Shown here: in pieces, positions 1 through 64,000 of the stretch
How the letters are laid out: every line of letters starts with the position of its first letter
How positions within the stretch are numbered: the first letter of the stretch is position 1
Notes under the pieces: model-generated
Told to the model about the DNA's origin: nothing
Database searches by the model: none
The model's input: the letters and a program-made list of their open reading frames with translations, nothing else
Translations under genes and position numbers: made by a program
NCBI RefSeq assembly: GCF_029892485.1
Contig: NZ_JARXVG010000008.1
Location: 62,001-126,000 of the forward strand
Length of the DNA stretch: 64,000 bases
Reading direction: 5' to 3'
DNA from: Variovorax boronicumulans
GTDB lineage: Bacteria; Pseudomonadota; Gammaproteobacteria; Burkholderiales; Burkholderiaceae_C

Positions 1-130
1 GCCGGGTCCGCCGGCAAAGTTCTCTCAAGCGCCGCACAAAAAAGCTTCAACCCGGCGCCGCCGCATTTCCGTAGAGTGCGGTACACCACGAGACATCCCG
101 CCCGAACAAGAGAAAGACGAGGCCCGCCGC

Positions 131-1633
131 ATGAATGCGCCGCTCACTGCCGTCCAGAACGATTCGCTACAGAAAACGGAGCGCCAGTCGCAGATCGTGC
201 GCGCGCTGCAAGCGCACCTGCCCGCGCATGCCCTGATCTGGCACGCCGAGGACACCACGCCCTACGAGTGCGACGGTCTCACCGCCTACCGGCAGCGGCC
301 GCTCGTCGTGGCCCTGCCCGAGACCGAGGCGCAGGTCGCCGCGGTGCTCAAGACCTGCCACCAGCTCGGCGTGCCCGTGGTCGCGCGCGGCGCGGGCACC
401 GGCCTCTCGGGCGGTGCGATGCCGCATGCGCTGGGCGTGACGCTCTCTCTGGCCAAGTTCAACCGCATCCTCAAGATCGATCCGGTGAGCCGCACGGCGG
501 TCGTGCAGTGCGGCGTGCGCAACCTGGCGATCAGCGAGGCGGCCGCACCGTTCAATCTCTACTACGCGCCCGACCCGTCGAGCCAGATCGCCTGCACCAT
601 CGGCGGCAACGTGGCCGAGAACTCGGGGGGCGTGCATTGCCTGAAGTACGGCCTCACGCTGCACAACGTGCAGCGCGTGCGCGGCTTCACCGCCGAGGGC
701 GACGCCATCGAGTTCGGTGGTGAGGCGCTCGATGCGCCGGGGCTCGACCTGCTCGCACTGGTCATCGGCAGCGAAGGCATGCTGGCCGTGACCACCGAGG
801 TCACCGTCAAGCTGGTGCCCAAGCCGCAGCTCGCGCGCTGCATCATGGCCAGCTTCGACGACGTGCGAAAGGCCGGCGACGCGGTGGCCGCGGTGATTGC
901 GGCCGGCATCATTCCGGCCGGGCTGGAGATGATGGACAAGCCCATGACCGCCGCCGTCGAGGACTTCGTGCGCGCGGGCTACGACCTCGATGCCGCGGCG
1001 ATCCTGCTGTGCGAATCCGACGGCACGCCTGAAGAAGTCGAAGAAGAAATCGGCCGCATGACCGCCGTGCTGCGCGGCTGCGGCGCCACCGCCATCGCGG
1101 TGAGCAACAGCGAAGACGAGCGCATGAAATTCTGGAGCGGCCGCAAGAACGCCTTTCCGGCGTCGGGCCGCATCAGCCCCGACTACATGTGCCTGGACTC
1201 GACCATCCCGCGCAAGCGCCTGGCGGACATCCTGCTCGCGATCCAGGAGATGGAGAAGAAATACAACCTGCGCTGCTGCAACGTGTTCCACGCGGGCGAC
1301 GGCAACCTGCATCCGCTGGTGCTGTTCGATGCGAACGATCCCGACGAGCTGCACCGCTGCGAGCTCTTCGGCGCCGACATCCTGGAGACCAGCGTCGCGA
1401 TGGGCGGCACGGTTTCGGGGGAGCACGGCGTGGGCGTGGAAAAGCTCAACAGCATGTGCGTGCAGTTCACCGCCAGCGAGAACGAGCAGATGTTCGGTGT
1501 GAAGCGTGCGTTCGATCCGGCCGGGCTGCTGAACCCTGGCAAGGTGATTCCCACGCTGCAGCGCTGCGCTGAATACGGCAAGCAGGTGGTGCGCGGCGGC
1601 AGGCTGCCGCATCCCGATCTGCCGCGCTTCTGA
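131..1633 (+). CDS. glcD: Glycolate oxidase FAD subunit GlcD
   Basis: This is the FAD-linked catalytic subunit of membrane-associated glycolate oxidase, which oxidises glycolate to glyoxylate. The 500-residue protein has the PCMH-type FAD-binding signature around residues 84-98 (VARGAGTGLSGGAMP) and the FAD-oxidase C-terminal domain, with NVFHAGDGNLHP and a late GEHGVG motif. Length matches the GlcD family. ATG 131 has a GAGG ribosome site about 10 bases upstream. It is the first gene of glcDEF: glcE follows after 10 bases and glcF after a further 19. No glcC regulator or malate synthase gene is adjacent, so regulation is not visible here. D-lactate dehydrogenases share the fold, but the trio with GlcE and GlcF supports glycolate oxidase. 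Confidence 0.95.
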   Translation: MNAPLTAVQNDSLQKTERQSQIVRALQAHLPAHALIWHAEDTTPYECDGLTAYRQRPLVVALPETEAQVAAVLKTCHQLGVPVVARGAGTGLSGGAMPHALGVTLSLAKFNRILKIDPVSRTAVVQCGVRNLAISEAAAPFNLYYAPDPSSQIACTIGGNVAENSGGVHCLKYGLTLHNVQRVRGFTAEGDAIEFGGEALDAPGLDLLALVIGSEGMLAVTTEVTVKLVPKPQLARCIMASFDDVRKAGDAVAAVIAAGIIPAGLEMMDKPMTAAVEDFVRAGYDLDAAAILLCESDGTPEEVEEEIGRMTAVLRGCGATAIAVSNSEDERMKFWSGRKNAFPASGRISPDYMCLDSTIPRKRLADILLAIQEMEKKYNLRCCNVFHAGDGNLHPLVLFDANDPDELHRCELFGADILETSVAMGGTVSGEHGVGVEKLNSMCVQFTASENEQMFGVKRAFDPAGLLNPGKVIPTLQRCAEYGKQVVRGGRLPHPDLPRF

Positions 1634-1643
1634 AAAAAGAATC

Positions 1644-2735
1644 ATGGATCAAGCCCTCAGCCAGATCGTCGAGCGCATCCGCGCCGCAGCCACCGACGCC
1701 ACGCCGCTGTGCATACGCGGCGGCGGCACCAAGGATTTCCACGGCGAGGCGCTGCAAGGCGACATCCTCGACACCACCGCGCTCGCGGGCATCACGAGCT
1801 ATGAGCCGAGCGAGCTCGTCGTCACCGTGCGTGCCGGCACGCCGCTCGCCGAACTCGAAGCCGCGCTGGCCGAGAAGGGGCAGTGCCTGCCCTTCGAGCC
1901 GCCGCACTTCGGCCCGGGCACCACCGTCGGCGGCATGGTCGCCGCGGGCCTGAGCGGCCCCGCGCGCGCCAGCGTGGGCGCGGTTCGCGACTACGTGCTC
2001 GGTGCCACGCTCGTCAACGGCCGTGGCGATGTCCTGAGCTTTGGCGGGCAGGTGATGAAGAACGTCGCGGGCTACGACGTCTCGCGCGTGCTCGCAGGCT
2101 CGCTCGGCACGCTGGGCGTGATCGCCGAGGTGAGCCTCAAGGTGCTGCCCGTCGCGCCGGCCGAGGCCACGCTGGAATTCGCCTGCAGCCAGGCCGATGC
2201 GCTGCGGCTGCTCAACGAATGGGGCGGCCGGCCGCTGCCGCTGAATGCGAGTTGCTGGTTCGAATACGCCGGCGCGGGCGCGCTCTACCTGCGGCTGCGT
2301 GGTGCGGTTGCGGCCGTGGAGGCGGCATGCGCGCATCTCGGCGGCGAGCGCAAGGACAACGCGCGCGCCGCCGCCGACTGGCAGGCACTGCGCGACCAGC
2401 AGCTGCCGTGGTTCGACACCGCCAATGGCCCGGATGCGCTCTGGCGCCTGTCGGTGCCGCAGACCGCGCCCGTGCTCGCGATCGAAGGCAATGCGCCGCT
2501 GATCGAGTGGCATGGCGGACAGCGCTGGTACAAGGCCCCGCCCGGGCAAGCAGCGCGCATCCGCGAGATCGCGCGCGCTGCAGGCGGACACGCCACGCTG
2601 TTCAGAACACCTGCCTCGGACGTCCCCCGCTTCGACGCACTGAGCGCCCCGATTGCCCGCATCCACCGCGCGCTGATGCACGAGTTCGATCCGCACCGCA
2701 TCTTCAACCGCGGCCGGCTTTTCGCAGACGAATAA
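1644..2735 (+). CDS. glcE: Glycolate oxidase subunit GlcE
   Basis: This is the second FAD-binding subunit of glycolate oxidase. The 363-residue protein is a shorter PCMH-type flavoprotein. Its N-terminal half carries the FAD fold (RGGGTKDFHG near residue 24, then GTTVGGMVAAGLSGPARAS). The stretch VMKNVAGYDVSRVLAGSLG near residue 135 is characteristic of GlcE. The C-terminus ends in a short HRIFNRGRL motif, where GlcD-type proteins have N-P-G. It lies between glcD and glcF with short gaps, so the three are probably one transcript. GlcE is needed for activity of the GlcDEF complex in E. coli. Confidence 0.94.
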   Translation: MDQALSQIVERIRAAATDATPLCIRGGGTKDFHGEALQGDILDTTALAGITSYEPSELVVTVRAGTPLAELEAALAEKGQCLPFEPPHFGPGTTVGGMVAAGLSGPARASVGAVRDYVLGATLVNGRGDVLSFGGQVMKNVAGYDVSRVLAGSLGTLGVIAEVSLKVLPVAPAEATLEFACSQADALRLLNEWGGRPLPLNASCWFEYAGAGALYLRLRGAVAAVEAACAHLGGERKDNARAAADWQALRDQQLPWFDTANGPDALWRLSVPQTAPVLAIEGNAPLIEWHGGQRWYKAPPGQAARIREIARAAGGHATLFRTPASDVPRFDALSAPIARIHRALMHEFDPHRIFNRGRLFADE

Positions 2736-2754
2736 AAAGAGACCACACCCCGCG

Positions 2755-3996
2755 ATGCAAACCGAACTCGCCCCCGAATTCCGCGACACCGACGAAGGTC
2801 GCGAAGCCGAAGCCATCCTGCGCAAGTGCGTGCACTGCGGCTTCTGCACCGCCACCTGCCCGACCTACCAGTTGCTGGGCGACGAGCTGGATGGCCCGCG
2901 CGGACGCATCTACCTGATCAAGCAGGTGCTCGAAGGCAAGGCGCCGACGCGCAGCACGCAGCTGCACCTGGACCGGTGCCTCACCTGCCGCAACTGCGAG
3001 AGCACCTGCCCGAGCGGCGTGCAGTACGGCAACCTCGTGGACATCGGCCGCAAGATCGTCGACGAGAAGGTGCCGCGCCCCGCGATGGAATCGGCCACGC
3101 GCTGGCTATTGAAGGAAGGGCTGCCGTCGCCGCTCTTCGGCCCCGCGATGAAGCTCGGGCAATCGGTGCGCGGCTTGCTGCCCGATGCGCTCAAGGCCAA
3201 GGTGCCCGCAAAGCAGGAAGCGGGCGCATGGCCCACCGCCACGCATGCGCGCAAGGTGCTGATGCTCGCGGGCTGCGTGCAGCCGTCGATGATGCCCAAC
3301 ATCAACAGCGCCACTGCGCGCGTGCTCGATGCGGCCGGTATCCAGGTCGTGATCGCGAAGGAGGCCGGCTGCTGCGGCGCGGTGAAGTTCCACCTCAACG
3401 ACCAGGAGGGCGGCAAGGCGCAGATGCGCGCCAACATCGATGCGTGGTGGCCGCAGGTCGAACGCAATGAAGTGGAAGCCGTCGTGATGAACGCGTCAGG
3501 CTGCGGCGTCACGGTGCGCGAGTACGGGCACATGCTGCAGCACGACGCGGCCTATGCGGCGAAGGCGGCGCGCGTCAGCGAACTGACGCGCGACCTGAGC
3601 GAGCTGCTGCCCGATCTCGTGCCCGTCTTGAAGGCGCGCGTGCGTGCGCCCGAGGGCGTGGTCGCCTACCACCCGCCCTGCACGCTGCAGCACGGGCAGA
3701 AGCTGCGCGGCGGCGTCGAGACGCACCTGCGCGCGCTCGGCTTCGACGTGCGCGTGGCCATGAACGAATCGCACCTGTGCTGCGGCTCGGCCGGCACGTA
3801 TTCGGTGCTGCAGCCTGAGCTGGCCTACCCGCTGCGCGACCGCAAGCTGGGGCACCTGAAGCAGTTGCAGCCCACCACCATCGCCTCGGCCAACATCGGC
3901 TGCATCACGCACCTTCAAAGCGGCAGCGGGGAGACGCCGGTGCGCCACTGGGTGGAATTGCTGGATGCCGCATTGGGCACGCCGGGTAGGGCCTGA
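2755..3996 (+). CDS. glcF: Glycolate oxidase iron-sulfur subunit GlcF
   Basis: This is the electron-transfer subunit of glycolate oxidase and passes electrons from the flavin subunits toward quinone. The 413-residue protein has two N-terminal 4Fe-4S ferredoxin motifs, with cysteines at 25, 28, 31, 35 and at 75, 78, 81, 85. Two CCG-type cysteine-rich domains follow (AGCCGAVKFHLN and SHLCCGSAGTYS). Length and architecture match GlcF. It is the last gene of glcDEF, and the next gene is 88 bases away. Confidence 0.95.
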   Translation: MQTELAPEFRDTDEGREAEAILRKCVHCGFCTATCPTYQLLGDELDGPRGRIYLIKQVLEGKAPTRSTQLHLDRCLTCRNCESTCPSGVQYGNLVDIGRKIVDEKVPRPAMESATRWLLKEGLPSPLFGPAMKLGQSVRGLLPDALKAKVPAKQEAGAWPTATHARKVLMLAGCVQPSMMPNINSATARVLDAAGIQVVIAKEAGCCGAVKFHLNDQEGGKAQMRANIDAWWPQVERNEVEAVVMNASGCGVTVREYGHMLQHDAAYAAKAARVSELTRDLSELLPDLVPVLKARVRAPEGVVAYHPPCTLQHGQKLRGGVETHLRALGFDVRVAMNESHLCCGSAGTYSVLQPELAYPLRDRKLGHLKQLQPTTIASANIGCITHLQSGSGETPVRHWVELLDAALGTPGRA

Positions 3997-4084
3997 TCGC
4001 ACAGCAGGGCAGGCTCCGGTCCGACTCGCGCGACGGGCGCTTGCGGCGCATCATGGCGGACCGAATCTGCAAGGAGCCCATGCC

Positions 4085-4510
4085 ATGTCCCACCTTACCC
4101 AACTTCCGCTGCGACGCGTTCTGCTGGCCTGCGCTTGCGCAGCCGGCGCGGTGGCGGCGCACGCCCAGTCCGCAATGCCCGCATGGCAGGGCGCAGGGCC
4201 GACGCGCTATGTGTGCGGGGGCATCGGCTCCGACGAATCGAATGCCATGCGCGCCGCCATGAAGGAGCATCCGCTCTCGCTGCTGTTCGCGCGCGCCGAC
4301 GGCGCCTACATGGCCAGCGTGGACGTCGCGATCAAGGGCGGCGACACGAACTCCTCGGCTGCCCTGGCCTTCCGCGCCGGTGGCCCGGTGTGCCTGATCG
4401 ATTTGCCCGAGGGGCGCTACACCATCGACGTCACCACGCCCGGCGGGCAAGCCAAGAGCCAGACGGTGACGGTGGGCGGCGGTGCGAAGACCGCCAGCTT
4501 CCGCTTTTGA
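4085..4510 (+). CDS. Small exported protein of unknown function
   Basis: The 141-residue protein starts at ATG 4085, the first methionine giving a clean signal peptide: positively charged start, hydrophobic run of Leu/Ala/Cys, then AHAQS as a probable signal-peptidase I site near residue 28. Longer upstream in-frame starts would bury this signal. The mature part has two cysteines and ends in a beta-rich region (LPEGRYTIDVTTPGG, then a Gly/Thr/Val strand) that resembles carboxypeptidase-regulatory or PEGA-like folds. A periplasmic location is inferred; the function is unknown. It is convergent with the glutathione peroxidase gene, ending nine bases from it. Confidence 0.75.
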   Translation: MSHLTQLPLRRVLLACACAAGAVAAHAQSAMPAWQGAGPTRYVCGGIGSDESNAMRAAMKEHPLSLLFARADGAYMASVDVAIKGGDTNSSAALAFRAGGPVCLIDLPEGRYTIDVTTPGGQAKSQTVTVGGGAKTASFRF

Positions 4511-4519
4511 GGAAGGCCG

Positions 4520-5008
4520 TCAGCCGGCTGCCAGCGCCGCCTCGACATCGCGCGTGAGCGAGGCGGGCGTGTCCAGCGGCGCATAGCGCTTGAGCACCGT
4601 GCCGTCGCGCCCGATCAGGAACTTGGTGAAGTTCCACTTGATGGCCGTGAGGCCCAGGAGGCCGGGCTTCTCTTTGGTGAGCCACTGGTACAGCGGCGCG
4701 GCGTTGCCGCCGTTGACGTCGATCTTCTCCATCATCGGAAAACTCACGCCGTAGTTCTTGGTGCAGAAGGCGCCGATTTCCTCGTTGGTGCCCGGGTCCT
4801 GCGAGCCGAACTGGTTCGACGGAAAGCCCAGCACGACGAGGCCCTGGTCGGCGTACTTCTCGTGCAGCGTCTCCAGCCCGGCGAACTGCGGCGTGAAGCC
4901 GCATTTGCTCGCCGTGTTGACGATCAGCAGCACCTTGCCCTTGAAGGCGGAGAGCTTCACCGGCTTGCCGTCGATCTGGTTGGCTTCGAAGTCGTAGACG
5001 TTGGTCAT
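4520..5008 (-). CDS. Glutathione peroxidase
   Basis: This is a thiol peroxidase of the glutathione peroxidase family that reduces hydrogen peroxide and lipid hydroperoxides. It has 162 residues, typical of bacterial BtuE/Gpo. The catalytic cysteine is C36 in NTASKCGFTPQ, where animal enzymes carry selenocysteine. The other active-site pieces are present: Q in LGFPSNQFGSQDPG and W-N in KWNFTKFLI. Like other bacterial members it may use thioredoxin rather than glutathione. It sits nine bases downstream of the EamA exporter gene, probably on the same transcript. Confidence 0.92.
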   Translation of the reverse strand: MTNVYDFEANQIDGKPVKLSAFKGKVLLIVNTASKCGFTPQFAGLETLHEKYADQGLVVLGFPSNQFGSQDPGTNEEIGAFCTKNYGVSFPMMEKIDVNGGNAAPLYQWLTKEKPGLLGLTAIKWNFTKFLIGRDGTVLKRYAPLDTPASLTRDVEAALAAG

Positions 5009-5017
5009 GGGATGTCC

Positions 5018-5902
5018 TCAGTGAGTGGAGCGATCATCGCCCCGCGCGGGCGTTCGCGCAAACGCCGACCAGACCGCACCTGCCACGATCAGCGCGCCGC
5101 CCACGAGGATGCGCGCGTCCATGGTGGCCGCGCCCAGCGCCACCGACGAGACGCTGGCGAACAGCACTTCCGACAACATGATCACCGAGGCCGCGCTCGA
5201 CGCGAGCCGCGCGGCGCCGTACTGCAGGCACACGTTGGCCACGATGAAGCCGCCCCCGAGGAGCACCGCCCAGCCGAGCCAGCCGGATGTAGCGAGCAGC
5301 GGGGAGGCGATGCCGCCGAAGCTGGAGCCGATCAGGGCCGCGACGCCGCCCACCACCGCGCAGCCGCAGAACATCGCCAGCGCGCGCGACTCCCCCGGCG
5401 CTTCGCGCAGATGGCGCAGCGTGATGTTCGTCACCGCGAAGCTGAAGCCCGCCGCCACGCCGAGCCAGTCGGGCAGGCTCGACGGCACGGGCCAGTCGGT
5501 GCCGGGCGCCTTGAGCACCACGACCACGCCGGTCAGCGCCAGCGCCACCCGTGCGAGCGCACCGCCCGTGGGCCGCTCACCGAGCAGCAGCCAGGCCAGC
5601 AATACGTTCCACAGCGGCATCAGGTAGAACAGCAGCACCACGCGCACCACGTCGCCCTCTGTCGCGGCCCAGTTGAAGCCCACGTTGGTGAACCCCGCGG
5701 CAAGGCCCAGCGCGATCAGCATCGGGAACGCCGCGAAGGCCTTCCATGCATGCCGCCGCAGGAGGCCCATCACGACCGCGATGAACAGGTAGATCAGGCA
5801 GGTGGTCCACAGCGGGTGCAGCCCATGGCCGGCGAGCTGGCGGAACGGGAACCAGGAAACGCCCCAGACGAAGGCGTTGAAGACAAGTGCGAGCGCGGGC
5901 AT
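5018..5902 (-). CDS. EamA/DMT-family membrane exporter
   Basis: This is a drug/metabolite transporter superfamily protein of the inner membrane. The 294 residues form about ten hydrophobic helices arranged as two EamA repeats, roughly residues 1-140 and 150-285. The N-terminus AFVWGVSWFPFRQL is typical of the family. The substrate cannot be told from sequence; relatives export amino acids, sugars or metabolites. It is immediately upstream of the glutathione peroxidase gene (nine-base gap), which suggests cotranscription. Confidence 0.88.
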   Translation of the reverse strand: MPALALVFNAFVWGVSWFPFRQLAGHGLHPLWTTCLIYLFIAVVMGLLRRHAWKAFAAFPMLIALGLAAGFTNVGFNWAATEGDVVRVVLLFYLMPLWNVLLAWLLLGERPTGGALARVALALTGVVVVLKAPGTDWPVPSSLPDWLGVAAGFSFAVTNITLRHLREAPGESRALAMFCGCAVVGGVAALIGSSFGGIASPLLATSGWLGWAVLLGGGFIVANVCLQYGAARLASSAASVIMLSEVLFASVSSVALGAATMDARILVGGALIVAGAVWSAFARTPARGDDRSTH

Positions 5903-5972
5903 GGAGGCGTTGGAGGGGTGAGGGCTCGGGCGCTCGGCGCGCCGGCCTTCTCACCAACGCAGTCGCGCAATG

Positions 5973-7277
5973 TCAGTGATGCTTGTCGCTGCGGGCGATG
6001 GCCAGCAGATGCTCGACTTCTTCGGGGTACTTCTTCAGGTTGTTCTCGTGCCAGCGCTTGATGAGCCACATGCAGCCCGCCACCACCAGGCCGAAGGCGC
6101 TGATCGCACCATAGGCCGACAGGCCCAGCCCCGTGCACACGCTGTAGAAGCCGCCCAGCAGAAGAATGCAGGCCTGCTCGTTGAAGTTCTGCACGGCAAT
6201 CGACCGGCCCGCGCCCATCAGGTTGTGGCCGCGGTGCTGCAGCAGCGCATTCATCGGCACGACGAGGAAGCCGCCCAGGCCGCCCAGGATGATGAGGAAC
6301 GGCACCGCCAACCAGACGTTGCCGATGAAGTTCATGCCGATGACCATCAGCCCCATCGCGATGCCCATCGGGATCACGCGGGTGGCCATGTCCAGCCGCA
6401 TGCGCATCGAGGCCACGATGGCGCCCACGGCCGTGCCGATGGTCACCACGCCGGTCAGCGCCGAGGCCTGGGTCGTGTTGTAGCCCAGCGCGAGCGATGC
6501 CCAGGCCAGCACGATGTACTTGAGGTTGCCGCCCGCGCCCCAGAAGAGCGTGGTGGTGGCCAGCGAAATCTGGCCCAGGCGGTCGCGCCACAGGCGCGCA
6601 TTGCAATGCCAGAAGTCGGGCAGCAGCGCCACGATGTTGCGCGCGAAGCCCTGCTCGGGGTTGGAGCGCAGCGGGCGCATCTCGACGCCGGTGTGCGGGA
6701 TGCGCGTGTTGAACCAGGCCGCCAGCATGTACACGAAGATCAGCACCGAGATCGCGGCTTCGGCCGGCGAATCGATGCCGGTGTCGATCAGCGGGAAGTC
6801 GAAGGACAGCAACTGGCTGGAGACCGCATGGCCCACCAGCGTGCCGCCGAGCACGATGCCCAGCAGGATGGAAGCGATGGTCAGCCCCTCGATCCAGCCG
6901 TTGGCCTTGACCAGCTGGGAGGCCGGCAACAGTTCGGTGAGGATGCCGTACTTGGCCGGCGAGTAGGCCGCGGCGCCCAGGCCCACGATCGAATACGACA
7001 ACAGGGGGTGCGAGCCGAACAGCATCATCAGGCAGCCGATCACCTTGATCGCATTGCTGATGAACATCACCTTGCCCTTGGGCAGCGCATCCGCGAACGC
7101 GCCCACCAGCGGCGCGAGCACCACATAGAAGACCGCGAAGATCGGCACCAGGGCCGCGCGTTGCCATTCGGGGGCGCCCGAACTTCGCATGAGATCGACG
7201 GCAACAACGAAAAGCGCTTGGTCGGCCAGCGACGAAAAGAACTGGGCCGACATGATCGTGTAGAAACCGCGCTTCAT
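5973..7277 (-). CDS. lplT: Lysophospholipid transporter LplT (MFS)
   Basis: This is a major facilitator family flippase that moves lysophospholipids across the inner membrane for reacylation. The 434-residue protein starts [20 protein letters not shown], which matches the conserved LplT N-terminus, so ATG 7277 is preferred over longer in-frame readings. About twelve hydrophobic helices follow. In enterobacteria LplT partners with the acyltransferase Aas, but no aas gene is next to it here. It is divergent from alr with a 193-base gap that should hold both promoters; I could not assign them confidently. Confidence 0.9.
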
Positions 7278-7470
7278 CGATGGGCTGGCTGGCCAGAGGG
7301 GTCTGCTGGCGGTAGTGAAAAAGTGTCGCGTCCGGTGCGAATGGGCGGTTATAGCATGGGGGTACGACGCAGAAATGGGCATCCCTTCCGGATTCGACCC
7401 CATTCCCGGAAATGCTAAAACGTGGTCTGCGTTTCCTCCAAGCCCGCTCGAAGCCTGCCCGAAGCCCCTC

Positions 7471-8586
7471 ATGCCGCGCCCCATTCTCGCCACCGTCCAT
7501 ACACCCGCCCTCCGCAACAACCTCGAGCGGGTCCGCCGTTCGGCCCTCGACGCCCGCGTCTGGGCGGTGGTCAAGGCCAATGCCTATGGCCATGGCATCG
7601 AGCGGGTCTATGAGGGCCTGCGCGGCGCCGACGGTTTTGCGCTGCTCGACCTGGCCGAAGCGGAACGCGTGCGCGCCCTGGGCTGGCGCGGTCCGGTGCT
7701 GCTGCTCGAAGGCGTGTTCGATGCGCGCGACCTGGAGCTGTGCTCGCGCCTGGACCTGTGGCACACCGTGCATTGCGACGAGCAGATCGACATGCTCGCA
7801 GCGCACAAGACCCTCAAGCCCCAGCGTGTTTTCCTCAAGATGAACTCGGGCATGAACCGCCTGGGCTTCACGCCCGAGCGCTTCGGTTCGGCCTGGACGC
7901 GCCTGAATGCGCTCACCCAGGTCGACGAGATTTCGCTGATGACGCACTTCAGCGACGCCGACGGCCCCCGCGGCATCGCGCACCAGCTCGAAGCCTTCGA
8001 GCGCGTGACGCGCGACCTGCCGGGCGAGCGCTCCATCGCCAACAGCGCCGCCACCCTGCGTCACGCGGACCAGACCCGCGGCGACTGGGTGCGTCCCGGC
8101 ATCGTGCTGTACGGCAGCGCGCCCGACTTTCCGGCGAACGACGCGGCGCACTGGCAACTGCAGCCCACGATGACGCTGTCGACGCAGCTGCTCTCGGTGC
8201 AGACGCTCAAGGCCGGCGACACCATCGGCTACGGCTCCAACTTCACGGCCGAAGGGCCGCTCACCATCGGCGTGGCCGCGGTGGGCTATGCCGATGGCTA
8301 TCCGCGCCACTGCAACACCGGCACGCCGGTGCTGGTGAACGGCGTGCGCACCCGCATGGTGGGCCGCGTGAGCATGGACATGATCACCGTCGACCTCACG
8401 CCCGTGCCCGACGCGAAATTCGGTGCCGAGGTCACGCTGTGGGGCCGCTCCACCGTGACCGGCACGGTGCTTCCCATCGACGAGGTCGCGCAGGCCGCCG
8501 GCACCGTCGGCTACGAACTCATGTGCGCCGTGGCGCAGCGCGTGCCTTTCGCCCCCGCCGAGACCGACCCCGAAACCCGGCAATGA
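7471..8586 (+). CDS. alr: Alanine racemase
   Basis: This PLP enzyme interconverts L- and D-alanine for peptidoglycan. The 371-residue protein has the PLP lysine K35 in [10 protein letters not shown] and the second catalytic residue Y254 in GYGSNFTA, followed by the C-terminal beta domain with [13 protein letters not shown]. The start at ATG 7471 ([10 protein letters not shown]) gives the usual family length; the longer upstream reading has no family similarity. The stop overlaps the start of the next gene by four bases (ATGA), suggesting coupling. Confidence 0.94.
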
Positions 8587-9314
8587 AGGTTCTTTCCAAC
8601 TGGCGCTCGATGCGCCTTTGGGAAACGCAGATCGAACGCGACCTGCACCGCAACCACAGCCTGCGCACGCACGGCATTCTGATCGGCAGCTTCATGCTGC
8701 TGCTGATGTGGGGCGTCTCGGCGCTGCAGATGCACCTGCTGCATGTGGACTCGCTGGCGGTGCGCTACTTCCTCACGCTGGGCGTGGGCTACCTCGGCTA
8801 CCTGCTGGTGCTGCGCTGGTGGGCCCGGCGGCTGGTGGAGAAGGGCGTCGGCGCGAACCTCGATGTGGGCGCGGGCGACATGGTCGATGCAGGTGAATTC
8901 GCCCTGGACGTCGCCAGCAGCGCAAGCAGCGCCGGCGATGCCGTCGACGTGGCCGGCAGCGCGCTGGAACTGGCGGGCGCCTCCGACGAAGGCGCGATCA
9001 TCGTCGTGCCGGTGGTCGCCATCTTCCTGATCTGCGTGGCGGTGCTGTTCGGCGCGGGCTCGCTGGTGCTGCTCTATTTCAGCTGGGACGCGCTGCTGGC
9101 CGTGGCCATCGAGGTGGCGTTCTCGTACGTGTCGGCGCGCGCCGCGGTGCGCGTGGCGCGCGAAGGCTGGCTGGTGGCCGCAGTCCGGCTGACCTGGAAG
9201 CCGCTGCTGGGCGCGCTGATCTCCGCCGTGATCCTCGGCGCGCTGCTCGACCACTTCATGCCGCAGGTCAATTCGTTGCCCGAGGCGGTGCGCGTCTTGC
9301 TGAAGACGCACTGA
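8583..9314 (+). CDS. Hypothetical inner-membrane protein
   Basis: The 243-residue protein overlaps the end of alr by four bases (ATGA), so it is very likely cotranslated with it. It has a cytosolic charged N-terminus, two hydrophobic helices around residues 37-80, and a low-complexity Ala/Ser/Asp/Val segment (about residues 95-140, with [17 protein letters not shown]). Strong hydrophobic segments follow at about 140-175 and 200-220. I do not recognise a domain. The last 47 bases overlap the convergent LysR gene on the other strand. Confidence 0.75.
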
Positions 9315-10242
9315 GGTTCTTGTCGCGCCCCTCGGCCAGCGCATCGAGCAGGTGGTCGATGAGCACCCGGCACTTGGGCACGGTGAAGCGGCTGGGCGGA
9401 TAAAGAATCCACGCGTGCCCGCGGTAGTTGCCCTGGAACTCCCAGTCGGGCAGCACCCGCACGATGCCGCCGCTCGCGAGCGCTTCCTGCGCCATGAAGG
9501 CCGGCAGGCATGCCACGCCCAGCCCCGCAAGCGCGGCCTCCAGCCGCACCTCGCTGTGGTTCGAGACATAGCGCCCTCGCACCACGGCAATGGCTTCTTC
9601 CGCATCGCCCTGCCGGAAGCGCCAGTGGTTGTCGCGCTCATGCTCGCCCAGCGACAGGCAACTGTGCGCGACCAGGTCGCGCGGATGTTCGATGACCTCG
9701 CTTTGCGCCAGGTAACGCGGCGAGGCGCAGAGGATGTGCGCGACGGGCATCAGCTGCCGTGCCACCAATCCCTCGGGCGGCTCCGTCGTCAGGCGCACCA
9801 CGAGGTCGACGCCTTCGCGGATCGGATCGATGTCGCGGTCCTGCACGATGAGCTGCACATCGACCTCGGGATAGCGCCGAAGAAAGTCGAGGATGTGCGG
9901 ATGCAGCACGCGCCGCGCAAACGCCTTCGGTGCGCTGATGCGCACCAGCCCGTTGGGCTTCTTCGAGAACCGCTGCGCGATGTCCATGGTGCCCTGCGCC
10001 GCGGCGACCAGTTCCCGGCAGCGAGCAAAGGCTTCGACGCCCGGCTCGGTCAGCCGCAACTGGCGCGTCGTGCGCTGCAGCAGCTGTACACCGATTTCCT
10101 TCTCGAGCCGCTTGACCTGCCGGCTCGCGGCCGACGGCGTCATGCCCAGCAGGTCGGCCGCGGCGGAAAAACTCCCGAGCTCGGCGACCCTCAGGAAGGT
10201 CACCATCTCTGGAAGCACTTTGAGAAATGAATTCGTTCCCAC
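9268..10242 (-). CDS. LysR-family transcriptional regulator
   Basis: This is a DNA-binding regulator with an N-terminal winged helix (VTFLRVAELGSFSAAADLLG, then TPSAASRQVKRLE) and a C-terminal substrate-binding effector domain, about 324 residues. The start is uncertain. GTG 10242 gives a normal LysR N-terminus. A TTG at 10299 is also in frame but lies inside a perfect inverted repeat that looks like an operator, and ATG 10206 would cut close to the helix. It is divergent from an EamA exporter, the classic arrangement for a LysR controlling its neighbour. Its 3' end overlaps the convergent membrane-protein gene by 47 bases. Confidence 0.88.
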   Translation of the reverse strand: MGTNSFLKVLPEMVTFLRVAELGSFSAAADLLGMTPSAASRQVKRLEKEIGVQLLQRTTRQLRLTEPGVEAFARCRELVAAAQGTMDIAQRFSKKPNGLVRISAPKAFARRVLHPHILDFLRRYPEVDVQLIVQDRDIDPIREGVDLVVRLTTEPPEGLVARQLMPVAHILCASPRYLAQSEVIEHPRDLVAHSCLSLGEHERDNHWRFRQGDAEEAIAVVRGRYVSNHSEVRLEAALAGLGVACLPAFMAQEALASGGIVRVLPDWEFQGNYRGHAWILYPPSRFTVPKCRVLIDHLLDALAEGRDKNLSASSARRAPPRATN

Positions 10243-10290
10243 GGCGCAAGGGTCCTGTTCCGGCCGATGGCTGTTCGGCCTGTGTGATGC

Positions 10291-10319
10291 CCTGAACAAT
10301 TCTTCCTTTGTTGTTCAGG
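10291..10319. promoter_or_regulatory. Perfect 9-bp inverted repeat, probable operator
   Basis: The arms CCTGAACAA and TTGTTCAGG are exact reverse complements separated by 11 bases, giving about two helical turns between arm centres. The site lies in the divergent region between the LysR gene and the EamA exporter, 17 bases before the exporter's ATG. Its position and symmetry fit a dimeric regulator site, most simply for the adjacent LysR protein. That assignment is an inference. Confidence 0.6.
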
Positions 10320-10335
10320 GACGGCGGCCGACAGT

Positions 10336-11268
10336 ATGGATTCAAAGCAAGTGCAGGGTGCCGCGCCGGACGCATGGGGTGCGAGGAAGTGGGCCGGCAT
10401 CGGCGCTGCCGAAGTCATGCTGCTGCTGGTGGCGGCCGTGTGGGGCGGCAGCTACGCGGTTGCCAAGCAGGCGACGCAGCAGTTGCCGGTGATGGAGTTC
10501 ATCGCGCTGCGCTTCGGATTGACGTTCGTGGTGCTGCTGCCAGCGCTCAAGCCGCTGTTCAACGCGCAGTGGCGCCAGGGGCTCGCAGTGGGCGGGCTGC
10601 TCGGCGCCAACCTGCTGGCGATCTTCGTCTGCGAGACCTTCGGCGTGTCGCTCACCACGGCGAGCAACGCCGCGTTCCTGATCAGCCTGTGCGTGGCGCT
10701 CACGCCGTTCGTCGAATGGTGGCTGCTGGGGCAGCGGCCGGCACAGCGCATGTTCTGGGCGGCGGGCCTGTCGGCGGTGGGCGCCGCGATGCTGTCGGCC
10801 ACCTCGCCCGCGGACATTGCCGTGGGCTGGGGCGACGCGCTGATGGTGCTCGCGGCGTTCCTGCGCGCCGTCATGGTGTGCATGACACGGCGGCTCGCCT
10901 GGCGGCATTCGATGCCGGCACTGACGCTGACGGCCGTGCAGTCGGGCGTGATGGCACTGGGGGCGATGGCGATGTCGCTCGCCACTTCGAACGGCGCCTG
11001 GCACATGCCGCCTGCCACGGCGTCGTTCTGGTGGGGCATGGCGTACCTCGTGCTGCTGTGCACGGTGTTCGCCTTCTTCGCGCAGAACCACGCGGCCTCG
11101 CGCTCGAGCCCGAGCCGGGTGTCGCTGCTGATGGGAAGCGAGCCGGTGTTCGGCGCGCTGATCGCGGGGTACGGATTCGGGGAAACGGTCGGGGCCTGGG
11201 GTTGGGCCGGCGGGTTGCTGATCGTGGCTGCGGCGTGGTGGGTGACCTGGCCGTCGAAACGCGTGTGA
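10336..11268 (+). CDS. EamA/DMT-family exporter
   Basis: This is a second drug/metabolite transporter, 310 residues, with a soluble N-terminus of about 20 residues and then ten hydrophobic helices in two EamA repeats. The stretches LLVAAVWGGSYAVAKQATQ and GEAV-like SEPVFGALIAG are typical. The substrate is unknown. It is transcribed away from the LysR gene across a region with a perfect inverted repeat, so it is the likely target of that regulator. Confidence 0.88.
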   Translation: MDSKQVQGAAPDAWGARKWAGIGAAEVMLLLVAAVWGGSYAVAKQATQQLPVMEFIALRFGLTFVVLLPALKPLFNAQWRQGLAVGGLLGANLLAIFVCETFGVSLTTASNAAFLISLCVALTPFVEWWLLGQRPAQRMFWAAGLSAVGAAMLSATSPADIAVGWGDALMVLAAFLRAVMVCMTRRLAWRHSMPALTLTAVQSGVMALGAMAMSLATSNGAWHMPPATASFWWGMAYLVLLCTVFAFFAQNHAASRSSPSRVSLLMGSEPVFGALIAGYGFGETVGAWGWAGGLLIVAAAWWVTWPSKRV

Positions 11269-11274
11269 GCCGTG

Positions 11275-11296
11275 GCGCCCGCCCCGCGACGGGCGC
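11275..11296. terminator. GC-rich stem-loop between convergent genes
   Basis: Arms GCGCCCG and CGGGCGC flank an eight-base loop between the EamA exporter and the PanE-like gene, which converge here. Neither strand has a U tract after the stem, so intrinsic termination is only possible, not shown. Confidence 0.35.
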
Positions 11297-12274
11297 TCAG
11301 TACAGCCCGAGCTGCCGCGTCCTCAACCGCGCCAGTCCCAGCAGCGCATCGGTGAACGGCGTGGCCACGCCCGTCAGCTCACCCAGCTCCCGCACCACCG
11401 TCACCAACGCATCGAGCTCCACCGAGCGCCCGGCCTCCACGTCCTGCAGCATCGAGGTCTTGAATGCGCCCAGCTTCTTCGTCACCTCGTGCCGGTCTTC
11501 GGGGCTCTGCGTGATCTCTATGCCGATGCGGCGGCCGATCTCCTTGGCCTCCAGCATCACGGCCGAGATGAACCCGCGTACATAGTCGTCGCCCATGATC
11601 AGGTCGGTGGTGGCACCGGTCAGTGCACTGATCGGGTTCACCGTCATGTTGCCCCAGAGCTTGAACCACACGTCCTTCTGGATCTGCGGCGACAGCGTGG
11701 TGTTGATGCCTGCGCGGTTCAACAGCTCGACCAGTGCCTGCACGCGCGGCGTCGCTTCGCCCGAAGGCTCGCCCACGATCAGCCCGTTGCCGAAGTGATG
11801 GCGCACCACCCCCGGCCCGTCGAGCGAGCAGCTCGCATGCACCACGCAGCCGATCACGTTGCGGGCCGGAATGGCACGGGCGATCGCGCCCTCGGGGTCC
11901 ACCGCGGCCAGCCGGTGGCCCGTGATCTCGCCGCCGAAGCCGCCTTCGAGAAACCACCACGGCACGCCGTTCATCGCAACCAGCACGATGGTGTCGCGCC
12001 CGATCAGCGGCCCGATGCGTTCGGCCACCGCGGCCAGCGCGGGCGCCTTCACGGCGATCACCACCAGGTCCTGCACGCCGAGCGCTTCGGGGTCGGCCAC
12101 CGCGTTGACCGGCACGCGCGTGCGCACGTCGCCGCGCATCAGCGAGAGGCCGTCCTGCTGCAGCGCTTCGAGCGTGGCGCCACGCGCGACCACATTGAGC
12201 CGTTCGCCGGCCTGCGCGAGGCCGGCACCGATCCAGCCGCCGATCGCGCCGGCGCCGTAAATACAAATCTTCAT
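11297..12274 (-). CDS. 2-dehydropantoate 2-reductase family protein (PanE/ApbA-like)
   Basis: This is an NADPH-dependent ketoacid reductase fold of 325 residues. The N-terminus MKICIYGAGAIGGWIGAGL contains the GxGxxG nucleotide-binding loop, so ATG 12274 is the right start. A central ketopantoate reductase region (KVWFKLWGNMTVNPISALT-like) and a C-terminal helical domain follow. It is 13 bases downstream of a class II aldolase gene and a Bug receptor gene, not near pantothenate genes. A catabolic ketoacid reductase role is therefore as likely as coenzyme A biosynthesis. Confidence 0.85.
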   Translation of the reverse strand: MKICIYGAGAIGGWIGAGLAQAGERLNVVARGATLEALQQDGLSLMRGDVRTRVPVNAVADPEALGVQDLVVIAVKAPALAAVAERIGPLIGRDTIVLVAMNGVPWWFLEGGFGGEITGHRLAAVDPEGAIARAIPARNVIGCVVHASCSLDGPGVVRHHFGNGLIVGEPSGEATPRVQALVELLNRAGINTTLSPQIQKDVWFKLWGNMTVNPISALTGATTDLIMGDDYVRGFISAVMLEAKEIGRRIGIEITQSPEDRHEVTKKLGAFKTSMLQDVEAGRSVELDALVTVVRELGELTGVATPFTDALLGLARLRTRQLGLY

Positions 12275-12287
12275 GGGAGAGGCTGCC

Positions 12288-13076
12288 TCAGTTTCTGTAG
12301 CTCGGGTCGATGCGGTCCACCTGCCGCACCAGCGCATTGAACACGTCCTGCCCGGCGCCGTGCGCGGGGCTGAACTGCAGCGCATCGCGCGTGCAGCGCT
12401 GCGCGATCTCCTCGCTCACCGGAATGGCCGCACCCATCGAGAAAGTGGCCATCTGGATCTCGCAGGCGCGCTGCAGGGTCCACAGGATGGCGAAGGTCTG
12501 CGGCAGCGTCTGGCCCCAGGCCAGGAGGCCGTGATTGCGCAGGATCACCGCGTTGCGGCTGCCGATGCTCTTGAGGAGGCGCGGGCCTTCGTCGGCATGG
12601 ATCGTGATGCCCTCGAAGTCGTGGTACGCCACCATGCCGTGCAGCTGGGCGGTATAGAAATTGGTCTGCTGCAGGCCGCCCTGCAGGCATGCCACGGCCA
12701 CGCCGGCCGTGGTGTGGGTGTGCATCACGCAGTGCGCGCCGGGCAGGCCGTCGTGGATGGCGGCGTGCACCGTGAAGCCGGCCGGGTTCACCGGGTACGA
12801 GGAACCATCGAGCACCTTGCCGTGCAGGTCGATCTTCACGAGGTTGCTGGCCGTCACCTCGCTGTAGTGCAGGCCGAAGGGGTTGATGAGGAACTGCTTC
12901 TCGCCACCGGTCACGCTGTCGGGAAGCCGCACCGTGATGTGGTTGTAGATCATCTCGACCCAGCCCAGCATCGCGAAAACGCGATAGCAGGCCGCGAGCT
13001 CTTCGCGCGCGGCGCGCTCGTCGGGGTGGATCGAGGGATGGACCAGCGCCGAGGGCGTGGGGGCGAGTGTGTTCAT
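12288..13076 (-). CDS. Class II aldolase/adducin family protein
   Basis: The 262-residue protein has the zinc-binding class II aldolase fold. Metal-ligand histidines are visible at H119 and H121 in CVMHTHTTAGVA, and a third lies in LRNHGLLAWG near residue 193. Relatives are fuculose- and ribulose-phosphate aldolases and hydroxy-acid decarboxylases; the substrate here cannot be assigned. It sits between the Bug receptor (18 bases upstream) and the PanE-like gene (13 bases downstream), forming a three-gene unit at the tail of the hpa operon. Confidence 0.85.
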   Translation of the reverse strand: MNTLAPTPSALVHPSIHPDERAAREELAACYRVFAMLGWVEMIYNHITVRLPDSVTGGEKQFLINPFGLHYSEVTASNLVKIDLHGKVLDGSSYPVNPAGFTVHAAIHDGLPGAHCVMHTHTTAGVAVACLQGGLQQTNFYTAQLHGMVAYHDFEGITIHADEGPRLLKSIGSRNAVILRNHGLLAWGQTLPQTFAILWTLQRACEIQMATFSMGAAIPVSEEIAQRCTRDALQFSPAHGAGQDVFNALVRQVDRIDPSYRN

Positions 13077-13094
13077 TGCAGTTCCTTCATGTGG

Positions 13095-14084
13095 TTAACC
13101 CTCCGCGGTGAAGCCGACCTCTTTGACGATCGGCGCCCACTTGGCGGTGTCTTTCTTGAGCAGCTCGGTCAGCTCCGCGGGCGTGGAAGACATGGCATCC
13201 AGCCCGAAGGTGCCGAGACCATCGATCACGTCTTTCTGTGCGAGCGTGTTCTTCATTGCGGTGTTCAGGCGCGTCACCAGCTCAGGCGATGCCTTGGCCG
13301 GAAGGAAGAAGGCGAACCATTCGCTGTGCGCCATGTTCTTGATGCCCTGTTCGCCGAAGGTCGGCACATCGGGTGCGAAGCGGCTGCGCTTGGCACCCGA
13401 GACGCCCAGGATGCGCACCTTGCCCGATTGCAGATGCTGCGTGATGTCGCCGATGGGGCCCGACACCGCCGAGATGTTGCTCCCCAGCAGGTCGAGCATG
13501 GCCGGCTGCGTGCCGCGGTAGGCTGCGTGCTTGAGGTCGACGCCGGCCTGCATGCCCAGCAGTGCGCCGATGAAATGCGGCGTGGAGCCCGCGGCCGGCG
13601 AGCCGTAGTTGGCGCCGGCCGGATTGGCCTTGGCCCAGGCCAGGAACTCGGGCACGCTCTTCACGCTGGCCGGCACGGCCGGGCCGACGGCAAAGCCGAA
13701 GTCGAAGATGCAGCCGATGCTGACGGGGGTGATGTCCACCATCGGGTCGTACGGCAGCTTCTTGTAGATGTGCGGGTAGATCGTGAGGATCGAGGTCGGC
13801 GTCTGCAGGATGGTGGTGCCATCGGCCGGGCGCCCCTTCACGTAGGTGACCGCGATCTGTCCGCCCGCGCCGGTGCGGTTCTCGACCACCACCGCCTTCG
13901 CGTATTCGGGGCTGAGCTTCTGCGCCACGCGGCGGCAGATGGTGTCCGACGTGCCGCCGGCTGCGAAGCCGGTGACGATGGTCGCGGTCTCGATGCCGGC
14001 CTGCGCAAAGGCCTGTTGGCCGATGCCGGCGAGCAGCGCCGAGGCGCCGGTGGTCTGAAGGATCTGGCGGCGTGTGAAGCTCAT
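13095..14084 (-). CDS. Bug-family tripartite tricarboxylate receptor
   Basis: This is a periplasmic solute-binding protein of 329 residues. The N-terminus has TRRQILQTTG followed by a hydrophobic run and AFAQAG, a twin-arginine-like signal. The Bug/TctC core is clear: FAAGGTSDTICR, VVENRTGAGGQIA and YKKLPYDPMVD. Bug proteins bind carboxylates and some other small molecules for TctAB permeases, but no tctA or tctB is in the window. It starts a possible second transcription unit after a 127-base gap. Its neighbours hint at a ligand related to their substrates, which is an inference. Confidence 0.9.
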   Translation of the reverse strand: MSFTRRQILQTTGASALLAGIGQQAFAQAGIETATIVTGFAAGGTSDTICRRVAQKLSPEYAKAVVVENRTGAGGQIAVTYVKGRPADGTTILQTPTSILTIYPHIYKKLPYDPMVDITPVSIGCIFDFGFAVGPAVPASVKSVPEFLAWAKANPAGANYGSPAAGSTPHFIGALLGMQAGVDLKHAAYRGTQPAMLDLLGSNISAVSGPIGDITQHLQSGKVRILGVSGAKRSRFAPDVPTFGEQGIKNMAHSEWFAFFLPAKASPELVTRLNTAMKNTLAQKDVIDGLGTFGLDAMSSTPAELTELLKKDTAKWAPIVKEVGFTAEG

Positions 14085-14211
14085 GAGGGTCTCTCTCCGG
14101 GGTGGTTGTTCGTGAGCGCGTATTTTTCCAGCAAGGCACGGGAGAAGACCCCCGCGTTTACCTCACGTCTGGAGGCCACCACAGGTTTTCCCGGAGCCGG
14201 CCGTTTGGTCA

Positions 14212-14679
14212 TCAGAACATTCCGTTCTTGTTGGCGGCGGTTTCGGGCACGGGTTGCACCACGTCCCAGTGCTCGACGATCTTGCCGTTCTCGAGCTTGA
14301 AGATGTCCACGATGGCGCTGCCGCGCGTGCCTGGCTCGCGCACTGCGTTCACATGCAGGATCACGTAGTCGCCGTCGACGAAGGAGCGCTTGATCTCGCT
14401 GCGCGAATTGGGAAATTTCTCGCGCAGGAAGGCGATGAACTTGCGAAAGCCCTCGGGGCCGTCGGCCGCCGTGGGGTTGTGCTGCACATAGCGGTTGCCC
14501 ACGTACTGCAGGGCGGCGTCCGCGTCCTTCTGGTTCAGGCCCTTTTCGTAGAAGGCCAGCACGGTCTGGCGATTGGTCTCCTGCTGAGCGGTGGTGCTCG
14601 GGCTGCCGCCCGGTTGCGCGCAGGCTGCGAGGAAGAGGGTGGCCGTCGCGAGTGCGGCGGCCAGGATCATGCGTTTCAT
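14212..14679 (-). CDS. SnoaL/NTF2-like lipoprotein
   Basis: The 155-residue protein has a lipoprotein signal: MKRM, a hydrophobic run and the lipobox LAAC at about residues 17-20. The mature part is a SnoaL-like (NTF2) fold with VLAFYEKGLNQKDADAALQY and YVQHNP, typical of the ester cyclase or predicted SnoaL-like aldol condensation group. No catalytic function can be assigned. ATG 14679 has a good GGGAGC ribosome site. It follows hpaI by 25 bases, so it could be the end of the hpa transcript. Confidence 0.82.
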   Translation of the reverse strand: MKRMILAAALATATLFLAACAQPGGSPSTTAQQETNRQTVLAFYEKGLNQKDADAALQYVGNRYVQHNPTAADGPEGFRKFIAFLREKFPNSRSEIKRSFVDGDYVILHVNAVREPGTRGSAIVDIFKLENGKIVEHWDVVQPVPETAANKNGMF

Positions 14680-14704
14680 CTGGAGCTCCCGGTGTGAAAG
14701 GATT

Positions 14705-15535
14705 TCAGTAGCCGTTGGGCGTGACGGCAGGCGTGGCGCCCGCGGCGTTCTTGTATTTCGCTGCCAGCTGCTTCGCCGCGGCTGTGAGCACGATGGTGTC
14801 CACGCCCACGGCCACGAACAGCGCGCCGGCCGCGAGCCACTTGCGCGCCTGCTCCTCGGTGGTCGAGAGAATGCCCGGCGCCTTGCCGGCTTTCAGGATG
14901 CGCGCGATGGCGTCGGCGATCACCGCCTGCACTTCGGGGTGGTTGGGTTGGCCCACGAAGCCCATCGATGCCGACAGGTCCGCCGGCCCGATGAACACGC
15001 CGTCCACGCCCGGCGTGGCCGCGATCGCGTCCAGGTTCTTCATCGCCTCGACCGTCTCGGCCTGCACCAGCAGGCAGGTCTGCGCGTTGGCTTCGTGCAG
15101 GTACTGCGGATAGGCCTGCCAGCGCGAGGCGCGCGCCAGCGCACTGCCCATGCCGCGGATGCCCTCGGGCGGATAGCGCATGCCCTGCACCATGCGCGCG
15201 GCCTGCTCGGCGGTATCGACCATGGGCACCAGCAGCGTCTGCGCGCCGATGTCCAGGTACTGCTTGATCAGCGTGGTATCGCCCGTCGGGATGCGCACGA
15301 CCGGGTGCGAACGCTCCGCTTCGGGCTGCGCCGACCACGCGCTGGAGATGCCCTGCAGTTGCCCGAGCACCGAGCGCACGTCGTTGGGTGCGTGTTCGCC
15401 GTCGACCAGCAGCCAGTCGTAGCCGCAGCCGGCGAGGATCTCGGCGACGTAGCCGTCCGCGAGCCCGACCCACAGGCCGATCTTTGGCTGGCCGGCCTGC
15501 ATGGCTTGCTTGAAGGTGTTGATGGGGGTTTGCAT
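14705..15535 (-). CDS. hpaI: 4-hydroxy-2-oxoheptanedioate aldolase HpaI
   Basis: This class II metal-dependent pyruvate aldolase splits 4-hydroxy-2-oxoheptane-1,7-dioate to pyruvate and succinate semialdehyde, the last step of homoprotocatechuate breakdown. The 276-residue protein has the HpcH/HpaI motifs [32 protein letters not shown] and [17 protein letters not shown] 15535 (MQTPINTFK) gives family length; the longer frame upstream runs into hpaH. It follows hpaH by 13 bases. The C-terminal tail is slightly longer than in E. coli. Confidence 0.92.
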
Positions 15536-15548
15536 GAGCGTCTTTCTT

Positions 15549-16352
15549 TCAGACAAGGCGGAATGAGATGGCACCGAGCGGGCCGTAGTCGGCGTGGAAG
15601 GTGTCGCCGGGCAACGCAGTGGTCGGGCGCGTGAACGAGCCGGCCAGCACCACTTCACCGGCCGCAAGATGCTCGTCCCACGGTGCGAGCTTGTTTGCAA
15701 GCCACGCCACGCCGGTGGCCGGGTGGTTGAGCACGCCCGCGGCCACGCCCGTCTCCTCGATCACGCCGTTCTTGTAGAGCAGGGCGCTCACCCAGCGCAG
15801 ATCGACCGCATCGGGCTTCACCGGCCGGCCGCCCATCACGATGCCGGCATTGGCCGCGTTGTCGGAGATGGTGTCGAACACCTTGCGCGGTGACTTGGTG
15901 TGGCGGTCGAACTGCTCGATGCGCGCGTCGATGATCTCGATGGCGGGCACCACGTAGTCGGTGGCGGCGAGCACGTCGAAGAGAGTCACGTTCGGGCCCT
16001 GAAGCTTCTTGCCGAGGATGAAGGCCAGCTCCACCTCGATGCGCGGCGCGATGAAGCGCGTGAAGGGAATGTCGCCGCCCTGCTCGAAGAACATGTCGTC
16101 CAGCAGCGTGCCGTAGTCGGGCTCGTCGATCTGGCTGGACTGCTGCATCGCGCGCGAGGTGAGGCCGATCTTGTGGCCCTTCACCGTGCGGCCTTCGGCG
16201 ATCTTCTTCTTCACCCACTCGCGCGAGATGGCGTAGCCGTCTTCGACGGTCATCTCCGGAAAGCGCTTGGAAAAGTGCTCGACCTGCACGCGCGATTTCT
16301 CGCTCTCGTGAAGTTCCGCGGCCAGTTGGGCAATGACGGATGGGGAAAGCAT
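15549..16352 (-). CDS. hpaH: 2-oxo-hept-4-ene-1,7-dioate hydratase HpaH
   Basis: This hydratase adds water to 2-oxohept-4-ene-1,7-dioate in the homoprotocatechuate pathway. The 267-residue protein (same size as the family) has the hydratase/decarboxylase core: [37 protein letters not shown] and [10 protein letters not shown]. MhpD and DmpE hydratases are related, but the flanking hpaF and hpaI genes fix the pathway. It lies 16 bases after hpaF. Confidence 0.93.
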
Positions 16353-16368
16353 GGCGGCTCGTTTCTTC

Positions 16369-16776
16369 TTATGGCTTGTTGAACAGGGGATGCAGGTTGC
16401 TGTGCTTGCCGTCGTACACCTGCCCGGGGCTCTCGTCGATCTGCAGCGTGATGCCGATGTGGCGCTGGTCGAAGATCGGCGCGAAATGCGCGCGCACGTC
16501 GGCCAGCAGCTCGTCGCCGGCCTTCTTCTTCACCGCTTCGGAGCGCCCTGCGGCCATGCGGATGTTGAGGTACACGAAGGCGTAGTCGGCCTTGCCGTCG
16601 GCCACCGCGCAGTGCGCGGCCGGGTAGGCCAGCACGCGCGTGCCGCCGATGGGGAACACGGGTTTGTCCGCCTCGTCGCGTTGCTTCAGCATCGTGTCGG
16701 CCAGCGTGCGGCACAGGGCCGACATGTCGGTCTCGGCTTCGATGTTGGGGGTGTACAGGATCACCAGGTGCGGCAT
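16369..16776 (-). CDS. hpaF: 5-carboxymethyl-2-hydroxymuconate isomerase HpaF
   Basis: This small tautomerase-like isomerase converts 5-carboxymethyl-2-hydroxymuconate to its oxo isomer. The 135-residue protein begins [11 protein letters not shown], leaving the conserved catalytic P2 after methionine removal. Further motifs are [14 protein letters not shown] and [15 protein letters not shown] 16776 is chosen because P2 must follow the start. It sits between the ring-cleavage subunit gene and hpaH. Confidence 0.9.
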
Positions 16777-16790
16777 GCGTGTTCTTTCGT

Positions 16791-17618
16791 TCAGGCCACC
16801 GACATGACGGCAGCCGTGCAGGTCACCGCGAAAATCGGGATGGCCTTCATGTGGAAGATCTCGCCCTTGCCGCGCGCGGCCGCGGCCACGCTCAGGAAGG
16901 TGCGGATTTCGAAGCCGCCCTGGCCGGCTTCGCGGTAGGTGGCCTCGTCGCTGTAGGCGTCCAGCGAGAGCAGCGCCTCGCGGTCGTTGGCGCACCAGCG
17001 GCGCATGAACTCGGCGTCCCACTCGGCATTCACCTTGCCCGAATCGGGCGTGGCCGGCCAGTGCGAGATGCCGCCCGTGCCCACCAGTGCAATGCGCTCG
17101 GGCGCCTTGTCGCAGGCACGCCGAAGCGCTTCGCCGAAGGCCCAGGCGCGGTGCAGTGGCGTGAGCGGCGGGCCCTGGCAGTTGATGTTCACGGGGATCA
17201 CCTTGGTGTCGAAGTTCGGCGTGAGGAAGTGCAGCGGCACCATGATGCCGTGGTCGAACTTCCATTCTTCCGCGTAGGCCACATCGACCGTCTGCATCAC
17301 TTCGCGAATCAGACGCTGCGAGAGCGCGGCATCGCCCGGGATGGTGTGCTTCTCGATGCCGAGCCACTTCGGGTCCTCGATCGGGCCTTCGTAGCTGTCG
17401 GCCATGCCGATGGCATAGGCCGGCATGTTGCTCATGAAGAAGTTGGCGAAGTGCTCGGCGGCGATGACGATGACCGCATCGGGCTTCGTTGCGCGCATCG
17501 CCTCGCCGAAGCGGTGGAACTGCGCGTGGAACTCGTCCTTCACCGCCGGGTCGGCGAGATGCGCTCGGCCGGTGATGCCAGGGGCGTGGCTGCATACGCC
17601 TGCGAATACGAGACTCAT
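16791..17618 (-). CDS. LigB-like catalytic subunit of a class III extradiol dioxygenase (HpaD role)
   Basis: This is the catalytic subunit of a non-haem iron extradiol ring-cleavage enzyme. The 275-residue protein aligns by motif with LigB of protocatechuate 4,5-dioxygenase: iron ligands H11 (CSHAPG), H56 (AAEHFANF) and E237 (GGFEIRT), and catalytic base H186 (GGISHWPAT). Given its place between hpaE and hpaF it should cleave 3,4-dihydroxyphenylacetate, the step done by HpaD in E. coli. E. coli HpaD is a single-subunit enzyme that looks different. ATG 17618 overlaps the small-subunit stop by four bases (ATGA), suggesting stoichiometric translation. The substrate assignment rests on context. 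Confidence 0.85.
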   Translation of the reverse strand: MSLVFAGVCSHAPGITGRAHLADPAVKDEFHAQFHRFGEAMRATKPDAVIVIAAEHFANFFMSNMPAYAIGMADSYEGPIEDPKWLGIEKHTIPGDAALSQRLIREVMQTVDVAYAEEWKFDHGIMVPLHFLTPNFDTKVIPVNINCQGPPLTPLHRAWAFGEALRRACDKAPERIALVGTGGISHWPATPDSGKVNAEWDAEFMRRWCANDREALLSLDAYSDEATYREAGQGGFEIRTFLSVAAAARGKGEIFHMKAIPIFAVTCTAAVMSVA

Positions 17619-17950
17619 ACGCCTGCCACCTTTTCGTTTGTTCCGGTTGTCATTGCGTAGATGCCTGCGCGGACTGGGCCGTACTTGCGCACGCCCTCGC
17701 GCATCGCTTCGAGATAGTCGGCCCATGCGATGCCGAGCAGCGGCGCAAAGTGCATCAGCAACTGGCCGTTGCAGCCCAGCACATAGAGCTTGCCGATGTC
17801 GCCGGTGGCGATGGCTTCGCGCTCTTCGTCGTTGAAGTCATAGGCCGAGAGAAGGGCCGAACGCGCGTCGCCGCCTTCGGCATAGCGCCGCTGCACGCCC
17901 GCATCGCGGTTGAGCGCGAAGAGGAATTTCTGCATCGCATAGAGGCTCAT
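17615..17950 (-). CDS. LigA-like small subunit of extradiol dioxygenase
   Basis: The 111-residue protein resembles the small alpha subunit (LigA) of protocatechuate 4,5-dioxygenase. It is helical, with MQKFLFALNRD, YDFNDEEREAIATGDIGKLY and GCNGQLLMHFA. In LigAB the small subunit closes the active site over the catalytic subunit. It is translationally coupled (ATGA overlap) to the LigB-like gene and starts three bases after the Bug gene upstream. Its presence shows that this hpa operon uses a two-subunit enzyme. Confidence 0.85.
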   Translation of the reverse strand: MSLYAMQKFLFALNRDAGVQRRYAEGGDARSALLSAYDFNDEEREAIATGDIGKLYVLGCNGQLLMHFAPLLGIAWADYLEAMREGVRKYGPVRAGIYAMTTGTNEKVAGV

Positions 17951-17953
17951 CGT

Positions 17954-18937
17954 TCAGCCCTCGATCTGGATGTTGGCTTTGCGGATCACGTCGCCGTACT
18001 TCGCGATCTCGCTCTGGATGAAGGCCGCGAAGCGCTCGGGCGTGCCCGACAGCGACGCGATGCCGCCCTTGCGGAAGCTTTCGGTCACAGCGGGGCTCGC
18101 GAGCGCGCGGTTCACCTCGTCGTTCACGCGCAGCACGATGGCATCGGGCGTGCCGGCGGGTGCCAGCAGGCCGTTCCACGAATTGGACTCGATGGCCACG
18201 CCCTGTTCTGCCAGTGTGGGTATGGCCGGCGCGTACTGCGAGCGCTGCGCGGTCGCGATGCCGAGCGCGACCAGCTTGCCGCTCTGGATGTGGCCGCGGA
18301 ACTCGGGCCAGTTGCCGAACATCATCGTCACCTGGCCGCCGAGCAGGTCGGTGAGCGCGGGCCCTTGGCCTTTGTAGGGCACGTGCACGATGTCCAGGCC
18401 CATCTGCAGCTTGAGCATCTCGCCCGACAGGTGCGCCGAGGTGCCGTTGCCGAAGGAGGCGAAGCTCAGCGTGCCGGGTTTGGCCTTGGCCTGGTTGCGC
18501 AGGTCGGCCAGCGTCTTCAGGCCGCTCGATGGATGCGTGGCGAGCACGTGCTCCGACATGCCCATGAGCGCGACCGGGCGCAGGTCTTTCTGTGTTTCGT
18601 AAGGCAGCTTGCGCACCAGCGTCTGGTTGGCGGTGAAGCTGTTGGCGACACAGACGAAGCTGTAGCCATCGGGCGCCGACTTGGCGACCGAATCGACGCC
18701 GATCACCGTGCCCGCGCCGGGCTTGTTCTCGACGATCACGGCCTGCTCCAGCGTCTTGCCGAGTTCGACCGCCACGAGCCGCGCGACGAAGTCGGTGGTG
18801 CCGCCGGGCGGGAAGGGCACGACGATGCGCACCGGTTTGTTGGGCCAGTCGCCGCGTGCATGTGCGAACGGTGCAAGCGATGGCAGTGCCGCGAATGCGG
18901 CAACGCCCTGCAGCAGCGTGCGGCGGCTTGGGCTCAC
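17954..18937 (-). CDS. Bug-family tripartite tricarboxylate receptor
   Basis: This is a periplasmic solute receptor of about 327 residues. GTG 18937 overlaps the hpaE stop (GTGA), which argues for this start rather than a TTG 12 bases upstream. The signal has SRRTLLQGVAAF and then a hydrophobic stretch ending AHARG, a possible twin-arginine type. The Bug core VPFPPGGTTDFVAR, VENKPGAGTVIG and RKLPYETQKDLRPV is intact. Lying inside the hpa operon, it may bind an aromatic acid such as a phenylacetate. No TctAB permease is encoded nearby. Confidence 0.9.
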   Translation of the reverse strand: MSPSRRTLLQGVAAFAALPSLAPFAHARGDWPNKPVRIVVPFPPGGTTDFVARLVAVELGKTLEQAVIVENKPGAGTVIGVDSVAKSAPDGYSFVCVANSFTANQTLVRKLPYETQKDLRPVALMGMSEHVLATHPSSGLKTLADLRNQAKAKPGTLSFASFGNGTSAHLSGEMLKLQMGLDIVHVPYKGQGPALTDLLGGQVTMMFGNWPEFRGHIQSGKLVALGIATAQRSQYAPAIPTLAEQGVAIESNSWNGLLAPAGTPDAIVLRVNDEVNRALASPAVTESFRKGGIASLSGTPERFAAFIQSEIAKYGDVIRKANIQIEG

Positions 18938-20400
18938 GCCACGCCCCAATGCGGAATGTGGTGCGAGCCCATCGACACCGCGATGTTCTTCGGCTCGCAG
19001 AACACTTCATAACTCCAGGTGCCGCCTTCGCGGCCCGTGCCCGAGGCCTTGGTGCCGCCGAAGGGCTGGCGCAAGTCCCGCACGTTCTGGCTGTTGACGA
19101 AGCACATGCCGGCTTCCACGGCGGCGGCCACGCGGTGGGCCTTGCCGATGTTCTCGGTCCACACGTAGCTCGAGAGGCCGTACTGGATGTCGTTGGCGAG
19201 TTCGATGGCGTGAGCTTCGTCCTTGAACGGAATCAGGCAGGCGACCGGGCCGAAGATTTCTTCCTGCGCGATCTTCATGCGGTTGTCGACGTCGGCGAAG
19301 ACGGTCGGCATGACGTAGTTGCCCTTCTTCACGCGGTCCGGCAGGTTCGATGGCGCATCGAGCCCGCCGCACAGCAGCGTCGCGCCTTCCTTCGGCCCGA
19401 GCTCGATGTAGCTGCGCACCTTGGCCAGGTGCGCCTGCGAAATCATCGGGCCGACGATGGTCTTCTCGTCGAGCGGGTCGCCCACGGTGATGCGCTTCGC
19501 CCGCTCGGCGAATTTCGCGGCGAAGTCGGCGTAGATCGACTGCTGCACCAGGATGCGCGAGCCCGCCGTGCAGCGCTCGCCGTTGTTGCTGAAGATCATG
19601 AACACGGCCGCGTCGAGCGCACGGTCGAGGTCGGCGTCTTCGAAGATCACGAAGGGGCTCTTGCCCCCCAGCTCCATGCTGAACTTCTTGAGGCCGGCGC
19701 TCTTCACGATGCGGTTGCCGGTGGCGGTGGAGCCGGTGAATGAAATCGCGCGCACGTCGGGGTGTGCCACCAATGGCTCGCCGGCTTCCTTGCCGTAGCC
19801 ATGCACCAGGTTCAGCACGCCGGGCGGAATGCCGGCTTCAAGCACGAGTTCGCCCAGGCGCGCAGCCGTGAGCGGCGAGAGCTCGCTCATCTTCAGCACG
19901 GCGGTGTTGCCGAATGCGAGGCAGGGCGCGACCTTCCAGGTGGCCGTCATGAAGGGCACGTTCCACGGGCTGATGAGCGCGCACACGCCCACCGGATGGA
20001 ACAGCGTGTAGTTCAGGTGCGTGGGCGTGGGGTAGGTGTGGCCGTCCACCCGCGTGCACATCTCGGCGAAGTAGTAGAAGTTGTCGGCCGCGCGCGGAAT
20101 CAGTTGCTTGCCCGTTTGCGCGATGACCTGGCCGCAGTCGTTGGTCTCGGTCTGCGCGATCTCTGGAACGTGCGCGGCGATCAGGTCGCCGAGCTTGCGG
20201 ATGAGCTTGGCGCGTTCCGGCGCGGGCATGCCGGCCCATTTCGGAAAGGCTTCCTTGGCGGCGGCGACGGCCGCGTTCACCTCGGCTTCGCCGCCGGAGG
20301 CGACCTCGGCCAGCACCTCCTGCGTGGCGGGGTTGACGGTTTCGAAGTAGTCCTTGCCGGTGACGGACTTGCCGCCGATGAGGTGGTTGATCTGTTGCAT
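18934..20400 (-). CDS. hpaE: 5-carboxymethyl-2-hydroxymuconate semialdehyde dehydrogenase HpaE
   Basis: This NAD-dependent aldehyde dehydrogenase oxidises the semialdehyde formed by ring cleavage of homoprotocatechuate. The 488-residue protein (the same length as E. coli HpaE) has SPWNVPFMTATWK for NAD binding, FTGSTATGNRI, the general base E in MELGGKSPF, and the catalytic C in NNGERCTAGSR. ATG 20400 (MQQINHLIGG) is chosen over an upstream in-frame start that lacks family similarity. It is coupled to the bug gene downstream by a four-base overlap. Confidence 0.93.
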   Translation of the reverse strand: MQQINHLIGGKSVTGKDYFETVNPATQEVLAEVASGGEAEVNAAVAAAKEAFPKWAGMPAPERAKLIRKLGDLIAAHVPEIAQTETNDCGQVIAQTGKQLIPRAADNFYYFAEMCTRVDGHTYPTPTHLNYTLFHPVGVCALISPWNVPFMTATWKVAPCLAFGNTAVLKMSELSPLTAARLGELVLEAGIPPGVLNLVHGYGKEAGEPLVAHPDVRAISFTGSTATGNRIVKSAGLKKFSMELGGKSPFVIFEDADLDRALDAAVFMIFSNNGERCTAGSRILVQQSIYADFAAKFAERAKRITVGDPLDEKTIVGPMISQAHLAKVRSYIELGPKEGATLLCGGLDAPSNLPDRVKKGNYVMPTVFADVDNRMKIAQEEIFGPVACLIPFKDEAHAIELANDIQYGLSSYVWTENIGKAHRVAAAVEAGMCFVNSQNVRDLRQPFGGTKASGTGREGGTWSYEVFCEPKNIAVSMGSHHIPHWGVA

Positions 20401-20414
20401 GGAGGGTGTCCGGT

Positions 20415-21401
20415 TCAATCGAGTTTGATGTCGCGCGCCTTGATCAAGGCATGCCATTTCTTGCGTTCTGCGTCGGTGTAGCGCGTCATTTCGGTGGCGT
20501 CGGCGGGGCGTGCCTCCCAGCCGGCGTCGTAGAGCTTCTGCTTCACGCCCGCATCGCCCATGGCCTTCTGCAGTTCGGTGCCGAGCCTGGCCTGCACTTC
20601 CTTCGGCGTGGCCGCGGGCGTCACCAGGCCTTGCCAGGTGTAGGCCTCGACGTTGGCGTAGCCCAGTTCCTTGGCCGTGGGCACGTTGGGCAGTTGCGGA
20701 ATGCGCTCGGCCGACATCGCCAGCAGCGGGATCACCTTTCCGGCCTTGACCGCGCTCACGCCACTGGGCAGGTCGAGCATCATCAGCGGCACCTGTCCGC
20801 CCATCAGGTCCTGCAATGCCGGTGCGCCGCCCTTGTAGGGCACATGCAGCATCGACACGCCGGCTTCGCGCTGGAAGAGTTCCATTGCCAGGTGATGCGG
20901 GCTGCCGGTGCCGGGCGTCGCGATGCTGAACTTGCCGGGCGATGCCTTCAGCGCGGCGATGAGCGCCTTCGCATCGGCCACGCCGGCGTTGGGTGCCGCG
21001 GTGATGACGAGCGGCGAGCGGCCCATCATGCCGACGAGCGCGAAGTCTTTCTCGGCGTCGTAGGGCAGCTTCTTGTAGAGCGCGGGGTTGTAGACCAGCA
21101 CGCCGTTGTCGGCCGAGAACACGGTGTAGCCGTCGCCCGGCGAACGCGCGACGTTCTCCGACGCGATGATCGCGCCGGCCCCGGGCTTGTTGTCGACGAG
21201 CACCGGCTGGCCGATCTGCTGCGACACCTGCGCACCGACGGTGCGCGCGAGGAAATCGGTGCCACCGCCGGCCGGGTAGCCCACCACCCAGCGCACGGGT
21301 TTGGTGGGGTAGGCGGCCGTCTGTGCGGGCGCATCGAGCGCGAGCATTGAGGCGGTGAGTGCCACGAGGGCGACGGCGAGTGTTTTCTTTCTGGCGTTCA
21401 T
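20415..21401 (-). CDS. Bug-family tripartite tricarboxylate receptor
   Basis: This is another periplasmic Bug receptor, 328 residues, with a Sec signal peptide (NARKK, hydrophobic run, APAQT). The core motifs are YPAGGGTDFLAR, VDNKPGAGAIIA, YKKLPYDAEKDFALV and HVPYKGGAPALQDLMGG. It differs clearly from the copies at 13095 and 17954, so these are not a recent tandem duplication. Located between hpaG2 and hpaE, it is part of the same transcript. Confidence 0.9.
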   Translation of the reverse strand: MNARKKTLAVALVALTASMLALDAPAQTAAYPTKPVRWVVGYPAGGGTDFLARTVGAQVSQQIGQPVLVDNKPGAGAIIASENVARSPGDGYTVFSADNGVLVYNPALYKKLPYDAEKDFALVGMMGRSPLVITAAPNAGVADAKALIAALKASPGKFSIATPGTGSPHHLAMELFQREAGVSMLHVPYKGGAPALQDLMGGQVPLMMLDLPSGVSAVKAGKVIPLLAMSAERIPQLPNVPTAKELGYANVEAYTWQGLVTPAATPKEVQARLGTELQKAMGDAGVKQKLYDAGWEARPADATEMTRYTDAERKKWHALIKARDIKLD

Positions 21402-21444
21402 TGCGTTTGTCTCCGCTGGTTTTGTGTGTGTGACGGGAAAGAAT

Positions 21445-22215
21445 TCAGGCTGCGGCGATGGTGTTGACCAGCGCGCCGATGTGCTCGATCTCGGTGACGA
21501 TCACGTCGCCCGGCTTGCAATCGACCACGCCGTCGGGCGTGCCCGTGAGGATCAGATCGCCCGGCGAGAGCGTCATGAAACGGCTGAAGTACTCGATGAG
21601 GAAGGGCGCGTCGAAGATCATGTCGCGCGTGTTGCCCTGCTGCGTGACGGTGCCGTTGACGGTGGTGCGCAGCGCGAGCGCCATGGGGTCGGGAACGTCG
21701 GCCGCATCGACGAACCACGGGCCCAGCGGCGTGCAGGTGTCGCGGTTCTTCACGCGCAGGTTGGGGCGGTACCAGTTCTCCAGGTAGTCGCGGATCGCGT
21801 AGTCGTTGGCGACCGTGTAGCCGCCGATGAAGTCATAGGCGTCGTCGCGCTTCACGTTCTTCGCGGTCTTGCCGACCACGATGGCGAGCTCGCATTCGTA
21901 GTGCATGAACTGCACGCCGGCCGGGCGATGCGTTTGCTGGCGATGGCCGATCAGCGTGCTCTGGCCCTTGATGAACACCAATGGTTCTTCAGGCGCCTTG
22001 AATTCGAGTTCCTTCGCGTGGTCGGCGTAGTTGAGGCCGAGCGCAAGGATGGTGCGCGGCCGCGCGGTGGGTGCCAGCGGGGGCAGCCAGATGAGTTGCT
22101 CCTGCGGCACGACGCGGCCGTCTTCGAGACGCACGGCGGCGTCTGGCTGGCCGTTGAATTCGTGGCTCGTGCCGGTGTATTCACGGCCTTCGTGAATGAC
22201 GCGTGCGTGCTTCAT
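21445..22215 (-). CDS. hpaG2: HpaG2: 5-oxo-pent-3-ene-1,2,5-tricarboxylate decarboxylase/isomerase half
   Basis: This is one of two FAH-superfamily genes that replace the fused E. coli HpaG; together they decarboxylate and isomerise the pathway intermediate. The 256-residue protein has LALGLNYADHAKE, the metal-site glutamates in MHYECELAIVVGK, GYTVANDYAIRD and LTGTPDGVVDCKPGD. ATG 22215 overlaps the hpaG1 stop by four bases. It is separated from the next bug gene by 43 bases. Confidence 0.9.
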   Translation of the reverse strand: MKHARVIHEGREYTGTSHEFNGQPDAAVRLEDGRVVPQEQLIWLPPLAPTARPRTILALGLNYADHAKELEFKAPEEPLVFIKGQSTLIGHRQQTHRPAGVQFMHYECELAIVVGKTAKNVKRDDAYDFIGGYTVANDYAIRDYLENWYRPNLRVKNRDTCTPLGPWFVDAADVPDPMALALRTTVNGTVTQQGNTRDMIFDAPFLIEYFSRFMTLSPGDLILTGTPDGVVDCKPGDVIVTEIEHIGALVNTIAAA

Positions 22216-22847
22216 GCGGCGGTCTCCTGCACCAGCGTGTTGATCAATGTCTCGAAGCCCTGCGAGGAGATCTCGATGCGGTCGCCTGCGCGTGCCAGCG
22301 GACGGCCCGCATCGCAGCCCAGCATCAGCACATCGCCGTGCGCGAGCGTCATGAAGTCGCCGACGTCGGCCAGCAGCTGCTGCGCCGGCCGCACCAGCTG
22401 CGAGAAGTCGATCGACTGCTTCAGTCCGCCGTTGATGCGCACCTCGACGCGGAAGTTCGCCGGGTCGGCCACCTCCTGCGCATCGCGCAGCGCCGGACCG
22501 ATGCCCAGAAAGCCATCGACGCACTTGAACTTGACCGGCGGGCGGAAGAAGCTCGCATGCGGAATCGACAGGTCGTTCATCAGCACGAAGCCTTCGACAT
22601 CGCCCTCGGCGCCGATCACCATGCCGATGCTCGCGCCGATCTCCACTTCGGGCACCGACGAAGGCACGGCGATGGCGCTGCCGTGCGGACTCCAGGTATT
22701 GGCGGTCTTCACGTAGAGAACGGGCGCTTTCGGCGGCGCCTTGTAAGGCGGCTCGGTCATCTGCGGCGCGAGCGCCTCGACCTCGGCGCGGAAGTTCAGC
22801 AGCGTGCCGTACACGGTGCCGGTCGGAAGGAAGTGCGCGGTGCTCAT
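22212..22847 (-). CDS. hpaG1: HpaG1: N-terminal half of HpaG decarboxylase/isomerase
   Basis: This 211-residue FAH-superfamily protein corresponds to the N-terminal half of E. coli HpaG. Motifs include GTVYGTLLNFRAE, LYVKTANTWSPHG, the metal-site stretch VPEVEIGASIGMVIG, and KCVDGFLGIGPAL. Its start (ATG 22847) overlaps the hpaR stop and its stop overlaps the hpaG2 start, both as ATGA. The first three genes are thus tightly coupled. Split G1/G2 genes are also known in other bacteria. Confidence 0.9.
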   Translation of the reverse strand: MSTAHFLPTGTVYGTLLNFRAEVEALAPQMTEPPYKAPPKAPVLYVKTANTWSPHGSAIAVPSSVPEVEIGASIGMVIGAEGDVEGFVLMNDLSIPHASFFRPPVKFKCVDGFLGIGPALRDAQEVADPANFRVEVRINGGLKQSIDFSQLVRPAQQLLADVGDFMTLAHGDVLMLGCDAGRPLARAGDRIEISSQGFETLINTLVQETAA

Positions 22848-23278
22848 GAGGGCTGCTCCAGTGCGATCAGTTCGTCGAGCAGTCCGTAGAGCTGCGTGAG
22901 CTTGGCCTTGCCGAGCGACTTTTCCATCCAGTCGTAGTGGGCCTCGATGCTGGTGCCCAGGCGCTTGACCAGCTTCATGCCGTGCGGCGTGGCCTCGACC
23001 ACGGTGCGGCGCTGGTCGGCGGGGTCGCGTGCGCGGGTGATGAGGTTGTCGCGCTCCATGCGCGCGAGCACGCCGGTGAGGCTGGGCCCGAGGATGAAGG
23101 CCTCGCGCGCCACGCGGCCGGTGTCGACAGCGCCGTGCTCGCCGAGCACGCGCAGCACGCGCCATTGCTGGTCGGACAGCGCGTGTTCGCGCAGGCTGGG
23201 CCGCGTGTGGGCCATCACGGCTTCGCGGGCCTGCAGCAGCAGGCGCGGTAAATTGCGGTGGGTGAACGTAGTGCTCAA
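22844..23278 (-). CDS. hpaR: HpaR, MarR-family regulator of homoprotocatechuate degradation
   Basis: This 144-residue MarR-type repressor has LLQAREAVMAHTRPSLREHA at the N-terminus, typical of HpaR, and a winged helix with SDQQWRVLRVLGEHGAVDT and GPSLTGVLARMERDNLITR. TTG 23278 is the probable start: it has a strong GATGAGG ribosome site eight bases upstream, and the nearby ATGs are out of frame. It is the first gene of the operon it should control. E. coli HpaR represses the meta operon and is released by pathway aromatics. Confidence 0.9.
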   Translation of the reverse strand: MSTTFTHRNLPRLLLQAREAVMAHTRPSLREHALSDQQWRVLRVLGEHGAVDTGRVAREAFILGPSLTGVLARMERDNLITRARDPADQRRTVVEATPHGMKLVKRLGTSIEAHYDWMEKSLGKAKLTQLYGLLDELIALEQPS

Positions 23279-23303
23279 GAGCGAGGCCTCATCATCAAAT
23301 TAG

Positions 23304-23315
23304 TTAACATGTTAA
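23304..23315. promoter_or_regulatory. 12-bp perfect palindrome upstream of hpaR, probable HpaR operator
   Basis: TTAACATGTTAA is its own reverse complement and lies in an AT-rich patch 26 bases upstream of the hpaR start, in the divergent region with radA. MarR-family dimers bind such short palindromes. Autoregulation by HpaR is the simplest reading; binding has not been shown here. Confidence 0.6.
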
Positions 23316-23380
23316 ATGAATGGCGATTTCTTTCCAAGCCTCCAGCCATCAGGGTTTGTGCGGACACCTAAACTCGACCG

Positions 23381-24769
23381 ATGGCCAAGGACAAATCTCT
23401 TTTCGTCTGCAGTGAATGCGGTGGCACCAGCCCCAAGTGGCTCGGCAAGTGCCCGAGCTGCGGCGCCTGGAACACACTGATCGAACAGGCGGCCGGCAGC
23501 AACGCACCGGCCAACAACCGCTTCGGCACGCAGTTCTCGCCGCTGGCGGGCGTCTCCGAACTGGCCACGCTCTCGGAGATCGAGGCGACCGACATCGCGC
23601 GCACGCCCACTGGCATCGACGAACTCGACCGCGTGCTGGGCGGCGGCATCGTCTCGGGCGGCGTGACGCTCATCGGCGGCGATCCGGGCATCGGCAAGTC
23701 GACGCTCTTGCTGCAGGCGGTCGATGCGCTCCAGCGTGCTGGGCAGAACGCGCTCTACGTGACCGGCGAAGAAAGCGGCGCACAGGTGGCGCTGCGCTCC
23801 AGGCGGCTCGGGCTCGATCACTCGCAGGTGCAGGTGCTCGCCGAGATCCAGCTTGAGAAAATCATCGCCACGCTCGATGCCACGCGGCCCGCGATCGCGG
23901 TGATCGACTCGATCCAGACGGTGTATTCCGACCAGCTCACCTCGGCCCCCGGCTCGGTGGCCCAGGTGCGCGAATGCGCGGCGCATCTCACGCGCTTTGC
24001 CAAGACCAGCGGCACGGCCGTGGTGCTCGTGGGCCACGTCACCAAAGAGGGCGCGCTCGCAGGACCGCGCGTGCTCGAGCACATGGTCGACACGGTGCTG
24101 TACTTCGAGGGCGACACGCATTCGAGCTTCCGCCTCGTGCGCGCCATCAAGAACCGCTTCGGCGCGGTCAACGAGATCGGCGTGTTCGCGATGACCGAGC
24201 GCGGCCTCAAGGGCGTGGCGAATCCGAGCGCGATCTTCCTGAGCCAGCATGCCGAGCCGGTGCCCGGCAGCGTGGTGCTGGTCACGCTCGAAGGCACACG
24301 GCCGATGCTGGTGGAAATCCAGGCGCTGGTCGACAACGGCGGGCCGAGCCCGCGGCGCCTGTCGGTTGGCCTGGATCGCGACCGCCTCGCGATGCTGCTG
24401 GCAGTGCTGCACCGCCACGCGGGCGTGCCCTGCATGGACCAGGACGTGTTCGTGAACGCAGTGGGCGGCGTGCGCATCAGCGAACCCGCGGCCGACCTGG
24501 CCGTGATGCTGGCCATCACCTCGAGCCTGCGTGGAAAGCCGCTGCCCAAGGGTTTCATCGCCTTCGGTGAAGTGGGCCTCGCCGGTGAGGTGCGCCCCGC
24601 GCCGCGCGGGCAGGAGCGTTTGCGCGAAGCCGCCAAGCTGGGCTTCAGCATCGCGGTGGTGCCCAAGGCGAACGCACCGCGCAAGGGTTCGAAGGAGATC
24701 GAAGGCCTGACCATCCACCCCGTCGAACGCATCGAAGAGGCGATGGACGTGGTCCGCCGCCTCGATTGA
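23381..24769 (+). CDS. radA: DNA repair protein RadA
   Basis: This RecA-like ATPase processes recombination intermediates by driving branch migration. The 462-residue protein has an N-terminal zinc finger (C10, C13, C24, C27), Walker A GGDPGIGKST at residues 99-108, the RadA-specific KNRFG motif in AIKNRFGAVNEIG, and a C-terminal Lon-like domain (GLAGEVRPAPRGQERL). Length is normal. It is transcribed away from hpaR and is followed by a strong hairpin that belongs to the opposite strand. Confidence 0.96.
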   Translation: MAKDKSLFVCSECGGTSPKWLGKCPSCGAWNTLIEQAAGSNAPANNRFGTQFSPLAGVSELATLSEIEATDIARTPTGIDELDRVLGGGIVSGGVTLIGGDPGIGKSTLLLQAVDALQRAGQNALYVTGEESGAQVALRSRRLGLDHSQVQVLAEIQLEKIIATLDATRPAIAVIDSIQTVYSDQLTSAPGSVAQVRECAAHLTRFAKTSGTAVVLVGHVTKEGALAGPRVLEHMVDTVLYFEGDTHSSFRLVRAIKNRFGAVNEIGVFAMTERGLKGVANPSAIFLSQHAEPVPGSVVLVTLEGTRPMLVEIQALVDNGGPSPRRLSVGLDRDRLAMLLAVLHRHAGVPCMDQDVFVNAVGGVRISEPAADLAVMLAITSSLRGKPLPKGFIAFGEVGLAGEVRPAPRGQERLREAAKLGFSIAVVPKANAPRKGSKEIEGLTIHPVERIEEAMDVVRRLD

Positions 24770-24780
24770 TTTTTCTTGGG

Positions 24781-24815
24781 AAAAAAATGCCCGGCGCGTC
24801 AGTGACGCGCCGGGC
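24781..24815 (-). terminator. Strong intrinsic terminator (minus strand)
   Basis: On the minus strand two 13-base arms, GCCCGGCGCGTCA and TGACGCGCCGGGC, pair around one central base (24789-24815) and are followed by A then seven T. It begins nine bases after the stop codon of the lipoprotein gene, so it should end that transcript. On the plus strand the stem is not followed by a T tract, so it is a weaker terminator for radA. Confidence 0.85.
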
Positions 24816-24823
24816 CACCCTCC

Positions 24824-25279
24824 CTATCCCCCGATGTGCATCGTGAACGCCGGCCCGCTGTTGAGCACGCATTGGCCGCTGCCCAACGTGGCCGAGTTCA
24901 TCGTGTACTGGCAACTCAGGTTGCCGCCGCGATTGCCGCTGGCATTTGCCACACCGGCACTTCGCGAGCCGGCAACCCGGGTCGCCTCTCCCTGAAACTG
25001 TTCACCGCCAATCTGCGCGTTGAAGTGGCCGCGGCCGTTCATGTCGTTGGTCACCGTGCCTGCGACGGTTCCGTAGCGCGCCGCTTCGGCGTTCGACGGA
25101 TACAGGCGGGCACTGAAGCTCTGCGCGATCGGTCCCGGTGCAACGGCATAGGCCTGCGAAGGCGGCGCCGCGGGTGCGGATTGTGCGATGGGCACCACGT
25201 AGCAACCGCTGAGTGCGGCGGCCGTGAGCGTGGCGGCGAGAGTGAGACGAACGAAGGTGGCGGAACGCGGAATATTCAT
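24824..25279 (-). CDS. Hypothetical lipoprotein
   Basis: The 151-residue protein has a lipoprotein signal with hydrophobic run and lipobox LSGC at about residues 23-26. The mature part is rich in Ala, Gly and Ser, with SARLYPSNAEAARYGTVAG and ATRVAGSRSAGVANASGNRG, then two more cysteines near the C-terminus (LSCQY and SGQCVL) that may form a disulfide. No enzyme motif is seen. ATG 25279 is chosen because it gives the lipobox. A strong terminator follows at once. Confidence 0.78.
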   Translation of the reverse strand: MNIPRSATFVRLTLAATLTAAALSGCYVVPIAQSAPAAPPSQAYAVAPGPIAQSFSARLYPSNAEAARYGTVAGTVTNDMNGRGHFNAQIGGEQFQGEATRVAGSRSAGVANASGNRGGNLSCQYTMNSATLGSGQCVLNSGPAFTMHIGG

Positions 25280-25473
25280 ACGCTTTTCTGTGGCCCGGGT
25301 TGATGCCCGTGCGGTGAAATGTGCCGCCTCGCGCCACCGTGGCATGTGCATTTCGAGGTGAGTACCGTTTTTCGCGCCCGGCGGTAGCCACGGCCGATAC
25401 AGCAGATCGCGCCCGCGATCCGAATGCGAACTTTCGAATGACCCGGCAAGGCGCAAACCACAGGGCGGCGACA

Positions 25474-25902
25474 ATGCGCGCCATGAATTTCCAGAAATTG
25501 CTGGTGCCCGTGGGCGGCATCGTCCTTCTCGCCCTGGCGTGGCGCAGCTACGGCTGGGCCGGTGTTGCATTGACCGGCGGGGTCATCGTGATGTTCCTGC
25601 TGTTGCACTTCAACCGCGCGATGCAGGTGCTCAAGCGGGCCGCCGACCGGCCCGTGGGCTATGTCGCGAGCGCGGTGATGCTCAACGCCAAGCTCAAGCA
25701 GGGCGTGACGCTGATGCACGTCATTGCCATGACCCGCGCGCTCGGCGAACTGCGTTCGCCCCCGGACACGCAGCCTGAGCTGTACCGCTGGACCGACACG
25801 GGCGGCTCGTACGTCGATGTCGTGTTCAACGCCGGCAAGCTGCAGAGCTGGGAAATGACCCGGCCCGAGGTTCCCCCCGAAGAAGAAACGCCGGCCGGCT
25901 AG
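25474..25902 (+). CDS. Small membrane protein of unknown function
   Basis: The protein of 142 residues (139 if ATG 25483 is used) has two N-terminal hydrophobic helices ([15 protein letters not shown] and [16 protein letters not shown]). A soluble, charged C-terminal domain follows with [19 protein letters not shown] and a Pro/Glu-rich tail. ATG 25474 has AGGG eight bases upstream and is preferred slightly. It resembles short conserved Burkholderiales glycerate-kinase-neighbour proteins only loosely, so I assign no function. Confidence 0.7.
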
Positions 25903-25936
25903 GCCGCAGCGTTCTGTCCCGATTGCTGCCGCAGGC

Positions 25937-26236
25937 CGACACACGGGCATCGGCAAGTCCGGCATCGTGGCGCAGATGAAGGTCGGCAACGGCACGCGCC
26001 GGTTGGGCATCCGCGCCGACATGGACGCGCTGCCCATCGTCGAGGCCACGGGCCTGCCGTATGCAAGCAGGCACCACGGCAGCATGCACGCCTGCGGCCA
26101 CGACGGTCACACTGCCATCCTGCTTGCGGTGATGGCACAGGTCTGCGCCGAACTCGTCGGCGCGGAGCACGTGGTCACCGAGGCGCCGAAGGGCGCGTGC
26201 TGGGTGCGCCTCGCACAGACCTACCTGGTCGCCTGA
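25937..26236 (+). pseudogene. Internally deleted M20 amidohydrolase (hippurate hydrolase-like) remnant
   Basis: The reading frame encodes the M20 sequence [16 protein letters not shown], then [20 protein letters not shown] and the metal-binding [14 protein letters not shown]. These normally lie at about residues 50-115 of a protein near 390 residues. It then joins directly to [16 protein letters not shown], which looks like the family's region near residue 320, and stops. The N-terminus, the dimerisation domain and the late metal ligands are missing, so it cannot be an active hydrolase. The frame is open across the junction. Confidence 0.7.
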
Positions 26237-26245
26237 GCGCCGCCT

Positions 26246-27253
26246 TCAGAACGGCGCGTCTTCCTCTTCCTCGGCGGCATCGGCCGGGGTCGCGGTGGCG
26301 GGTGCTGCCGCTTTCGCGGCGGGCTTCGGCGCTTCGTCCGCCGGTGCCGCGCCGAACGCCGCCTCGCCGCCCAGCGCATCGAGCAGCGCCGGCACCAGCT
26401 GGCCGAGCTCGCCGGTCGCGATCGCAACGTCGGCGTCGTAGTTGTCTTCCTTCTTGCCGCCCGCGGCACCGTCGCCCGTGCCTTCGAGGAACACGATCTT
26501 GCGGATCAGCATGCCGTGCGTGAGTTCGAACGACACGCGGTCGTCCCAGGTGAGCGCCAGGCGCGTGGGGCGTTTGCCGTCGGTGATGTGCTTCTGCACC
26601 TCCTCGATGTCCAGCGGGTGCTTGGCGTAGCGCACCACGGCCTTCGAGTCGTCCGAGGCCTTGAGCTCGCACTCGCGGTCGATGGTGAAGCCGGCCGGCG
26701 GCTCCTGCGTCAGGAGCCAGTTGGCCATGGCGGCGGCGGGCTCGATCTGCGTGTTGATCAGCGCCACCGCAAAGCCGTCGAGCGACTTCACGAGGCTGGT
26801 GACCACTTCGTCGGCGCGCGAGGCGTTGCCGCTGTTGATCACGAGGCGGTTCTCGGCCTTGTCGATCCACACCGCGACGCGCGCGCTGCGGGTGAAGGCC
26901 ATCGGCAGCAGCTCCAGGGTGATGTCTTCCTTGAGCTCCTTCTTTTCCTTCTTGCCGGGCTTGCGGCCGGTGGTGGCCTCGATCTGCGCGCAACGCTCGT
27001 TGAGCTTGCGGCGCACCACGGAGCCGGGGACCTGCTTGCTCTCGATCATGTATTCGACGAGCCACTGGCCGTCGATGGATTCGACCAACGGGCCGCCGGC
27101 TTCGCCGCGGGGCTCGGCCCAGCCGGCGGACTTTTCCTGCGAGGGGCCGCAGGGCTCGAAGCGGTGCTTGCCCAAGCCCTCTTCCGCCTCGGCCAGTGAT
27201 TGGGACCAGGCAGGTTCGATGCGATAGACGATGACGTTCTTGAATACGGACAC
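26246..27253 (-). CDS. rdgC: Recombination-associated protein RdgC
   Basis: This nucleoid-associated DNA-binding protein modulates RecA activity. The 335-residue protein has the RdgC N-terminus FKNVIVYRIE and EEGLGKHRFEPCGPSQEKSAGW, then LLPMAFTRSARVAVWID and the typical LTWDDRVSFELTHGMLIRKI. GTG 27253 is the start: VFKN matches the family and AAGGG lies about nine bases upstream. The C-terminal Ala/Pro/Glu tail makes it somewhat longer than E. coli RdgC. It is divergent from ilvE. Confidence 0.92.
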   Translation of the reverse strand: MSVFKNVIVYRIEPAWSQSLAEAEEGLGKHRFEPCGPSQEKSAGWAEPRGEAGGPLVESIDGQWLVEYMIESKQVPGSVVRRKLNERCAQIEATTGRKPGKKEKKELKEDITLELLPMAFTRSARVAVWIDKAENRLVINSGNASRADEVVTSLVKSLDGFAVALINTQIEPAAAMANWLLTQEPPAGFTIDRECELKASDDSKAVVRYAKHPLDIEEVQKHITDGKRPTRLALTWDDRVSFELTHGMLIRKIVFLEGTGDGAAGGKKEDNYDADVAIATGELGQLVPALLDALGGEAAFGAAPADEAPKPAAKAAAPATATPADAAEEEEDAPF

Positions 27254-27384
27254 GGAAACCCTTTTTCCACTGGTTTGCACAACCGGCCATTGTCGGGCAC
27301 CCCGTTCCGGGCGCCGCCGTAAAATCGAAAGCTTTTGCGACGGCCCCTGTCGCACCCCCACACCGTTCCCAAAGGAATCAGGAA

Positions 27385-28338
27385 ATGAGCTCGATCCCCC
27401 CCTCGCTGGACGACCGTGACGGCAAGATCTGGATGGACGGCGAACTCGTGGACTGGCGCGACGCCAAGATCCACGTGCTGAGCCACACGCTGCACTACGG
27501 CTGCGGCGCCTTCGAGGGCGTGCGCGCCTACAAGACGGCGGACGGCGGCACGTCCATCTTCCGCCTTGCCGAGCACACCGAGCGCCTGTTCAACAGCGCC
27601 AAGATCCTGCGCATGAAGATTCCCTTCTCGCACGAAGAGCTCAACGAAGCGCAAAAGCAGGTGGTCCGCGAGAACAAGCTCGAGAGCTGCTACCTGCGTC
27701 CGCTGATCTGGATCGGCTCCGAGAAGCTCGGCGTGAGCCCCAAGGGCAACAAGATCCACGCCATGGTCGCGGCCTGGTCCTGGGGCGCCTACCTCGGCGA
27801 AGAAGGCATGCGCCGCGGCATCCGCGTGAAGACCTCCAGCTACACCCGCCACCACGTCAACATCACGATGACGCAGGCCAAGTCGGTGAGCAACTACACG
27901 AACTCGATCCTCGCGAACATGGAAGCGCTGGACGACGGCTACGACGAAGCGCTGCTGCTCGATGCGAGCGGTTTCGTGTCGGAAGGCGCGGGCGAGAACA
28001 TCTTCGTGGTCAAGGGCGGCGTGGTCTACACGCCCGACCTCTCGGCTGGTGCGCTCAACGGCATCACGCGCAACACGATCCTGCACATCTGCAAGGACCT
28101 GGGCCTGGAGCTGGTGCAAAAGCGCATCACGCGCGACGAGGTCTACATCTCCGACGAAGCCTTCTTCACCGGCACCGCCGCCGAAGTGACGCCCATCCGC
28201 GAACTCGACCGCATCGAGATCGGCAACCGTGGCGACGGCGGCTCGCGCGGCCCGATCACCGAGAAGATCCAGTCTGCCTTCTTCGACATCGTGAACGGCA
28301 AGAATCCCAAGTACGCCCACTGGCTCACGAAAGTCTGA
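27385..28338 (+). CDS. ilvE: Branched-chain amino acid aminotransferase
   Basis: This class IV PLP aminotransferase makes valine, leucine and isoleucine from their keto acids. The 317-residue protein has the PLP lysine in TQAKSVSNYTNS, LHYGCGAFEGVRAY near the N-terminus, and the phosphate/cofactor stretch SEGAGENIFVVK, SGALNGITR-like SAGALNGITRNT and FFTGTAAEVTPIRE. ATG 27385 has an AGGA ribosome site. The next gene starts nine bases after its stop, so they are probably cotranscribed. Confidence 0.94.
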   Translation: MSSIPPSLDDRDGKIWMDGELVDWRDAKIHVLSHTLHYGCGAFEGVRAYKTADGGTSIFRLAEHTERLFNSAKILRMKIPFSHEELNEAQKQVVRENKLESCYLRPLIWIGSEKLGVSPKGNKIHAMVAAWSWGAYLGEEGMRRGIRVKTSSYTRHHVNITMTQAKSVSNYTNSILANMEALDDGYDEALLLDASGFVSEGAGENIFVVKGGVVYTPDLSAGALNGITRNTILHICKDLGLELVQKRITRDEVYISDEAFFTGTAAEVTPIRELDRIEIGNRGDGGSRGPITEKIQSAFFDIVNGKNPKYAHWLTKV

Positions 28339-28346
28339 GAAAACAC

Positions 28347-28556
28347 ATGTCTACCAATGCAGTCGTCGAACTCCTGGCCAAGGAGCTCAACCATCAGGGC
28401 GGCGTGTTCTGCCCCAGCCCCAAGGCCGACATGAAGCTCTGGAACAGCCACCCCAAGGTCTACCTGGACGTGGCGCGCACCGGCGAGGCCAAGTGCCCGT
28501 ACTGCGGCACGGTGTACCGGCTGAAGGCCGGCGAAACCGTCTCGGCCCGCCACTGA
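28347..28556 (+). CDS. Zinc-finger (zf-CHCC) domain protein
   Basis: The 69-residue protein has the CHCC zinc-binding set C22, H35, C50, C53 (FCPSP, WNSHPKVYLD, CPYCGTVYRL). This domain is found in the NDUFS6 subunit of mitochondrial complex I and in small stand-alone bacterial proteins commonly found beside ilvE in Burkholderiales. A function in complex I assembly has not been shown for the bacterial forms. It lies nine bases downstream of ilvE. Confidence 0.9.
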   Translation: MSTNAVVELLAKELNHQGGVFCPSPKADMKLWNSHPKVYLDVARTGEAKCPYCGTVYRLKAGETVSARH

Positions 28557-28557
28557 C

Positions 28558-28977
28558 GTGACGCTGCGGGGCCTGCTGTGCCGCTTTGCAGCGGCCTACC
28601 TGGTCCTGCTGGTCGTCGTCGCCGTGGTGCTGAATCTGGCGGGTGCCAGTTCCCACACCAGCGGCAACGTGGCCTCCTTGCTCGCCGCGGTGACGTGGGT
28701 GTGCATGGACTTCGCCAAAAAGAACGGCCGCTACTTCACGCCCGACGAAAAGAAACGCGCCATCGTGGGCATGCTGGTCATCGACATGGTCATGCAGGCG
28801 GCAGTGACGGCGGCGGCTGGCCTTTTTTCCGGCGCGCCGGTCCTTGCGCTCGGCCCCACGATGCTGGTGCTGCTGTTCGTCGGCGTGCTGCACGCGCTGG
28901 TGATCTGGTTCTTTGTCGGCTTCGCCGGCAAGCAGCAGGTGGCAGCCGAAGCCCGGCGCAACAACAAGAACAACTGA
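28558..28977 (+). CDS. ABZJ_00895-family membrane protein
   Basis: The 139-residue protein begins at GTG 28558, one base after the previous stop. It has about four hydrophobic helices: LLCRFAAAYLVLLVVVAVVL, the short region before WVCMDFAKKNGR, and two at about residues 68-90 and 98-122. The FAKKNGRYFTPDEKK loop is typical of the uncharacterised ABZJ_00895 family. It is the end of the ilvE operon and converges with the next gene at a one-base gap. Confidence 0.75.
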   Translation: MTLRGLLCRFAAAYLVLLVVVAVVLNLAGASSHTSGNVASLLAAVTWVCMDFAKKNGRYFTPDEKKRAIVGMLVIDMVMQAAVTAAAGLFSGAPVLALGPTMLVLLFVGVLHALVIWFFVGFAGKQQVAAEARRNNKNN

Positions 28978-28978
28978 T

Positions 28979-30079
28979 TCAGGGCGCAAGGACCACAGGG
29001 AGTGTCTTCTGGTCGCTGCGCCATTCGCCGCGCAGCGTGGTGCCTTCTGATTTGAGCCGCAGTCGCGCCTTGGATTCGGATTCCTCCAGGTCCAGCACGC
29101 CGTTCCGGTATTGACCAGACACGGAGATGGGCTTGCGATAGCGGTCGTAGAAGTACACCGCGTTCACCTGCCCATCGCCGCCGCCGGTCAGCGGCAACCG
29201 CAGCGTGATCGGCAGCCGCCCGTCGATGCTGCCGCGCAGCACCTGGCCGAAAGGCGAGGAGGGCGCCGGGGCGTCGCCCTCGCCGAGCAGCAGCGCGCGG
29301 CCGTAGCCTGTCAGCCAGGGCTTGAGCTGCGAAGCTGGCAAGCGCGTGCTGAAACTGCCGATGTCATCGAGTGCGCGCATGGCGTGATTGCTGCAGCGGC
29401 CCTGTGCGAACAGCACGGCGCCGGTTTCGATCTCCATCCGGCCCACGCCCTCGATCTTCCGGTACTCGGCGTCCCTGCGGGACAGGCAGTCCTCATACAG
29501 GTCGATTGAGGCGTCGTAGTCATCGGCCGATCTGCCATCCCTGGATTGCGGTGCCTTCTTCGCTTTTTGCAGCGACGCAATTTCCTTTCGAAGGGTCGCG
29601 GCATTGTTCGCGTCGACCTTGCCGGCGATGGCTTGCAGTCCCTGCGGCGTGAACAGGTCCTGCACCTCGAGGTGGCGGCCGGTTGCCGCATCGAAGGCAT
29701 GGGCGTATGTGAAGGGCTCGCAGTAGGCGCCGCAACCCTCGCCCTCGATACGCAGCGACAGCAAGCGCGCGTCGTTGCGCAGCACCGTGTAGCCGAGCTC
29801 CGGCATGTTTTGCCATTGCTGCCCGCCCATCCCGCGCAGACCGTCGGCTGCACGCACTGGCGCCGGGATCTCGAAGGTCTCCAGGAAGAGCCACTGGTTG
29901 ATGCGCGTTGCGACTCGGGTGTCCTCCGACTGGACGAAGGGAAACTTCTGGTCGGCGGTTTTGCCAGCCTGCCGCGTGAGCGTCTGCACGTTCAGCGAGG
30001 CAGCCTGTGCGCCGCCGAGGGTCCAGGCAAGTGACGCGGCGATCAGGCCCTGCCAGAGCCATAGGCGAGGAAAGCGCAT
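28979..30079 (-). CDS. Exported DUF3298/RsiV-like protein
   Basis: The 366-residue protein starts at ATG 30079 with a Sec signal (RFPRLWLWQGLIAASLAW, then AQAAS). The middle contains a stretch like the DUF3298/RsiV fold: ARLLSLRIEGEG, YAHAFDAATGRHLEVQDLF. RsiV binds lysozyme in Bacillus, but many family members are uncharacterised. The C-terminal third (about residues 280-366) looks like a beta-rich module with LRGSIDGRLPITLRLP. It is 10 bases downstream of the O-antigen ligase-like gene, suggesting a cell-envelope role, which is an inference. Confidence 0.72.
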   Translation of the reverse strand: MRFPRLWLWQGLIAASLAWTLGGAQAASLNVQTLTRQAGKTADQKFPFVQSEDTRVATRINQWLFLETFEIPAPVRAADGLRGMGGQQWQNMPELGYTVLRNDARLLSLRIEGEGCGAYCEPFTYAHAFDAATGRHLEVQDLFTPQGLQAIAGKVDANNAATLRKEIASLQKAKKAPQSRDGRSADDYDASIDLYEDCLSRRDAEYRKIEGVGRMEIETGAVLFAQGRCSNHAMRALDDIGSFSTRLPASQLKPWLTGYGRALLLGEGDAPAPSSPFGQVLRGSIDGRLPITLRLPLTGGGDGQVNAVYFYDRYRKPISVSGQYRNGVLDLEESESKARLRLKSEGTTLRGEWRSDQKTLPVVLAP

Positions 30080-30089
30080 GCGATGTCTT

Positions 30090-31337
30090 TCAGGCTTGCG
30101 CGGCGAGAGCCGGCGTCTTGGGCCAAGGCCACAGGTCGCGCCACGGCGCGGGGTCGTTCTTTTCTTGCGCGAGCCGCAGGTACACCATCGCGATCCACAG
30201 CAGCGCGAGGCCGATCTGCGCATCGCGCATGGCCGAGTTCACGCTCGATGCGATCAGCGCGATCAGCGTTGCGGCCAAGGCATAACGACCCGCGATGTCG
30301 GGGCGTTTCCATGCTTGCCACACAGCCGCGACCATGATGACCAGCAGGCTCAGCAGCGCGGGCAGGCCGCCCTGCGCGCCGACCCAGAGGAAGTCGTTGT
30401 GCGGCATGTTCGAGTCGGCGAACAGGGCCGGGCCGCGCTTGTGCCATTGGCTGGTCCAGCCGCCGATGCCCCAGCCGGTGAGTGGCCGGTCGGCGATCAT
30501 GCGGCCCGTGTCGCGGTACATGTAGTAGCGAATGACCCAGCTTCCATGGAAGACAGCGCCGGTCTGCGCTTCCTCGATTTCCTGCAGGCCGGTCTCGACC
30601 TTGTGCTGCAACTGCGGCAACTGGTAGAGCGCGGCTCCCAGCACGACAGCCCCCAGCACCAGCGCGCTCACCAGCATCTTCAGATGGTTGCGCCACTGGT
30701 GGATGCACACCACCGGAATCACCAGCAGCAGCGCGAGCACCGAGGTGCGCGAGGTCAGCGGCAGCGCCACCACCAGGCCCAGCCCGAGCATCAGCACGAA
30801 GGCCGGAACGGCGCGCAACGGCTTGTGCGCGGCGATCTGCGCAATGCCCCACACGGCGGCCGTGGCGGCCACCACGCTGAACAGCAGCGCGTTGCTGATC
30901 GATTTGTTGCCCACCTCCATGACCACCGCGCGCAGCGGCGACCAGACCGGAAAGCCGATGGCGTAATAGAGCACGATCAGCAGGATGTTCAGCGCCGCGA
31001 TCAGCAGGAAGCCGCGCAGCGCCCAGATCGCTTCCTCGCGCGTGAGCGCCATCGCCATCAGGATCGTGAGGCCGATGCGCAGGCCGTGGAACAGGTTGGA
31101 CGGGGTTTCGGGGTAGTGCGGCCCGAAGGCCAGCACGAGGAGGGTCCAGGCCAGGTAGGCCACCACCGGCCACCACAGCGGGTTGGCGCGCAGGCGCGCG
31201 AAGCGTTCGCTGTAGCCGCCGGCGATGAGCATCGTCACCAACAGGAGGATGGCCGACAGGTAGGTGACGCCGACCGGCATGAACACCACCAGCCCCCAGA
31301 ACATGGCCGCGGGCCGAACGATGTGCGATCTCTGCAT
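30090..31337 (-). CDS. O-antigen ligase/polymerase family protein
   Basis: This is an integral membrane glycosyl-lipid ligase or polymerase of the Wzy_C/WaaL superfamily, 415 residues with about eleven hydrophobic helices. The large periplasmic loop between residues 245 and 310 contains TGRMIADRPLTGWGIGGW and SNMPHNDFLWVGAQGG, matching the family signature with its H-N-D region. It could ligate O-antigen to lipid A core or modify another glycan; no glycosyltransferases are nearby. The downstream exported protein gene is 10 bases away. Confidence 0.85.
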   Translation of the reverse strand: MQRSHIVRPAAMFWGLVVFMPVGVTYLSAILLLVTMLIAGGYSERFARLRANPLWWPVVAYLAWTLLVLAFGPHYPETPSNLFHGLRIGLTILMAMALTREEAIWALRGFLLIAALNILLIVLYYAIGFPVWSPLRAVVMEVGNKSISNALLFSVVAATAAVWGIAQIAAHKPLRAVPAFVLMLGLGLVVALPLTSRTSVLALLLVIPVVCIHQWRNHLKMLVSALVLGAVVLGAALYQLPQLQHKVETGLQEIEEAQTGAVFHGSWVIRYYMYRDTGRMIADRPLTGWGIGGWTSQWHKRGPALFADSNMPHNDFLWVGAQGGLPALLSLLVIMVAAVWQAWKRPDIAGRYALAATLIALIASSVNSAMRDAQIGLALLWIAMVYLRLAQEKNDPAPWRDLWPWPKTPALAAQA

Positions 31338-31412
31338 AGGGGCGGGATTTTAGGTGGGGCTCATGGCCCCAACCTGACCGCGTGGTGTCCCTTGGAAAGG
31401 GATTCGGGCGTA

Positions 31413-32612
31413 TCAGTGGGCGGGCGCGACCACCGGCAGGCGGATCACGAAGCTCGCGCCGCCCTCGGGCGCGTCTTCGCAGCGCACCGTGCCGCCGTGC
31501 CGCTCGGCAATCGACTTCACCAGCGCCAGCCCCAGGCCCACGCCGCCGTTGCGCTCGCTCGCGCCGGGCAGCCGGTAGAAGGGCTCGAAGATGCGTTCGC
31601 GCAAGGCTGGCGGCACGCCGGGGCCGCGGTCGTTGACGCGCACCGTGGCAAAGCCGTTCGTGCTGCCCAGTTCCACGCTGATGCTGCCGGCGCCGTAGCG
31701 GCGCGCGTTCTCCAGCAGGTTGCGGATCGCGCGGCGCAGGAGGCGCGACACGCCGGGCACCGTGAGCGTTGCGTTGTCGGTGCCCTCGGCCAGGTCGAGC
31801 TCGGCATTCACCTGCGCGCATTCCTCGGCGGCCAGGCCGGTCAGGTCGACCGCTTCGATGGTGCCCATGTCGGCCTCGCTGGCGTCCAGCCGGCTCGCGA
31901 GCAGGATCTCGTCGATCAGCTGGTCGAGTTCGCCGATGTTGCGCGAGATCTCCTCGCGCGACTTGGGGCTCGGCTGGTCGCCCATCAGTTCGAGGCTCAT
32001 GCGGATGCGCGTGAGCGGCGAGCGCAGCTCATGCGATGCGTTGGCCAGCAGCGACTTGTGCGAGCGCACGAGCTGCTCGATGCGTTCGGCCGATGCGTTG
32101 AATCTTTTGGAGAGGTCTGTCACTTCGTCCTGCCCTTCTTCGGTCACGCGCACCGAGAGATCGCCCTCGCCCCAGCGTTGCACGCCGCGCTGCAGCGATT
32201 CCAGCCGCTGCGTGATGCGCCGCACGATGGGGTAGACGCCCAATGCCACTGCCACGCCCACCAGGGCAATCATCCAGCCCAGCCCGAACGGCGTGCGCCA
32301 TGGTGCGAAACCGCCGCTGCCGGTGGGGCGCTCCCGAGGCGCCACGCGCAGCGTGATGGCCTTGCCGTCGCTCAGCGTCACGTCGAATTCCAGCCCCTGG
32401 CCCGGCACGCGCAGCGCGGTGCCGGAGCCGATGGTCCGGTCCTGCGCATCGAGCACCACCACGTTGCGCGGCACCGGCGCCAGGCGCTCGCGCTCGGCCT
32501 CGGCGGCCTCGCGCACGATCCAGTTGGCCATCAGCGTGAGGATGACCACGCCGCCCACCACCGCGAGCCAGATGCGGACGTAGAGGTGGCGGGAGTACAG
32601 ATTGCGCAGCAT
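31413..32612 (-). CDS. Two-component sensor histidine kinase
   Basis: This inner-membrane sensor kinase has 399 residues. Transmembrane helices are at about 14-31 and 112-131, enclosing a periplasmic domain of about 80 residues. A HAMP linker runs to about residue 185. The phosphoacceptor is H194 in NASHELRSPL, and the ATP-binding N, G1 and G2 boxes are NLLENARRYG, NDRGPGVP and GVGLGLALVKSI. It resembles CpxA/RstB-type kinases. The start ATG 32612 is clean, whereas upstream in-frame sequence comes from a repeat. Its cognate regulator gene lies upstream across that repeat. Confidence 0.92.
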   Translation of the reverse strand: MLRNLYSRHLYVRIWLAVVGGVVILTLMANWIVREAAEAERERLAPVPRNVVVLDAQDRTIGSGTALRVPGQGLEFDVTLSDGKAITLRVAPRERPTGSGGFAPWRTPFGLGWMIALVGVAVALGVYPIVRRITQRLESLQRGVQRWGEGDLSVRVTEEGQDEVTDLSKRFNASAERIEQLVRSHKSLLANASHELRSPLTRIRMSLELMGDQPSPKSREEISRNIGELDQLIDEILLASRLDASEADMGTIEAVDLTGLAAEECAQVNAELDLAEGTDNATLTVPGVSRLLRRAIRNLLENARRYGAGSISVELGSTNGFATVRVNDRGPGVPPALRERIFEPFYRLPGASERNGGVGLGLALVKSIAERHGGTVRCEDAPEGGASFVIRLPVVAPAH

Positions 32613-32726
32613 CACGAGAAGAGGCGGCCGCCGCCGGGCCGCCCCAAGGCGAGCCGCGCCTCCCCCCCCGGGGGGTGGCGAATTACACGGAGCGCAGCGA
32701 GTGAAAAGCCGGGGGGCTGACATTTT
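32613..32726. repeat. Intergenic GC-rich repeat between regulator and kinase genes
   Basis: This 114-base spacer separates two genes that normally overlap or abut. It has a run of G/C blocks (GGCGGCCGCCGCCGGGCC, then CCCCCCCCGGGGGG), followed by GCGAATTACACGGAGCGCAG and GCCGGGGGGCTGACATTTTT. I recognise this type of sequence from intergenic regions of Acidovorax and Variovorax genomes, which makes it a probable dispersed repeat. The CCCCCC/GGGGGG core can form a hairpin. Only one copy is visible in this window. Confidence 0.5.
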
Positions 32727-33449
32727 TCAGTCTTGCTGCTTGGCGAACACGTAGCCCACGCCGCGCACGGTCAGGATGCGCTTGGGGTTCTTGGCATCGA
32801 CTTCTATGGCGGCGCGGATGCGGCCCATGTGCACGTCGATCGAACGGTCGAAGGCTTCGAGCTCGCGGCCGCGCACGGCTTCCATGATCTGGTCGCGCGT
32901 GAGCACGCGGCCCGCGCGCTCGGCCATCGCCACCAGCAGGTCGAACTGGTAGGAGGTGAGATCGGCCATCGCGCCAGCCACCGACACGGTGCGCGCGTTG
33001 CGGTCGATCTCCAGCGTGCCGAAGCGCATCACGGTGGAGGCTTCGCTCTCGGTGGCGTTTTCGCTGCGCCGGCGCAGCACCGCGCGGATGCGCGCCAGCA
33101 GCTCACGCGGCTCGAAGGGCTTGGGCAGGTAGTCGTCGGCGCCGATCTCCAGGCCGATGATGCGGTCCATCGGGTCGCCCTTGGCGGTGAGCATCAGCAC
33201 CGACACCTTGGAGATCGGGCCTGGCAGGGCGCGGATGCGGCGGCAGACTTCGAGCCCGTCGGTGTCGGGCAGCATCAGGTCGAGGATCACGAGGTCGGGG
33301 GCGTGCTGCTGCAGCTGCTCGAGGCCGCTGGCGCCGTCACCGGCGTGGTTGAAGGCGAAACCCGACTGCGTCAGGTATTCGCCCACCATCTGCGCCAGGC
33401 GGGCGTCGTCTTCGATCATCAGGAGTTGGGGGGTGCTCATGCGCTTCAT
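32727..33449 (-). CDS. OmpR-family response regulator
   Basis: This is a DNA-binding response regulator of 240 residues. The receiver domain has the acidic pair in MIEDDARLAQ, the phosphorylated D57 in LVILDLMLPD, T in MLTAKGD and K in YLPKPFEPRE. The OmpR-type winged helix follows, with TSYQFDLLVAMAERAGRVLTRDQI and RVGYVF-like RGVGYVFAKQ. A second possible start is ATG 33440 (MSTPQLL). It is paired with the kinase gene downstream across a repeat. Confidence 0.93.
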   Translation of the reverse strand: MKRMSTPQLLMIEDDARLAQMVGEYLTQSGFAFNHAGDGASGLEQLQQHAPDLVILDLMLPDTDGLEVCRRIRALPGPISKVSVLMLTAKGDPMDRIIGLEIGADDYLPKPFEPRELLARIRAVLRRRSENATESEASTVMRFGTLEIDRNARTVSVAGAMADLTSYQFDLLVAMAERAGRVLTRDQIMEAVRGRELEAFDRSIDVHMGRIRAAIEVDAKNPKRILTVRGVGYVFAKQQD

Positions 33450-33502
33450 GGTCGTCCAAAGGGAGCAAGCGGGCTTGAACGCTCCGTAAAGTTGGGTAAA
33501 CC

Positions 33503-35161
33503 TCAGGCGTGCATGTCAACCGGAGGTGCTGCGAAAAGCATAGCGGCCGGACTCGTGGCAGCGGGTGGTGCCTCCGGTTTCTCGTCGAGAAGGGCTTGCA
33601 GGGCGCCGGCGTCCACGTCCGGATCTGCCGCTCGCGCCCGCGCAAGGATCTCGCCGGCCAGCTGTCGCAGCATGGCCGTGGAATCCTGGATGCGCGCCTT
33701 GAAGCCGGCATCGTCCAGCGTGTCCTTCAGGCTGCGGTTGAGTTCGGCGAACCACGGCATCGCGGCCTGGTCGAGCATCACGGCCGGGTTGCTCTTGTTG
33801 CTCGATGCCGACCAGTCGCGCATCAGCCGCTGCACCGCGAAGTTCAGCCGCTGGCAGTGCTGCAGCTCGTCCTTCAGGCCGCCGAGCGCGGGCAGGTCGG
33901 TCAGCCGCCGCTGGAAGAAGATCTGCGCGAGCACGCCCCAGTAGTAGGCGTAGTCCCAGATCACCTTCACCGGCAGCACCTCGGGGTCGCCGAAGAGCGG
34001 GTACTGGTCCTGGTAGAGGGCGAGCGTGCTCTCGTAGAACGAGTGGTAGAGCTGGTCGTAGACCTGGGCCCGCGCTTCCAGCGGGCGGCCGGCGCGGTCC
34101 TGCGCGATGAGGTCGGTGATGTAGGTGTTGCCAATCGCGATGAAGTCGCTGCCGGGCGAATAGAAGGGGTCCAGAAAGAGTCCGGCCTCGCCCGTCATCG
34201 CCCAGCGGTTGCCCGAGAACACCTGCTTGCAGCCGTGCGAGAAATGCTTGAGGAACGCGAAGTCCTGCAGCAGATGGCGCTTGTGGTCCAGCGCCTCGTA
34301 CAGGCGCGGCTGGTAGGTGGCGAACCACGCCATGGCCTTCTCGAAGGTGTCGATGGTGTCCAGCGGGTGCAGCTTCGGGTCGGCCACGATGCCCACCGAA
34401 TGCGAGCCCGAGGCCAGCGGGATCAGCCAGGCCCAGTAGCCGGCGCCCACGAAGTGGTTGGTCGAGAGCCAGCGCGCCTGCGGGTCGCAGCGCTCGCGCC
34501 ATTCGGCGTTGTCGCTCCAGTCGTCCACCGCGATGCGCTCGCCGATGCGGAACCACACCGCGTTGACGTCGTGCGGATTGGACTCGGCCAAGCCGAGCTT
34601 GCGCTTGAGCATGCCGGCGCGGCCGCAGGCGTCGATGAGCCAGCGCGCCTCGGTGGCATGGCGCTCTTCACCGCGGGTCCATTCGATGCGGTGGGGCGCC
34701 CCGGGGTTTTCGGAGTTGTCGGCGAGGTCGATGCGCCGCACCAGCGCGCTGTCGACGAAGCGCACGCCGCAGCGGGCGGCCTCCTCGGCCAGGAAGTTCT
34801 CGAAGATGCCGCGGTCGATCTGGTAGCTGGGCACCGCCAGGTAGCGGCTCGCGCCGATCTCGGTGACGTTGTCGATGTCGCTGCGGCCTTCGCTGAAGAA
34901 GAAACGAAAGCCGAACTTGCGCAGCTGCGCCTCGTCCATGTGGGCCTTCAGGCCCAGCACCGTGTCGAAGTAGTGCGCCCCGATCTCGACCGACGATTCG
35001 CCCACCTTGTGGGCGGCGTGCGGCACCGGATGCGTGCGGCGCTCCAGCACCAGCACCTTCAGGTCGCCGAAGCGCTGCTTCAGTTGGATCGCCAGCGTGA
35101 GGCCGGCGAGACCGCCTCCCATGATCACTGCGTCAAAAGAATCCAGCGCAGTGTCGGTCAT
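33503..35161 (-). CDS. Flavin-dependent halogenase-like FAD oxidoreductase
   Basis: The 552-residue protein is a flavin monooxygenase-fold enzyme of the tryptophan-halogenase superfamily. Visible are the FAD-binding GGGLAG at residues 15-20, KVGESSVE near 52, the halogenase-type WxWxIP motif as WAWLIP at 243-248, and GEAGLFLDPFYSPGSDF near 330. K82, in LRKFGFRFF, could correspond to the catalytic lysine of halogenases, but I cannot align it with certainty. Such proteins occur in aryl-polyene and xanthomonadin clusters. It follows the chain-length-factor gene by eight bases. Whether it halogenates or hydroxylates is open. Confidence 0.82.
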   Translation of the reverse strand: MTDTALDSFDAVIMGGGLAGLTLAIQLKQRFGDLKVLVLERRTHPVPHAAHKVGESSVEIGAHYFDTVLGLKAHMDEAQLRKFGFRFFFSEGRSDIDNVTEIGASRYLAVPSYQIDRGIFENFLAEEAARCGVRFVDSALVRRIDLADNSENPGAPHRIEWTRGEERHATEARWLIDACGRAGMLKRKLGLAESNPHDVNAVWFRIGERIAVDDWSDNAEWRERCDPQARWLSTNHFVGAGYWAWLIPLASGSHSVGIVADPKLHPLDTIDTFEKAMAWFATYQPRLYEALDHKRHLLQDFAFLKHFSHGCKQVFSGNRWAMTGEAGLFLDPFYSPGSDFIAIGNTYITDLIAQDRAGRPLEARAQVYDQLYHSFYESTLALYQDQYPLFGDPEVLPVKVIWDYAYYWGVLAQIFFQRRLTDLPALGGLKDELQHCQRLNFAVQRLMRDWSASSNKSNPAVMLDQAAMPWFAELNRSLKDTLDDAGFKARIQDSTAMLRQLAGEILARARAADPDVDAGALQALLDEKPEAPPAATSPAAMLFAAPPVDMHA

Positions 35162-35169
35162 GGTGTGTG

Positions 35170-36015
35170 TCAGTCCTTGGACGGGGGCCGCAGCTGCAGC
35201 CGCAGAGACAGGGTAGGCGAGAGCCGCAACGCGACCGGCGGGCCCGCGCCGTCGGACAGGTGCGCGAGCGACTCGAACAGGCTCAGCGCCTGCGCCATCG
35301 GGTTGATGCCCGAGAGCGACTTTGCCGCCTCCGAGTGCGCCGGCGTGTAGGTGGAAGCCGCTTCAAGGCTGTTGCCAGCCAGTGACCAGTCCAGTGCGGC
35401 GACGGTGCGTTCGCTGCGTTCGGGCGCGATCACCATCGCCACCGCCAGCAGGCCGCGGCTGTCGGTCACCGAGGTCAGCGGGCCGACCGTGGGCGTGTCG
35501 TAGCCCACCACCAGCACCGGGCTGTGGTCGGCCGCGCATTGCACGGCCGCTTCGAGCAGGCCGGTCGCGAAGCTGTATTCGAAGGCCGAGACCGAATTGC
35601 TGGCCGCCATGCAGCCGGTGCCGATGGTCCAGTAGCCCACCGCGGCGTTGTGCACCGAGTTGTGAAAGCGCGTGGGCGACAGCACCGTGGGGTCGGTGGC
35701 GAGCGTGCTGCACATGTAGTCGTTGATCGAGAGGTCGCCGTGCGCCGAGATGAACACGCAGGGCACGTCGGCTGCGTTGCGTCCCGAGGCCGCCATGGCG
35801 GCGGCGGCCACTTCGAGCGCCAGCGCCACGGTGTCGGGCGCGCGGCGGCGCTCGGCCGGGGCCAGCACCTGCGGCGCCGGGCGCTTGGCCGGCGGATCGG
35901 TCAGCGTGCCTTCGCCGCGGAACGCCGCGCGCGCGGCGTCCCAGCCGGGGAGGGTCGGCGTCCAGAAGGCCGGGCCTTCGATGTAGAGGGTGGGGGGCGT
36001 GGCGGTCGTGCTCAT
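35170..36015 (-). CDS. Beta-ketoacyl synthase chain-length-factor-like protein
   Basis: The 281-residue protein resembles only the N-terminal half of a ketosynthase (Ketoacyl-synt_2 type). It has FISAHGDLSINDYM, a region GTGCMAASNSVSAFEYSF where the active-site cysteine is kept, and VLVVGYDTPTVGPL. The two catalytic histidines of a full ketosynthase are absent. Such proteins pair with a ketosynthase in aryl-polyene-type clusters. Its ATG overlaps the ketosynthase stop by four bases, supporting a complex. Confidence 0.8.
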   Translation of the reverse strand: MSTTATPPTLYIEGPAFWTPTLPGWDAARAAFRGEGTLTDPPAKRPAPQVLAPAERRRAPDTVALALEVAAAAMAASGRNAADVPCVFISAHGDLSINDYMCSTLATDPTVLSPTRFHNSVHNAAVGYWTIGTGCMAASNSVSAFEYSFATGLLEAAVQCAADHSPVLVVGYDTPTVGPLTSVTDSRGLLAVAMVIAPERSERTVAALDWSLAGNSLEAASTYTPAHSEAAKSLSGINPMAQALSLFESLAHLSDGAGPPVALRLSPTLSLRLQLRPPSKD

Positions 36016-37217
36016 GCTTGGGCCTTGCCGAACACGAGGGAGCAGTTGTTGCCGCCGAAGCCGAAGGAGTTGGAGAGCGCGTAGCGCACCTCGCCATGGG
36101 CGGGCGCCAGCTTGATCTGCGGGCCGAAGCCGCTGTCGATCTCGCGCGTGTTGACCGTGCCGGGCTTGAGCCCGCGCTCGATCGCCAGCAGGCTGATCAC
36201 CGCCTCGACGATGCCCGCCGCGCCCAGCGTGTGGCCCATGAAGCCCTTGGTCGAGCTCGCATGCGTCGTGGCCGGGAAGCGGCGCGCCACCAGTGCGCCT
36301 TCGACCTCGTCGTTCTTCTGGCTCGCGGTGCCGTGCATGTTGATGTAGTCGATGGCTTCGGGGGCCAGGCCGGCGCGGGCCAGTGCCTCGTCGAGCGCGC
36401 GCTCGGCGCCCAGGCCCTCGGGATGCGGGGTCGACATGTGGTGCGCATCGCTCGCCTCGCCGTAACCCAGGAGGTGCAGCGGCGACGCCGAAGCGCCCGT
36501 CTGCACGCGCTCGACCAGCGCGAAGCCCGCCGCCTCGCCCAGGCTGATGCCGTTGCGGCCGGCGTCGAACGGACGGCAAGGCTCGTTGGACACCAGTTCG
36601 AGCGAGTTGAAGCCGAACAGCACGCTGCCGCAGAGCGTGTCCGCCCCGCCCACCACGGCCGCGTCGGCCAGGCCCAGGCGGATCAGCCGCTCGGCCGAGG
36701 CGAACACCTTGGCGCTCGACGAGCAGGCGGTCGAGATCGTCTCGCTCGGGCCTTCGAGGCCCAGCGCCTGCTGCACGAACATCGCCAGCGAATGGGGCGT
36801 GTGCACTTCGGCGCGGCGCTGGTCCGGCTGGAACATGCCGTTCTCGTCGAGCCGGGTGTAGGCCAGCTCGGTCTCGCCGATGCTGGAGGTGGAAGTGCCC
36901 AGGATCAGCGCGACGCGCGAAGCGCCGTACTTCTCACGCGCTGCAGCCACGGCTTCGGCAAAGCCGTCCGCCTGCAGCCCCAGCCAGGCCAGCCGGTTGT
37001 TGCGGCAGTCCCAGGAGGCCAGGGCTTCGGGGAGCCGGATGTCTTCGAGCCCCTCGACACGGCCGATCCACGTGGGCAGCGGCGCATCGCCGAAATCATT
37101 GGCACGCAGGCCGCTGCGGGAGTTTTCGAGCGCCTCGGCGAGCGGGGCCTTGCCGACGCCGACGGCCGAGGTGGCCGTGTAGGCGCTGATCTGTAGAGGG
37201 GAAATACGGGAGAGCAC
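36012..37217 (-). CDS. Beta-ketoacyl-ACP synthase (FabF-like, aryl-polyene type)
   Basis: This thiolase-fold condensing enzyme of 401 residues has a complete Cys-His-His site: the nucleophile C in ISTACSSSAKVF, H in INMHGTASQKND and H in KGFMGHTLGAAG. Further family motifs are NSFGFGGNNCSLVF and FDAGRNGISLGEAAG. It condenses acyl groups with malonyl-ACP. Core fatty-acid fabF genes usually lie beside acpP and fabG, which are absent. Coupling to a chain-length factor and a halogenase-like gene points instead to a specialised lipid or polyene. Confidence 0.85.
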   Translation of the reverse strand: MLSRISPLQISAYTATSAVGVGKAPLAEALENSRSGLRANDFGDAPLPTWIGRVEGLEDIRLPEALASWDCRNNRLAWLGLQADGFAEAVAAAREKYGASRVALILGTSTSSIGETELAYTRLDENGMFQPDQRRAEVHTPHSLAMFVQQALGLEGPSETISTACSSSAKVFASAERLIRLGLADAAVVGGADTLCGSVLFGFNSLELVSNEPCRPFDAGRNGISLGEAAGFALVERVQTGASASPLHLLGYGEASDAHHMSTPHPEGLGAERALDEALARAGLAPEAIDYINMHGTASQKNDEVEGALVARRFPATTHASSTKGFMGHTLGAAGIVEAVISLLAIERGLKPGTVNTREIDSGFGPQIKLAPAHGEVRYALSNSFGFGGNNCSLVFGKAQA

Positions 37218-37360
37218 GATGAATCTTGGGGCGCGCGGCAGGCGAAAGGGCGTCGTTGGACAGAAGCGTAATTTTCACGCAATGAATGTCACGCAGCCTA
37301 CCAGCAGTGCACGCGGCTGGGCGTCGGCTGTTTCCCACGCGTGCAGCCTAGGCCAGGGCC

Positions 37361-38728
37361 CTATTGACGGTCGTTGGCGCTTGTGGTCGTCGTCAGCCGC
37401 GAGGCCAGCGCCACCAGCAGCAGCACGGGCACGCCCAGCAGCGCGGTGGCGGTGAAGAACCGGGCGTAGCCGTAGGCATCGACGAAGGCGCCCGAGTAGC
37501 CGGCAATGAACTTGGGCAGCAGCAGCATCAATGAGCTGAACAGGGCGTACTGCGTGGCCGAGTAGCTGATGTTGGTCAGGCTCGACAGGTAGGCGATGAA
37601 GGCCGCCGAGGCGATGCCGCCGGCCAGGTTGTCGGCCGAGACCACCGCGATGAGCGCCGTGAGGTCGTGCCCGCGCGAGGCCAGCCAGGCGAACAGCAGG
37701 TTGCTCGCGGCGCTGAGCACCGCGCCCAGCATCAGTACGCGCATCACGCCCAGTCGCATGGACAGCACGCCGCCCACGAAGGCGCCGGCCAGCGTCATGA
37801 CCACGCCGTAGATCTTGCTGACCGTGGCCACTTCGTCCTTGGTGAAGCCCATGTCCACGTAGAACGGGTTGGCCATGATGCCCATCACCACGTCGCTGAT
37901 GCGGTAGATGGCAATCAGCGCGAGGATCAGCGCGGCCTGCCACCGGTAGCGGCGGATGAAGTCGGCAAAGGGATCGACCAGCACGTTCTGCAGCCACTCG
38001 GCCGCGTTCTTCGCCTTCGGCAGCACCAGCCGCACCGGCTCGGGCGAGAGCAGCACCGTGAGCACGCCGACGCCCATCGAGGCGGCCATCACGAGGTACG
38101 CGGTTTTCCACGCGCCGTTCTGGTAGGCCGCCGCACCGGTCGCGGCGACGGCGGGCGCCACCTCGGCCCAGGCCGCGACCCACAGCACGCCGGCGCCGGC
38201 CCAGATCATCGCGAGCCGGTAGCCCGTCTGGTAGGCGGCGGCGAGCGCGGCCTGCTTGCGCGTCTCGGCCGATTCGATGCGGAAGGCGTCCAGCGCGATG
38301 TCCTGCGTGGCCGAGCCGAAGGCCACGAGCAGCGCAAACCCGACCAGCGGCGCGAGCCCGTTGCGCGGGTCGTTCATGGCCATGCCGATCAGTCCCCAGA
38401 TCACCACGCCCTGCGCCAGCAGCAGCCAGCCGCGGCGGCGGCCGAGCAGCGTGGTGAGCGGCGGCAGCGGCATCCGGTCGACCAGCGGCGCCCAGACCCA
38501 CTTGAAGCCATAGGCCAGGCCGACCCAGCTCAGGTAGCCGATGGTGGTGCGGTCGATGCCGGCCTCGCGAAGGCGAAAGCTCAGCGTGCCCAGCACCAGC
38601 AGCAGCGGCAGCCCGGCCGAGAAGCCCAGCGCCAGCATGCGCAGCGTGGCCGGCTCGAGGTAGACCTTCAGCGTGTCGCGCCAGGGCGGTTTGGGGGCGG
38701 TGGGGGTTTCGAGCGGCGGGGCGGACAT
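37361..38728 (-). CDS. ampG: AmpG-family muropeptide transporter
   Basis: This MFS permease imports anhydromuropeptides for cell-wall recycling. The 455-residue protein has at least twelve hydrophobic helices and the AmpG signatures LGFSAGLPLLLVLGTLSFRL, VGLAYGFKWVWAPLVDR, FGSATQDIALDAFRIES and QTGYRLAMIWAGAG. The start at ATG 38728 is 77 bases from the divergent protease gene. It is separated from the ketosynthase gene by 143 bases with no recognisable feature. Confidence 0.92.
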   Translation of the reverse strand: MSAPPLETPTAPKPPWRDTLKVYLEPATLRMLALGFSAGLPLLLVLGTLSFRLREAGIDRTTIGYLSWVGLAYGFKWVWAPLVDRMPLPPLTTLLGRRRGWLLLAQGVVIWGLIGMAMNDPRNGLAPLVGFALLVAFGSATQDIALDAFRIESAETRKQAALAAAYQTGYRLAMIWAGAGVLWVAAWAEVAPAVAATGAAAYQNGAWKTAYLVMAASMGVGVLTVLLSPEPVRLVLPKAKNAAEWLQNVLVDPFADFIRRYRWQAALILALIAIYRISDVVMGIMANPFYVDMGFTKDEVATVSKIYGVVMTLAGAFVGGVLSMRLGVMRVLMLGAVLSAASNLLFAWLASRGHDLTALIAVVSADNLAGGIASAAFIAYLSSLTNISYSATQYALFSSLMLLLPKFIAGYSGAFVDAYGYARFFTATALLGVPVLLLVALASRLTTTTSANDRQ

Positions 38729-38805
38729 GAGCCCGGATTGTCCATGAGGCGCCGCGGGAATCCGCCGGCCCCTTTGTCTTCATTTGTTCCTATGATCCGC
38801 CCCCT

Positions 38806-39678
38806 ATGTGCACACGATGCGAACGCCTCATTTCCGCCACCTCCGCCGCCTCCCCTGCCTCGCCCTGGCAGCCGCGAAGGGCCTTCCTGCTGGCCGCGGC
38901 CGGAGCGGCCGCCGCGGCTGTGGGCGGTCCGGCGTTCGCGCAGGTCAACGTCGGCAACGCCTCGGTGGCGCGCAACCTCGTGCCGGCAGACAAGATCGAG
39001 GCGGCCGGCGTCCAGCAGTACGGCCAGCTGCTAGCGCAGGCCCGTGCCAAGAACGCGCTCGCCGGCGACAACAACGCGCAACTGCAGCGGCTGCGCACCA
39101 TCGCGCAGCGGCTCATTCCCTTCGCCACGCCCTGGAACACCCGGGCGCGCGAATGGAAGTGGGAGGTCAACCTGATCGGCAGCAAGCAGATCAACGCCTT
39201 CTGCATGCCCGGTGGCAAGATCGCCTTCTTCACCGGCATCCTCGAACAGCTCAAGCTGAGCGACGACGAGGTCGCGATGGTGATGGGCCACGAGATGGCC
39301 CACGCGCTGCGCGAACACGCCCGCGCCCGCATGGCCAAGAGCGCCGGCACCGGCGCGGCGCTGTCCATCGGCGCGCAGCTGCTCGGCCTGGGCCAGGTGG
39401 GCGATCTGGCGGCGCGTGCCGGCACGCAGCTCATCACGCTCAAGTTCAGCCGCAGCGACGAGACCGAGGCCGACCTCGTGGGGCTCGAACTCGCGGCGCG
39501 CGCGGGCTATGACCCGAAGGCCTCGGTCTCGCTGTGGAACAAGATGGCCACCGCCTCGAAGAACCAGGGCGGGCTGAGCTTTCTGTCGACCCACCCGAGC
39601 GGCACCGACCGGATCGCGAAGCTCGAAGCGAACATCCCGAAGGTCGAAAGCCTCTACCGCAACGCCAAGCGCAGCTGA
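38806..39678 (+). CDS. Exported M48-family zinc metalloprotease
   Basis: This is a periplasmic metalloprotease of 290 residues. A signal-like region (QPRRAFLLAAAGAAAAAVGG, then AFAQV) could be read by the twin-arginine system. The zinc site is HEMAH at residues 162-166, and the third ligand is the glutamate in SDETEADLVGLELAARAGYD. LSTHPSGTDRI near the C-terminus matches the LoiP/YcaL-type M48 proteases, which act in envelope quality control. It is divergent from ampG. Confidence 0.9.
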   Translation: MCTRCERLISATSAASPASPWQPRRAFLLAAAGAAAAAVGGPAFAQVNVGNASVARNLVPADKIEAAGVQQYGQLLAQARAKNALAGDNNAQLQRLRTIAQRLIPFATPWNTRAREWKWEVNLIGSKQINAFCMPGGKIAFFTGILEQLKLSDDEVAMVMGHEMAHALREHARARMAKSAGTGAALSIGAQLLGLGQVGDLAARAGTQLITLKFSRSDETEADLVGLELAARAGYDPKASVSLWNKMATASKNQGGLSFLSTHPSGTDRIAKLEANIPKVESLYRNAKRS

Positions 39679-39698
39679 GCCTCAGGCTCCCTGCATGA

Positions 39699-39807
39699 CT
39701 CCCTCTCCCCTTGGGGAGAAGGCGGGGGTGAGGGCGGCGGCCTTCATATAAGGGGGCCGCTCCTCATCGCCGGCACCTCGCCCTCACCCCCCCAAGGGGA
39801 GAGGGAG
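39699..39807. repeat. Imperfect inverted-repeat element (about 109 bp)
   Basis: Left arm CTCCCTCTCCCCTTGGGG and GGGGGTGAGGG pair with the right arm CCCTCACCCC and CCCAAGGGGAGAGGGAG. The left side has about nine extra bases (AGAAGGCGG) in the middle. This GAGGGG-type repeat is common between genes in many proteobacteria and can form a long RNA hairpin. Here it follows the M48 protease gene and may act as its terminator. Confidence 0.7.
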
Positions 39808-39864
39808 CAAGTCCCCGATTGCCATCACGGCCCTCGTCCCGGCTGGCACATTGCTTGCATCTCG

Positions 39865-39878
39865 ACTTGTACACAAGT
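39865..39878. promoter_or_regulatory. Palindromic site upstream of the allophanate hydrolase operon
   Basis: Arms ACTTGT and ACAAGT flank AC, 11 bases before the first gene of the ureide operon. Short TTGT/ACAA dyads of this kind are typical of GntR-family dimers, and a GntR/FCD regulator is encoded as the last gene of the same run (52106). The pairing is an inference. Confidence 0.45.
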
Positions 39879-39889
39879 TTGGATGCCTG

Positions 39890-41608
39890 ATGATGGTGCA
39901 TGAACCCGACCCGCTGACCGCCGCTGCCTGGATCGCGAAATTCGCGGCGCCCGTGGCCGGTGCCGAAACTGCCGAGACCCCCGGCGTGACCCTGCCGCTC
40001 GCCGGGCTGCGCTTCGCGGTCAAGGACAACATCGATGTGGCCGGCGTGCCCACCACCGCCGCCTGCCCGGCCTTCGACCGCCGGCCCACGGCACATGCGG
40101 CCGTGGTGCAGCGGCTGCTCGAAGCCGGTGCATCGCTGGCCGGCAAGACCAATCTCGACCAGTTCGCTTGCGGCCTGAACGGCACGCGCTCGCCGTATGG
40201 CGAAGTGCCCAATGCCTTCGATGCCCGTTATGTCTCGGGCGGCTCCAGTTCGGGCTCGGCCTATGTGGTGGCCGCAGGCGAGGTCGACTTCGCCCTCGGC
40301 ACCGACACCGCCGGCTCGGGCCGCGTGCCCGCCGGGCTCAACAACATCGTCGGCCTCAAGCCCTCGCGCGGGCTGCTCAGCACCTTCGGCGTGGTGCCGG
40401 CAGCACAGAGCGCGGACTGCGTTTCGATCTTCGCGCGCACCGTCGCGCTGGCCGTCGACGTGATGCTGGCCGCCGCGGGCCACGACCCGCGCGACCCTTA
40501 TTCGCGCGACATCGCCATGCGCCGCAAGCCGTTTCCTGCGCACTTCAGCTTCGGCGTGCCGGACACGCTGAGCTTCTTCGGCGACACCGCTGCCGAAGAA
40601 GCCTTCCGCGATGCGCAGGCCAAGCTCGTCGCGCTGGGCGGCACGGCCGTCACCATTCCCTATGCGCCGCTCGCCGAAGCAGCCGCGCTGCTCTATGAAA
40701 GCGCGCTCGTCGCAGAGCGCTACGCCGCCGTGCGCGAGTTCTTCGATGCGCATGCCGACGAGGTGATCGAGCCGGTGCGCAGCATCCTCGCGAGCGGCAA
40801 AGGCTACGTGGCCGCGGACGTGTTCGAAGCGCAAACGCAATTGCGCGCCATCGCGCAACAGGTCGAACCGATGTGGCGCGACATCGACGTGCTGCTCGTG
40901 CCCACCGCGCCCACGCACTACACGCGCGAGCAGATGCGCGCCGACCCGGTCGTGCTCAACCGCAACCTCGGCGCGTACACCAACTTCGTCAACCTGCTCG
41001 ACTACGCGGCGCTCTCGGTGCCGAGCAGCCTGCGTGCGGACAGCCTGCCGTTCGGCATCACGCTGATCGGCCCGAGCGGCAGCGACCTCGCGCTGGCCGA
41101 CCTCGGCCAGCGCTACCACCACGCGACCGGCCTCACGCAGGGCGCGACCGGCCAGCCGCTCCCCGCGCCGCGCCCCGTGCCCTGTCTCGCGGCACCGGCA
41201 CCGCAGACCCTCGCCATCGCGGTGGTCGGCGCCCATCTCTCGGGCATGCCGCTCAACGGCCAGCTCACCGAACGCGGCGCCACGCTGCTGCGCGCCACGA
41301 CCACTTCGGCCGCCTACCGCCTCTTCGCGTTGCCCGGCACCACGCCGCCCAAACCCGGCCTGCAGCGCAGTGCGGAAGGCGGTGCCGCCATCGCGCTGGA
41401 GGTGTGGGCCATGCCCATCGCGCAGGTCGGCAGCTTTCTCGCTTTGATCCCGCCACCGCTGGGCCTCGGCAGTGTCGAGCTGGCCGACGGCAGCTGGGTG
41501 AACGGCTTCATCTGCGAGGGCCACGCACTGGCCGACGCACAGGACGTGACCCACCACGGCGGCTGGCGTGCCTATGTGGCGAGCCGTGCCGCCACCCTTT
41601 CCAACTGA
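39890..41608 (+). CDS. atzF: Allophanate hydrolase (AtzF type)
   Basis: This amidase-signature enzyme hydrolyses allophanate to ammonia and CO2. The 572-residue protein has the Lys-cisSer-Ser triad at K45 (FAVKDNIDV), S119 (SGGSSSGSA) and S143 (TDTAGSGRVP); the 74 and 24 residue spacings match AtzF as I remember it. A C-terminal domain of about 120 residues (LSGMPLNGQLTERGA, then ALEVWAMP) is the allophanate hydrolase C domain. ATG 39890 is chosen because upstream sequence has no similarity. No urea carboxylase is nearby, so its allophanate should come from biuret. It is the first gene of the operon. Confidence 0.92.
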   Translation: MMVHEPDPLTAAAWIAKFAAPVAGAETAETPGVTLPLAGLRFAVKDNIDVAGVPTTAACPAFDRRPTAHAAVVQRLLEAGASLAGKTNLDQFACGLNGTRSPYGEVPNAFDARYVSGGSSSGSAYVVAAGEVDFALGTDTAGSGRVPAGLNNIVGLKPSRGLLSTFGVVPAAQSADCVSIFARTVALAVDVMLAAAGHDPRDPYSRDIAMRRKPFPAHFSFGVPDTLSFFGDTAAEEAFRDAQAKLVALGGTAVTIPYAPLAEAAALLYESALVAERYAAVREFFDAHADEVIEPVRSILASGKGYVAADVFEAQTQLRAIAQQVEPMWRDIDVLLVPTAPTHYTREQMRADPVVLNRNLGAYTNFVNLLDYAALSVPSSLRADSLPFGITLIGPSGSDLALADLGQRYHHATGLTQGATGQPLPAPRPVPCLAAPAPQTLAIAVVGAHLSGMPLNGQLTERGATLLRATTTSAAYRLFALPGTTPPKPGLQRSAEGGAAIALEVWAMPIAQVGSFLALIPPPLGLGSVELADGSWVNGFICEGHALADAQDVTHHGGWRAYVASRAATLSN

Positions 41609-41629
41609 TCGACCGATCCAGGAGCCCCG

Positions 41630-42628
41630 ATGAGCACCCTCGAAAAATCTTCCGCATCACGCCGCCAGTTGTTGCAGGCCGGTGCCGCGGGCCTGGCCGT
41701 GCTGGCCGCGCCGGCCATCGTGCGCGCGCAGGCCGCGCCCAAGCTGCGCATCGGCTTCTGGCCTGTGGCTGCGGGCTTGCCTTTCTTCGCCGCGGTGGAC
41801 AGGGGTTACTTCAAGGAAGCGGGCCTCGACGTCGAGCCGCTGAAGTTCGCCGGTGCGCAGCAGGTGATGGAGGGCATGCTCGCGGGCCGCTGCGACGGCA
41901 GCGCGAACGGCACCGGCTCGGCCAACCTTGCCATCGGCGAGATCGCGCAGCCCGGCCTCTTCAAGATCTTCTGCACCAACCCGAGCAACGCGAAGTTCGT
42001 GCTCGACGAATTCATCGTCGCCAAGGACAGCCCCGTCAAGACGATGGCCGAGTTGGCCGGCAAGAAGGTCGCCTCGGGCCCCGGCATCCAGAACGTCACG
42101 CTGTGCAAGACCATGCTGGAGCGCGCGGGCGCCAAGGGCGCGGTCGTGAGCGAGCTGCCCATCGGCCAGCATGTGGCCGCGCTGGTCGCGGGCCAGGTCG
42201 ATGCCTGCTACACGCTGGAGCCCACAGGCACGGTCGGGCGCATGAACGGCACCACGCGCGTCATCGAGGCCGGCGTGGTCGCCAAATACATCCTCGGCGA
42301 TCCGATGGCGCCATGGCACGGCGGTGCGGCCAGCCTCATCACCGAGTTCATCAAGAAGAACCCGGAGGTCGCGAAGAAGTACATCGCCGCGTATGCGCGC
42401 GGCGTGGAGCTGGTCCGCACCAAACCCGACGATGCGCGCCAGCACATGAAGGGCTACACCGCCATCGAAGGCAAGCTCACGGCCGAAGTGCCGCTCGCCT
42501 CGTACATGCTCTACAACGAGTTCAAGCCGAGCGACGTCGCGTACTTCCAGAAGTTCTACGACCTGTTCACCGACAAAGGCATCTTCGAGAAGAAGGTGCT
42601 GGTGGACGGCCTCCTCTACAAGGCGTGA
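41630..42628 (+). CDS. NitT/TauT-type ABC substrate-binding protein
   Basis: This is a periplasmic binding protein of 332 residues. The signal SRRQLLQAGAAGLAVLAAPA followed by RAQAA looks like a twin-arginine type. The core belongs to the SsuA/TauA/NMT1-like group, with RIGFWPVAAGLPFFAAVDRG, YFKEAGLDVE and TLEPTG near residue 195. Such proteins bind sulfonates, nitrate, pyrimidine precursors or ureides. ATG 41630 has GGAG just upstream. It forms an importer with the next two genes. The ligand is probably a ureide, from context. Confidence 0.88.
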   Translation: MSTLEKSSASRRQLLQAGAAGLAVLAAPAIVRAQAAPKLRIGFWPVAAGLPFFAAVDRGYFKEAGLDVEPLKFAGAQQVMEGMLAGRCDGSANGTGSANLAIGEIAQPGLFKIFCTNPSNAKFVLDEFIVAKDSPVKTMAELAGKKVASGPGIQNVTLCKTMLERAGAKGAVVSELPIGQHVAALVAGQVDACYTLEPTGTVGRMNGTTRVIEAGVVAKYILGDPMAPWHGGAASLITEFIKKNPEVAKKYIAAYARGVELVRTKPDDARQHMKGYTAIEGKLTAEVPLASYMLYNEFKPSDVAYFQKFYDLFTDKGIFEKKVLVDGLLYKA

Positions 42629-42630
42629 CC

Positions 42631-43458
42631 ATGGCCGACGCAAGCACGACCACGGCCGCGCCGTGGACACCGCCGGCCAGCCTCAACGCCGTCGCGCCCA
42701 AGCCGCCGCTGCGCGACCGGATGCTGCCCTTCATCGGCCCCGTGGTGCTGTTCATCGTGTGGGACCTGGTGGTGCGCCTGGGCTTCATCAAGCCGATTCT
42801 TCTGCCCACGCCCGCCGACACCATCGCCGCGCTGATCACGGGTCTCGCGGGCGGGCCGCTGCTCACCGACTTCGCGATGACGGTCTGGCGCACCTTGCAG
42901 GCCTTTCTCATCGCGGCGGTGGTCGGCGTACCGCTGGGCGTGCTGCTCGGCAGCAACGAGAAGGCGTACCGCAGCGTGGAGTTCCTGATCGACTTCTTCC
43001 GCTCGACGCCGTCGTCCGCGCTCATTCCGCTGTTTCTGCTGATCTTCGGCGTGAGCGACGTCAACAAGATCGCCATCGCGGCCTTCGGCGCGCTGCTCAT
43101 CGTGGTGTTCAACAGCGCCTACGGTGTCATCAATGCCAGGAAGCAACGCGTGATGGCAGCGAAGGTCATGGGCGCCTCGCGCTGGCAGGTCTTCAAGGAT
43201 GTGCTGATCTGGGAGAGCCTGCAGCCCAGCTTCGTCGGCCTGCGCTCGGCGGTGTCGATGGCGCTGGTGATCGTCATCGTGGCCGAGATGTTCATCGGCT
43301 CCGACACGGGCCTGGGCCACCGCATCATCGATGCGCAGCAGGTGCTCAACGTGAAGAGCATGTATGCGGCAATCCTTGCAGCCGGTGCGCTGGGCTACGC
43401 GCTCAACATCCTCTTTCTCGTCGCCGAGCGCCGCATCGTGCACTGGAGCGGAAGATGA
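42631..43458 (+). CDS. ABC transporter permease (NitT/TauT type)
   Basis: This is the membrane subunit of the first importer, 275 residues with about six helices. The EAA loop that docks the ATPase is visible as [20 protein letters not shown]. The start ATG 42631 follows the binding-protein stop by two bases. Its own stop overlaps the ATPase start by four bases (ATGA), so the three transporter genes are tightly coupled. Confidence 0.9.
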
Positions 43459-44288
43459 AAGTCACACCCGACATCGTCATCAACGGCCCGGTGTATGCCG
43501 ACGTGCCCAAGCCGGTCTTCAAGCCCGGCCCCGCCGGCACGCACATCACCATCCGCGGCCTGACCAAGTACTTCGCGGGCTGGCCGCTGTACGAGAACTT
43601 CGACCTGGACATTCCCAAGCACCGCATCGTCTCGGTGTTCGGGCCCAACGGCTGCGGCAAGTCCACGCTCATCAACATGATCGCGGGGCTGGTGCCCATC
43701 GATTCGGGCGAGATCCTGTTCGACGGCAAGCAGCGCAAGGACACCAAGATCGGCTACGTGTTCCAGAACTACCGCGAGGCAATGTTCCCGTGGATGCGCA
43801 CCATCGACAACATCGCCTATCCGCTGAAGCTCGAAGGGCGCAGCAAGGCCGAGGTCGACCGGCGCATGGAGGAACTCGTGGCGTCGTTCGACGTGAAGTT
43901 CGACCTGAAGCGCTTTCCGTACGAACTCTCGGGCGGCCAGCAGCAGACCGCATCGATCATGCGCGCGCTCGCGCCCAACCCCGAGGTGCTGTTCCTCGAC
44001 GAGCCCTTCTCCGCGCTGGACTTCGAGATGACGCTCTTCATCCGCGAGAAGCTGCAGGAGGTGTTCATGAAGACCGGCACCACGATGCTGCTGGTGTCGC
44101 ACGACCTCGAGGAGGCCGTCTACCTCGCCGACGAAGTGCTGTTGCTGACCAAGCGCCCCACCAAGGTGGCCGAGATCCTGCGCTACGGCGATGCGCGCCC
44201 GCGCACCATCGAGACGCTCAGCACCGAGAGCTTCGTCGCGATGAAGAAGCTGAGCCTGGACATCTTCCAGCGCGAGGTGCGCCGATGA
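43455..44288 (+). CDS. ABC transporter ATPase (NitT/TauT type)
   Basis: This is the nucleotide-binding subunit of the first importer, 277 residues. Walker A is GPNGCGKST, the Q-loop is [13 protein letters not shown], the signature is [13 protein letters not shown], Walker B is [12 protein letters not shown] and the switch is LVSHDLEEA. The N-terminus has an extension of about 30 residues before the first strand. Its stop overlaps the AtzH-like start by four bases. Confidence 0.93.
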
Positions 44289-44665
44289 CGCTGGAGATCA
44301 ACCTTCCCGAGGTGCATGCCGAGGTCAGCGCCGTATTCGCGCGCTACGAAGAAGCGCTCGTGACCAACCAGCGCGCCGTGCTCGACGAACTGTTCTGGAA
44401 CAGCCCGCACACGCTGCGCTACGGCTTCTCCGAGAACCACTACGGCCACGCCGACATCCGCGCCTTTCGCGCTTCGCTGCCGGTGCAGAGTCCGCCGCGC
44501 GAGCTGCTGCGCACCGTCATCACCACCTACGGCCGCGACTTCGCGACCGCGAACGTCGAGTTCCGCCGCGAAGGCAGCCGCCAGGTCGGCCGCCAGAGCC
44601 AGACCTGGATACGCACCGCCGACGGCTGGCGCGTGGCCGCCGCCCACGTGAGCCTGCCGGCCTGA
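44285..44665 (+). CDS. AtzH-like protein (DUF3225, NTF2 fold)
   Basis: The 126-residue protein has an NTF2-like fold with [20 protein letters not shown] and [21 protein letters not shown], as in AtzH-family proteins. These are encoded beside AtzE- or AtzF-type amidases in cyanurate and biuret pathways. The exact reaction of AtzH I leave open. It overlaps the ATPase gene by four bases and lies in the same operon as the allophanate hydrolase, which supports a role in carboxylated-urea metabolism. Confidence 0.8.
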
Positions 44666-44709
44666 GCGGCACATTTTTTGCACCTCCCTTCACTTCTTGA
44701 AAGAACGCC

Positions 44710-45828
44710 ATGACTAGCCCACTCAATCGCCGCGATTCCCTCAAGTCCCTGGCCGCGCTCGGCGCCGCCGGCACCCTCGGAGGCTGGAGTGCCTTCGCCA
44801 GCGCACAGGCCAAGCCGCTGACCGTCGGCGTGATCTACGTCGGCGCGCGCGACGACTACGGCTACAACCAGGCGCACGCCATGGCCGCGGCCGAAATCAA
44901 GAAGCTGCCCGGCGTGAAGGTGGTGGAAGAAGAGAACGTGCCCGAGACTGCGGCCGTGCAGAAGACCATGGCCGGCATGATTTCGCAGGACGGCGCCAAG
45001 CTCCTGTTCCCCACTTCGTTCGGCTACTTCGATCCGCACATCCTGGCCGTGGCGCCCAAGTACCCCGACGTGCGCTTCTCGCACTGCGGTGGCCTGTGGA
45101 CCGAAGGCAAGCACCCGAAGAACGCGGGCAGCTTCTTCGGCTACATCGACGAGTGCCAGTTCCTCAACGGCGTGATCGCCGCGCACATGACCAAGAGCAA
45201 CAAGATCGCCTTCGTCGCCGCCAAGCCCATTCCGCAGGTGCTGCGCAACATCAACGCCTTCACGCTCGGTGCGCGCTCGGTCAAGCCGAACATCACCTGC
45301 AGCGTGATCTTCACCGGCGACTGGTCGATGGCCGTGAAGGAGGCCGAGGCCACCAACAGCCTGGCCGACCAGGGCTGCGACGTGTTCACCATGCATGTGG
45401 ACGGCCCCAAGGTGGTGGTCGAGACAGCAGCCAAGCGCGGCAAGATGGTCTGCGGCTACCACGCGAGCCAGGCCAAGCTGGCACCCAATGCGTACCTCAC
45501 GGGCGCCGAGTGGAACTGGCTCACCGCCTACAAGACCGCCATCGACGCCGCGCAGGCCGGCAAGCCGCATCCCAACTTCCTGCGTGGCGGCCTGAAGGAG
45601 GGCTACGTGAAGATGTCCGCCTACGGCCCCATGGTGCCGGACGCCGCGAAGAAGCAGGCCGACGACATCAAGGCCAAGATGATCGCGGGCACCTTCGACA
45701 TCTTCAAGGACGGCATCAAGGACAACAAGGGCGCGGTCGTGGTGCCCGCCGGCAAAGTCCTGAAGCAGACCGACCTGGAGCTCGAGAAGATGAACTACCT
45801 CGTCGAAGGCGTCATCGGCTCGGCCTGA
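44710..45828 (+). CDS. BMP-family ABC substrate-binding protein
   Basis: This is a periplasmic binding protein of 372 residues from the basic membrane protein (PnrA/Med) family, which typically binds nucleosides or purines. The signal NRRDSLKSLAALGAAGTLGG followed by ASAQAK looks like a twin-arginine type. The core has VGVIYVGARDDYGYNQAH and DVFTMHVDGPKVV. It starts a second, different ABC importer with the permeases at 45840 and 46898 and the ATPase at 49522. Confidence 0.9.
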   Translation: MTSPLNRRDSLKSLAALGAAGTLGGWSAFASAQAKPLTVGVIYVGARDDYGYNQAHAMAAAEIKKLPGVKVVEEENVPETAAVQKTMAGMISQDGAKLLFPTSFGYFDPHILAVAPKYPDVRFSHCGGLWTEGKHPKNAGSFFGYIDECQFLNGVIAAHMTKSNKIAFVAAKPIPQVLRNINAFTLGARSVKPNITCSVIFTGDWSMAVKEAEATNSLADQGCDVFTMHVDGPKVVVETAAKRGKMVCGYHASQAKLAPNAYLTGAEWNWLTAYKTAIDAAQAGKPHPNFLRGGLKEGYVKMSAYGPMVPDAAKKQADDIKAKMIAGTFDIFKDGIKDNKGAVVVPAGKVLKQTDLELEKMNYLVEGVIGSA

Positions 45829-45839
45829 GCTCGACCTCC

Positions 45840-46901
45840 ATGCGTCACGCGCTCAAGGAATTCGCCCTGCCGGTGTTCGCCATCGCGGCGGCGCTGCTGC
45901 TGTTCGGCGTGCTCGTCGCCTTTGCCGGCGTCGATCCGGTGGAAGTGTGGGCGACGCTCTTCAAGGGCGCGTTCGGCGACTGGTTCTCATGGCAGAACAC
46001 GCTGCAGCGCGCGGCGCCGCTGATGCTCACCGCGCTGTGCGTGGCGCTGCCCGCGCGTGCGGGGCTGATCGTCATCGGCGGCGAGGGCGCGCTGGTGTTC
46101 GGCGGCCTGGCCTGCGCGGCGCTGGCGCATGCGGTGCCGTTGCCCGCCAACGTCGTCGGCACGATGATCGTCTGCATCGCGGGTGCGCTGGCCGGCGCGC
46201 TGTGGATCTCGCTCGCGGGCTGGCTGCGCCAGTACCGCGGCATCAACGAAACCATCAGCAGCCTGCTGCTGGCCTACATCGCCATCGGCATCTTCAAGCA
46301 CCTGGTCGAAGGGCCGCTGCGCGATCCGGCGAGCCTGAACAAGCCATCGACGTACGCGCTGAACGACGGGCTGCTGATCGGCGGCATCGGTGGCTCCGAC
46401 GTGCACTGGGGCTTCGTGATCGGCGTGGTGGCCTGCCTCGGCCTCGGCTGGTGGCTGCGCGCGACCGCCTCGGGCTTTTCGGTGCGCGTGGTCGGCGGCA
46501 ATCCGCGCACCGCGCAGCTCGTGGGCCTGCCGGCCACGCGGCTCATCCTCGGTGCCTGCGGACTCGGCGGCGCCTGCGCGGGGCTCGCGGGCGCGGTCGA
46601 GGTGGCGGCGGTGCACACCAATGCCAATGCCTCGCTGATCGCGGGCTATGGCTACGCGGGCATCCTGGTGTCGTTCATCGCGCGGCACAACCCGGTGGCC
46701 ATCGTGCCGGTGGCGATCCTGTTCGGCGGCTTCGGTGCGGCGGGCAGCCTGCTGCAGCGGCGGCTCGGGTTGCCCGATGCCTCTGTGCTGGTGCTGCAGG
46801 GCATCGCGTTCGTGCTGATCCTCGCGAGCGAGGGCTTGCGCATGATCGACTGGAAGGCGCTGCGCACGCGCATGTTCCGCGCCTCGGGGAGCCCTGCATG
46901 A
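45840..46901 (+). CDS. ABC transporter permease (BMP/nucleoside type, first)
   Basis: This is a membrane subunit of 353 residues with about nine helices, of the BPD_transp_2 type seen in nucleoside importers (NupP-like). The stretches ARAGLIVIGGEGALVFGGL, YRGINETISSLLLAYIAIG and SGFSVRVVGGNPRTAQLVG are typical. ATG 45840 is 12 bases after the binding-protein gene. Its stop overlaps the next permease start by four bases. Confidence 0.9.
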   Translation: MRHALKEFALPVFAIAAALLLFGVLVAFAGVDPVEVWATLFKGAFGDWFSWQNTLQRAAPLMLTALCVALPARAGLIVIGGEGALVFGGLACAALAHAVPLPANVVGTMIVCIAGALAGALWISLAGWLRQYRGINETISSLLLAYIAIGIFKHLVEGPLRDPASLNKPSTYALNDGLLIGGIGGSDVHWGFVIGVVACLGLGWWLRATASGFSVRVVGGNPRTAQLVGLPATRLILGACGLGGACAGLAGAVEVAAVHTNANASLIAGYGYAGILVSFIARHNPVAIVPVAILFGGFGAAGSLLQRRLGLPDASVLVLQGIAFVLILASEGLRMIDWKALRTRMFRASGSPA

Positions 46902-47821
46902 CCGCTGACCAGTGGATCGCCCTCGTGGCCGGCATCGTCGGCGGTGCGTTGCGCGTGGGCGCACCTTTTCTTTTCGTGAGCCTGGGCGAATGCCTCACCG
47001 AGAAATCGGGCCGCATCAATCTCGGGCTCGAAGGCGTGCTGGTGCTGTCGGCGATGGCGGCCTTCGGCGGCGCCTACCTCACCGATTCGGCCTGGCTCGG
47101 TGTGCTGATCGGTGCGTTGGCGGGTGCGGTGCTCGCGCTGCTGCACGGCCTTTTGTGCTCGCTCGATCGCGTCAACGACGTGGCGACCGGCATCGCGCTG
47201 ATGCTGCTCGGCACGGGCCTCGCGTTCTACCTGGGCAAGCCATTGATCCAGCCGCAGGCGCCGCAGATCCCCGCGATACCACTGGGCTTCTGGAGCGACA
47301 ACACGGTGGTGCGCTCCGCACTGCAGCTCAACGCGCTGGTGCCCATCGGCATCGCGCTCGCGGTGCTGCTCTGGTGGGGCTTCGCACGCACCCGTGCCGG
47401 CCTGCTGGTGCGCATGGCGGGCGACTCGGCGCACGCCACGCGCGCGCTCGGCTATTCGGTCTTGGGCCTGCGCATCGCGGCAACCACGGCGGGTGGCTTC
47501 ATCGCCGGTCTCGGCGGCGCGTCGCTCACGCTGTTCTATCCGGGCAGCTGGAACGAAGGCATCTCGAGCGGCCAGGGCCTGATCGCCGTCGCGCTCGTGA
47601 TCTTTGCGCGCTGGAGCCCGCTGCGCTGCGTGGGCGCGGCCTTTCTCTTCGGCGGCGCAGGTGCCATCGGCCCCGCGCTGCAGTGGATCGGCATCGGCTG
47701 GGGCTACCACCTCTTCAACACCGTGCCCTATGTGCTCACGCTGGTGATCCTGGTGCTCACCTGCAAGCCGGGCAGCGCGGCCATCGGCAGCCCCGGCGAA
47801 CTTTCTTCGACAAGGAACTGA
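46898..47821 (+). CDS. ABC transporter permease (BMP/nucleoside type, second)
   Basis: This is the second membrane subunit, 307 residues, NupQ-like, with about eight helices. Motifs are ECLTEKSGRINLGLEGVLVL, DRVNDVATGIALMLLGTG and ARTRAGLLVRMAGDS. It pairs with the preceding permease (ATGA overlap). The C-terminal tail GSPGELSSTRN is soluble. The formamidase gene follows after five bases. Confidence 0.9.
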   Translation: MTADQWIALVAGIVGGALRVGAPFLFVSLGECLTEKSGRINLGLEGVLVLSAMAAFGGAYLTDSAWLGVLIGALAGAVLALLHGLLCSLDRVNDVATGIALMLLGTGLAFYLGKPLIQPQAPQIPAIPLGFWSDNTVVRSALQLNALVPIGIALAVLLWWGFARTRAGLLVRMAGDSAHATRALGYSVLGLRIAATTAGGFIAGLGGASLTLFYPGSWNEGISSGQGLIAVALVIFARWSPLRCVGAAFLFGGAGAIGPALQWIGIGWGYHLFNTVPYVLTLVILVLTCKPGSAAIGSPGELSSTRN

Positions 47822-47826
47822 ACACC

Positions 47827-48819
47827 ATGAGCGGTCTGGGTGGCCTCAACAAATCGGCGCACGGCGTCGTCGTCGGCCTGGTGCAGTTGCAACTGCCGAA
47901 CGTGAAGACGCCGGCCGACCTGGCCGCGCAGACGCAGCGCATCTGCGAGATGGTGGGCAAGGCGCGCCGCAACCAGTCGACGATGGACCTCGTGGTGTTC
48001 CCGGAGTACGCGCTGCACGGCCTCTCGATGGACACCAACCCCGAGATCATGTGCACGCTCGACGGCCCCGAGGTCGCGGCCTTCAAGCGCGCGTGTGTCG
48101 AGCACCGCATCTGGGGCTGCTTCTCGATCATGGAAGCCAACCCCGGCGGCAACCCGTACAACAGCGGCCTCGTCATCGACGACCAGGGCGAGATCAAGCT
48201 TTACTACCGCAAGCTGCACCCATGGGTGCCGGTCGAACCGTGGGAGCCCGGCAACCTCGGCATTCCGGTGTGCGACGGCCCCAACGGCAGCAAGCTCTCG
48301 CTCATCATCTGCCACGACGGCATGTTCCCCGAGATGGCACGCGAGGCTGCGTACAAAGGCGCCGACATCATCCTGCGCACGGCCGGCTACACCGCGCCGA
48401 TCCGGCATGCGTGGAAGATCACCAACCAGGCCAACGCCTTCTGCAACCTCGCCTACACCGCGAGCGTGTGCCTCTGCGGCAGCGACGGCAGCTTCGACTC
48501 GATGGGCGAGGGCATGTTCTGCAATTTCGACGGCACGGTGCTGGTCGAGGGCGGCGGGCGCGTCGACGAGATCATCACCGCCGAACTGCGGCCCGACCTC
48601 GTGCATGAGGCACGCACCGGCTGGGGTGTGGAGAACAACATCTACCAGCTCTACCACCGCGGTTATGTCGCGGTGAAGGGCGGCGCGCAGGACTGCCCCT
48701 ACACCTACATGCACGACATGGCCGCCGGCACCTACAAGTTGCCGTGGAGCACCGACGTGAAGGTGACCGACGGCACGAGCTGCGGCTTCGCGCCGCCGGA
48801 ACGCAACTACCAAGGATGA
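47827..48819 (+). CDS. amiF: Formamidase (AmiF-like nitrilase-superfamily enzyme)
   Basis: This nitrilase-fold amidase is expected to hydrolyse formamide to formate and ammonia. The 330-residue protein has the Glu-Lys-Cys triad at E60 (FPEYALHG), K129 (YYRKLHPW) and C162 (ICHDGMFPE); the Lys-Cys spacing of 33 matches H. pylori Ami[16 protein letters not shown] and [12 protein letters not shown] also fit. Its role next to biuret and allophanate enzymes is not obvious; it may act on an N-formyl intermediate. Its stop overlaps the next start (ATGA). Confidence 0.88.
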
Positions 48820-49514
48820 GCACCGCCATGACCACCATCGCTTCCGAGCCCTATGCCTGGCCCTACAACGGCGACCTGCGCCCCGAGAACACCGCGCTGA
48901 TCGTGATCGACATGCAGACCGACTTCTGCGGCAAGGGCGGCTATGTCGATGTGATGGGCTACGACCTGTCGCTGGTGCAGGCGCCCATCCAACCGATCGC
49001 GCGCACGCTCGCCGCATTGAGGCCGCTGGGCTTTCACATCATCCACACGCGCGAAGGCCACCGGCCCGACCTTGCGGACCTGCCGGCCAACAAGCGCTGG
49101 CGTTCGCGCCAGATCGGCGCCAACGGCGTGGGCATCGGCGACGACGGCCCGTGCGGCCGCATCCTCGTGCGCGGCGAGCCGGGCTGGGACATCATTCCCG
49201 AACTCGCGCCGCTGCCCGGCGAGGTGGTGATCGACAAGCCCGGCAAGGGCTCGTTCTATGCGACCGACCTGGAGCTCATCCTGCGCACGCGCGGCATCGA
49301 GAACCTGATCCTCGCGGGCATCACCACCGACGTGTGCGTGCACACCACGATGCGCGATGCGAACGACCGCGGCTTCGAATGCCTCTTGCTGTCGGACTGC
49401 ACGGCCGCCACCGACCACGGCAACCATCTCGCGGCGCTGAAGATGATCACGATGCAGGGCGGCGTGTTCGGCGCGCACACGACCTCGCAGCAGCTGCTGG
49501 CCGCGCTGGGTTGA
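48816..49514 (+). CDS. biuH: Biuret amidohydrolase (BiuH-like)
   Basis: This isochorismatase-fold hydrolase should cleave biuret to allophanate and ammonia. The 232-residue protein has the Asp-Lys-Cys triad: D32 in [15 protein letters not shown], a lysine in [10 protein letters not shown] (K141) and C174 in [25 protein letters not shown] and [12 protein letters not shown] closely resemble Rhizobium BiuH as I remember it. ATG 48816 overlaps the formamidase stop; ATG 48828 is the alternative and has a better-placed AGGATGAG site. Its product is the substrate of the AtzF-type enzyme in the same operon. Confidence 0.85.
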
Positions 49515-49521
49515 TGAACCC

Positions 49522-51120
49522 ATGAGCACCGTCGCTCTCCATGCCATTGGCGCGCTGCCCGCGGGCAGTGGTGCGCTCGCGCTCGATACCTACGAACTGA
49601 CCAAGCGCTTCGGCGCCTTCACCGCGATGGACCGCGTGACCATGCGCGTGGAGCCCGGCACGGTGCATGCGCTGCTCGGCGAGAACGGCGCCGGCAAGAG
49701 CACGCTGGTGAAGTGCGTGGCCGGTTTCCAGCGCGCGGAGGAGGGCAGCATCCTGATCGACGGGCGCGAGCAGGACATCGCCAACCCCATCGTCGCGCGC
49801 GCGCTGGGCATCGGCATGGTCTACCAGCACTTCACGCTGGCACCGGGCATGACGGTGGCCGAGAACCTGCTGCTGGCCGGCGGCAAGACGCCCCCGCTGA
49901 TCGACTGGAAGACCAAGCGCGCGGAGCTGAAGGCGTTTCTCGCCACCACGCCTTTCAGCCTGGACCTCGATGTGCGGCCGTCGGAGCTTGCGGCGGGCGA
50001 GAAGCAGAAGCTGGAACTGCTCAAGCAGCTCTACCTGAAGCCGCGCCTGCTGATCCTCGACGAGCCCACCTCGGTGCTCACGCCGCAGGAGGCCGACGAG
50101 GTGCTGGGCCATGTGCGCGAGTTCGCGCGCAGCGGCCTGTGCACCGTGCTCATCATCACGCACAAGTTCCGCGAGGTGATGGCCTATGCGGACAGCGTGA
50201 CGGTGCTGCGCAGGGGCAAGGCGGTGCATCACTGCCGCGTGGCGGACACGAGCCCGGCGCAGTTGGCGCAGGCCATGATGGGCGGTGAGGACGCGGTGCT
50301 TTCCGCGCCGCCTGCATCGCCCGTCGCCAGGAAGCCTGTGTCCGATGCGGCGCCCGTTGCGCTGAAGGTCGAAGGCCTCAAGGCACAGGGCGACCGCGGC
50401 ACGCTCGCGCTGCATGACCTGAGCCTTTCAGTGCGCGCGGGAGAAATCCTCGGCGTGGCGGGCGTCTCCGGCAACGGGCAGCGCGAACTGGTCGAAGCCC
50501 TGGTCGGGCAACGCCCGCGGCTGGCCGGCCGCGTGACCGTGATGGGCCAGCCCTACAACGCGCGCCGTGCCGAGAACCGCAGCCTCAAGGTGCGCAGCCT
50601 TCCCGAAGAGCCGCTGCGCAACGCCTGCGTGGGCGACTTGAGCGTCGCGGAGAACATGGCGCTGCGCGACTTCGACAGGCCGCCGTTGTCGCGCAGCGGC
50701 GTGCTGAATTTTCCGTTCTGGCGCAACCGTGCGCGCGAGTGGATCGCCGAGTACGGCGTCAAGACGCAGGGCGAGGGCGCGCCGATCCGCAGCCTCTCGG
50801 GGGGCAACGTGCAACGCGCGGTGCTGGCGCGAGAGTTGGCTGGCGACATCAACGTGCTGATTGCGGCGAACCCGGTGTTCGGACTCGACTTTGCTGCCGT
50901 GGCCGAAATCCATTCACGCATCGTGCAGGTGCGGGAGAAGGGCGGGGCGGTGTTGCTGATCAGCGAAGACCTCGATGAACTGCTGGAGCTAGCGGACCGG
51001 ATCGTCGTGATGAGCGAGGGGCGGATCGTGTTCGAGACTGCGGCTGCGGGAGCTGAAAGGCATGTGATCGGGGCGCACATGGGTGGTGGGCATCATGAGC
51101 CTTTGAAGGCGGTTGCATGA
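49522..51120 (+). CDS. Double ABC ATPase of BMP/nucleoside-type importer
   Basis: This is the ATPase of the second importer, 532 residues with two nucleotide-binding domains. The first has Walker A GENGAGKST, signature LAAGEKQKLELLK and Walker B LLILDEPTSVL. The second has a P-loop GVSGNGQREL, signature SLSGGNVQRAVLAREL and a Walker B IAANPVFGLD lacking the usual acidic pair, as is normal for NupO-like proteins. It lies beyond the two amidohydrolase genes rather than next to its permeases, mixing transporter and enzyme genes in one operon. Confidence 0.9.
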   Translation: MSTVALHAIGALPAGSGALALDTYELTKRFGAFTAMDRVTMRVEPGTVHALLGENGAGKSTLVKCVAGFQRAEEGSILIDGREQDIANPIVARALGIGMVYQHFTLAPGMTVAENLLLAGGKTPPLIDWKTKRAELKAFLATTPFSLDLDVRPSELAAGEKQKLELLKQLYLKPRLLILDEPTSVLTPQEADEVLGHVREFARSGLCTVLIITHKFREVMAYADSVTVLRRGKAVHHCRVADTSPAQLAQAMMGGEDAVLSAPPASPVARKPVSDAAPVALKVEGLKAQGDRGTLALHDLSLSVRAGEILGVAGVSGNGQRELVEALVGQRPRLAGRVTVMGQPYNARRAENRSLKVRSLPEEPLRNACVGDLSVAENMALRDFDRPPLSRSGVLNFPFWRNRAREWIAEYGVKTQGEGAPIRSLSGGNVQRAVLARELAGDINVLIAANPVFGLDFAAVAEIHSRIVQVREKGGAVLLISEDLDELLELADRIVVMSEGRIVFETAAAGAERHVIGAHMGGGHHEPLKAVA

Positions 51121-51203
51121 GTGCACTGCTTTTTGTCGGGAGTCCGCCCGCTCCGCGTCGCACACCGGGCTCCAAGGTGGGGTGTTCGCCGTCGATGCGT
51201 CCG

Positions 51204-51399
51204 CGGCGATGGGCTGTGTGTCCCCGGTCGGCCGTTGAGGCACCGCCGAGCAGCGCAGCGACAGGCGGATCAGGGCTCGCAGCTGTTTGAGCGCAACGCA
51301 GTGGAGCGAGTTCTGCGAGACCCCGCCTGTCGTGAGCAGCGCAGGGAAGCCCGAAGGGCCGGTGACGTCGGCCGGCCGGGGACACACAGCCCATCGCCG
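51204..51399. repeat. 196-bp element with 31-bp inverted terminal repeats
   Basis: The ends pair over 31 bases with one mismatch (51204-51234 and 51369-51399; core GATGGGCTGTGTGTCCCCGG). A second pair, CGACAGGCGG at 51259-51268 and CCGCCTGTCG at 51323-51332, nests inside, so the whole can form a long hairpin. It fills most of the 311-base gap between the ABC ATPase and the second isochorismatase gene, in which I see no other feature. The form fits a miniature non-autonomous element or a dispersed repeat. No target-site duplication was identified. Confidence 0.75.
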
Positions 51400-51431
51400 A
51401 GTCCCCGCCCTCAAAACCAAAGAGACGCCAC

Positions 51432-52100
51432 ATGCACATAGAAGCAAACCCCTTCGCCTATGAGTTCGAATTGGAAAAGACAGCCCTGGTCCTCATCGAC
51501 ATGCAGCGCGACTTCATCGAACCCGGTGGCTTCGGCGAAACGCTGGGCAACGACGTGTCGCTGCTCGAAGCCATTGTGCCGGCCACGAAGGCGGCTTTGC
51601 AGGCGTGGAGAAATGCAGGTGGTCTGGTGATTCACACCAGGGAAGCGCACAAGCCCGATCTCTCCGACTGCCCGCCCGCCAAACGCAACCGCGGCAACCC
51701 GAGCTTGCGCATCGGCGACGCGGGCCCGATGGGCCGCATCCTCGTCGCCGGCGCGCCCGGGAGCCAGATCATCGAGGCGCTCGCACCGGTCGACGGCGAG
51801 ATCGTCATCGACAAGCCCGGCAAGGGCATGTTCTACGCCACCGGCCTGCATGAGCTGCTGCAGCAACGCGGCATCACGCACCTGCTGTTCGGCGGCGTCA
51901 CCACCGAGGTCTGCGTGCAGACCAGCATGCGCGAAGCCAACGACCGCGGTTACGACAGCCTGCTGCTCGAAGACTGCACCGAGAGCTACTTTCCGGCCTT
52001 CAAGGCGGCGACGCTCGAGATGATCCGCGCCCAGGGCGCGATCGTCGGCTGGACCGCGCCGAGTGCGGCACTGCTCGCGGCGCTGGACAGCGCGAACTGA
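51432..52100 (+). CDS. Isochorismatase-family amidohydrolase, possible triuret hydrolase
   Basis: The 222-residue protein is a paralogue of the BiuH-like enzyme at 48816. Its catalytic set is D23 ([15 protein letters not shown]), K128 ([15 protein letters not shown]) and C161 ([19 protein letters not shown]). The substrate-facing N-terminal region differs from BiuH. Triuret hydrolase (TrtA), described in Herbaspirillum, is such a BiuH paralogue and acts just before biuret hydrolase, so that role is attractive. The assignment is an inference from family and context. RutB and nicotinamidase are alternatives. Confidence 0.75.
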
Positions 52101-52105
52101 GACCG

Positions 52106-52873
52106 GTGCCAGCGACTACCATCCCCCACGTGTCTACCGTCCGACCCCCCTCCGCTTCCACCGCCGCACCCGTTGCCGATACGGCCGTTTTCCGCACACG
52201 CGCCGACGAGGTCTATGCGCAGCTCAAGCGCGACGTGGCCGAGTTCATCCTCGTGCCCGGCGACCGCTTCACCGAGAACGAGATCAGCGACCGGCTCGGC
52301 GTGTCGCGCACGCCGGTGCGGCAGGCGCTGTTCCGGCTGCAGCAGGAGGGCTTTGTCGAAGTGCTGTTCCGCAGCGGCTGGCGTGTGCTGCCGTTCGACT
52401 TCGATCAGTTCGAACAGCTTTACGACCTTCGCATGGTGCTGGAGACCACCGCGGTGCACCGCATCTGCGAAGCCGACCATCGCGTCGATCGCAGCCTGCT
52501 CGACACGCTGGCCGGCATCTGGCTCGTGCCGGCGGTCGAGCGCAGCACCGACACCGCGCAGGTGGCGCAGTGGGACGAGGCCTTTCATTGCTCGCTGGTG
52601 GCCGCTGCCGGCAACGCCGAGATGGCGCGCGTGCACAGCGACGTGACCGACCGCATCCGCATCATCCGCCGGCTCGACTTCACGCAGCAGCCGCGCATCG
52701 AGGCCACTTACGACGAGCACGCGAAGATCCTCAAGGCGATCCGCGCGAACCGCGGAGATCAGGCCGCGATGCTGCTGCGCGCGCACATCGAGACCAGCCA
52801 GGCGGAGGTGCGCAAGATCACGCTGCACCAGGTGCATCTGGCGCGGCATGCGGTGAAGACGGCGCCGCGCTGA
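52106..52873 (+). CDS. GntR-family (FadR/FCD) transcriptional regulator
   Basis: The 255-residue regulator has an N-terminal winged helix (VYAQLKRDVAEFIL, then TENEISDRLGVSRTPVRQAL) and a C-terminal FCD ligand-binding domain (YDLRMVLETTAVHRICEAD, then WDEAFHCSLVAAAGN). GTG 52106 is five bases after the previous stop; GTG 52130 is another possible start. As the last gene of the ureide operon it probably regulates it. A TTGT/ACAA palindrome before the first gene is a candidate site. Confidence 0.87.
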   Translation: MPATTIPHVSTVRPPSASTAAPVADTAVFRTRADEVYAQLKRDVAEFILVPGDRFTENEISDRLGVSRTPVRQALFRLQQEGFVEVLFRSGWRVLPFDFDQFEQLYDLRMVLETTAVHRICEADHRVDRSLLDTLAGIWLVPAVERSTDTAQVAQWDEAFHCSLVAAAGNAEMARVHSDVTDRIRIIRRLDFTQQPRIEATYDEHAKILKAIRANRGDQAAMLLRAHIETSQAEVRKITLHQVHLARHAVKTAPR

Positions 52874-52924
52874 ACGGACGAATCAGAGCGATTGCCGGTC
52901 TGGCCAGGTGGGCTTCCAGGCTTG

Positions 52925-53701
52925 TTATTGTCTGGCTCGCACCGCAATTTGACGCGCAAGCGCTTCTCGCGCTCTTCCTGCCGCTTCCGCATCGACCCTC
53001 TCGGCCAGCACTTGCGCCAACTGGGTCAACTGACTGGCCGTGAGGCCCACGTTCATGCTGATGCCCATGTGCGATTGGACCTGCGAATCGGCGCCCTGCA
53101 ACGAGGACAGCATCGCGACGGTCGCGAGCTCACGGCTCTGCCAGTCGAGGTTGTCGCGCTCGAAGATGTCGCCGAACAGATGCGTCTTGAGGAATTCGTC
53201 GATGGCTGGCGCAAACTCGAAAAGCGCCCCTTTCACGGGACTGCCCGCAAGTTGCGTCTGATTGGTCGTGCCGGCAGCCAGCAAGGCATCGCCCCTGGGG
53301 ATGACGCGACCCGGAACCTGTCCCTGCGCGTCCTTCAGCCCGCGTTGCTTGCGAGCCTCGACCACCTTCATGAACTCACCCAGTGCATTCAGGCTGCGCG
53401 GGAATCCGGCATACGCATAGAGCTGGACCAGGATTTCCTTGGTGTCGTTCACGGTGAGTCCGGCGTCGAGGCCCTGGTTCAATGCAGCATGGAGACGAAG
53501 CATGTCGCCCGTTGCGCCGAACGCTGCGATCGGAACGATGGCCTGCTGGCGTACGGAGAGAGATTTCGAACTGGGGTGCTGCTGGGTCATGGCGGGTACT
53601 TTCTGTGCGGTTGCGTCTGCCTGGCTGAACAGGGCTGCAAAGCCCAGCGCAAGGCTGGCGCCGACGCGCGATGAACGACTAGCGTGCGGTGTACTGCTCA
53701 T
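52925..53701 (-). CDS. Exported carboxymuconolactone decarboxylase (CMD)-family protein
   Basis: The 258-residue protein has an N-terminal signal-like region ([20 protein letters not shown]) and two CMD repeats, one around residues 65-115 ([20 protein letters not shown]) and one around 175-235 ([20 protein letters not shown]). The CxxC motif of AhpD-type peroxidases is absent; there is no cysteine in the protein. A periplasmic location is likely. Its start overlaps the end of the upstream cupin gene by 23 bases, so the two are coupled. Confidence 0.82.
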
Positions 53702-54167
53702 CGCTGACCTTTTCCATCCATTCCACGTTCTTGCCGCCCAGCGTGCCTGTGACCGCGAGGTGCGTCATGGCCGTCGTGGGAGAGGCGCCATGCCAGTGCT
53801 TGACCCCTGGAGGACACCAGACCACGTCGCCCGGCCGGATTTCCTGGATGGGCTTGCCCCATTCCTGCGTTCGACCCACGCCCGAGACAACGACGAGGTG
53901 CTGGCCCGCGGCATGGGTGTGCCAGGCGGAACGCGCACCGGCTTCGAAGGTCACGTTGGCGCCTGCCGCGTTGATGTTGGCATCCGCGGGCCAGATCGGA
54001 TCGACTCTCGCGCGGCCGGTAAAGAAAGCATCCGGCCCGGCAGCGGACGGCTGCGATCCCGCCCGGGTGATCTGCATGCCGACCGTCGCCGCAGAAGGCT
54101 GCGCAGCTGCGACAAGCGCCTGTGTCATCGCAAGACAGACGAAGATTCGGCGTAGATGGTTGCTCAA
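53679..54167 (-). CDS. Exported cupin-domain protein
   Basis: The 162-residue protein starts at TTG 54167, supported by GGAG about nine bases upstream; this start gives a signal peptide ([20 protein letters not shown]). The cupin core has [19 protein letters not shown] and [18 protein letters not shown], with metal-ligand histidines in WHTH and KHWHG. The usual glutamate is a glutamine. It is paralogous to the next cupin (54197) and cotranscribed with the CMD protein. The substrate is unknown. Confidence 0.82.
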
Positions 54168-54196
54168 GGTTGGAACTCCAGGATTCGTGAATTGAT

Positions 54197-54598
54197 TCAA
54201 GGTGCTGCCAGGTACTCGGCGTCGGTAACGTGTTCCAGCCAATCGACGTTTCGCCCGTCGAGCGCCTCCGCCACGGAGATGTGCGTCATGGCGGTCGTCG
54301 CGGTCGCGCCGTGCCAATGCTTGTGACCGGGCGGACACCAGATGACGTCGCCTGCGCGAATCTCGACAATCGGCTCGCCTTCGCACTGCGTCCAGCCGCA
54401 ACCTGCCGTGACGATCAATGTCTGGCCCAGCGGATGTGTATGCCAGGCGGAACGCGCGCCCGGCTCGAATGTGATGCTGGCGCAGGATGCGCGCGCCGGG
54501 GGCGGTGGGGCGTTCAGCATGTCGATGCGGACAGTGCCGGTGAAGGACTCTGCGGGTCCTCTGGCGGATGGCTGTGTGCCGGGGCGGATGAGCTTCAT
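54197..54598 (-). CDS. Cupin-domain protein
   Basis: The 133-residue cupin shares [25 protein letters not shown] and TTAMTH with its exported paralogue at 53679 but lacks a signal peptide, so it should be cytoplasmic. Both start with a similar [10 protein letters not shown] or [10 protein letters not shown] segment, showing a tandem duplication followed by divergence in location. ATG 54598 (MKLIRPG) is chosen because the upstream extension has no similarity. It is divergent from a LysR gene, 98 bases apart. Confidence 0.83.
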
Positions 54599-54696
54599 TG
54601 GGATGTACTTTCTGGAACGGTCATCGAACTTTATGGTCGACCCTCTTGGCTGAGAAGACAGCAAAATCGGGATGCCCATGTGCAAAGGACTCACCA

Positions 54697-55620
54697 ATGG
54701 CCAAGGAAAACCTGAATGACCTGCAGGCGTTCGTGGTGGTCGCGCGCGAGCGCAGCTTCACCCGTGCCGCCGCGCAGATGGGCCTGTCGAGATCTGCGCT
54801 GAGCCACGCGATGCTGGCGCTCGAAGCGCGCCTGGGGGTGCGGCTTCTCACCCGCACCACCCGGAGCGTTTCAACCACGCAAGCCGGTGCACGCCTGCTC
54901 GACACAGTGGCACCGCGGCTCCAGGAGATCGAAGCCGAGCTGGGCCAGCTCAGCGCGATGCGCGACAAGCCGGCCGGCACGGTGCGCATCACGGCGCATG
55001 ACCATGCGATCACCACCGTGCTCTGGCCGCGGTTGCTGCCTTTGCTCAAGCAGTACCCCGACGTCCAGATCGAGTTCAGCGTCGACTACGCCTTCACGGA
55101 CATCGCGTCTCACCGTTTCGACGCTGGTGTGCGAGTGGGCGACCGCGTGGACAAGGACATGGTGGCAGTGCGCATCTCGACGGACCTGCGCATGGCCGTC
55201 GCCGCTTCGCCGGATTACCTTGCGGGCCAATCGATTCCGAAGAAGCCGCAGGATCTGACGGCGCACCGCTGCGTCAATCTGCGGCTGCCTACCCAGGGCA
55301 ATCTTTATGCATGGGATTTCCAGAAAGGGAAGAAGTCGTTGAACGTGCGAGTGCAGGGCCAGACGGTTTTTAACAACACCTCATTGATGCTTCAAGCGGC
55401 ACTGGACGGGATGGGCTTCGCGTTCGTGCCCTTCGATCTGATGCAGCCGCACATCGAGGCTGGCCGGCTCGTTCCGGTGCTGGAAGATTGGTGGCCGACC
55501 TTTCCGGGCTATCACCTCTACTACGCGAACCGGCGCCAGATTGCGCCGGCCCTGGCGCTGGTGATCGAGGCGCTGAGGCATCGCGGACCCGAGCGCATCG
55601 CCGCTACCGCGAAGCGCTGA
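54697..55620 (+). CDS. LysR-family transcriptional regulator
   Basis: This 307-residue LysR protein starts [20 protein letters not shown], with a winged helix containing [20 protein letters not shown] and a CrgA/YafC-type effector domain (KPAGTVRIT, then FDAGVRVGD). It is divergent from the cupin/CMD operon and probably controls it. Its 3' end overlaps the convergent LysR gene by 17 bases. The two neighbouring regulators are clearly related (both have LLTRTTRSV and [11 protein letters not shown]). Confidence 0.9.
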
Positions 55621-56503
55621 AGCGCAGCGCCTTCACCACCAGCGAAAAGGCCGGAGACGGCTGTCGCTTGCTGGGGTAGTACAGGTGATAGCCGGCGAAC
55701 TTGGGGCACCAGTCCTGCAGCACGCGAACCAGCCGCCCCGATTCGATGTGCGACATCAGTTCATCTTCCGGCAGCAGCGAGATGCCGAGTCCGGCCAATG
55801 CCGCGTCCACCTGGGGCGGTGCGGTGTTGAAGATCAGCGGTCCATCGACGCGAACGTTGACCTTGCGACCGCGCTTCTCGAAGTCCCAGACATACAGCCC
55901 ACCCGACGTCGGCATGCGCTGGTTGATGCACTGGTGCGACGTGAGATCGGCCGGCGTCCTGGGAATGGGATTGACGGCGAAGTAGTCGGGTGACGCCACC
56001 ACCGCCATCTGCAGCGCCGGGCCGATGGGCACGGCGATCATGTCGTTGTCGATCGTGTTGCCCATGCGCACGCCCGCATCGAAGCGGTCGGCCACGATGT
56101 CGCGAAAGCTGTAGTTCATGTCGAACTCCAGCTTGATGTCGGGGTACTCGCGCAGCAGCGGCGCGAGCTTGGGAAGCAGCACCGTGTGCAGCACGTTGTC
56201 GCCGCAGGTGATGCGCACGGTACCTGCGGGCTTGTCGCGCAGCTCGGTCAATGCCTCGAGTTCAGCCTCGATCTCGTCGAAACGGTGGCCGATCGCCTTC
56301 ATGAGCCGCTCGCCGGCCGACGTCGGCGCAACGCTGCGCGTGGTGCGCGTGAGCAGGCGGATCTGCAGCCCTTCTTCCAGGCCGCGTATCGCCTGGCTGA
56401 GCGCCGATTGCGTGACGCCAAGTGTGCCGGCCGCTTTGGTGAAGCTGCCTTCCCGAGCCACCGTCACGAAGGCAAGCAGGTCGTTGAGATTGCGTCTTGG
56501 CAT
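55604..56503 (-). CDS. LysR-family transcriptional regulator
   Basis: The 299-residue regulator starts MPRRNLNDLLAFVTVAREGS and has the same CrgA/YafC-type domains as the LysR gene at 54697, to which it is tail to tail. The helix-turn-helix is LGVTQSALSQAIRGLEEGL. It is divergent from an alpha/beta-hydrolase/MFS operon, with a T-N11-A dyad 24 bases upstream of its start. It probably controls that operon, as LysR genes commonly do. Confidence 0.9.
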   Translation of the reverse strand: MPRRNLNDLLAFVTVAREGSFTKAAGTLGVTQSALSQAIRGLEEGLQIRLLTRTTRSVAPTSAGERLMKAIGHRFDEIEAELEALTELRDKPAGTVRITCGDNVLHTVLLPKLAPLLREYPDIKLEFDMNYSFRDIVADRFDAGVRMGNTIDNDMIAVPIGPALQMAVVASPDYFAVNPIPRTPADLTSHQCINQRMPTSGGLYVWDFEKRGRKVNVRVDGPLIFNTAPPQVDAALAGLGISLLPEDELMSHIESGRLVRVLQDWCPKFAGYHLYYPSKRQPSPAFSLVVKALRFSASR

Positions 56504-56526
56504 GTCGGTCTCCGCGGCATGAACTG

Positions 56527-56541
56527 ATTAGTCGAGCTAAT
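56527..56541. promoter_or_regulatory. LysR-type T-N11-A dyad
   Basis: ATTAG and CTAAT flank five bases, giving a T-N11-A site in the AT-rich divergent region between the LysR gene at 55604 and the alpha/beta-hydrolase gene. A weaker AATG/CATT pair lies just downstream (56543-56557). LysR proteins commonly bind such pairs, but binding here is inferred. Confidence 0.5.
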
Positions 56542-56671
56542 AAATGTATTAAGCATTCATTACCTAGTCAATCTTGGCACAGCTCGGCAAACTTCCTCAA
56601 CGGTGCAAAAAGCACCCATCGAGCAAGGCAGGGCGTACACGCCCGCCGTACATCTTCAAAGGACATCGACC

Positions 56672-57817
56672 ATGAAAACTTCCACAACCGGCGACTTCGC
56701 CGCAGTCGCAGGGCATGCCGGCAACACATCGGATCGCCGCGAGTTCCTGAGGATGGCCGGCACGGGCGTGGCTGCCGTCGGCATGCTGTCGACAGCCGGC
56801 GCCACATTGGCGGCGGCGCCGCCGAAGAAGGGCACCCAGTTGCCCAACGGTGCCGACAATTTCTACACGAGCGACCAGGTCACCGTGCAGAAGGTCAGCT
56901 TCAAGAACCAGTACCAGATGACCGTTGCCGCGAACCTCTTCGTTCCCAAAGCGCTGGACCGCAAGAAGCGCACCGCGGCGATCGTCGTCGGTCATCCGAT
57001 GGGAGCGGTGAAGGAGCAAAGCGCCAACCTGTATGCGACCAAGATGGCAGAGCAGGGCTTCGTGACGCTGTCGCTGGACCTCGCGTTCTGGGGTGGCAGC
57101 GACGGCCAGCCGCGCAACGCGGTCTCGCCCGACATGTACGCCGAGAGCTTCAGCGCTGCAGTCGACTACCTGGGCAGCCAGGCGTTCGTGGACAAGCAGC
57201 AGATCGGTGCCATCGGCGTATGCGGCAGCGGCAGCTTCGTCATCAGTGCCGCGAAGATCGACCCGCGCATGAAGGCGATTGCCACGGTGAGCATGTACGA
57301 CATGGGAGCGGCCAACCGCGATGCGCTCAACCACTCGCAAACGGTCGAGCAGCGCAAGCAGATCATCGCTGCCGCCGCCGAGCAACGGCAGGCGGAGTTC
57401 AACGGTGACGCGGTCCGGTACACCGGCGGCACGGTCCTCGCGCTGGCGGCCGACACGCATCCCATCCAGCGCGAGTTCTTCGATTTCTATCGCACGCCGC
57501 GCGGCGAATTCACCCCCAAGGGCGCATCGGCGCGGACCACGACCATGCCGACCTTGACCAGCAACGTCAAGTTCATGAACTTCTATCCGTTCAACGACAT
57601 CGAGACGATTTCGCCGCGGCCGATGCTGTTCATCACTGGCGACCAGGCGCATTCCAGAGAGTTCAGCGAAGACGCCTACAGGCGCGCTGCCGAGCCGAAG
57701 GAGCTGTTCATCGTTCCGGGCGCCGGCCATGTGGATCTGTACGACCGCGTGACGCTGATCCCGTTCGACAAGCTGACATCGTTCTTCAGCAGGCACCTCG
57801 GTGCGGCGAGCGCCTGA
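56672..57817 (+). CDS. Exported alpha/beta hydrolase with cysteine nucleophile
   Basis: The 381-residue protein starts at ATG 56672 with a twin-arginine signal (SDRREFLRMAGTGVAAVG). The alpha/beta-hydrolase core has AAIVVGHPMGAVKEQSANLY and LAFWGGSDG. The nucleophile elbow reads GVCGSGSF, placing cysteine where most esterases have serine, as in dienelactone hydrolases and YcjY-type proteins. The C-terminal acid/base region includes GAGHVDLYD. The substrate is unknown. Its stop overlaps the MFS gene start (TGATG). Confidence 0.85.
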   Translation: MKTSTTGDFAAVAGHAGNTSDRREFLRMAGTGVAAVGMLSTAGATLAAAPPKKGTQLPNGADNFYTSDQVTVQKVSFKNQYQMTVAANLFVPKALDRKKRTAAIVVGHPMGAVKEQSANLYATKMAEQGFVTLSLDLAFWGGSDGQPRNAVSPDMYAESFSAAVDYLGSQAFVDKQQIGAIGVCGSGSFVISAAKIDPRMKAIATVSMYDMGAANRDALNHSQTVEQRKQIIAAAAEQRQAEFNGDAVRYTGGTVLALAADTHPIQREFFDFYRTPRGEFTPKGASARTTTMPTLTSNVKFMNFYPFNDIETISPRPMLFITGDQAHSREFSEDAYRRAAEPKELFIVPGAGHVDLYDRVTLIPFDKLTSFFSRHLGAASA

Positions 57818-59040
57818 TGACAGCACAAGCCATCGGCAGCTCTGCGGGCAGCGCCGCCTTCGACGAGCGCACGGAAGCGCAGCCCGCCCACTGGGGCGGC
57901 GTCTTCGCGATGACCCTGTGCGTCTTCGCGCTGATCGCCTCGGAGTTCATGCCCGTCAGTCTGCTGACCCCGCTGGCGACCGACCTCAAGGTCACCGAAG
58001 GCATGGCCGGACAGGGCATCGCCATTTCCGGAGCCTTCGCAGTTCTCACGAGCCTGTCGATCTCGGCGATCGCCGCAACGATCAACCGCAAGACCTTGCT
58101 GTTGTCGCTGACCGCGCTGATGTGCCTCTCCGGGGCCATCGTCGCGCTCGCACCCAACTACCTGACGTACATGGCGGGCCGCGCGCTGATCGGTGTGGTG
58201 GTCGGTGGTTTCTGGTCCATGTCGGCGGCCACTGCCATGCAGCTCGTGCCACCGTCCAGGGTGCCGCGTGCACTCGCGATCTTCAACAGCGGCAATGCGC
58301 TGGCCACCGTGGTGGCGGCGCCGCTGGGCAGCTTCCTCGCCTCGATCATCGGCTGGCGTGGCGCCTTCTTCTGCCTGGTGCCGGTCGCGGCGATCGCATT
58401 CGTCTGGCAGTGGTTCAGCCTGCCGACCATGAAGGCACAGGCGCGTGCACACGGCTCGGGCAACGTCTTCAGGCTCTTCAGGAAGCGCTTGGTCGTGCTC
58501 GGCATGCTGGCAGTGGGCGTCTTCTTCATGGGGCAGTTCGCGCTGTTCACCTACTTGCGGCCATTCCTCGAGACAGTGACCCAGGTCGACGTGTCGACGC
58601 TGTCGCTCGTGCTGCTGACCCTGGGTGTCGCAGGCTTCGTCGGCACCACGGTCATCGGCCATTTCCTGAAGATCGGCTTCTACGGCACGCTGGCGATCAT
58701 CCCGGTGCTGATGGCAATCATCGCGGCGGCACTCATCGCCTGGGGCGCTTCGGTGACCGTCACGACGGTGCTGCTGGGTGCCTGGGGCCTGGTGGCCACG
58801 GCTGCCCCCGTCGGCTGGTGGTTGTGGATCGCACGAACCCTCCCACAGGATGCCGAGGCCGGCGGTGGACTCATGGTGGCGGTGGTGCAGCTCTCCATCG
58901 CGCTGGGCTCCACGGTGGGTGGCCTGCTGTTCGACAGCGGCGGCTACCGGGGCACCTTCGCTTTCAGCGCCGGCTTGTTGCTGGTCGGCGCGTTTCTGGT
59001 TTTCCTGACAGCGCGTGCCGACCGCACGAAATCAATATGA
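57817..59040 (+). CDS. MFS exporter (NepI/AraJ-like)
   Basis: This is an inner-membrane efflux protein of 407 residues with twelve hydrophobic helices. The sequence FALIASEFMPVSLLTPLATD and GRALIGVVVGGFWSMSAATA match the DHA1 drug/nucleoside exporter group that includes NepI. The substrate cannot be predicted. It begins at the last base of the upstream hydrolase stop and overlaps the next start by four bases, so three genes form a tight operon. Confidence 0.87.
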   Translation: MTAQAIGSSAGSAAFDERTEAQPAHWGGVFAMTLCVFALIASEFMPVSLLTPLATDLKVTEGMAGQGIAISGAFAVLTSLSISAIAATINRKTLLLSLTALMCLSGAIVALAPNYLTYMAGRALIGVVVGGFWSMSAATAMQLVPPSRVPRALAIFNSGNALATVVAAPLGSFLASIIGWRGAFFCLVPVAAIAFVWQWFSLPTMKAQARAHGSGNVFRLFRKRLVVLGMLAVGVFFMGQFALFTYLRPFLETVTQVDVSTLSLVLLTLGVAGFVGTTVIGHFLKIGFYGTLAIIPVLMAIIAAALIAWGASVTVTTVLLGAWGLVATAAPVGWWLWIARTLPQDAEAGGGLMVAVVQLSIALGSTVGGLLFDSGGYRGTFAFSAGLLLVGAFLVFLTARADRTKSI

Positions 59041-59570
59041 CTCAAAACCTCATTCCGTTTGCCATGACAGCCCAGCCTTGCCGACCGTCGCCCTTGCATC
59101 TCGCGGGCTTGTTCATCGGCCTGCTCGCTGCCGGTGGCAGCCAGGCCAACGAGAAGTCGGTTCCGGATTCGCTCGCTGTCCCGGTGGTGATCGCTGCCGC
59201 AGCATCCGGCAAAGCCAGGGAGGCACGCATGTGGATGACCGTCGGCGAACGTCGCTTTGCCGTGACCTTGGCCGATACCGAGGCCGCCCGTGCGTTCGCC
59301 GCACGGCTGCCGATGACGCTCGACATGAGCGAGCTCAACGGCAACGAGAAAAAGTTCGACTTGCCGGAAAACCTGCCTGCGAACCCGAGTCGACCGGGAA
59401 CGATCCGGAATGGCGACCTCATGCTGTACGGCACGAACACCGTGGTCGTCTTCTATCTGACCTTCGATTCGCCGTATTCATACACGCGCCTCGGCCGTGT
59501 GGACGATCCCGATGCCTTGGCGCAAGCGCTCGGACGGGGCAGCGTCAAGGTCGAGTTCTCAAGGCAATGA
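59037..59570 (+). CDS. Exported cyclophilin-like fold protein
   Basis: The 177-residue protein overlaps the MFS gene by four bases (ATGA). The N-terminus has a hydrophobic signal segment (HLAGLFIGLLAAGGSQANE). The rest resembles the cyclophilin-like small-protein family: MWMTVGERRFAVTLADTEAA, FAARLPMTLDMSELNGNEK, and TVVVFYLTFDSPYSYTRLGR. It is not a proline isomerase in the usual sense, and family members are mostly uncharacterised. A related protein without a signal lies at 59743. Confidence 0.8.
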   Translation: MTQNLIPFAMTAQPCRPSPLHLAGLFIGLLAAGGSQANEKSVPDSLAVPVVIAAAASGKAREARMWMTVGERRFAVTLADTEAARAFAARLPMTLDMSELNGNEKKFDLPENLPANPSRPGTIRNGDLMLYGTNTVVVFYLTFDSPYSYTRLGRVDDPDALAQALGRGSVKVEFSRQ

Positions 59571-59614
59571 ACACCCGGCGCGGGACGCGGTTGCGCACAG
59601 CGAACAGAAGCTGC

Positions 59615-59710
59615 ATGGTGGGGATTCCGGCAGCCATCGCCAACGCGATCTTTCACGCCACCGGCAAGCGCGTGCGAGATCTACCGATCCCTTCTGAAAA
59701 GCTCTTGTGA
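59615..59710 (+). pseudogene. C-terminal remnant of a molybdenum aldehyde oxidoreductase (PaoC-like)
   Basis: The only recognisable coding sequence is VGIPAAIANAIFHATGKRVR followed by DLPIPSEKLL and a stop, which resembles the last 30 residues of the large molybdopterin subunit of PaoABC/xanthine-dehydrogenase enzymes (normally 700 residues or more). No upstream frame continues the homology, as it runs into the cyclophilin-like gene. It marks a lost or rearranged operon and is presumably not functional. Confidence 0.65.
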
Positions 59711-59742
59711 TGACCGATGCTGACCTCGACGCAGGACCTCGC

Positions 59743-60099
59743 ATGAAGATCCGGATCACCGTGGATGGCGATGTCGTTGCGACAGGAACACTCGATGACA
59801 ACGCCAGTGCCAGGGATTTCGCTGCACTGCTTCCGCTCCATCTGCTTTTGAAGGACTACGCGTCGACAGAAAAGATTGCAGACCTGCCCAGAAGGCTGTC
59901 GATGACGGGAGCACCCGAGGCCTGCACGCCTTCTGCAGGTGACATCAGTTTCTACTCGCCGTGGGGCAATCTCGCGATCTTCTACAAGGACGGCCACCTG
60001 TCGAGCGGTCTCGTCCGCCTCGGGCGACTTGATTCGGGCGTCGATGCCATGCGTTGCATCGGTCCCTTGGCGGTGAGCGTGGATCTGGCTGAGCGGTAA
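59743..60099 (+). CDS. Cyclophilin-like fold protein (cytoplasmic paralogue)
   Basis: The 118-residue protein starts at ATG 59743 with AGGA six bases upstream; upstream in-frame starts at 59707 or 59710 lack a ribosome site and overlap the PaoC remnant. It has MKIRITVDGDVVATGTLDD, FAALLPLHLLLKDYASTEKI and GNLAIFYKDG, matching the cyclophilin-like small-protein family. It has no signal peptide, unlike the relative at 59037. Function is unknown. Confidence 0.78.
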   Translation: MKIRITVDGDVVATGTLDDNASARDFAALLPLHLLLKDYASTEKIADLPRRLSMTGAPEACTPSAGDISFYSPWGNLAIFYKDGHLSSGLVRLGRLDSGVDAMRCIGPLAVSVDLAER

Positions 60100-60213
60100 C
60101 TACAGGTCGCTTTCCAGAAGGTGCCGACGCATCGACCTCTGCAACCGGCTACCGACAGACGTTTGTCCGGCGGTGTCCGGCGTCCCCTGTAGTCGCTTGC
60201 ACGACGCAGCTTG

Positions 60214-61110
60214 TCACTTCGCAGATCGCCCGACAAACTCGATCAAGGCTTTCAGCTTCGTCGGCTGGTCATGCCGGCTTGGGTAGTACAGATAGAAACC
60301 GGGAAATGTCGGCGAAAACCTGGTCAGCACGCGCGTCAGGCGCTTGGCTTTGACGAGGGGAGCCGCCAACGCTTCAAAGGTATAGACCAGTCCAACGCCT
60401 TCCAGTGCAGCGTCCAGGCCGAACAGCGAGTCGGAAATTGTCAAGCTGCCTTGCACCTCGTACTCGACCGGACGGCCATCGACCTCAAATTCCCATTTGT
60501 AGATCGTTCCAGAGCCTGGCCCTCGAAAACGCACGCAGTTATGGCGCACGAGGTCGTTCGGATGACGTGGGGCCGGCACCCGTTTCAGGTAGTCGGGTGA
60601 ACCGACGACGGCCATCGTCACCGGCCCACCCAGAGGCACAGCCACCATGTCCTGCTGAATGCTTTCACCCAGACGGATGCCGGCGTCGAACCCGCGCTCC
60701 ACGATGTCGACGAAGCCCTCGTCGTTCGTCAATTCGATGTGCACCTGCGGATGCTCCTGGAAAAAGCCGGCGAGCCGATGCTGCAGCACCATGGCAATCG
60801 ACACCCGAGCGGCGTTGAGCCGCAGCGTGCCGGCGGGCCGGCCCTGCATCACATTCAGTTCCTCCCCTGCTTCGACGACCTGTCCCAGCGCTGGCCCCAC
60901 ACGCGCAAGGTAAGCCTCTCCCGCCTCCGTGAGGCTCACGCTGCGGGTCGACCTGTTCAACAAGCGAACGCCAAGCCGCGTCTCCAGTTGCCGAATGGTC
61001 TGGCTCAAGGCAGAAGGCGAAACCTCCAGTTCCGCGGCCGCCGAGCTGAAGCCCTTGTGCTCGGCCACCTTCCAGAACGCGATCAATCCGTTGAGCTGTT
61101 TGAGTTTCAT
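60214..61110 (-). CDS. LysR-family transcriptional regulator
   Basis: The 298-residue LysR protein starts at ATG 61110 (MKLKQLNGLIAFWKVAEHKG). An in-frame TTG at 61128 is possible but lies inside a perfect palindrome. The helix-turn-helix is LEVSPSALSQTIRQLETRL, and the effector domain has GRPAGTLRLNAARVS and FDAGIRLGESI. It is divergent from a decayed old yellow enzyme gene and an SDR gene, which are its likely targets. Confidence 0.89.
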   Translation of the reverse strand: MKLKQLNGLIAFWKVAEHKGFSSAAAELEVSPSALSQTIRQLETRLGVRLLNRSTRSVSLTEAGEAYLARVGPALGQVVEAGEELNVMQGRPAGTLRLNAARVSIAMVLQHRLAGFFQEHPQVHIELTNDEGFVDIVERGFDAGIRLGESIQQDMVAVPLGGPVTMAVVGSPDYLKRVPAPRHPNDLVRHNCVRFRGPGSGTIYKWEFEVDGRPVEYEVQGSLTISDSLFGLDAALEGVGLVYTFEALAAPLVKAKRLTRVLTRFSPTFPGFYLYYPSRHDQPTKLKALIEFVGRSAK

Positions 61111-61129
61111 CTTGAAGATTATCTTCAAG
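61111..61129. promoter_or_regulatory. 19-bp perfect palindrome abutting a LysR start
   Basis: CTTGAAGAT and ATCTTCAAG are exact reverse complements around one central base. The inner part is TTGA-N9-TCAA, a T-N11-A LysR-box arrangement. It ends one base before the start codon of the LysR gene, so binding there would also block its translation start region or promoter clearance. Autoregulation is inferred. Confidence 0.6.
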
Positions 61130-61201
61130 CGGCATGCGGTATTAGGGGGTTTTTCTTTTAGATGACGACTTCTACAGTCGGCGCCATCACAAGGATTTCA
61201 G

Positions 61202-61522
61202 ATGCCCGGCTTGTTCGACAGCTTCACCCTGAAGCAAATCACCCTTCGCAATCGCATTGCTGCGTCCCCGATGTGCCAGTACCAGGCCAAGGATGGCCCT
61301 ATCACCGATGCGAAAGACGCCGATCGCGCTGTGCGCGAGAACAAGGTCGATTTCGTGATGGTCGCCCGGCGTCTGCTCGACAACCCTCACTGGCCGCGAC
61401 AGGCCGCGCGCGAGCTGGGTGTCGTCGAGCAGGTTCTGCCGACACCCTACGCGTACTGGCTACAGAACTGGTCGCCACGTCCCGAACCGACGCTCCCGGT
61501 TGCCGCCAGGGAGCCTGCATGA
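61202..61522 (+). pseudogene. Internally deleted old yellow enzyme (NADH:flavin oxidoreductase)
   Basis: The frame starts with the old yellow enzyme N-terminus LFDSFTLKQITLRNRIAASP, MCQYQAKDG. It then jumps directly to the C-terminal motif DRAVRENKVDFVMVARRLL and DNPHWPRQAARELG, and ends after TPYAYWLQNW. About 240 residues of the normal 370-residue TIM barrel are missing, including the substrate H-x-x-H region and much of the FMN site. The frame is open at 106 codons, but the product cannot be an active reductase. Confidence 0.72.
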
Positions 61523-61561
61523 CGACTCCGACGCAGCGTTCAACACCTCAAGGAACACACG

Positions 61562-62413
61562 ATGTCTTCGAATGAAAAAGTATGGCTGGTCACCGGCGCT
61601 GGCCGCGGCCTCGGAGCGGACATCGTCCGCGCAGCATTGGCGGCCGGACACAAGGTCGTCGCCACGGGCCGCGACCCCGGAAAGCTAGATGCGGCGCTCG
61701 GAGCGCACGAGAAGCTGTTGACGCTGAAGCTCGACATCACCAACGTCGACGAAGCCAAAGACGCAACCGAGGCAGCCGTCGCGCGCTTCGGCCGCGTCGA
61801 CGTTCTGGTGAACAACGCCGGCAACTTCTACGCCGGCTTTTTCGAAGAACTGACGCCGGACCAGATCCGGCAGCAGATCGAAACGCTGCTCTTCGGTCCC
61901 ATGAACGTGACGCGAGCGGTGCTCCCGGTGATGCGGAAGCAGCGCGCCGGGCTGGTTCTCACGATTTCATCGACCGCAGGGCTGGTCGGTGGAGCCTTCT
62001 GCACCGGCTATGCAGCGGGCAAGTTCGGCGTCGAGGGCTGGATGGAGTCCCTCGCCCCGGAGATCGAACCCTTCGGCATCCAGACGATGCTGGTCGAGCC
62101 GGGCTTCTTCCGAACCGAGCTGCTGTCCGCCGGGTCCACGACCTTTGCAAAGCCCTCGATCGAGGACTACGCCGATCGCACGGCAGGAACAATCGCGTTT
62201 CTGTCCGACCTCGATGGCAAACAGCCGGGCGATCCGGCAAAGCTCGCGAACGCACTGGTGCAGCTGGCCGGACTCGACAAGCCACCGTCACGCTTCGTCG
62301 CAGGCAACGACGCGATGGAGCCGATCGCTGCCAAGGCCAATGCGCTGCTGGCACAGATCGATGCGCACCGCGCGCTGTCGGCTTCGCTGGCGACCCAACC
62401 GCAGGAGACCTGA
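61562..62413 (+). CDS. Short-chain dehydrogenase/reductase (SDR)
   Basis: The 283-residue NAD(P)-dependent oxidoreductase has the classical SDR motifs: TGAGRGLG at residues 11-18, NNAG near residue 88, the catalytic serine in TISSTAGLVGG and YAAGK (YxxxK). The C-terminus has VEPGFFRTELLS, typical of the larger SDRs that act on ketones or alcohols. The substrate is unknown. It lies just after the old yellow enzyme remnant and ends two bases before the PaoA-like fragment. Confidence 0.87.
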   Translation: MSSNEKVWLVTGAGRGLGADIVRAALAAGHKVVATGRDPGKLDAALGAHEKLLTLKLDITNVDEAKDATEAAVARFGRVDVLVNNAGNFYAGFFEELTPDQIRQQIETLLFGPMNVTRAVLPVMRKQRAGLVLTISSTAGLVGGAFCTGYAAGKFGVEGWMESLAPEIEPFGIQTMLVEPGFFRTELLSAGSTTFAKPSIEDYADRTAGTIAFLSDLDGKQPGDPAKLANALVQLAGLDKPPSRFVAGNDAMEPIAAKANALLAQIDAHRALSASLATQPQET

Positions 62414-62414
62414 A

Positions 62415-62696
62415 ATGTCAGGCATTCGCCCACTCACGCTGGAGGTCAACGGCAAGCGCCATGACCTGCTGCTGGACACCCGTACCACCTTGCTCGACGC
62501 CCTTCGCGAGCACGCTTTCCTGACCGGCACCAAAAAGGGCTGCGACCAGGGCCAGTGCGGCGCCTGCACAGTCCACGTGGACGGCGAGCGTGTGCTGAGC
62601 TGCCTGACCCTGGCGGCGCAGGCCGAAGGGCGCCGAATCACGACCATCGAGGGCCTCCAAAAATCAACGCGACGCGAGCTTGAAGAGGTCGCGTAG
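62415..62696 (+). pseudogene. Truncated 2Fe-2S subunit of aldehyde oxidoreductase (PaoA-like)
   Basis: The frame encodes 93 residues with a plant-type 2Fe-2S domain: GCDQGQCGACTVHVDGERVL and a fourth Cys in SCLTLA. The second [2Fe-2S] helical domain that normally follows (about 60-80 more residues) is missing; the protein ends KSTRRELEEVA. The medium and large subunits (PaoB, PaoC) do not follow. With the PaoC tail at 59615 this indicates loss of an aldehyde oxidoreductase. The small protein might still fold, but a function is unlikely. Confidence 0.7.
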
Positions 62697-62704
62697 GCAT
62701 CGGC

Positions 62705-62720
62705 CTCGAAGCGCTTCGAG
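62705..62720. repeat. 16-bp perfect palindrome
   Basis: CTCGAAGCGCTTCGAG is its own reverse complement and lies eight bases after the end of the PaoA-like fragment. It could form a short hairpin in transcripts of either strand. No T tract follows. Confidence 0.45.
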
Positions 62721-62771
62721 CGTGACCTGGATGACTTCCGCTGCGGGTCGAAGGCGCACGCTGAGGGCGGG

Positions 62772-62788
62772 AAGCATGCAGCATGCTT
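62772..62788. terminator. Hairpin between convergent genes
   Basis: AAGCATGC and GCATGCTT pair around one base, seven bases beyond the stop of the exonuclease III gene on the minus strand. It sits between convergent genes and may act as a bidirectional terminator, though no U tract is present on either side and the loop would need to open bases of the stem. Confidence 0.4.
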
Positions 62789-62795
62789 GGAACGA

Positions 62796-63599
62796 TCAGA
62801 GGTTGAAGTCGTAGTCCACCGTGATCGGCGCGTGGTCGCTGAACTTCACGGTCTTGTAGATCTCTTCGGTGCGCGCCAGTGCGGCGATGGCCGGCGTGGC
62901 CAGGTGGTAGTCCAGCCGCCATCCCACGTTGTTCGCATAGGCCTGTCCGCGATTGCTCCACCAGGTGTAGGCCTCGTCGGTGGTGTCGGGCTTGAGCATG
63001 CGGTAGACGTCCACCAGGCCCGCGCCTTCGGCGCCGGCGTCGAGCAGATTGGTCATCCACTGGCGTTCTTCAGGCAGGAAGCCGCTGTTCTTCCTGTTGC
63101 CGCGCCAGTTCTTCAGGTCGATCTCCTTGTGCGCGATGTTGATGTCGCCGCAGAGAACGAATTCGCGCTCCTTCTTGAGCGCGACGAGGTACGGAAAGAA
63201 GCCCTTCAGGAAGCGGAACTTGGCCTGCTGCCGCTCTTCGCCCGAGCTGCCGCTGGGGAAGTAGCAGCTGATGACCGAGAACTTGGCGCTAGGCGTGTCG
63301 AAGCGCAATTCGAGGTAGCGGCCTTCGGCGTCGAACTCGGCATCGCCCCAGCCCACGATGACCTGGCTCGGAGCGTGCTTGGTGTAGATCGCGGTGCCGG
63401 CGTAGCCTTTTTTCTCGGCGAAATGGAAATGGCCCTTGAGACCCGCCATTTCCTCGAAGCGGCCTTCGATGTCGCTGGCCTGGACCCGGATCTCCTGCAT
63501 GCAAATACAATCCGGCGCGAGTTCGGCCACCCAATCGGCGACGCCCTTGGTGGCTGCCGAACGCAGGCCATTGAGATTGAGACTGGTCAGTTTGAACAC
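62796..63599 (-). CDS. xthA: Exodeoxyribonuclease III
   Basis: This apurinic/apyrimidinic endonuclease and 3' exonuclease acts in base-excision repair. The 267-residue protein starts at GTG 63599 ([14 protein letters not shown]) and has the catalytic E36 in [14 protein letters not shown] with the metal-site Asp and Asn, and the catalytic His in FSDHAPITV. Length matches XthA. Its start is only 12 bases from the divergent pyrE start, so its promoter must lie within pyrE coding sequence or be shared. Confidence 0.93.
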
Positions 63600-63611
63600 A
63601 AGGAATTCCCG

Positions 63612-64000
63612 ATGGCTGTAGATGGTGAGAAAAGCAGCGCGGTGGCGCAGGACTTCGTCCAGTTCGCACTCGATGCCGGCGTGCTCCGCTTTGGCGAGTT
63701 CAAGACCAAGGCCGGCCGGATGAGCCCCTACTTCTTCAATTCGGGGCTCTTCGACGACGGCGCCAAGATCGCGCGGCTCGCGGGATTCTATGCAGACCGG
63801 GTGATCGAGAGCGGCATCGAGTTCGACATGATCTTCGGCCCCGCCTACAAGGGCATCCCGCTGGGCGCCACGGTGGCCGCCGAGCTGGCCCGGCGCGGCC
63901 GCAACTACCCCTTTGCCTACAACCGCAAGGAAGCCAAGACCCACGGCGAGGGCGGCAACCTGGTGGGCGCGCCGCTCCAGGGCCGCGTGCTGATCGTGGA
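63612..64000 (+). CDS. pyrE: Orotate phosphoribosyltransferase (partial, runs off the window)
   Basis: This pyrimidine-biosynthesis enzyme joins orotate to PRPP. The first 129 codons are seen: [34 protein letters not shown] and [13 protein letters not shown], all matching PyrE. The window ends at VLIVD, just as the PRPP-binding loop begins, so the C-terminal half is missing only because of the window edge. ATG 63612 has AGGA seven bases upstream. xthA is the neighbour in other Comamonadaceae as well, as I recall. Confidence 0.94.

Follow-up and report, generated by a model that had tools for sequence, protein, structure and literature searches.

A predicted triuret and biuret scavenging operon of Variovorax boronicumulans with a formamidase linked to biuret hydrolase

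Introduction

The triuret/biuret route of nitrogen scavenging has so far been described from three hydrolases. The triuret hydrolase TrtA is that of Tassoulas et al. (2020, JBC; PMC7948467), and the available text of that paper places TrtA, BiuH and AtzF of Herbaspirillum sp. BH-1 in one operon, with the same order of reactions as we propose here. A neighboring system is the cyanuric acid pathway of Pseudomonas sp. ADP, in which AtzH acts after AtzEG; its published description also mentions atzGEH clusters in Variovorax and Rhodoferax that include ABC genes and allophanate hydrolase, giving them no firm role (PMC6219798). In 2018 the origin of the AtzEGH module beyond the breakdown of cyanuric acid was left undecided.

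We analyse a window of 64,000 nucleotides from Variovorax boronicumulans (the whole stretch of DNA presented here), in which positions 39890-52873 hold 13 closely spaced genes that are all read from the + strand. Of their 12 junctions, ten fall in the range -4 to +21 bp, one measures 44 bp and the nupA-trtA junction 311 bp. A preliminary description, made from the sequence alone, had named the parts of this unit, two importers and a GntR regulator among them, and all of them are found where it placed them. The survey of operon conservation that it suggested finds the same gene content and order in many other species, so chance is excluded; among the trtA/biuH loci compared, the block BMP-NupB-NupC-(AmiF)-BiuH-NupA-TrtA recurs in alpha- and betaproteobacteria. 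From these sequence comparisons, we consider it very probable that the operon scavenges nitrogen by importing and breaking down triuret and biuret, with a formamidase working together with BiuH.

Results

The hydrolases of the core pathway

Two genes encode isochorismatase-fold enzymes. The first (48828-49514, +) scores 419.3 bits against the NCBIfam BiuH equivalog NF050097 (cut-off 370), and its product is 77% identical to the solved BiuH of R. leguminosarum, a PDB search ranking BiuH first. The Asp-Lys-Cys triad, the second Lys, the Gln and the BiuH-type Tyr/Tyr/Ser/Asp/Val positions are all present (window residues D28, F33, Y39, Y45, K137, K140, S142, D168, C170, Q210 and V213). We identify this gene by homology as the biuret hydrolase biuH, as the preliminary description had proposed. 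The second (51432-52100, +) stays under the cut-off of the same model (252.4 bits vs 370). It shares 68% identity with the solved TrtA of Herbaspirillum (6XIX) and 51% with the window's BiuH, and the PDB search gives 316 bits for 6XIX vs 215.4 for the best BiuH chain. The TrtA consensus residues F35, N41, E160, Y187, Q202 and I205 correspond to window residues F34, N40, E159, Y186, Q201 and I204, while the seventh, A134, is M133 in the window, so that six of seven are kept; A134S was not deleterious in TrtA, and Met is absent from the substitutions tried at this position in the available text (PMC7948467). Diagnostic residues and identity thus assign this gene to triuret hydrolase, trtA. Its place in the degradation chain, claimed earlier, fits; what has to be corrected is its label as a BiuH paralogue, since it belongs to the established TrtA family.

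Both enzymes share a fold family with RutB and the nicotinamidases, and a best similarity to these was named in the preliminary description as an outcome that would count against its chain. We find all such curated models far under their cut-offs: the RutB model gives 117.7 bits for BiuH and 97.7 for TrtA (cut-off 377.95), and nicotinamidase PRK11609 gives 38.1 and 31.3 (cut-off 174). These scores, with a PDB ranking that puts BiuH and TrtA first, exclude the RutB and nicotinamidase identities, and we attach a negligible probability to the idea that the pair resemble RutB or nicotinamidase and act in pyrimidine or NAD metabolism.

The first gene of the operon, atzF (39890-41608, +), encodes a 572-aa allophanate hydrolase with an amidase and a C-terminal domain (PF01425, PF21986). 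It scores 740.3 bits against TIGR02713 (cut-off 511.05), and the Ser-Ser-Lys triad K45, S119 and S143 is present as described before. Models, identities and diagnostic residues together support the predicted chain from triuret to biuret to allophanate to ammonia. In this chain, TrtA would take a terminal amide off triuret, yielding ammonia and 1-carboxybiuret; the latter would lose CO2 to give biuret, either spontaneously or, as we propose, through the AtzH-family protein; BiuH would then release ammonia from biuret and leave allophanate; and AtzF would turn allophanate into two ammonia and CO2. The reactions of TrtA, BiuH and AtzF are established for homologues in the literature, and their assignment here draws on homology and diagnostic residues together with gene order and linkage at genome scale.

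Two other routes share parts with this chain. The claim that no urea carboxylase is present holds genome-wide in the organism's own draft assembly at the curated cut-off, where the best match scores 556.9 bits vs 1303.85 and covers model positions 1-442 of 1201; as a control, among 14 genomes one gave a match above the cut-off of this model. A urea carboxylase route to allophanate is thus rejected for want of any model match over cut-off in this genome. It is also conceivable that the operon serves the use of cyanuric acid from s-triazine herbicides, BiuH and AtzF being common to both pathways and atzD being present in some related operons. AtzD, however, finds no match in the genome while the positive control (W01) did match, which contradicts this reading barring an unrelated cyanuric acid hydrolase, and we regard it as highly improbable.

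Importers and regulator

Importer 1 consists of an NMT1/SsuA-like periplasmic binding protein (41630-42628, +; PF09084, 65.1 bits), a permease (42631-43458, +; PF00528) and an ATPase (43455-44288, +; PF00005). The binding protein scores 93.3 bits against SsuA_fam, under the cut-off of 163.5, so homology leaves the substrate unnamed; no NCBIfam family exceeds its cut-off for the permease, and none does for the ATPase among 25 of 180 NCBIfam matches listed. Importer 2 comprises a BMP/PnrA-type binding protein (44710-45828, +; PF02608, 144.9 bits), NupB-like and NupC-like permeases (45840-46901 and 46898-47821, both + and PF02653) and a NupA-like ATPase with two ABC domains (49522-51120, +; NF047930, 437 bits, under its cut-off of 670). 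The BMP protein gives 60.7 bits against a B6-type BMP model (cut-off 400), and for neither importer does any model over its cut-off name a substrate. We infer that small ureides would be imported by one or both.

The presence of a nucleoside-type importer had been called unusual, and this does not stand: of 80 trtA loci, 72 show NupA and 65 show BMP. The pathway of the preliminary description is likewise right but already known, the combination of atzF, biuH and trtA with a BMP/Nup importer having been published in nitrifiers (PMC12625717).

The last gene encodes a GntR/FCD-family protein (52106-52873, +; PF00392, PF07729) whose best NCBIfam match, at 92.3 bits, is under the cut-off of 271.5; judging by its position it is the probable regulator of the operon, and its signal is probably a ureide. 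A search for sigma-70-like sites over 39600-53100 returned none vs 1.1 expected. The nupA-trtA spacer carries a dispersed palindromic repeat with 31-nt inverted arms (51204-51399), which lies outside the pathway and matches the genome at 31 places, in full or in part, counting the query itself and its two arms. No conserved operator appears in this spacer across the window and eight Variovorax-type loci, where four spacers exceed 60 bp and align poorly.

The AtzH-family protein and the AtzEGH module

The gene at 44285-44665 (+), which shares 4 bp with the ATPase gene upstream of it, encodes an AtzH/HpxZ-family protein (PF11533, AtzH-like) that scores 198.2 bits against HpxZ NF033625 (cut-off 135), with AtzH 6BJT as best PDB match. 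Tyr22 and Arg46 of AtzH are found as Tyr21 and Arg45 in the window's protein, and this Tyr and Arg are kept in all 58 AtzH rows compared. A literature search on HpxXYZ found no paper.

Across the 80 trtA loci, atzE occurs in 34, and 32 of those also carry atzH. On these gene-content data, AtzEGH probably processes the product of TrtA, a role that is new as far as we have searched; of the papers searched, two mention both AtzE and triuret, and PMC6219798 is not one of them. From how often atzE and atzH occur in trtA loci, a natural role for AtzEGH suggests itself. In the window's own genome, the best AtzE model match reaches 276.8 bits against a cut-off of 425.75, and an AtzE taken from a trtA locus finds no match at E 1e-120. 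The window's clade is then a natural experiment, atzGE being gone and atzH remaining, which suggests that AtzH alone may decarboxylate carboxybiuret here, a proposal also new as far as searched. The report that AtzH gave no speed-up of BiuH and AtzF on biuret (PMC6219798) is what we would expect if AtzH acts before biuret, and is not proof of it.

The alternative is that the AtzH-family protein is a vestige left after the loss of atzGE, carboxybiuret decarboxylating by itself with a half-life near 20 min. In its favor are the long stem of the window's clade in the AtzH tree (0.33) and the step at which AtzH works in the ADP pathway, which follows AtzEG. We nevertheless hold it to be unlikely: the overlapping gene is intact, the Tyr and Arg are kept both in the window and in related loci lacking atzE (L005, L006, L008), and in 8 of 80 loci, including Herbaspirillum and Paraburkholderia, an AtzH-family gene directly follows trtA, with AtzE seen in none of them. 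In six of the 80 loci, and on an R. leguminosarum plasmid, a ChrR-type cupin follows trtA. TrtB is reportedly the carboxybiuret decarboxylase. The two genes behind trtA, that of the AtzH family and the cupin, are candidates for it, if either is, and the cupin counts as a rival candidate against our proposal for AtzH.

A formamidase linked to BiuH

Between nupC and biuH lies a formamidase gene, amiF (47827-48819, +), whose product scores 573.1 bits against NF009803 (cut-off 406), keeps Glu-Lys-Cys as E60, K129 and C162, and has 5G3O and 2DYU as its best PDB matches. Residues 224-226 are DSM, in place of the YYF of AmiF from B. cereus and Klebsiella; DSM is found in 47 of 49 distinct sequences, the remaining two having NSM and DSI.

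The preliminary description took the combination with formamidase to be unusual. We find instead that formamidase is a recurrent member of these operons, statistically linked to BiuH. The 34 AmiF copies in 250 genomes of the organism's own family all adjoin biuH, and none of the 185 genomes without biuH has AmiF at the thresholds used. In a phylum sample of 398 genomes, biuH is present in all 15 genomes with AmiF, three of which also belong to the family sample, and on the same contig in 14; AmiF is found, at the thresholds used, in 0 of 372 genomes without biuH. Fisher tests of this linkage treat genomes as independent, and kinship among them makes their significance overstated. Exceptions are genome G342, with AmiF and BiuH on different contigs, and plasmid locus L117, with an AmiF of this subfamily and no BiuH within 12 kb. 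Across 32 operons, the distances of AmiF, BiuH and NupC are correlated (r 0.73-0.75; 0 of 2000 permutations as high), and the placement of AmiF varies by lineage while its co-occurrence with BiuH is maintained. In 37 of 67 loci showing NupC and BiuH, AmiF is missing, so it is dispensable for the core pathway. This linkage is new as far as our literature search reached, and the co-inheritance of formamidase with BiuH suggests that the known pathway lacks a branch.

What the branch might be can be stated as a proposal. AmiF would most likely act on formyl-capped ureide fragments and free formate, and ammonia, from them; alternatively its substrate may be formamide, left after BiuH or TrtA trims such fragments. 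A literature search for formylurea together with biuret returned the TrtA paper (PMC7948467) alone. The formamidase may also be chemically unlinked to biuret, an extra amide-nitrogen enzyme useful under the same nitrogen starvation. The curated model does name formamidase, a related but distinct formamidase follows a urea-type importer on a Klebsiella plasmid, and L117 has no nearby BiuH. A general nitrogen-scavenging enzyme, however, should also stand alone, whereas AmiF is absent from every BiuH-less genome counted above, and its co-occurrence with BiuH survives the change of placement between lineages; we consider chemical independence possible but somewhat improbable.

Discussion

The confinement of this formamidase, in both genome samples, to genomes with a biuret hydrolase means that a substrate or by-product of the route may have gone unrecognised, and the AmiF-BiuH linkage singles out one enzyme for testing. 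A wider synthesis is speculative and, taken as a whole, rather doubtful: BiuH-linked AmiF could be a new hydrolase of formyl-capped ureides (N-formylbiuret or formylurea) feeding BiuH; the operons could thus gather the full set of products of urate oxidation, namely triuret, the formyl-ureides derived from oxonate or azauracil-like triazines and, in operons with atzD, cyanuric acid; and AtzEGH could have served triuret first and been recruited later for cyanuric acid.

Comparison with known systems

Set beside Herbaspirillum, the window resembles a metagenome-assembled locus (L081) in having both importers, an AtzH-family gene and gntR; it differs in the formamidase between nupC and biuH and in its atzH, which follows the NMT importer here and trtA there. 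The main text of PMC7948467, as available, contains none of the terms formamid-, AtzH and ABC transport, and that of the paper on the structure of BiuH (PMC5806882) none of operon, transporter, formylurea, triuret and formamid-. The biuH/trtA clusters of nitrifiers (mSystems 2025) share with the window atzF, biuH, trtA and a bmpA-nupABC importer, and gntR is listed in the legend of the synteny figure; the ammonia-oxidiser cluster differs in having trtB and, on its contig, urease, and the comammox cluster has allFGHK and no trtB. The term formamidase is absent from the available text of that paper (PMC12625717).

The atzDGEHF cyanuric acid operon of Pseudomonas sp. ADP has the AtzF and AtzH families in common with the window (PMC6219798), whereas the window's genome has no AtzD or AtzE above threshold and its biuret would go via BiuH. 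A plasmid of Rhizobium leguminosarum bv. viciae 248 (L114) has the order BMP-NupB-NupC-formamidase-BiuH-...-NupA-TrtA as in the window, with GntR nearby, but it carries atzD, a ChrR-type cupin after trtA instead of the AtzH-family gene, and a second importer of CmpA/NrtA type, unlike the window's. Finally, compared with canonical AmiF (H. pylori, B. cereus, Klebsiella plasmid), the window's enzyme is 51% identical to that of B. cereus and 48% to that of Klebsiella and shares the Glu-Lys-Cys triad, while DSM in place of YYF and the tie to biuH set it apart as a BiuH-linked subfamily.

Operon layout and enzyme identities

Thirteen genes, all on the + strand, occupy positions 39890-52873. First comes atzF, followed by an NMT1/SsuA-like ABC importer encoded by three genes, an AtzH-family member, a BMP binding protein and two Nup-type permeases; then come the formamidase (AmiF), biuH, an ABC ATPase with two domains and trtA, and a regulator of the GntR/FCD type closes the series. 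The set agrees with the operon of the preliminary description. Ten of the 12 junctions lie between -4 and +21 bp; the others are atzH-BMP (44 bp) and nupA-trtA (311 bp). Inside the nupA-trtA gap, at 51204-51399, we find a dispersed palindromic element whose inverted arms are 31 nt long; a search with its DNA in the organism's own genome (a draft assembly of 6.67 Mb in 49 contigs) gives 31 matches, full or partial, counting the query itself and its two arms. Spacers of 274-593 bp separate nupA and trtA in four other Variovorax loci as well (L014, L015, L016, L022). On the 5' side, the - strand carries a beta-ketoacyl synthase and an MFS transporter (36012-37217, 37361-38728) after an M48 peptidase gene (38806-39678); on the 3' side we recognise a carboxymuconolactone decarboxylase-family gene, a cupin gene and a LysR regulator.

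The two isochorismatase-fold enzymes can be told apart by sequence. The product of 48828-49514 scores 419.3 bits on the BiuH equivalog model (cut-off 370), shares 77% identity with R. leguminosarum BiuH, whose structure is solved, and carries the BiuH residues, in line with its earlier labelling as a BiuH-like biuret hydrolase. Its paralogue at 51432-52100, previously described as a second enzyme of this fold, reaches 252.4 bits on the same model, below the cut-off, and its top PDB match is Herbaspirillum TrtA, at 68% identity and 316 bits versus 215.4 for the best BiuH chain. Seven positions have been used to compare TrtA with BiuH, and in the published account of these variants A134S in TrtA is not deleterious and Met is not among the substitutions tried (PMC7948467). 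Six of the seven TrtA-type positions are kept in the paralogue (F35, N41, E160, Y187, Q202, I205) and the seventh, A134, is Met. By the sequence criteria applied, the paralogue is a triuret hydrolase. A curated-model search ruled out RutB and nicotinamidase identities for both enzymes. TrtA-like proteins of 57-63% identity also occur in genomes with no BiuH match (G406, G462, G577, G606, G276, G280 and others), where they possibly have a separate specificity.

Searching the whole draft genome, we find no urea carboxylase over the cut-off (best 556.9 versus 1303.85 bits), which extends the absence noted earlier for the window, no AtzE over the cut-off (best 276.8 versus 425.75 bits) and no match to AtzD, for which a positive control gave a match. 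Among 14 control genomes, the urea carboxylase and AtzE models each gave one genome with a match over the cut-off. All three absences are subject to the draft state of the assembly.

The formamidase is linked to BiuH

We surveyed the best 80 of 575 confirmed trtA loci; these are the nearest to the query, a choice that favours Burkholderiales, and their gene content was read by tblastn with thresholds that we set. Among these 80, importer genes were seen as NupA (72), NupC (67), BMP (65), NupB (65), NMT ATPase (34) and the NMT1/SsuA-like binding protein (23), and enzyme and regulator genes as BiuH (70), AtzH (55), GntR (55), AtzE (34), AtzF (32), AmiF (31), cupin (6) and AtzD (4); many loci stop at a contig end or at the 10-kb flank, so for outer genes, AtzF among them, the counts are minimum values. 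The nearest of these loci is from V. boronicumulans, with 94-99% identity over the 12 genes seen, which places the organism near Variovorax.

NupC and BiuH were both seen in 67 of these best 80 loci, and AmiF is present in 30 of the 67, in all 30 exactly between the two; without it (37 loci) the NupC-BiuH gap is 0-254 bp. The 31st AmiF, that of L019, sits before BiuH at the end of a contig. We also sampled 250 genomes from the family to which the window belongs: 65 have BiuH (E <= 1e-70) and 33 have AmiF (E <= 1e-100), as 34 copies, every one of which starts 692-1114 bp from the BiuH start; none of the 185 BiuH-less genomes has AmiF at this threshold. Since AmiF is missing from 37 of 67 loci and from 32 of 65 BiuH genomes in the family sample, it is an optional member of the operon.

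The same association appears across the phylum. AmiF (E <= 1e-80) occurs in 15 of 398 genomes and BiuH in 26, and all 15 AmiF genomes, three of which (G000, G020, G114) also belong to the family sample, have BiuH. Start distances are within ~1.1 kb in eight, 2.3 kb in one and 4.6-9.5 kb in five, with the two genes on different contigs in the last (G342). The position of AmiF varies: it follows NupA in G491 (L113) and lies upstream of BMP in five genomes of one family (L106-L110), with other ORFs between in L106, L107, L109 and L110 and none listed in L108. One of these ORFs in L106 and in L107, encoded on the opposite strand, scores over the cut-off for allantoate amidohydrolase, and in all five loci a TadA/GuaD-like deaminase of ~160-186 aa is conserved after NupA. 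A TrtA-like match (E <= 1e-72) is also present in 15 of 15 AmiF genomes, yet this class is wider (35 of 398), and BiuH is therefore the closer partner of AmiF. Fisher tests of AmiF-BiuH co-occurrence, which ignore shared ancestry, give p of about 1e-20 to 1e-23, and AmiF, BiuH and NupC distances correlate across 32 operons (r 0.732-0.747).

One exception is a Paraburkholderia plasmid (L117) whose AmiF, at 80% identity, has no BiuH within 12 kb and adjoins a cytosine permease and amidases. A Klebsiella plasmid carries a formamidase of another type (48%) after urtABCDE. An AmiF relative occurs in 494 plasmid records, 369 of them below 60% identity, and a separate list has 177 plasmid records with BiuH. 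The Enterobacter hormaechei plasmid pMB5921_1 (IncFIB/IncFII; L116 7034-16657) bears a compact triuret-type operon with IS1 elements on both sides, comprising atzF, BMP, two permeases, formamidase, two isochorismatase-family hydrolases around an ABC ATPase, and GntR; plasmids of Klebsiella, Citrobacter and Pantoea also carry BiuH relatives.

AtzE, AtzH and the fate of carboxybiuret

We scored seven amidases of trtA loci on the AtzE model, and all seven are over its cut-off (655-704 versus 425.75). AtzG is less certain, because a small ORF before one such AtzE has a weak match, 31 bits, to the AtzG-like HpxX model (cut-off 70) and a second small ORF matches no model. The best 80 of 575 loci divide into AtzE with AtzH (32), AtzE without AtzH (2), AtzH without AtzE (23), a cupin instead (6, none together with AtzE or AtzH) and none seen (17); AtzE is on the trtA strand in 33 of 34. 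Because the AtzEG substrate, 1-carboxybiuret, is the TrtA product, trtA loci with AtzE probably hold a second route, carboxybiuret to dicarboxyurea to allophanate, that bypasses biuret. In the family sample AtzE (E <= 1e-120) is found in 58 genomes, 44 of them with BiuH: 37 have it within 25 kb of BiuH, not always on the same strand, and the other 21 are seven BiuH genomes with AtzE on another contig and 14 without BiuH. These 14 show that AtzE has other uses too. The 2018 AtzH paper describes such clusters in Variovorax and Rhodoferax, where context gave little evidence of role (PMC6219798).

An AtzH tree of 58 rows places the window together with three Variovorax loci that lack atzE (L005, L006, L008) in a starred group (100/99) on a stem of 0.33. 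This group lies inside a larger starred one of seven members (95/84), three of which are loci with atzE. In the window and in the three loci, atzH and the ATPase gene before it share 4 bp. The simplest reading is that the window's clade lost atzGE and kept atzH. All 58 rows have residues equivalent to AtzH Tyr22 and Arg46, whether AtzE accompanies AtzH or not. Since carbamate decarboxylation has been inferred for AtzH in the ADP pathway (PMC6219798), it is plausible by analogy that the window's AtzH decarboxylates carboxybiuret directly, which if true would be the TrtB reaction. In L114 (16998-17351) and six trtA loci, where neither AtzE nor AtzH is seen, a ChrR-type small cupin directly follows trtA and is a candidate carboxybiuret-handling protein. 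TrtB itself may belong to the AtzH family or may be this cupin.

A possible role for the formamidase and relation to known systems

Glu60, Lys129 and Cys162 are invariant in 49 distinct formamidases of the BiuH-linked type, the L117 exception included, and residues 224-226 read DSM in 47 of them, the two others having NSM and DSI. The equivalent is YYF in the two canonical formamidases aligned (B. cereus and Klebsiella) and SYF in an aliphatic amidase, so from residues of this kind the BiuH-linked enzymes look like a subfamily.

Oxonate or azauracil-type triazines lead to formyl-ureides. TrtA and BiuH trim ureides starting at a terminal amide; if the ureide has a formyl cap, formamide would be left at the end and would be the substrate of AmiF. 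Alternatively, AmiF may itself strip off the formyl group and so supply BiuH with biuret. Formylurea is the second-best TrtA substrate among those tried, at 0.3% of triuret activity (PMC7948467). Purine or triazine breakdown products are suggested, only as context, by the nucleoside-type importer, by the deaminase and allantoate amidohydrolase genes found nearby and by the cytosine permease next to the L117 formamidase.

In the openly accessible literature searched, we found no mention of a formamidase-BiuH linkage, of trtA loci that repeatedly carry atzE and atzH, or of atzGE loss in the window's clade; the one paper found there that joins biuret and formamidase is unrelated. The pathway from triuret through biuret and allophanate to ammonia, as first proposed for this operon, is correct and already known: TrtA yields 1-carboxybiuret and ammonia, carboxybiuret becomes biuret spontaneously or via TrtB, BiuH yields allophanate and AtzF releases the remainder (PMC7948467). 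In nitrifiers, atzF, biuH, trtA, trtB and bmpA-nupABC occur together, with gntR in the legend of the synteny figure (PMC12625717), and the window's operon is of the same kind as these atzF/biuH/trtA/bmpA-nupABC sets.
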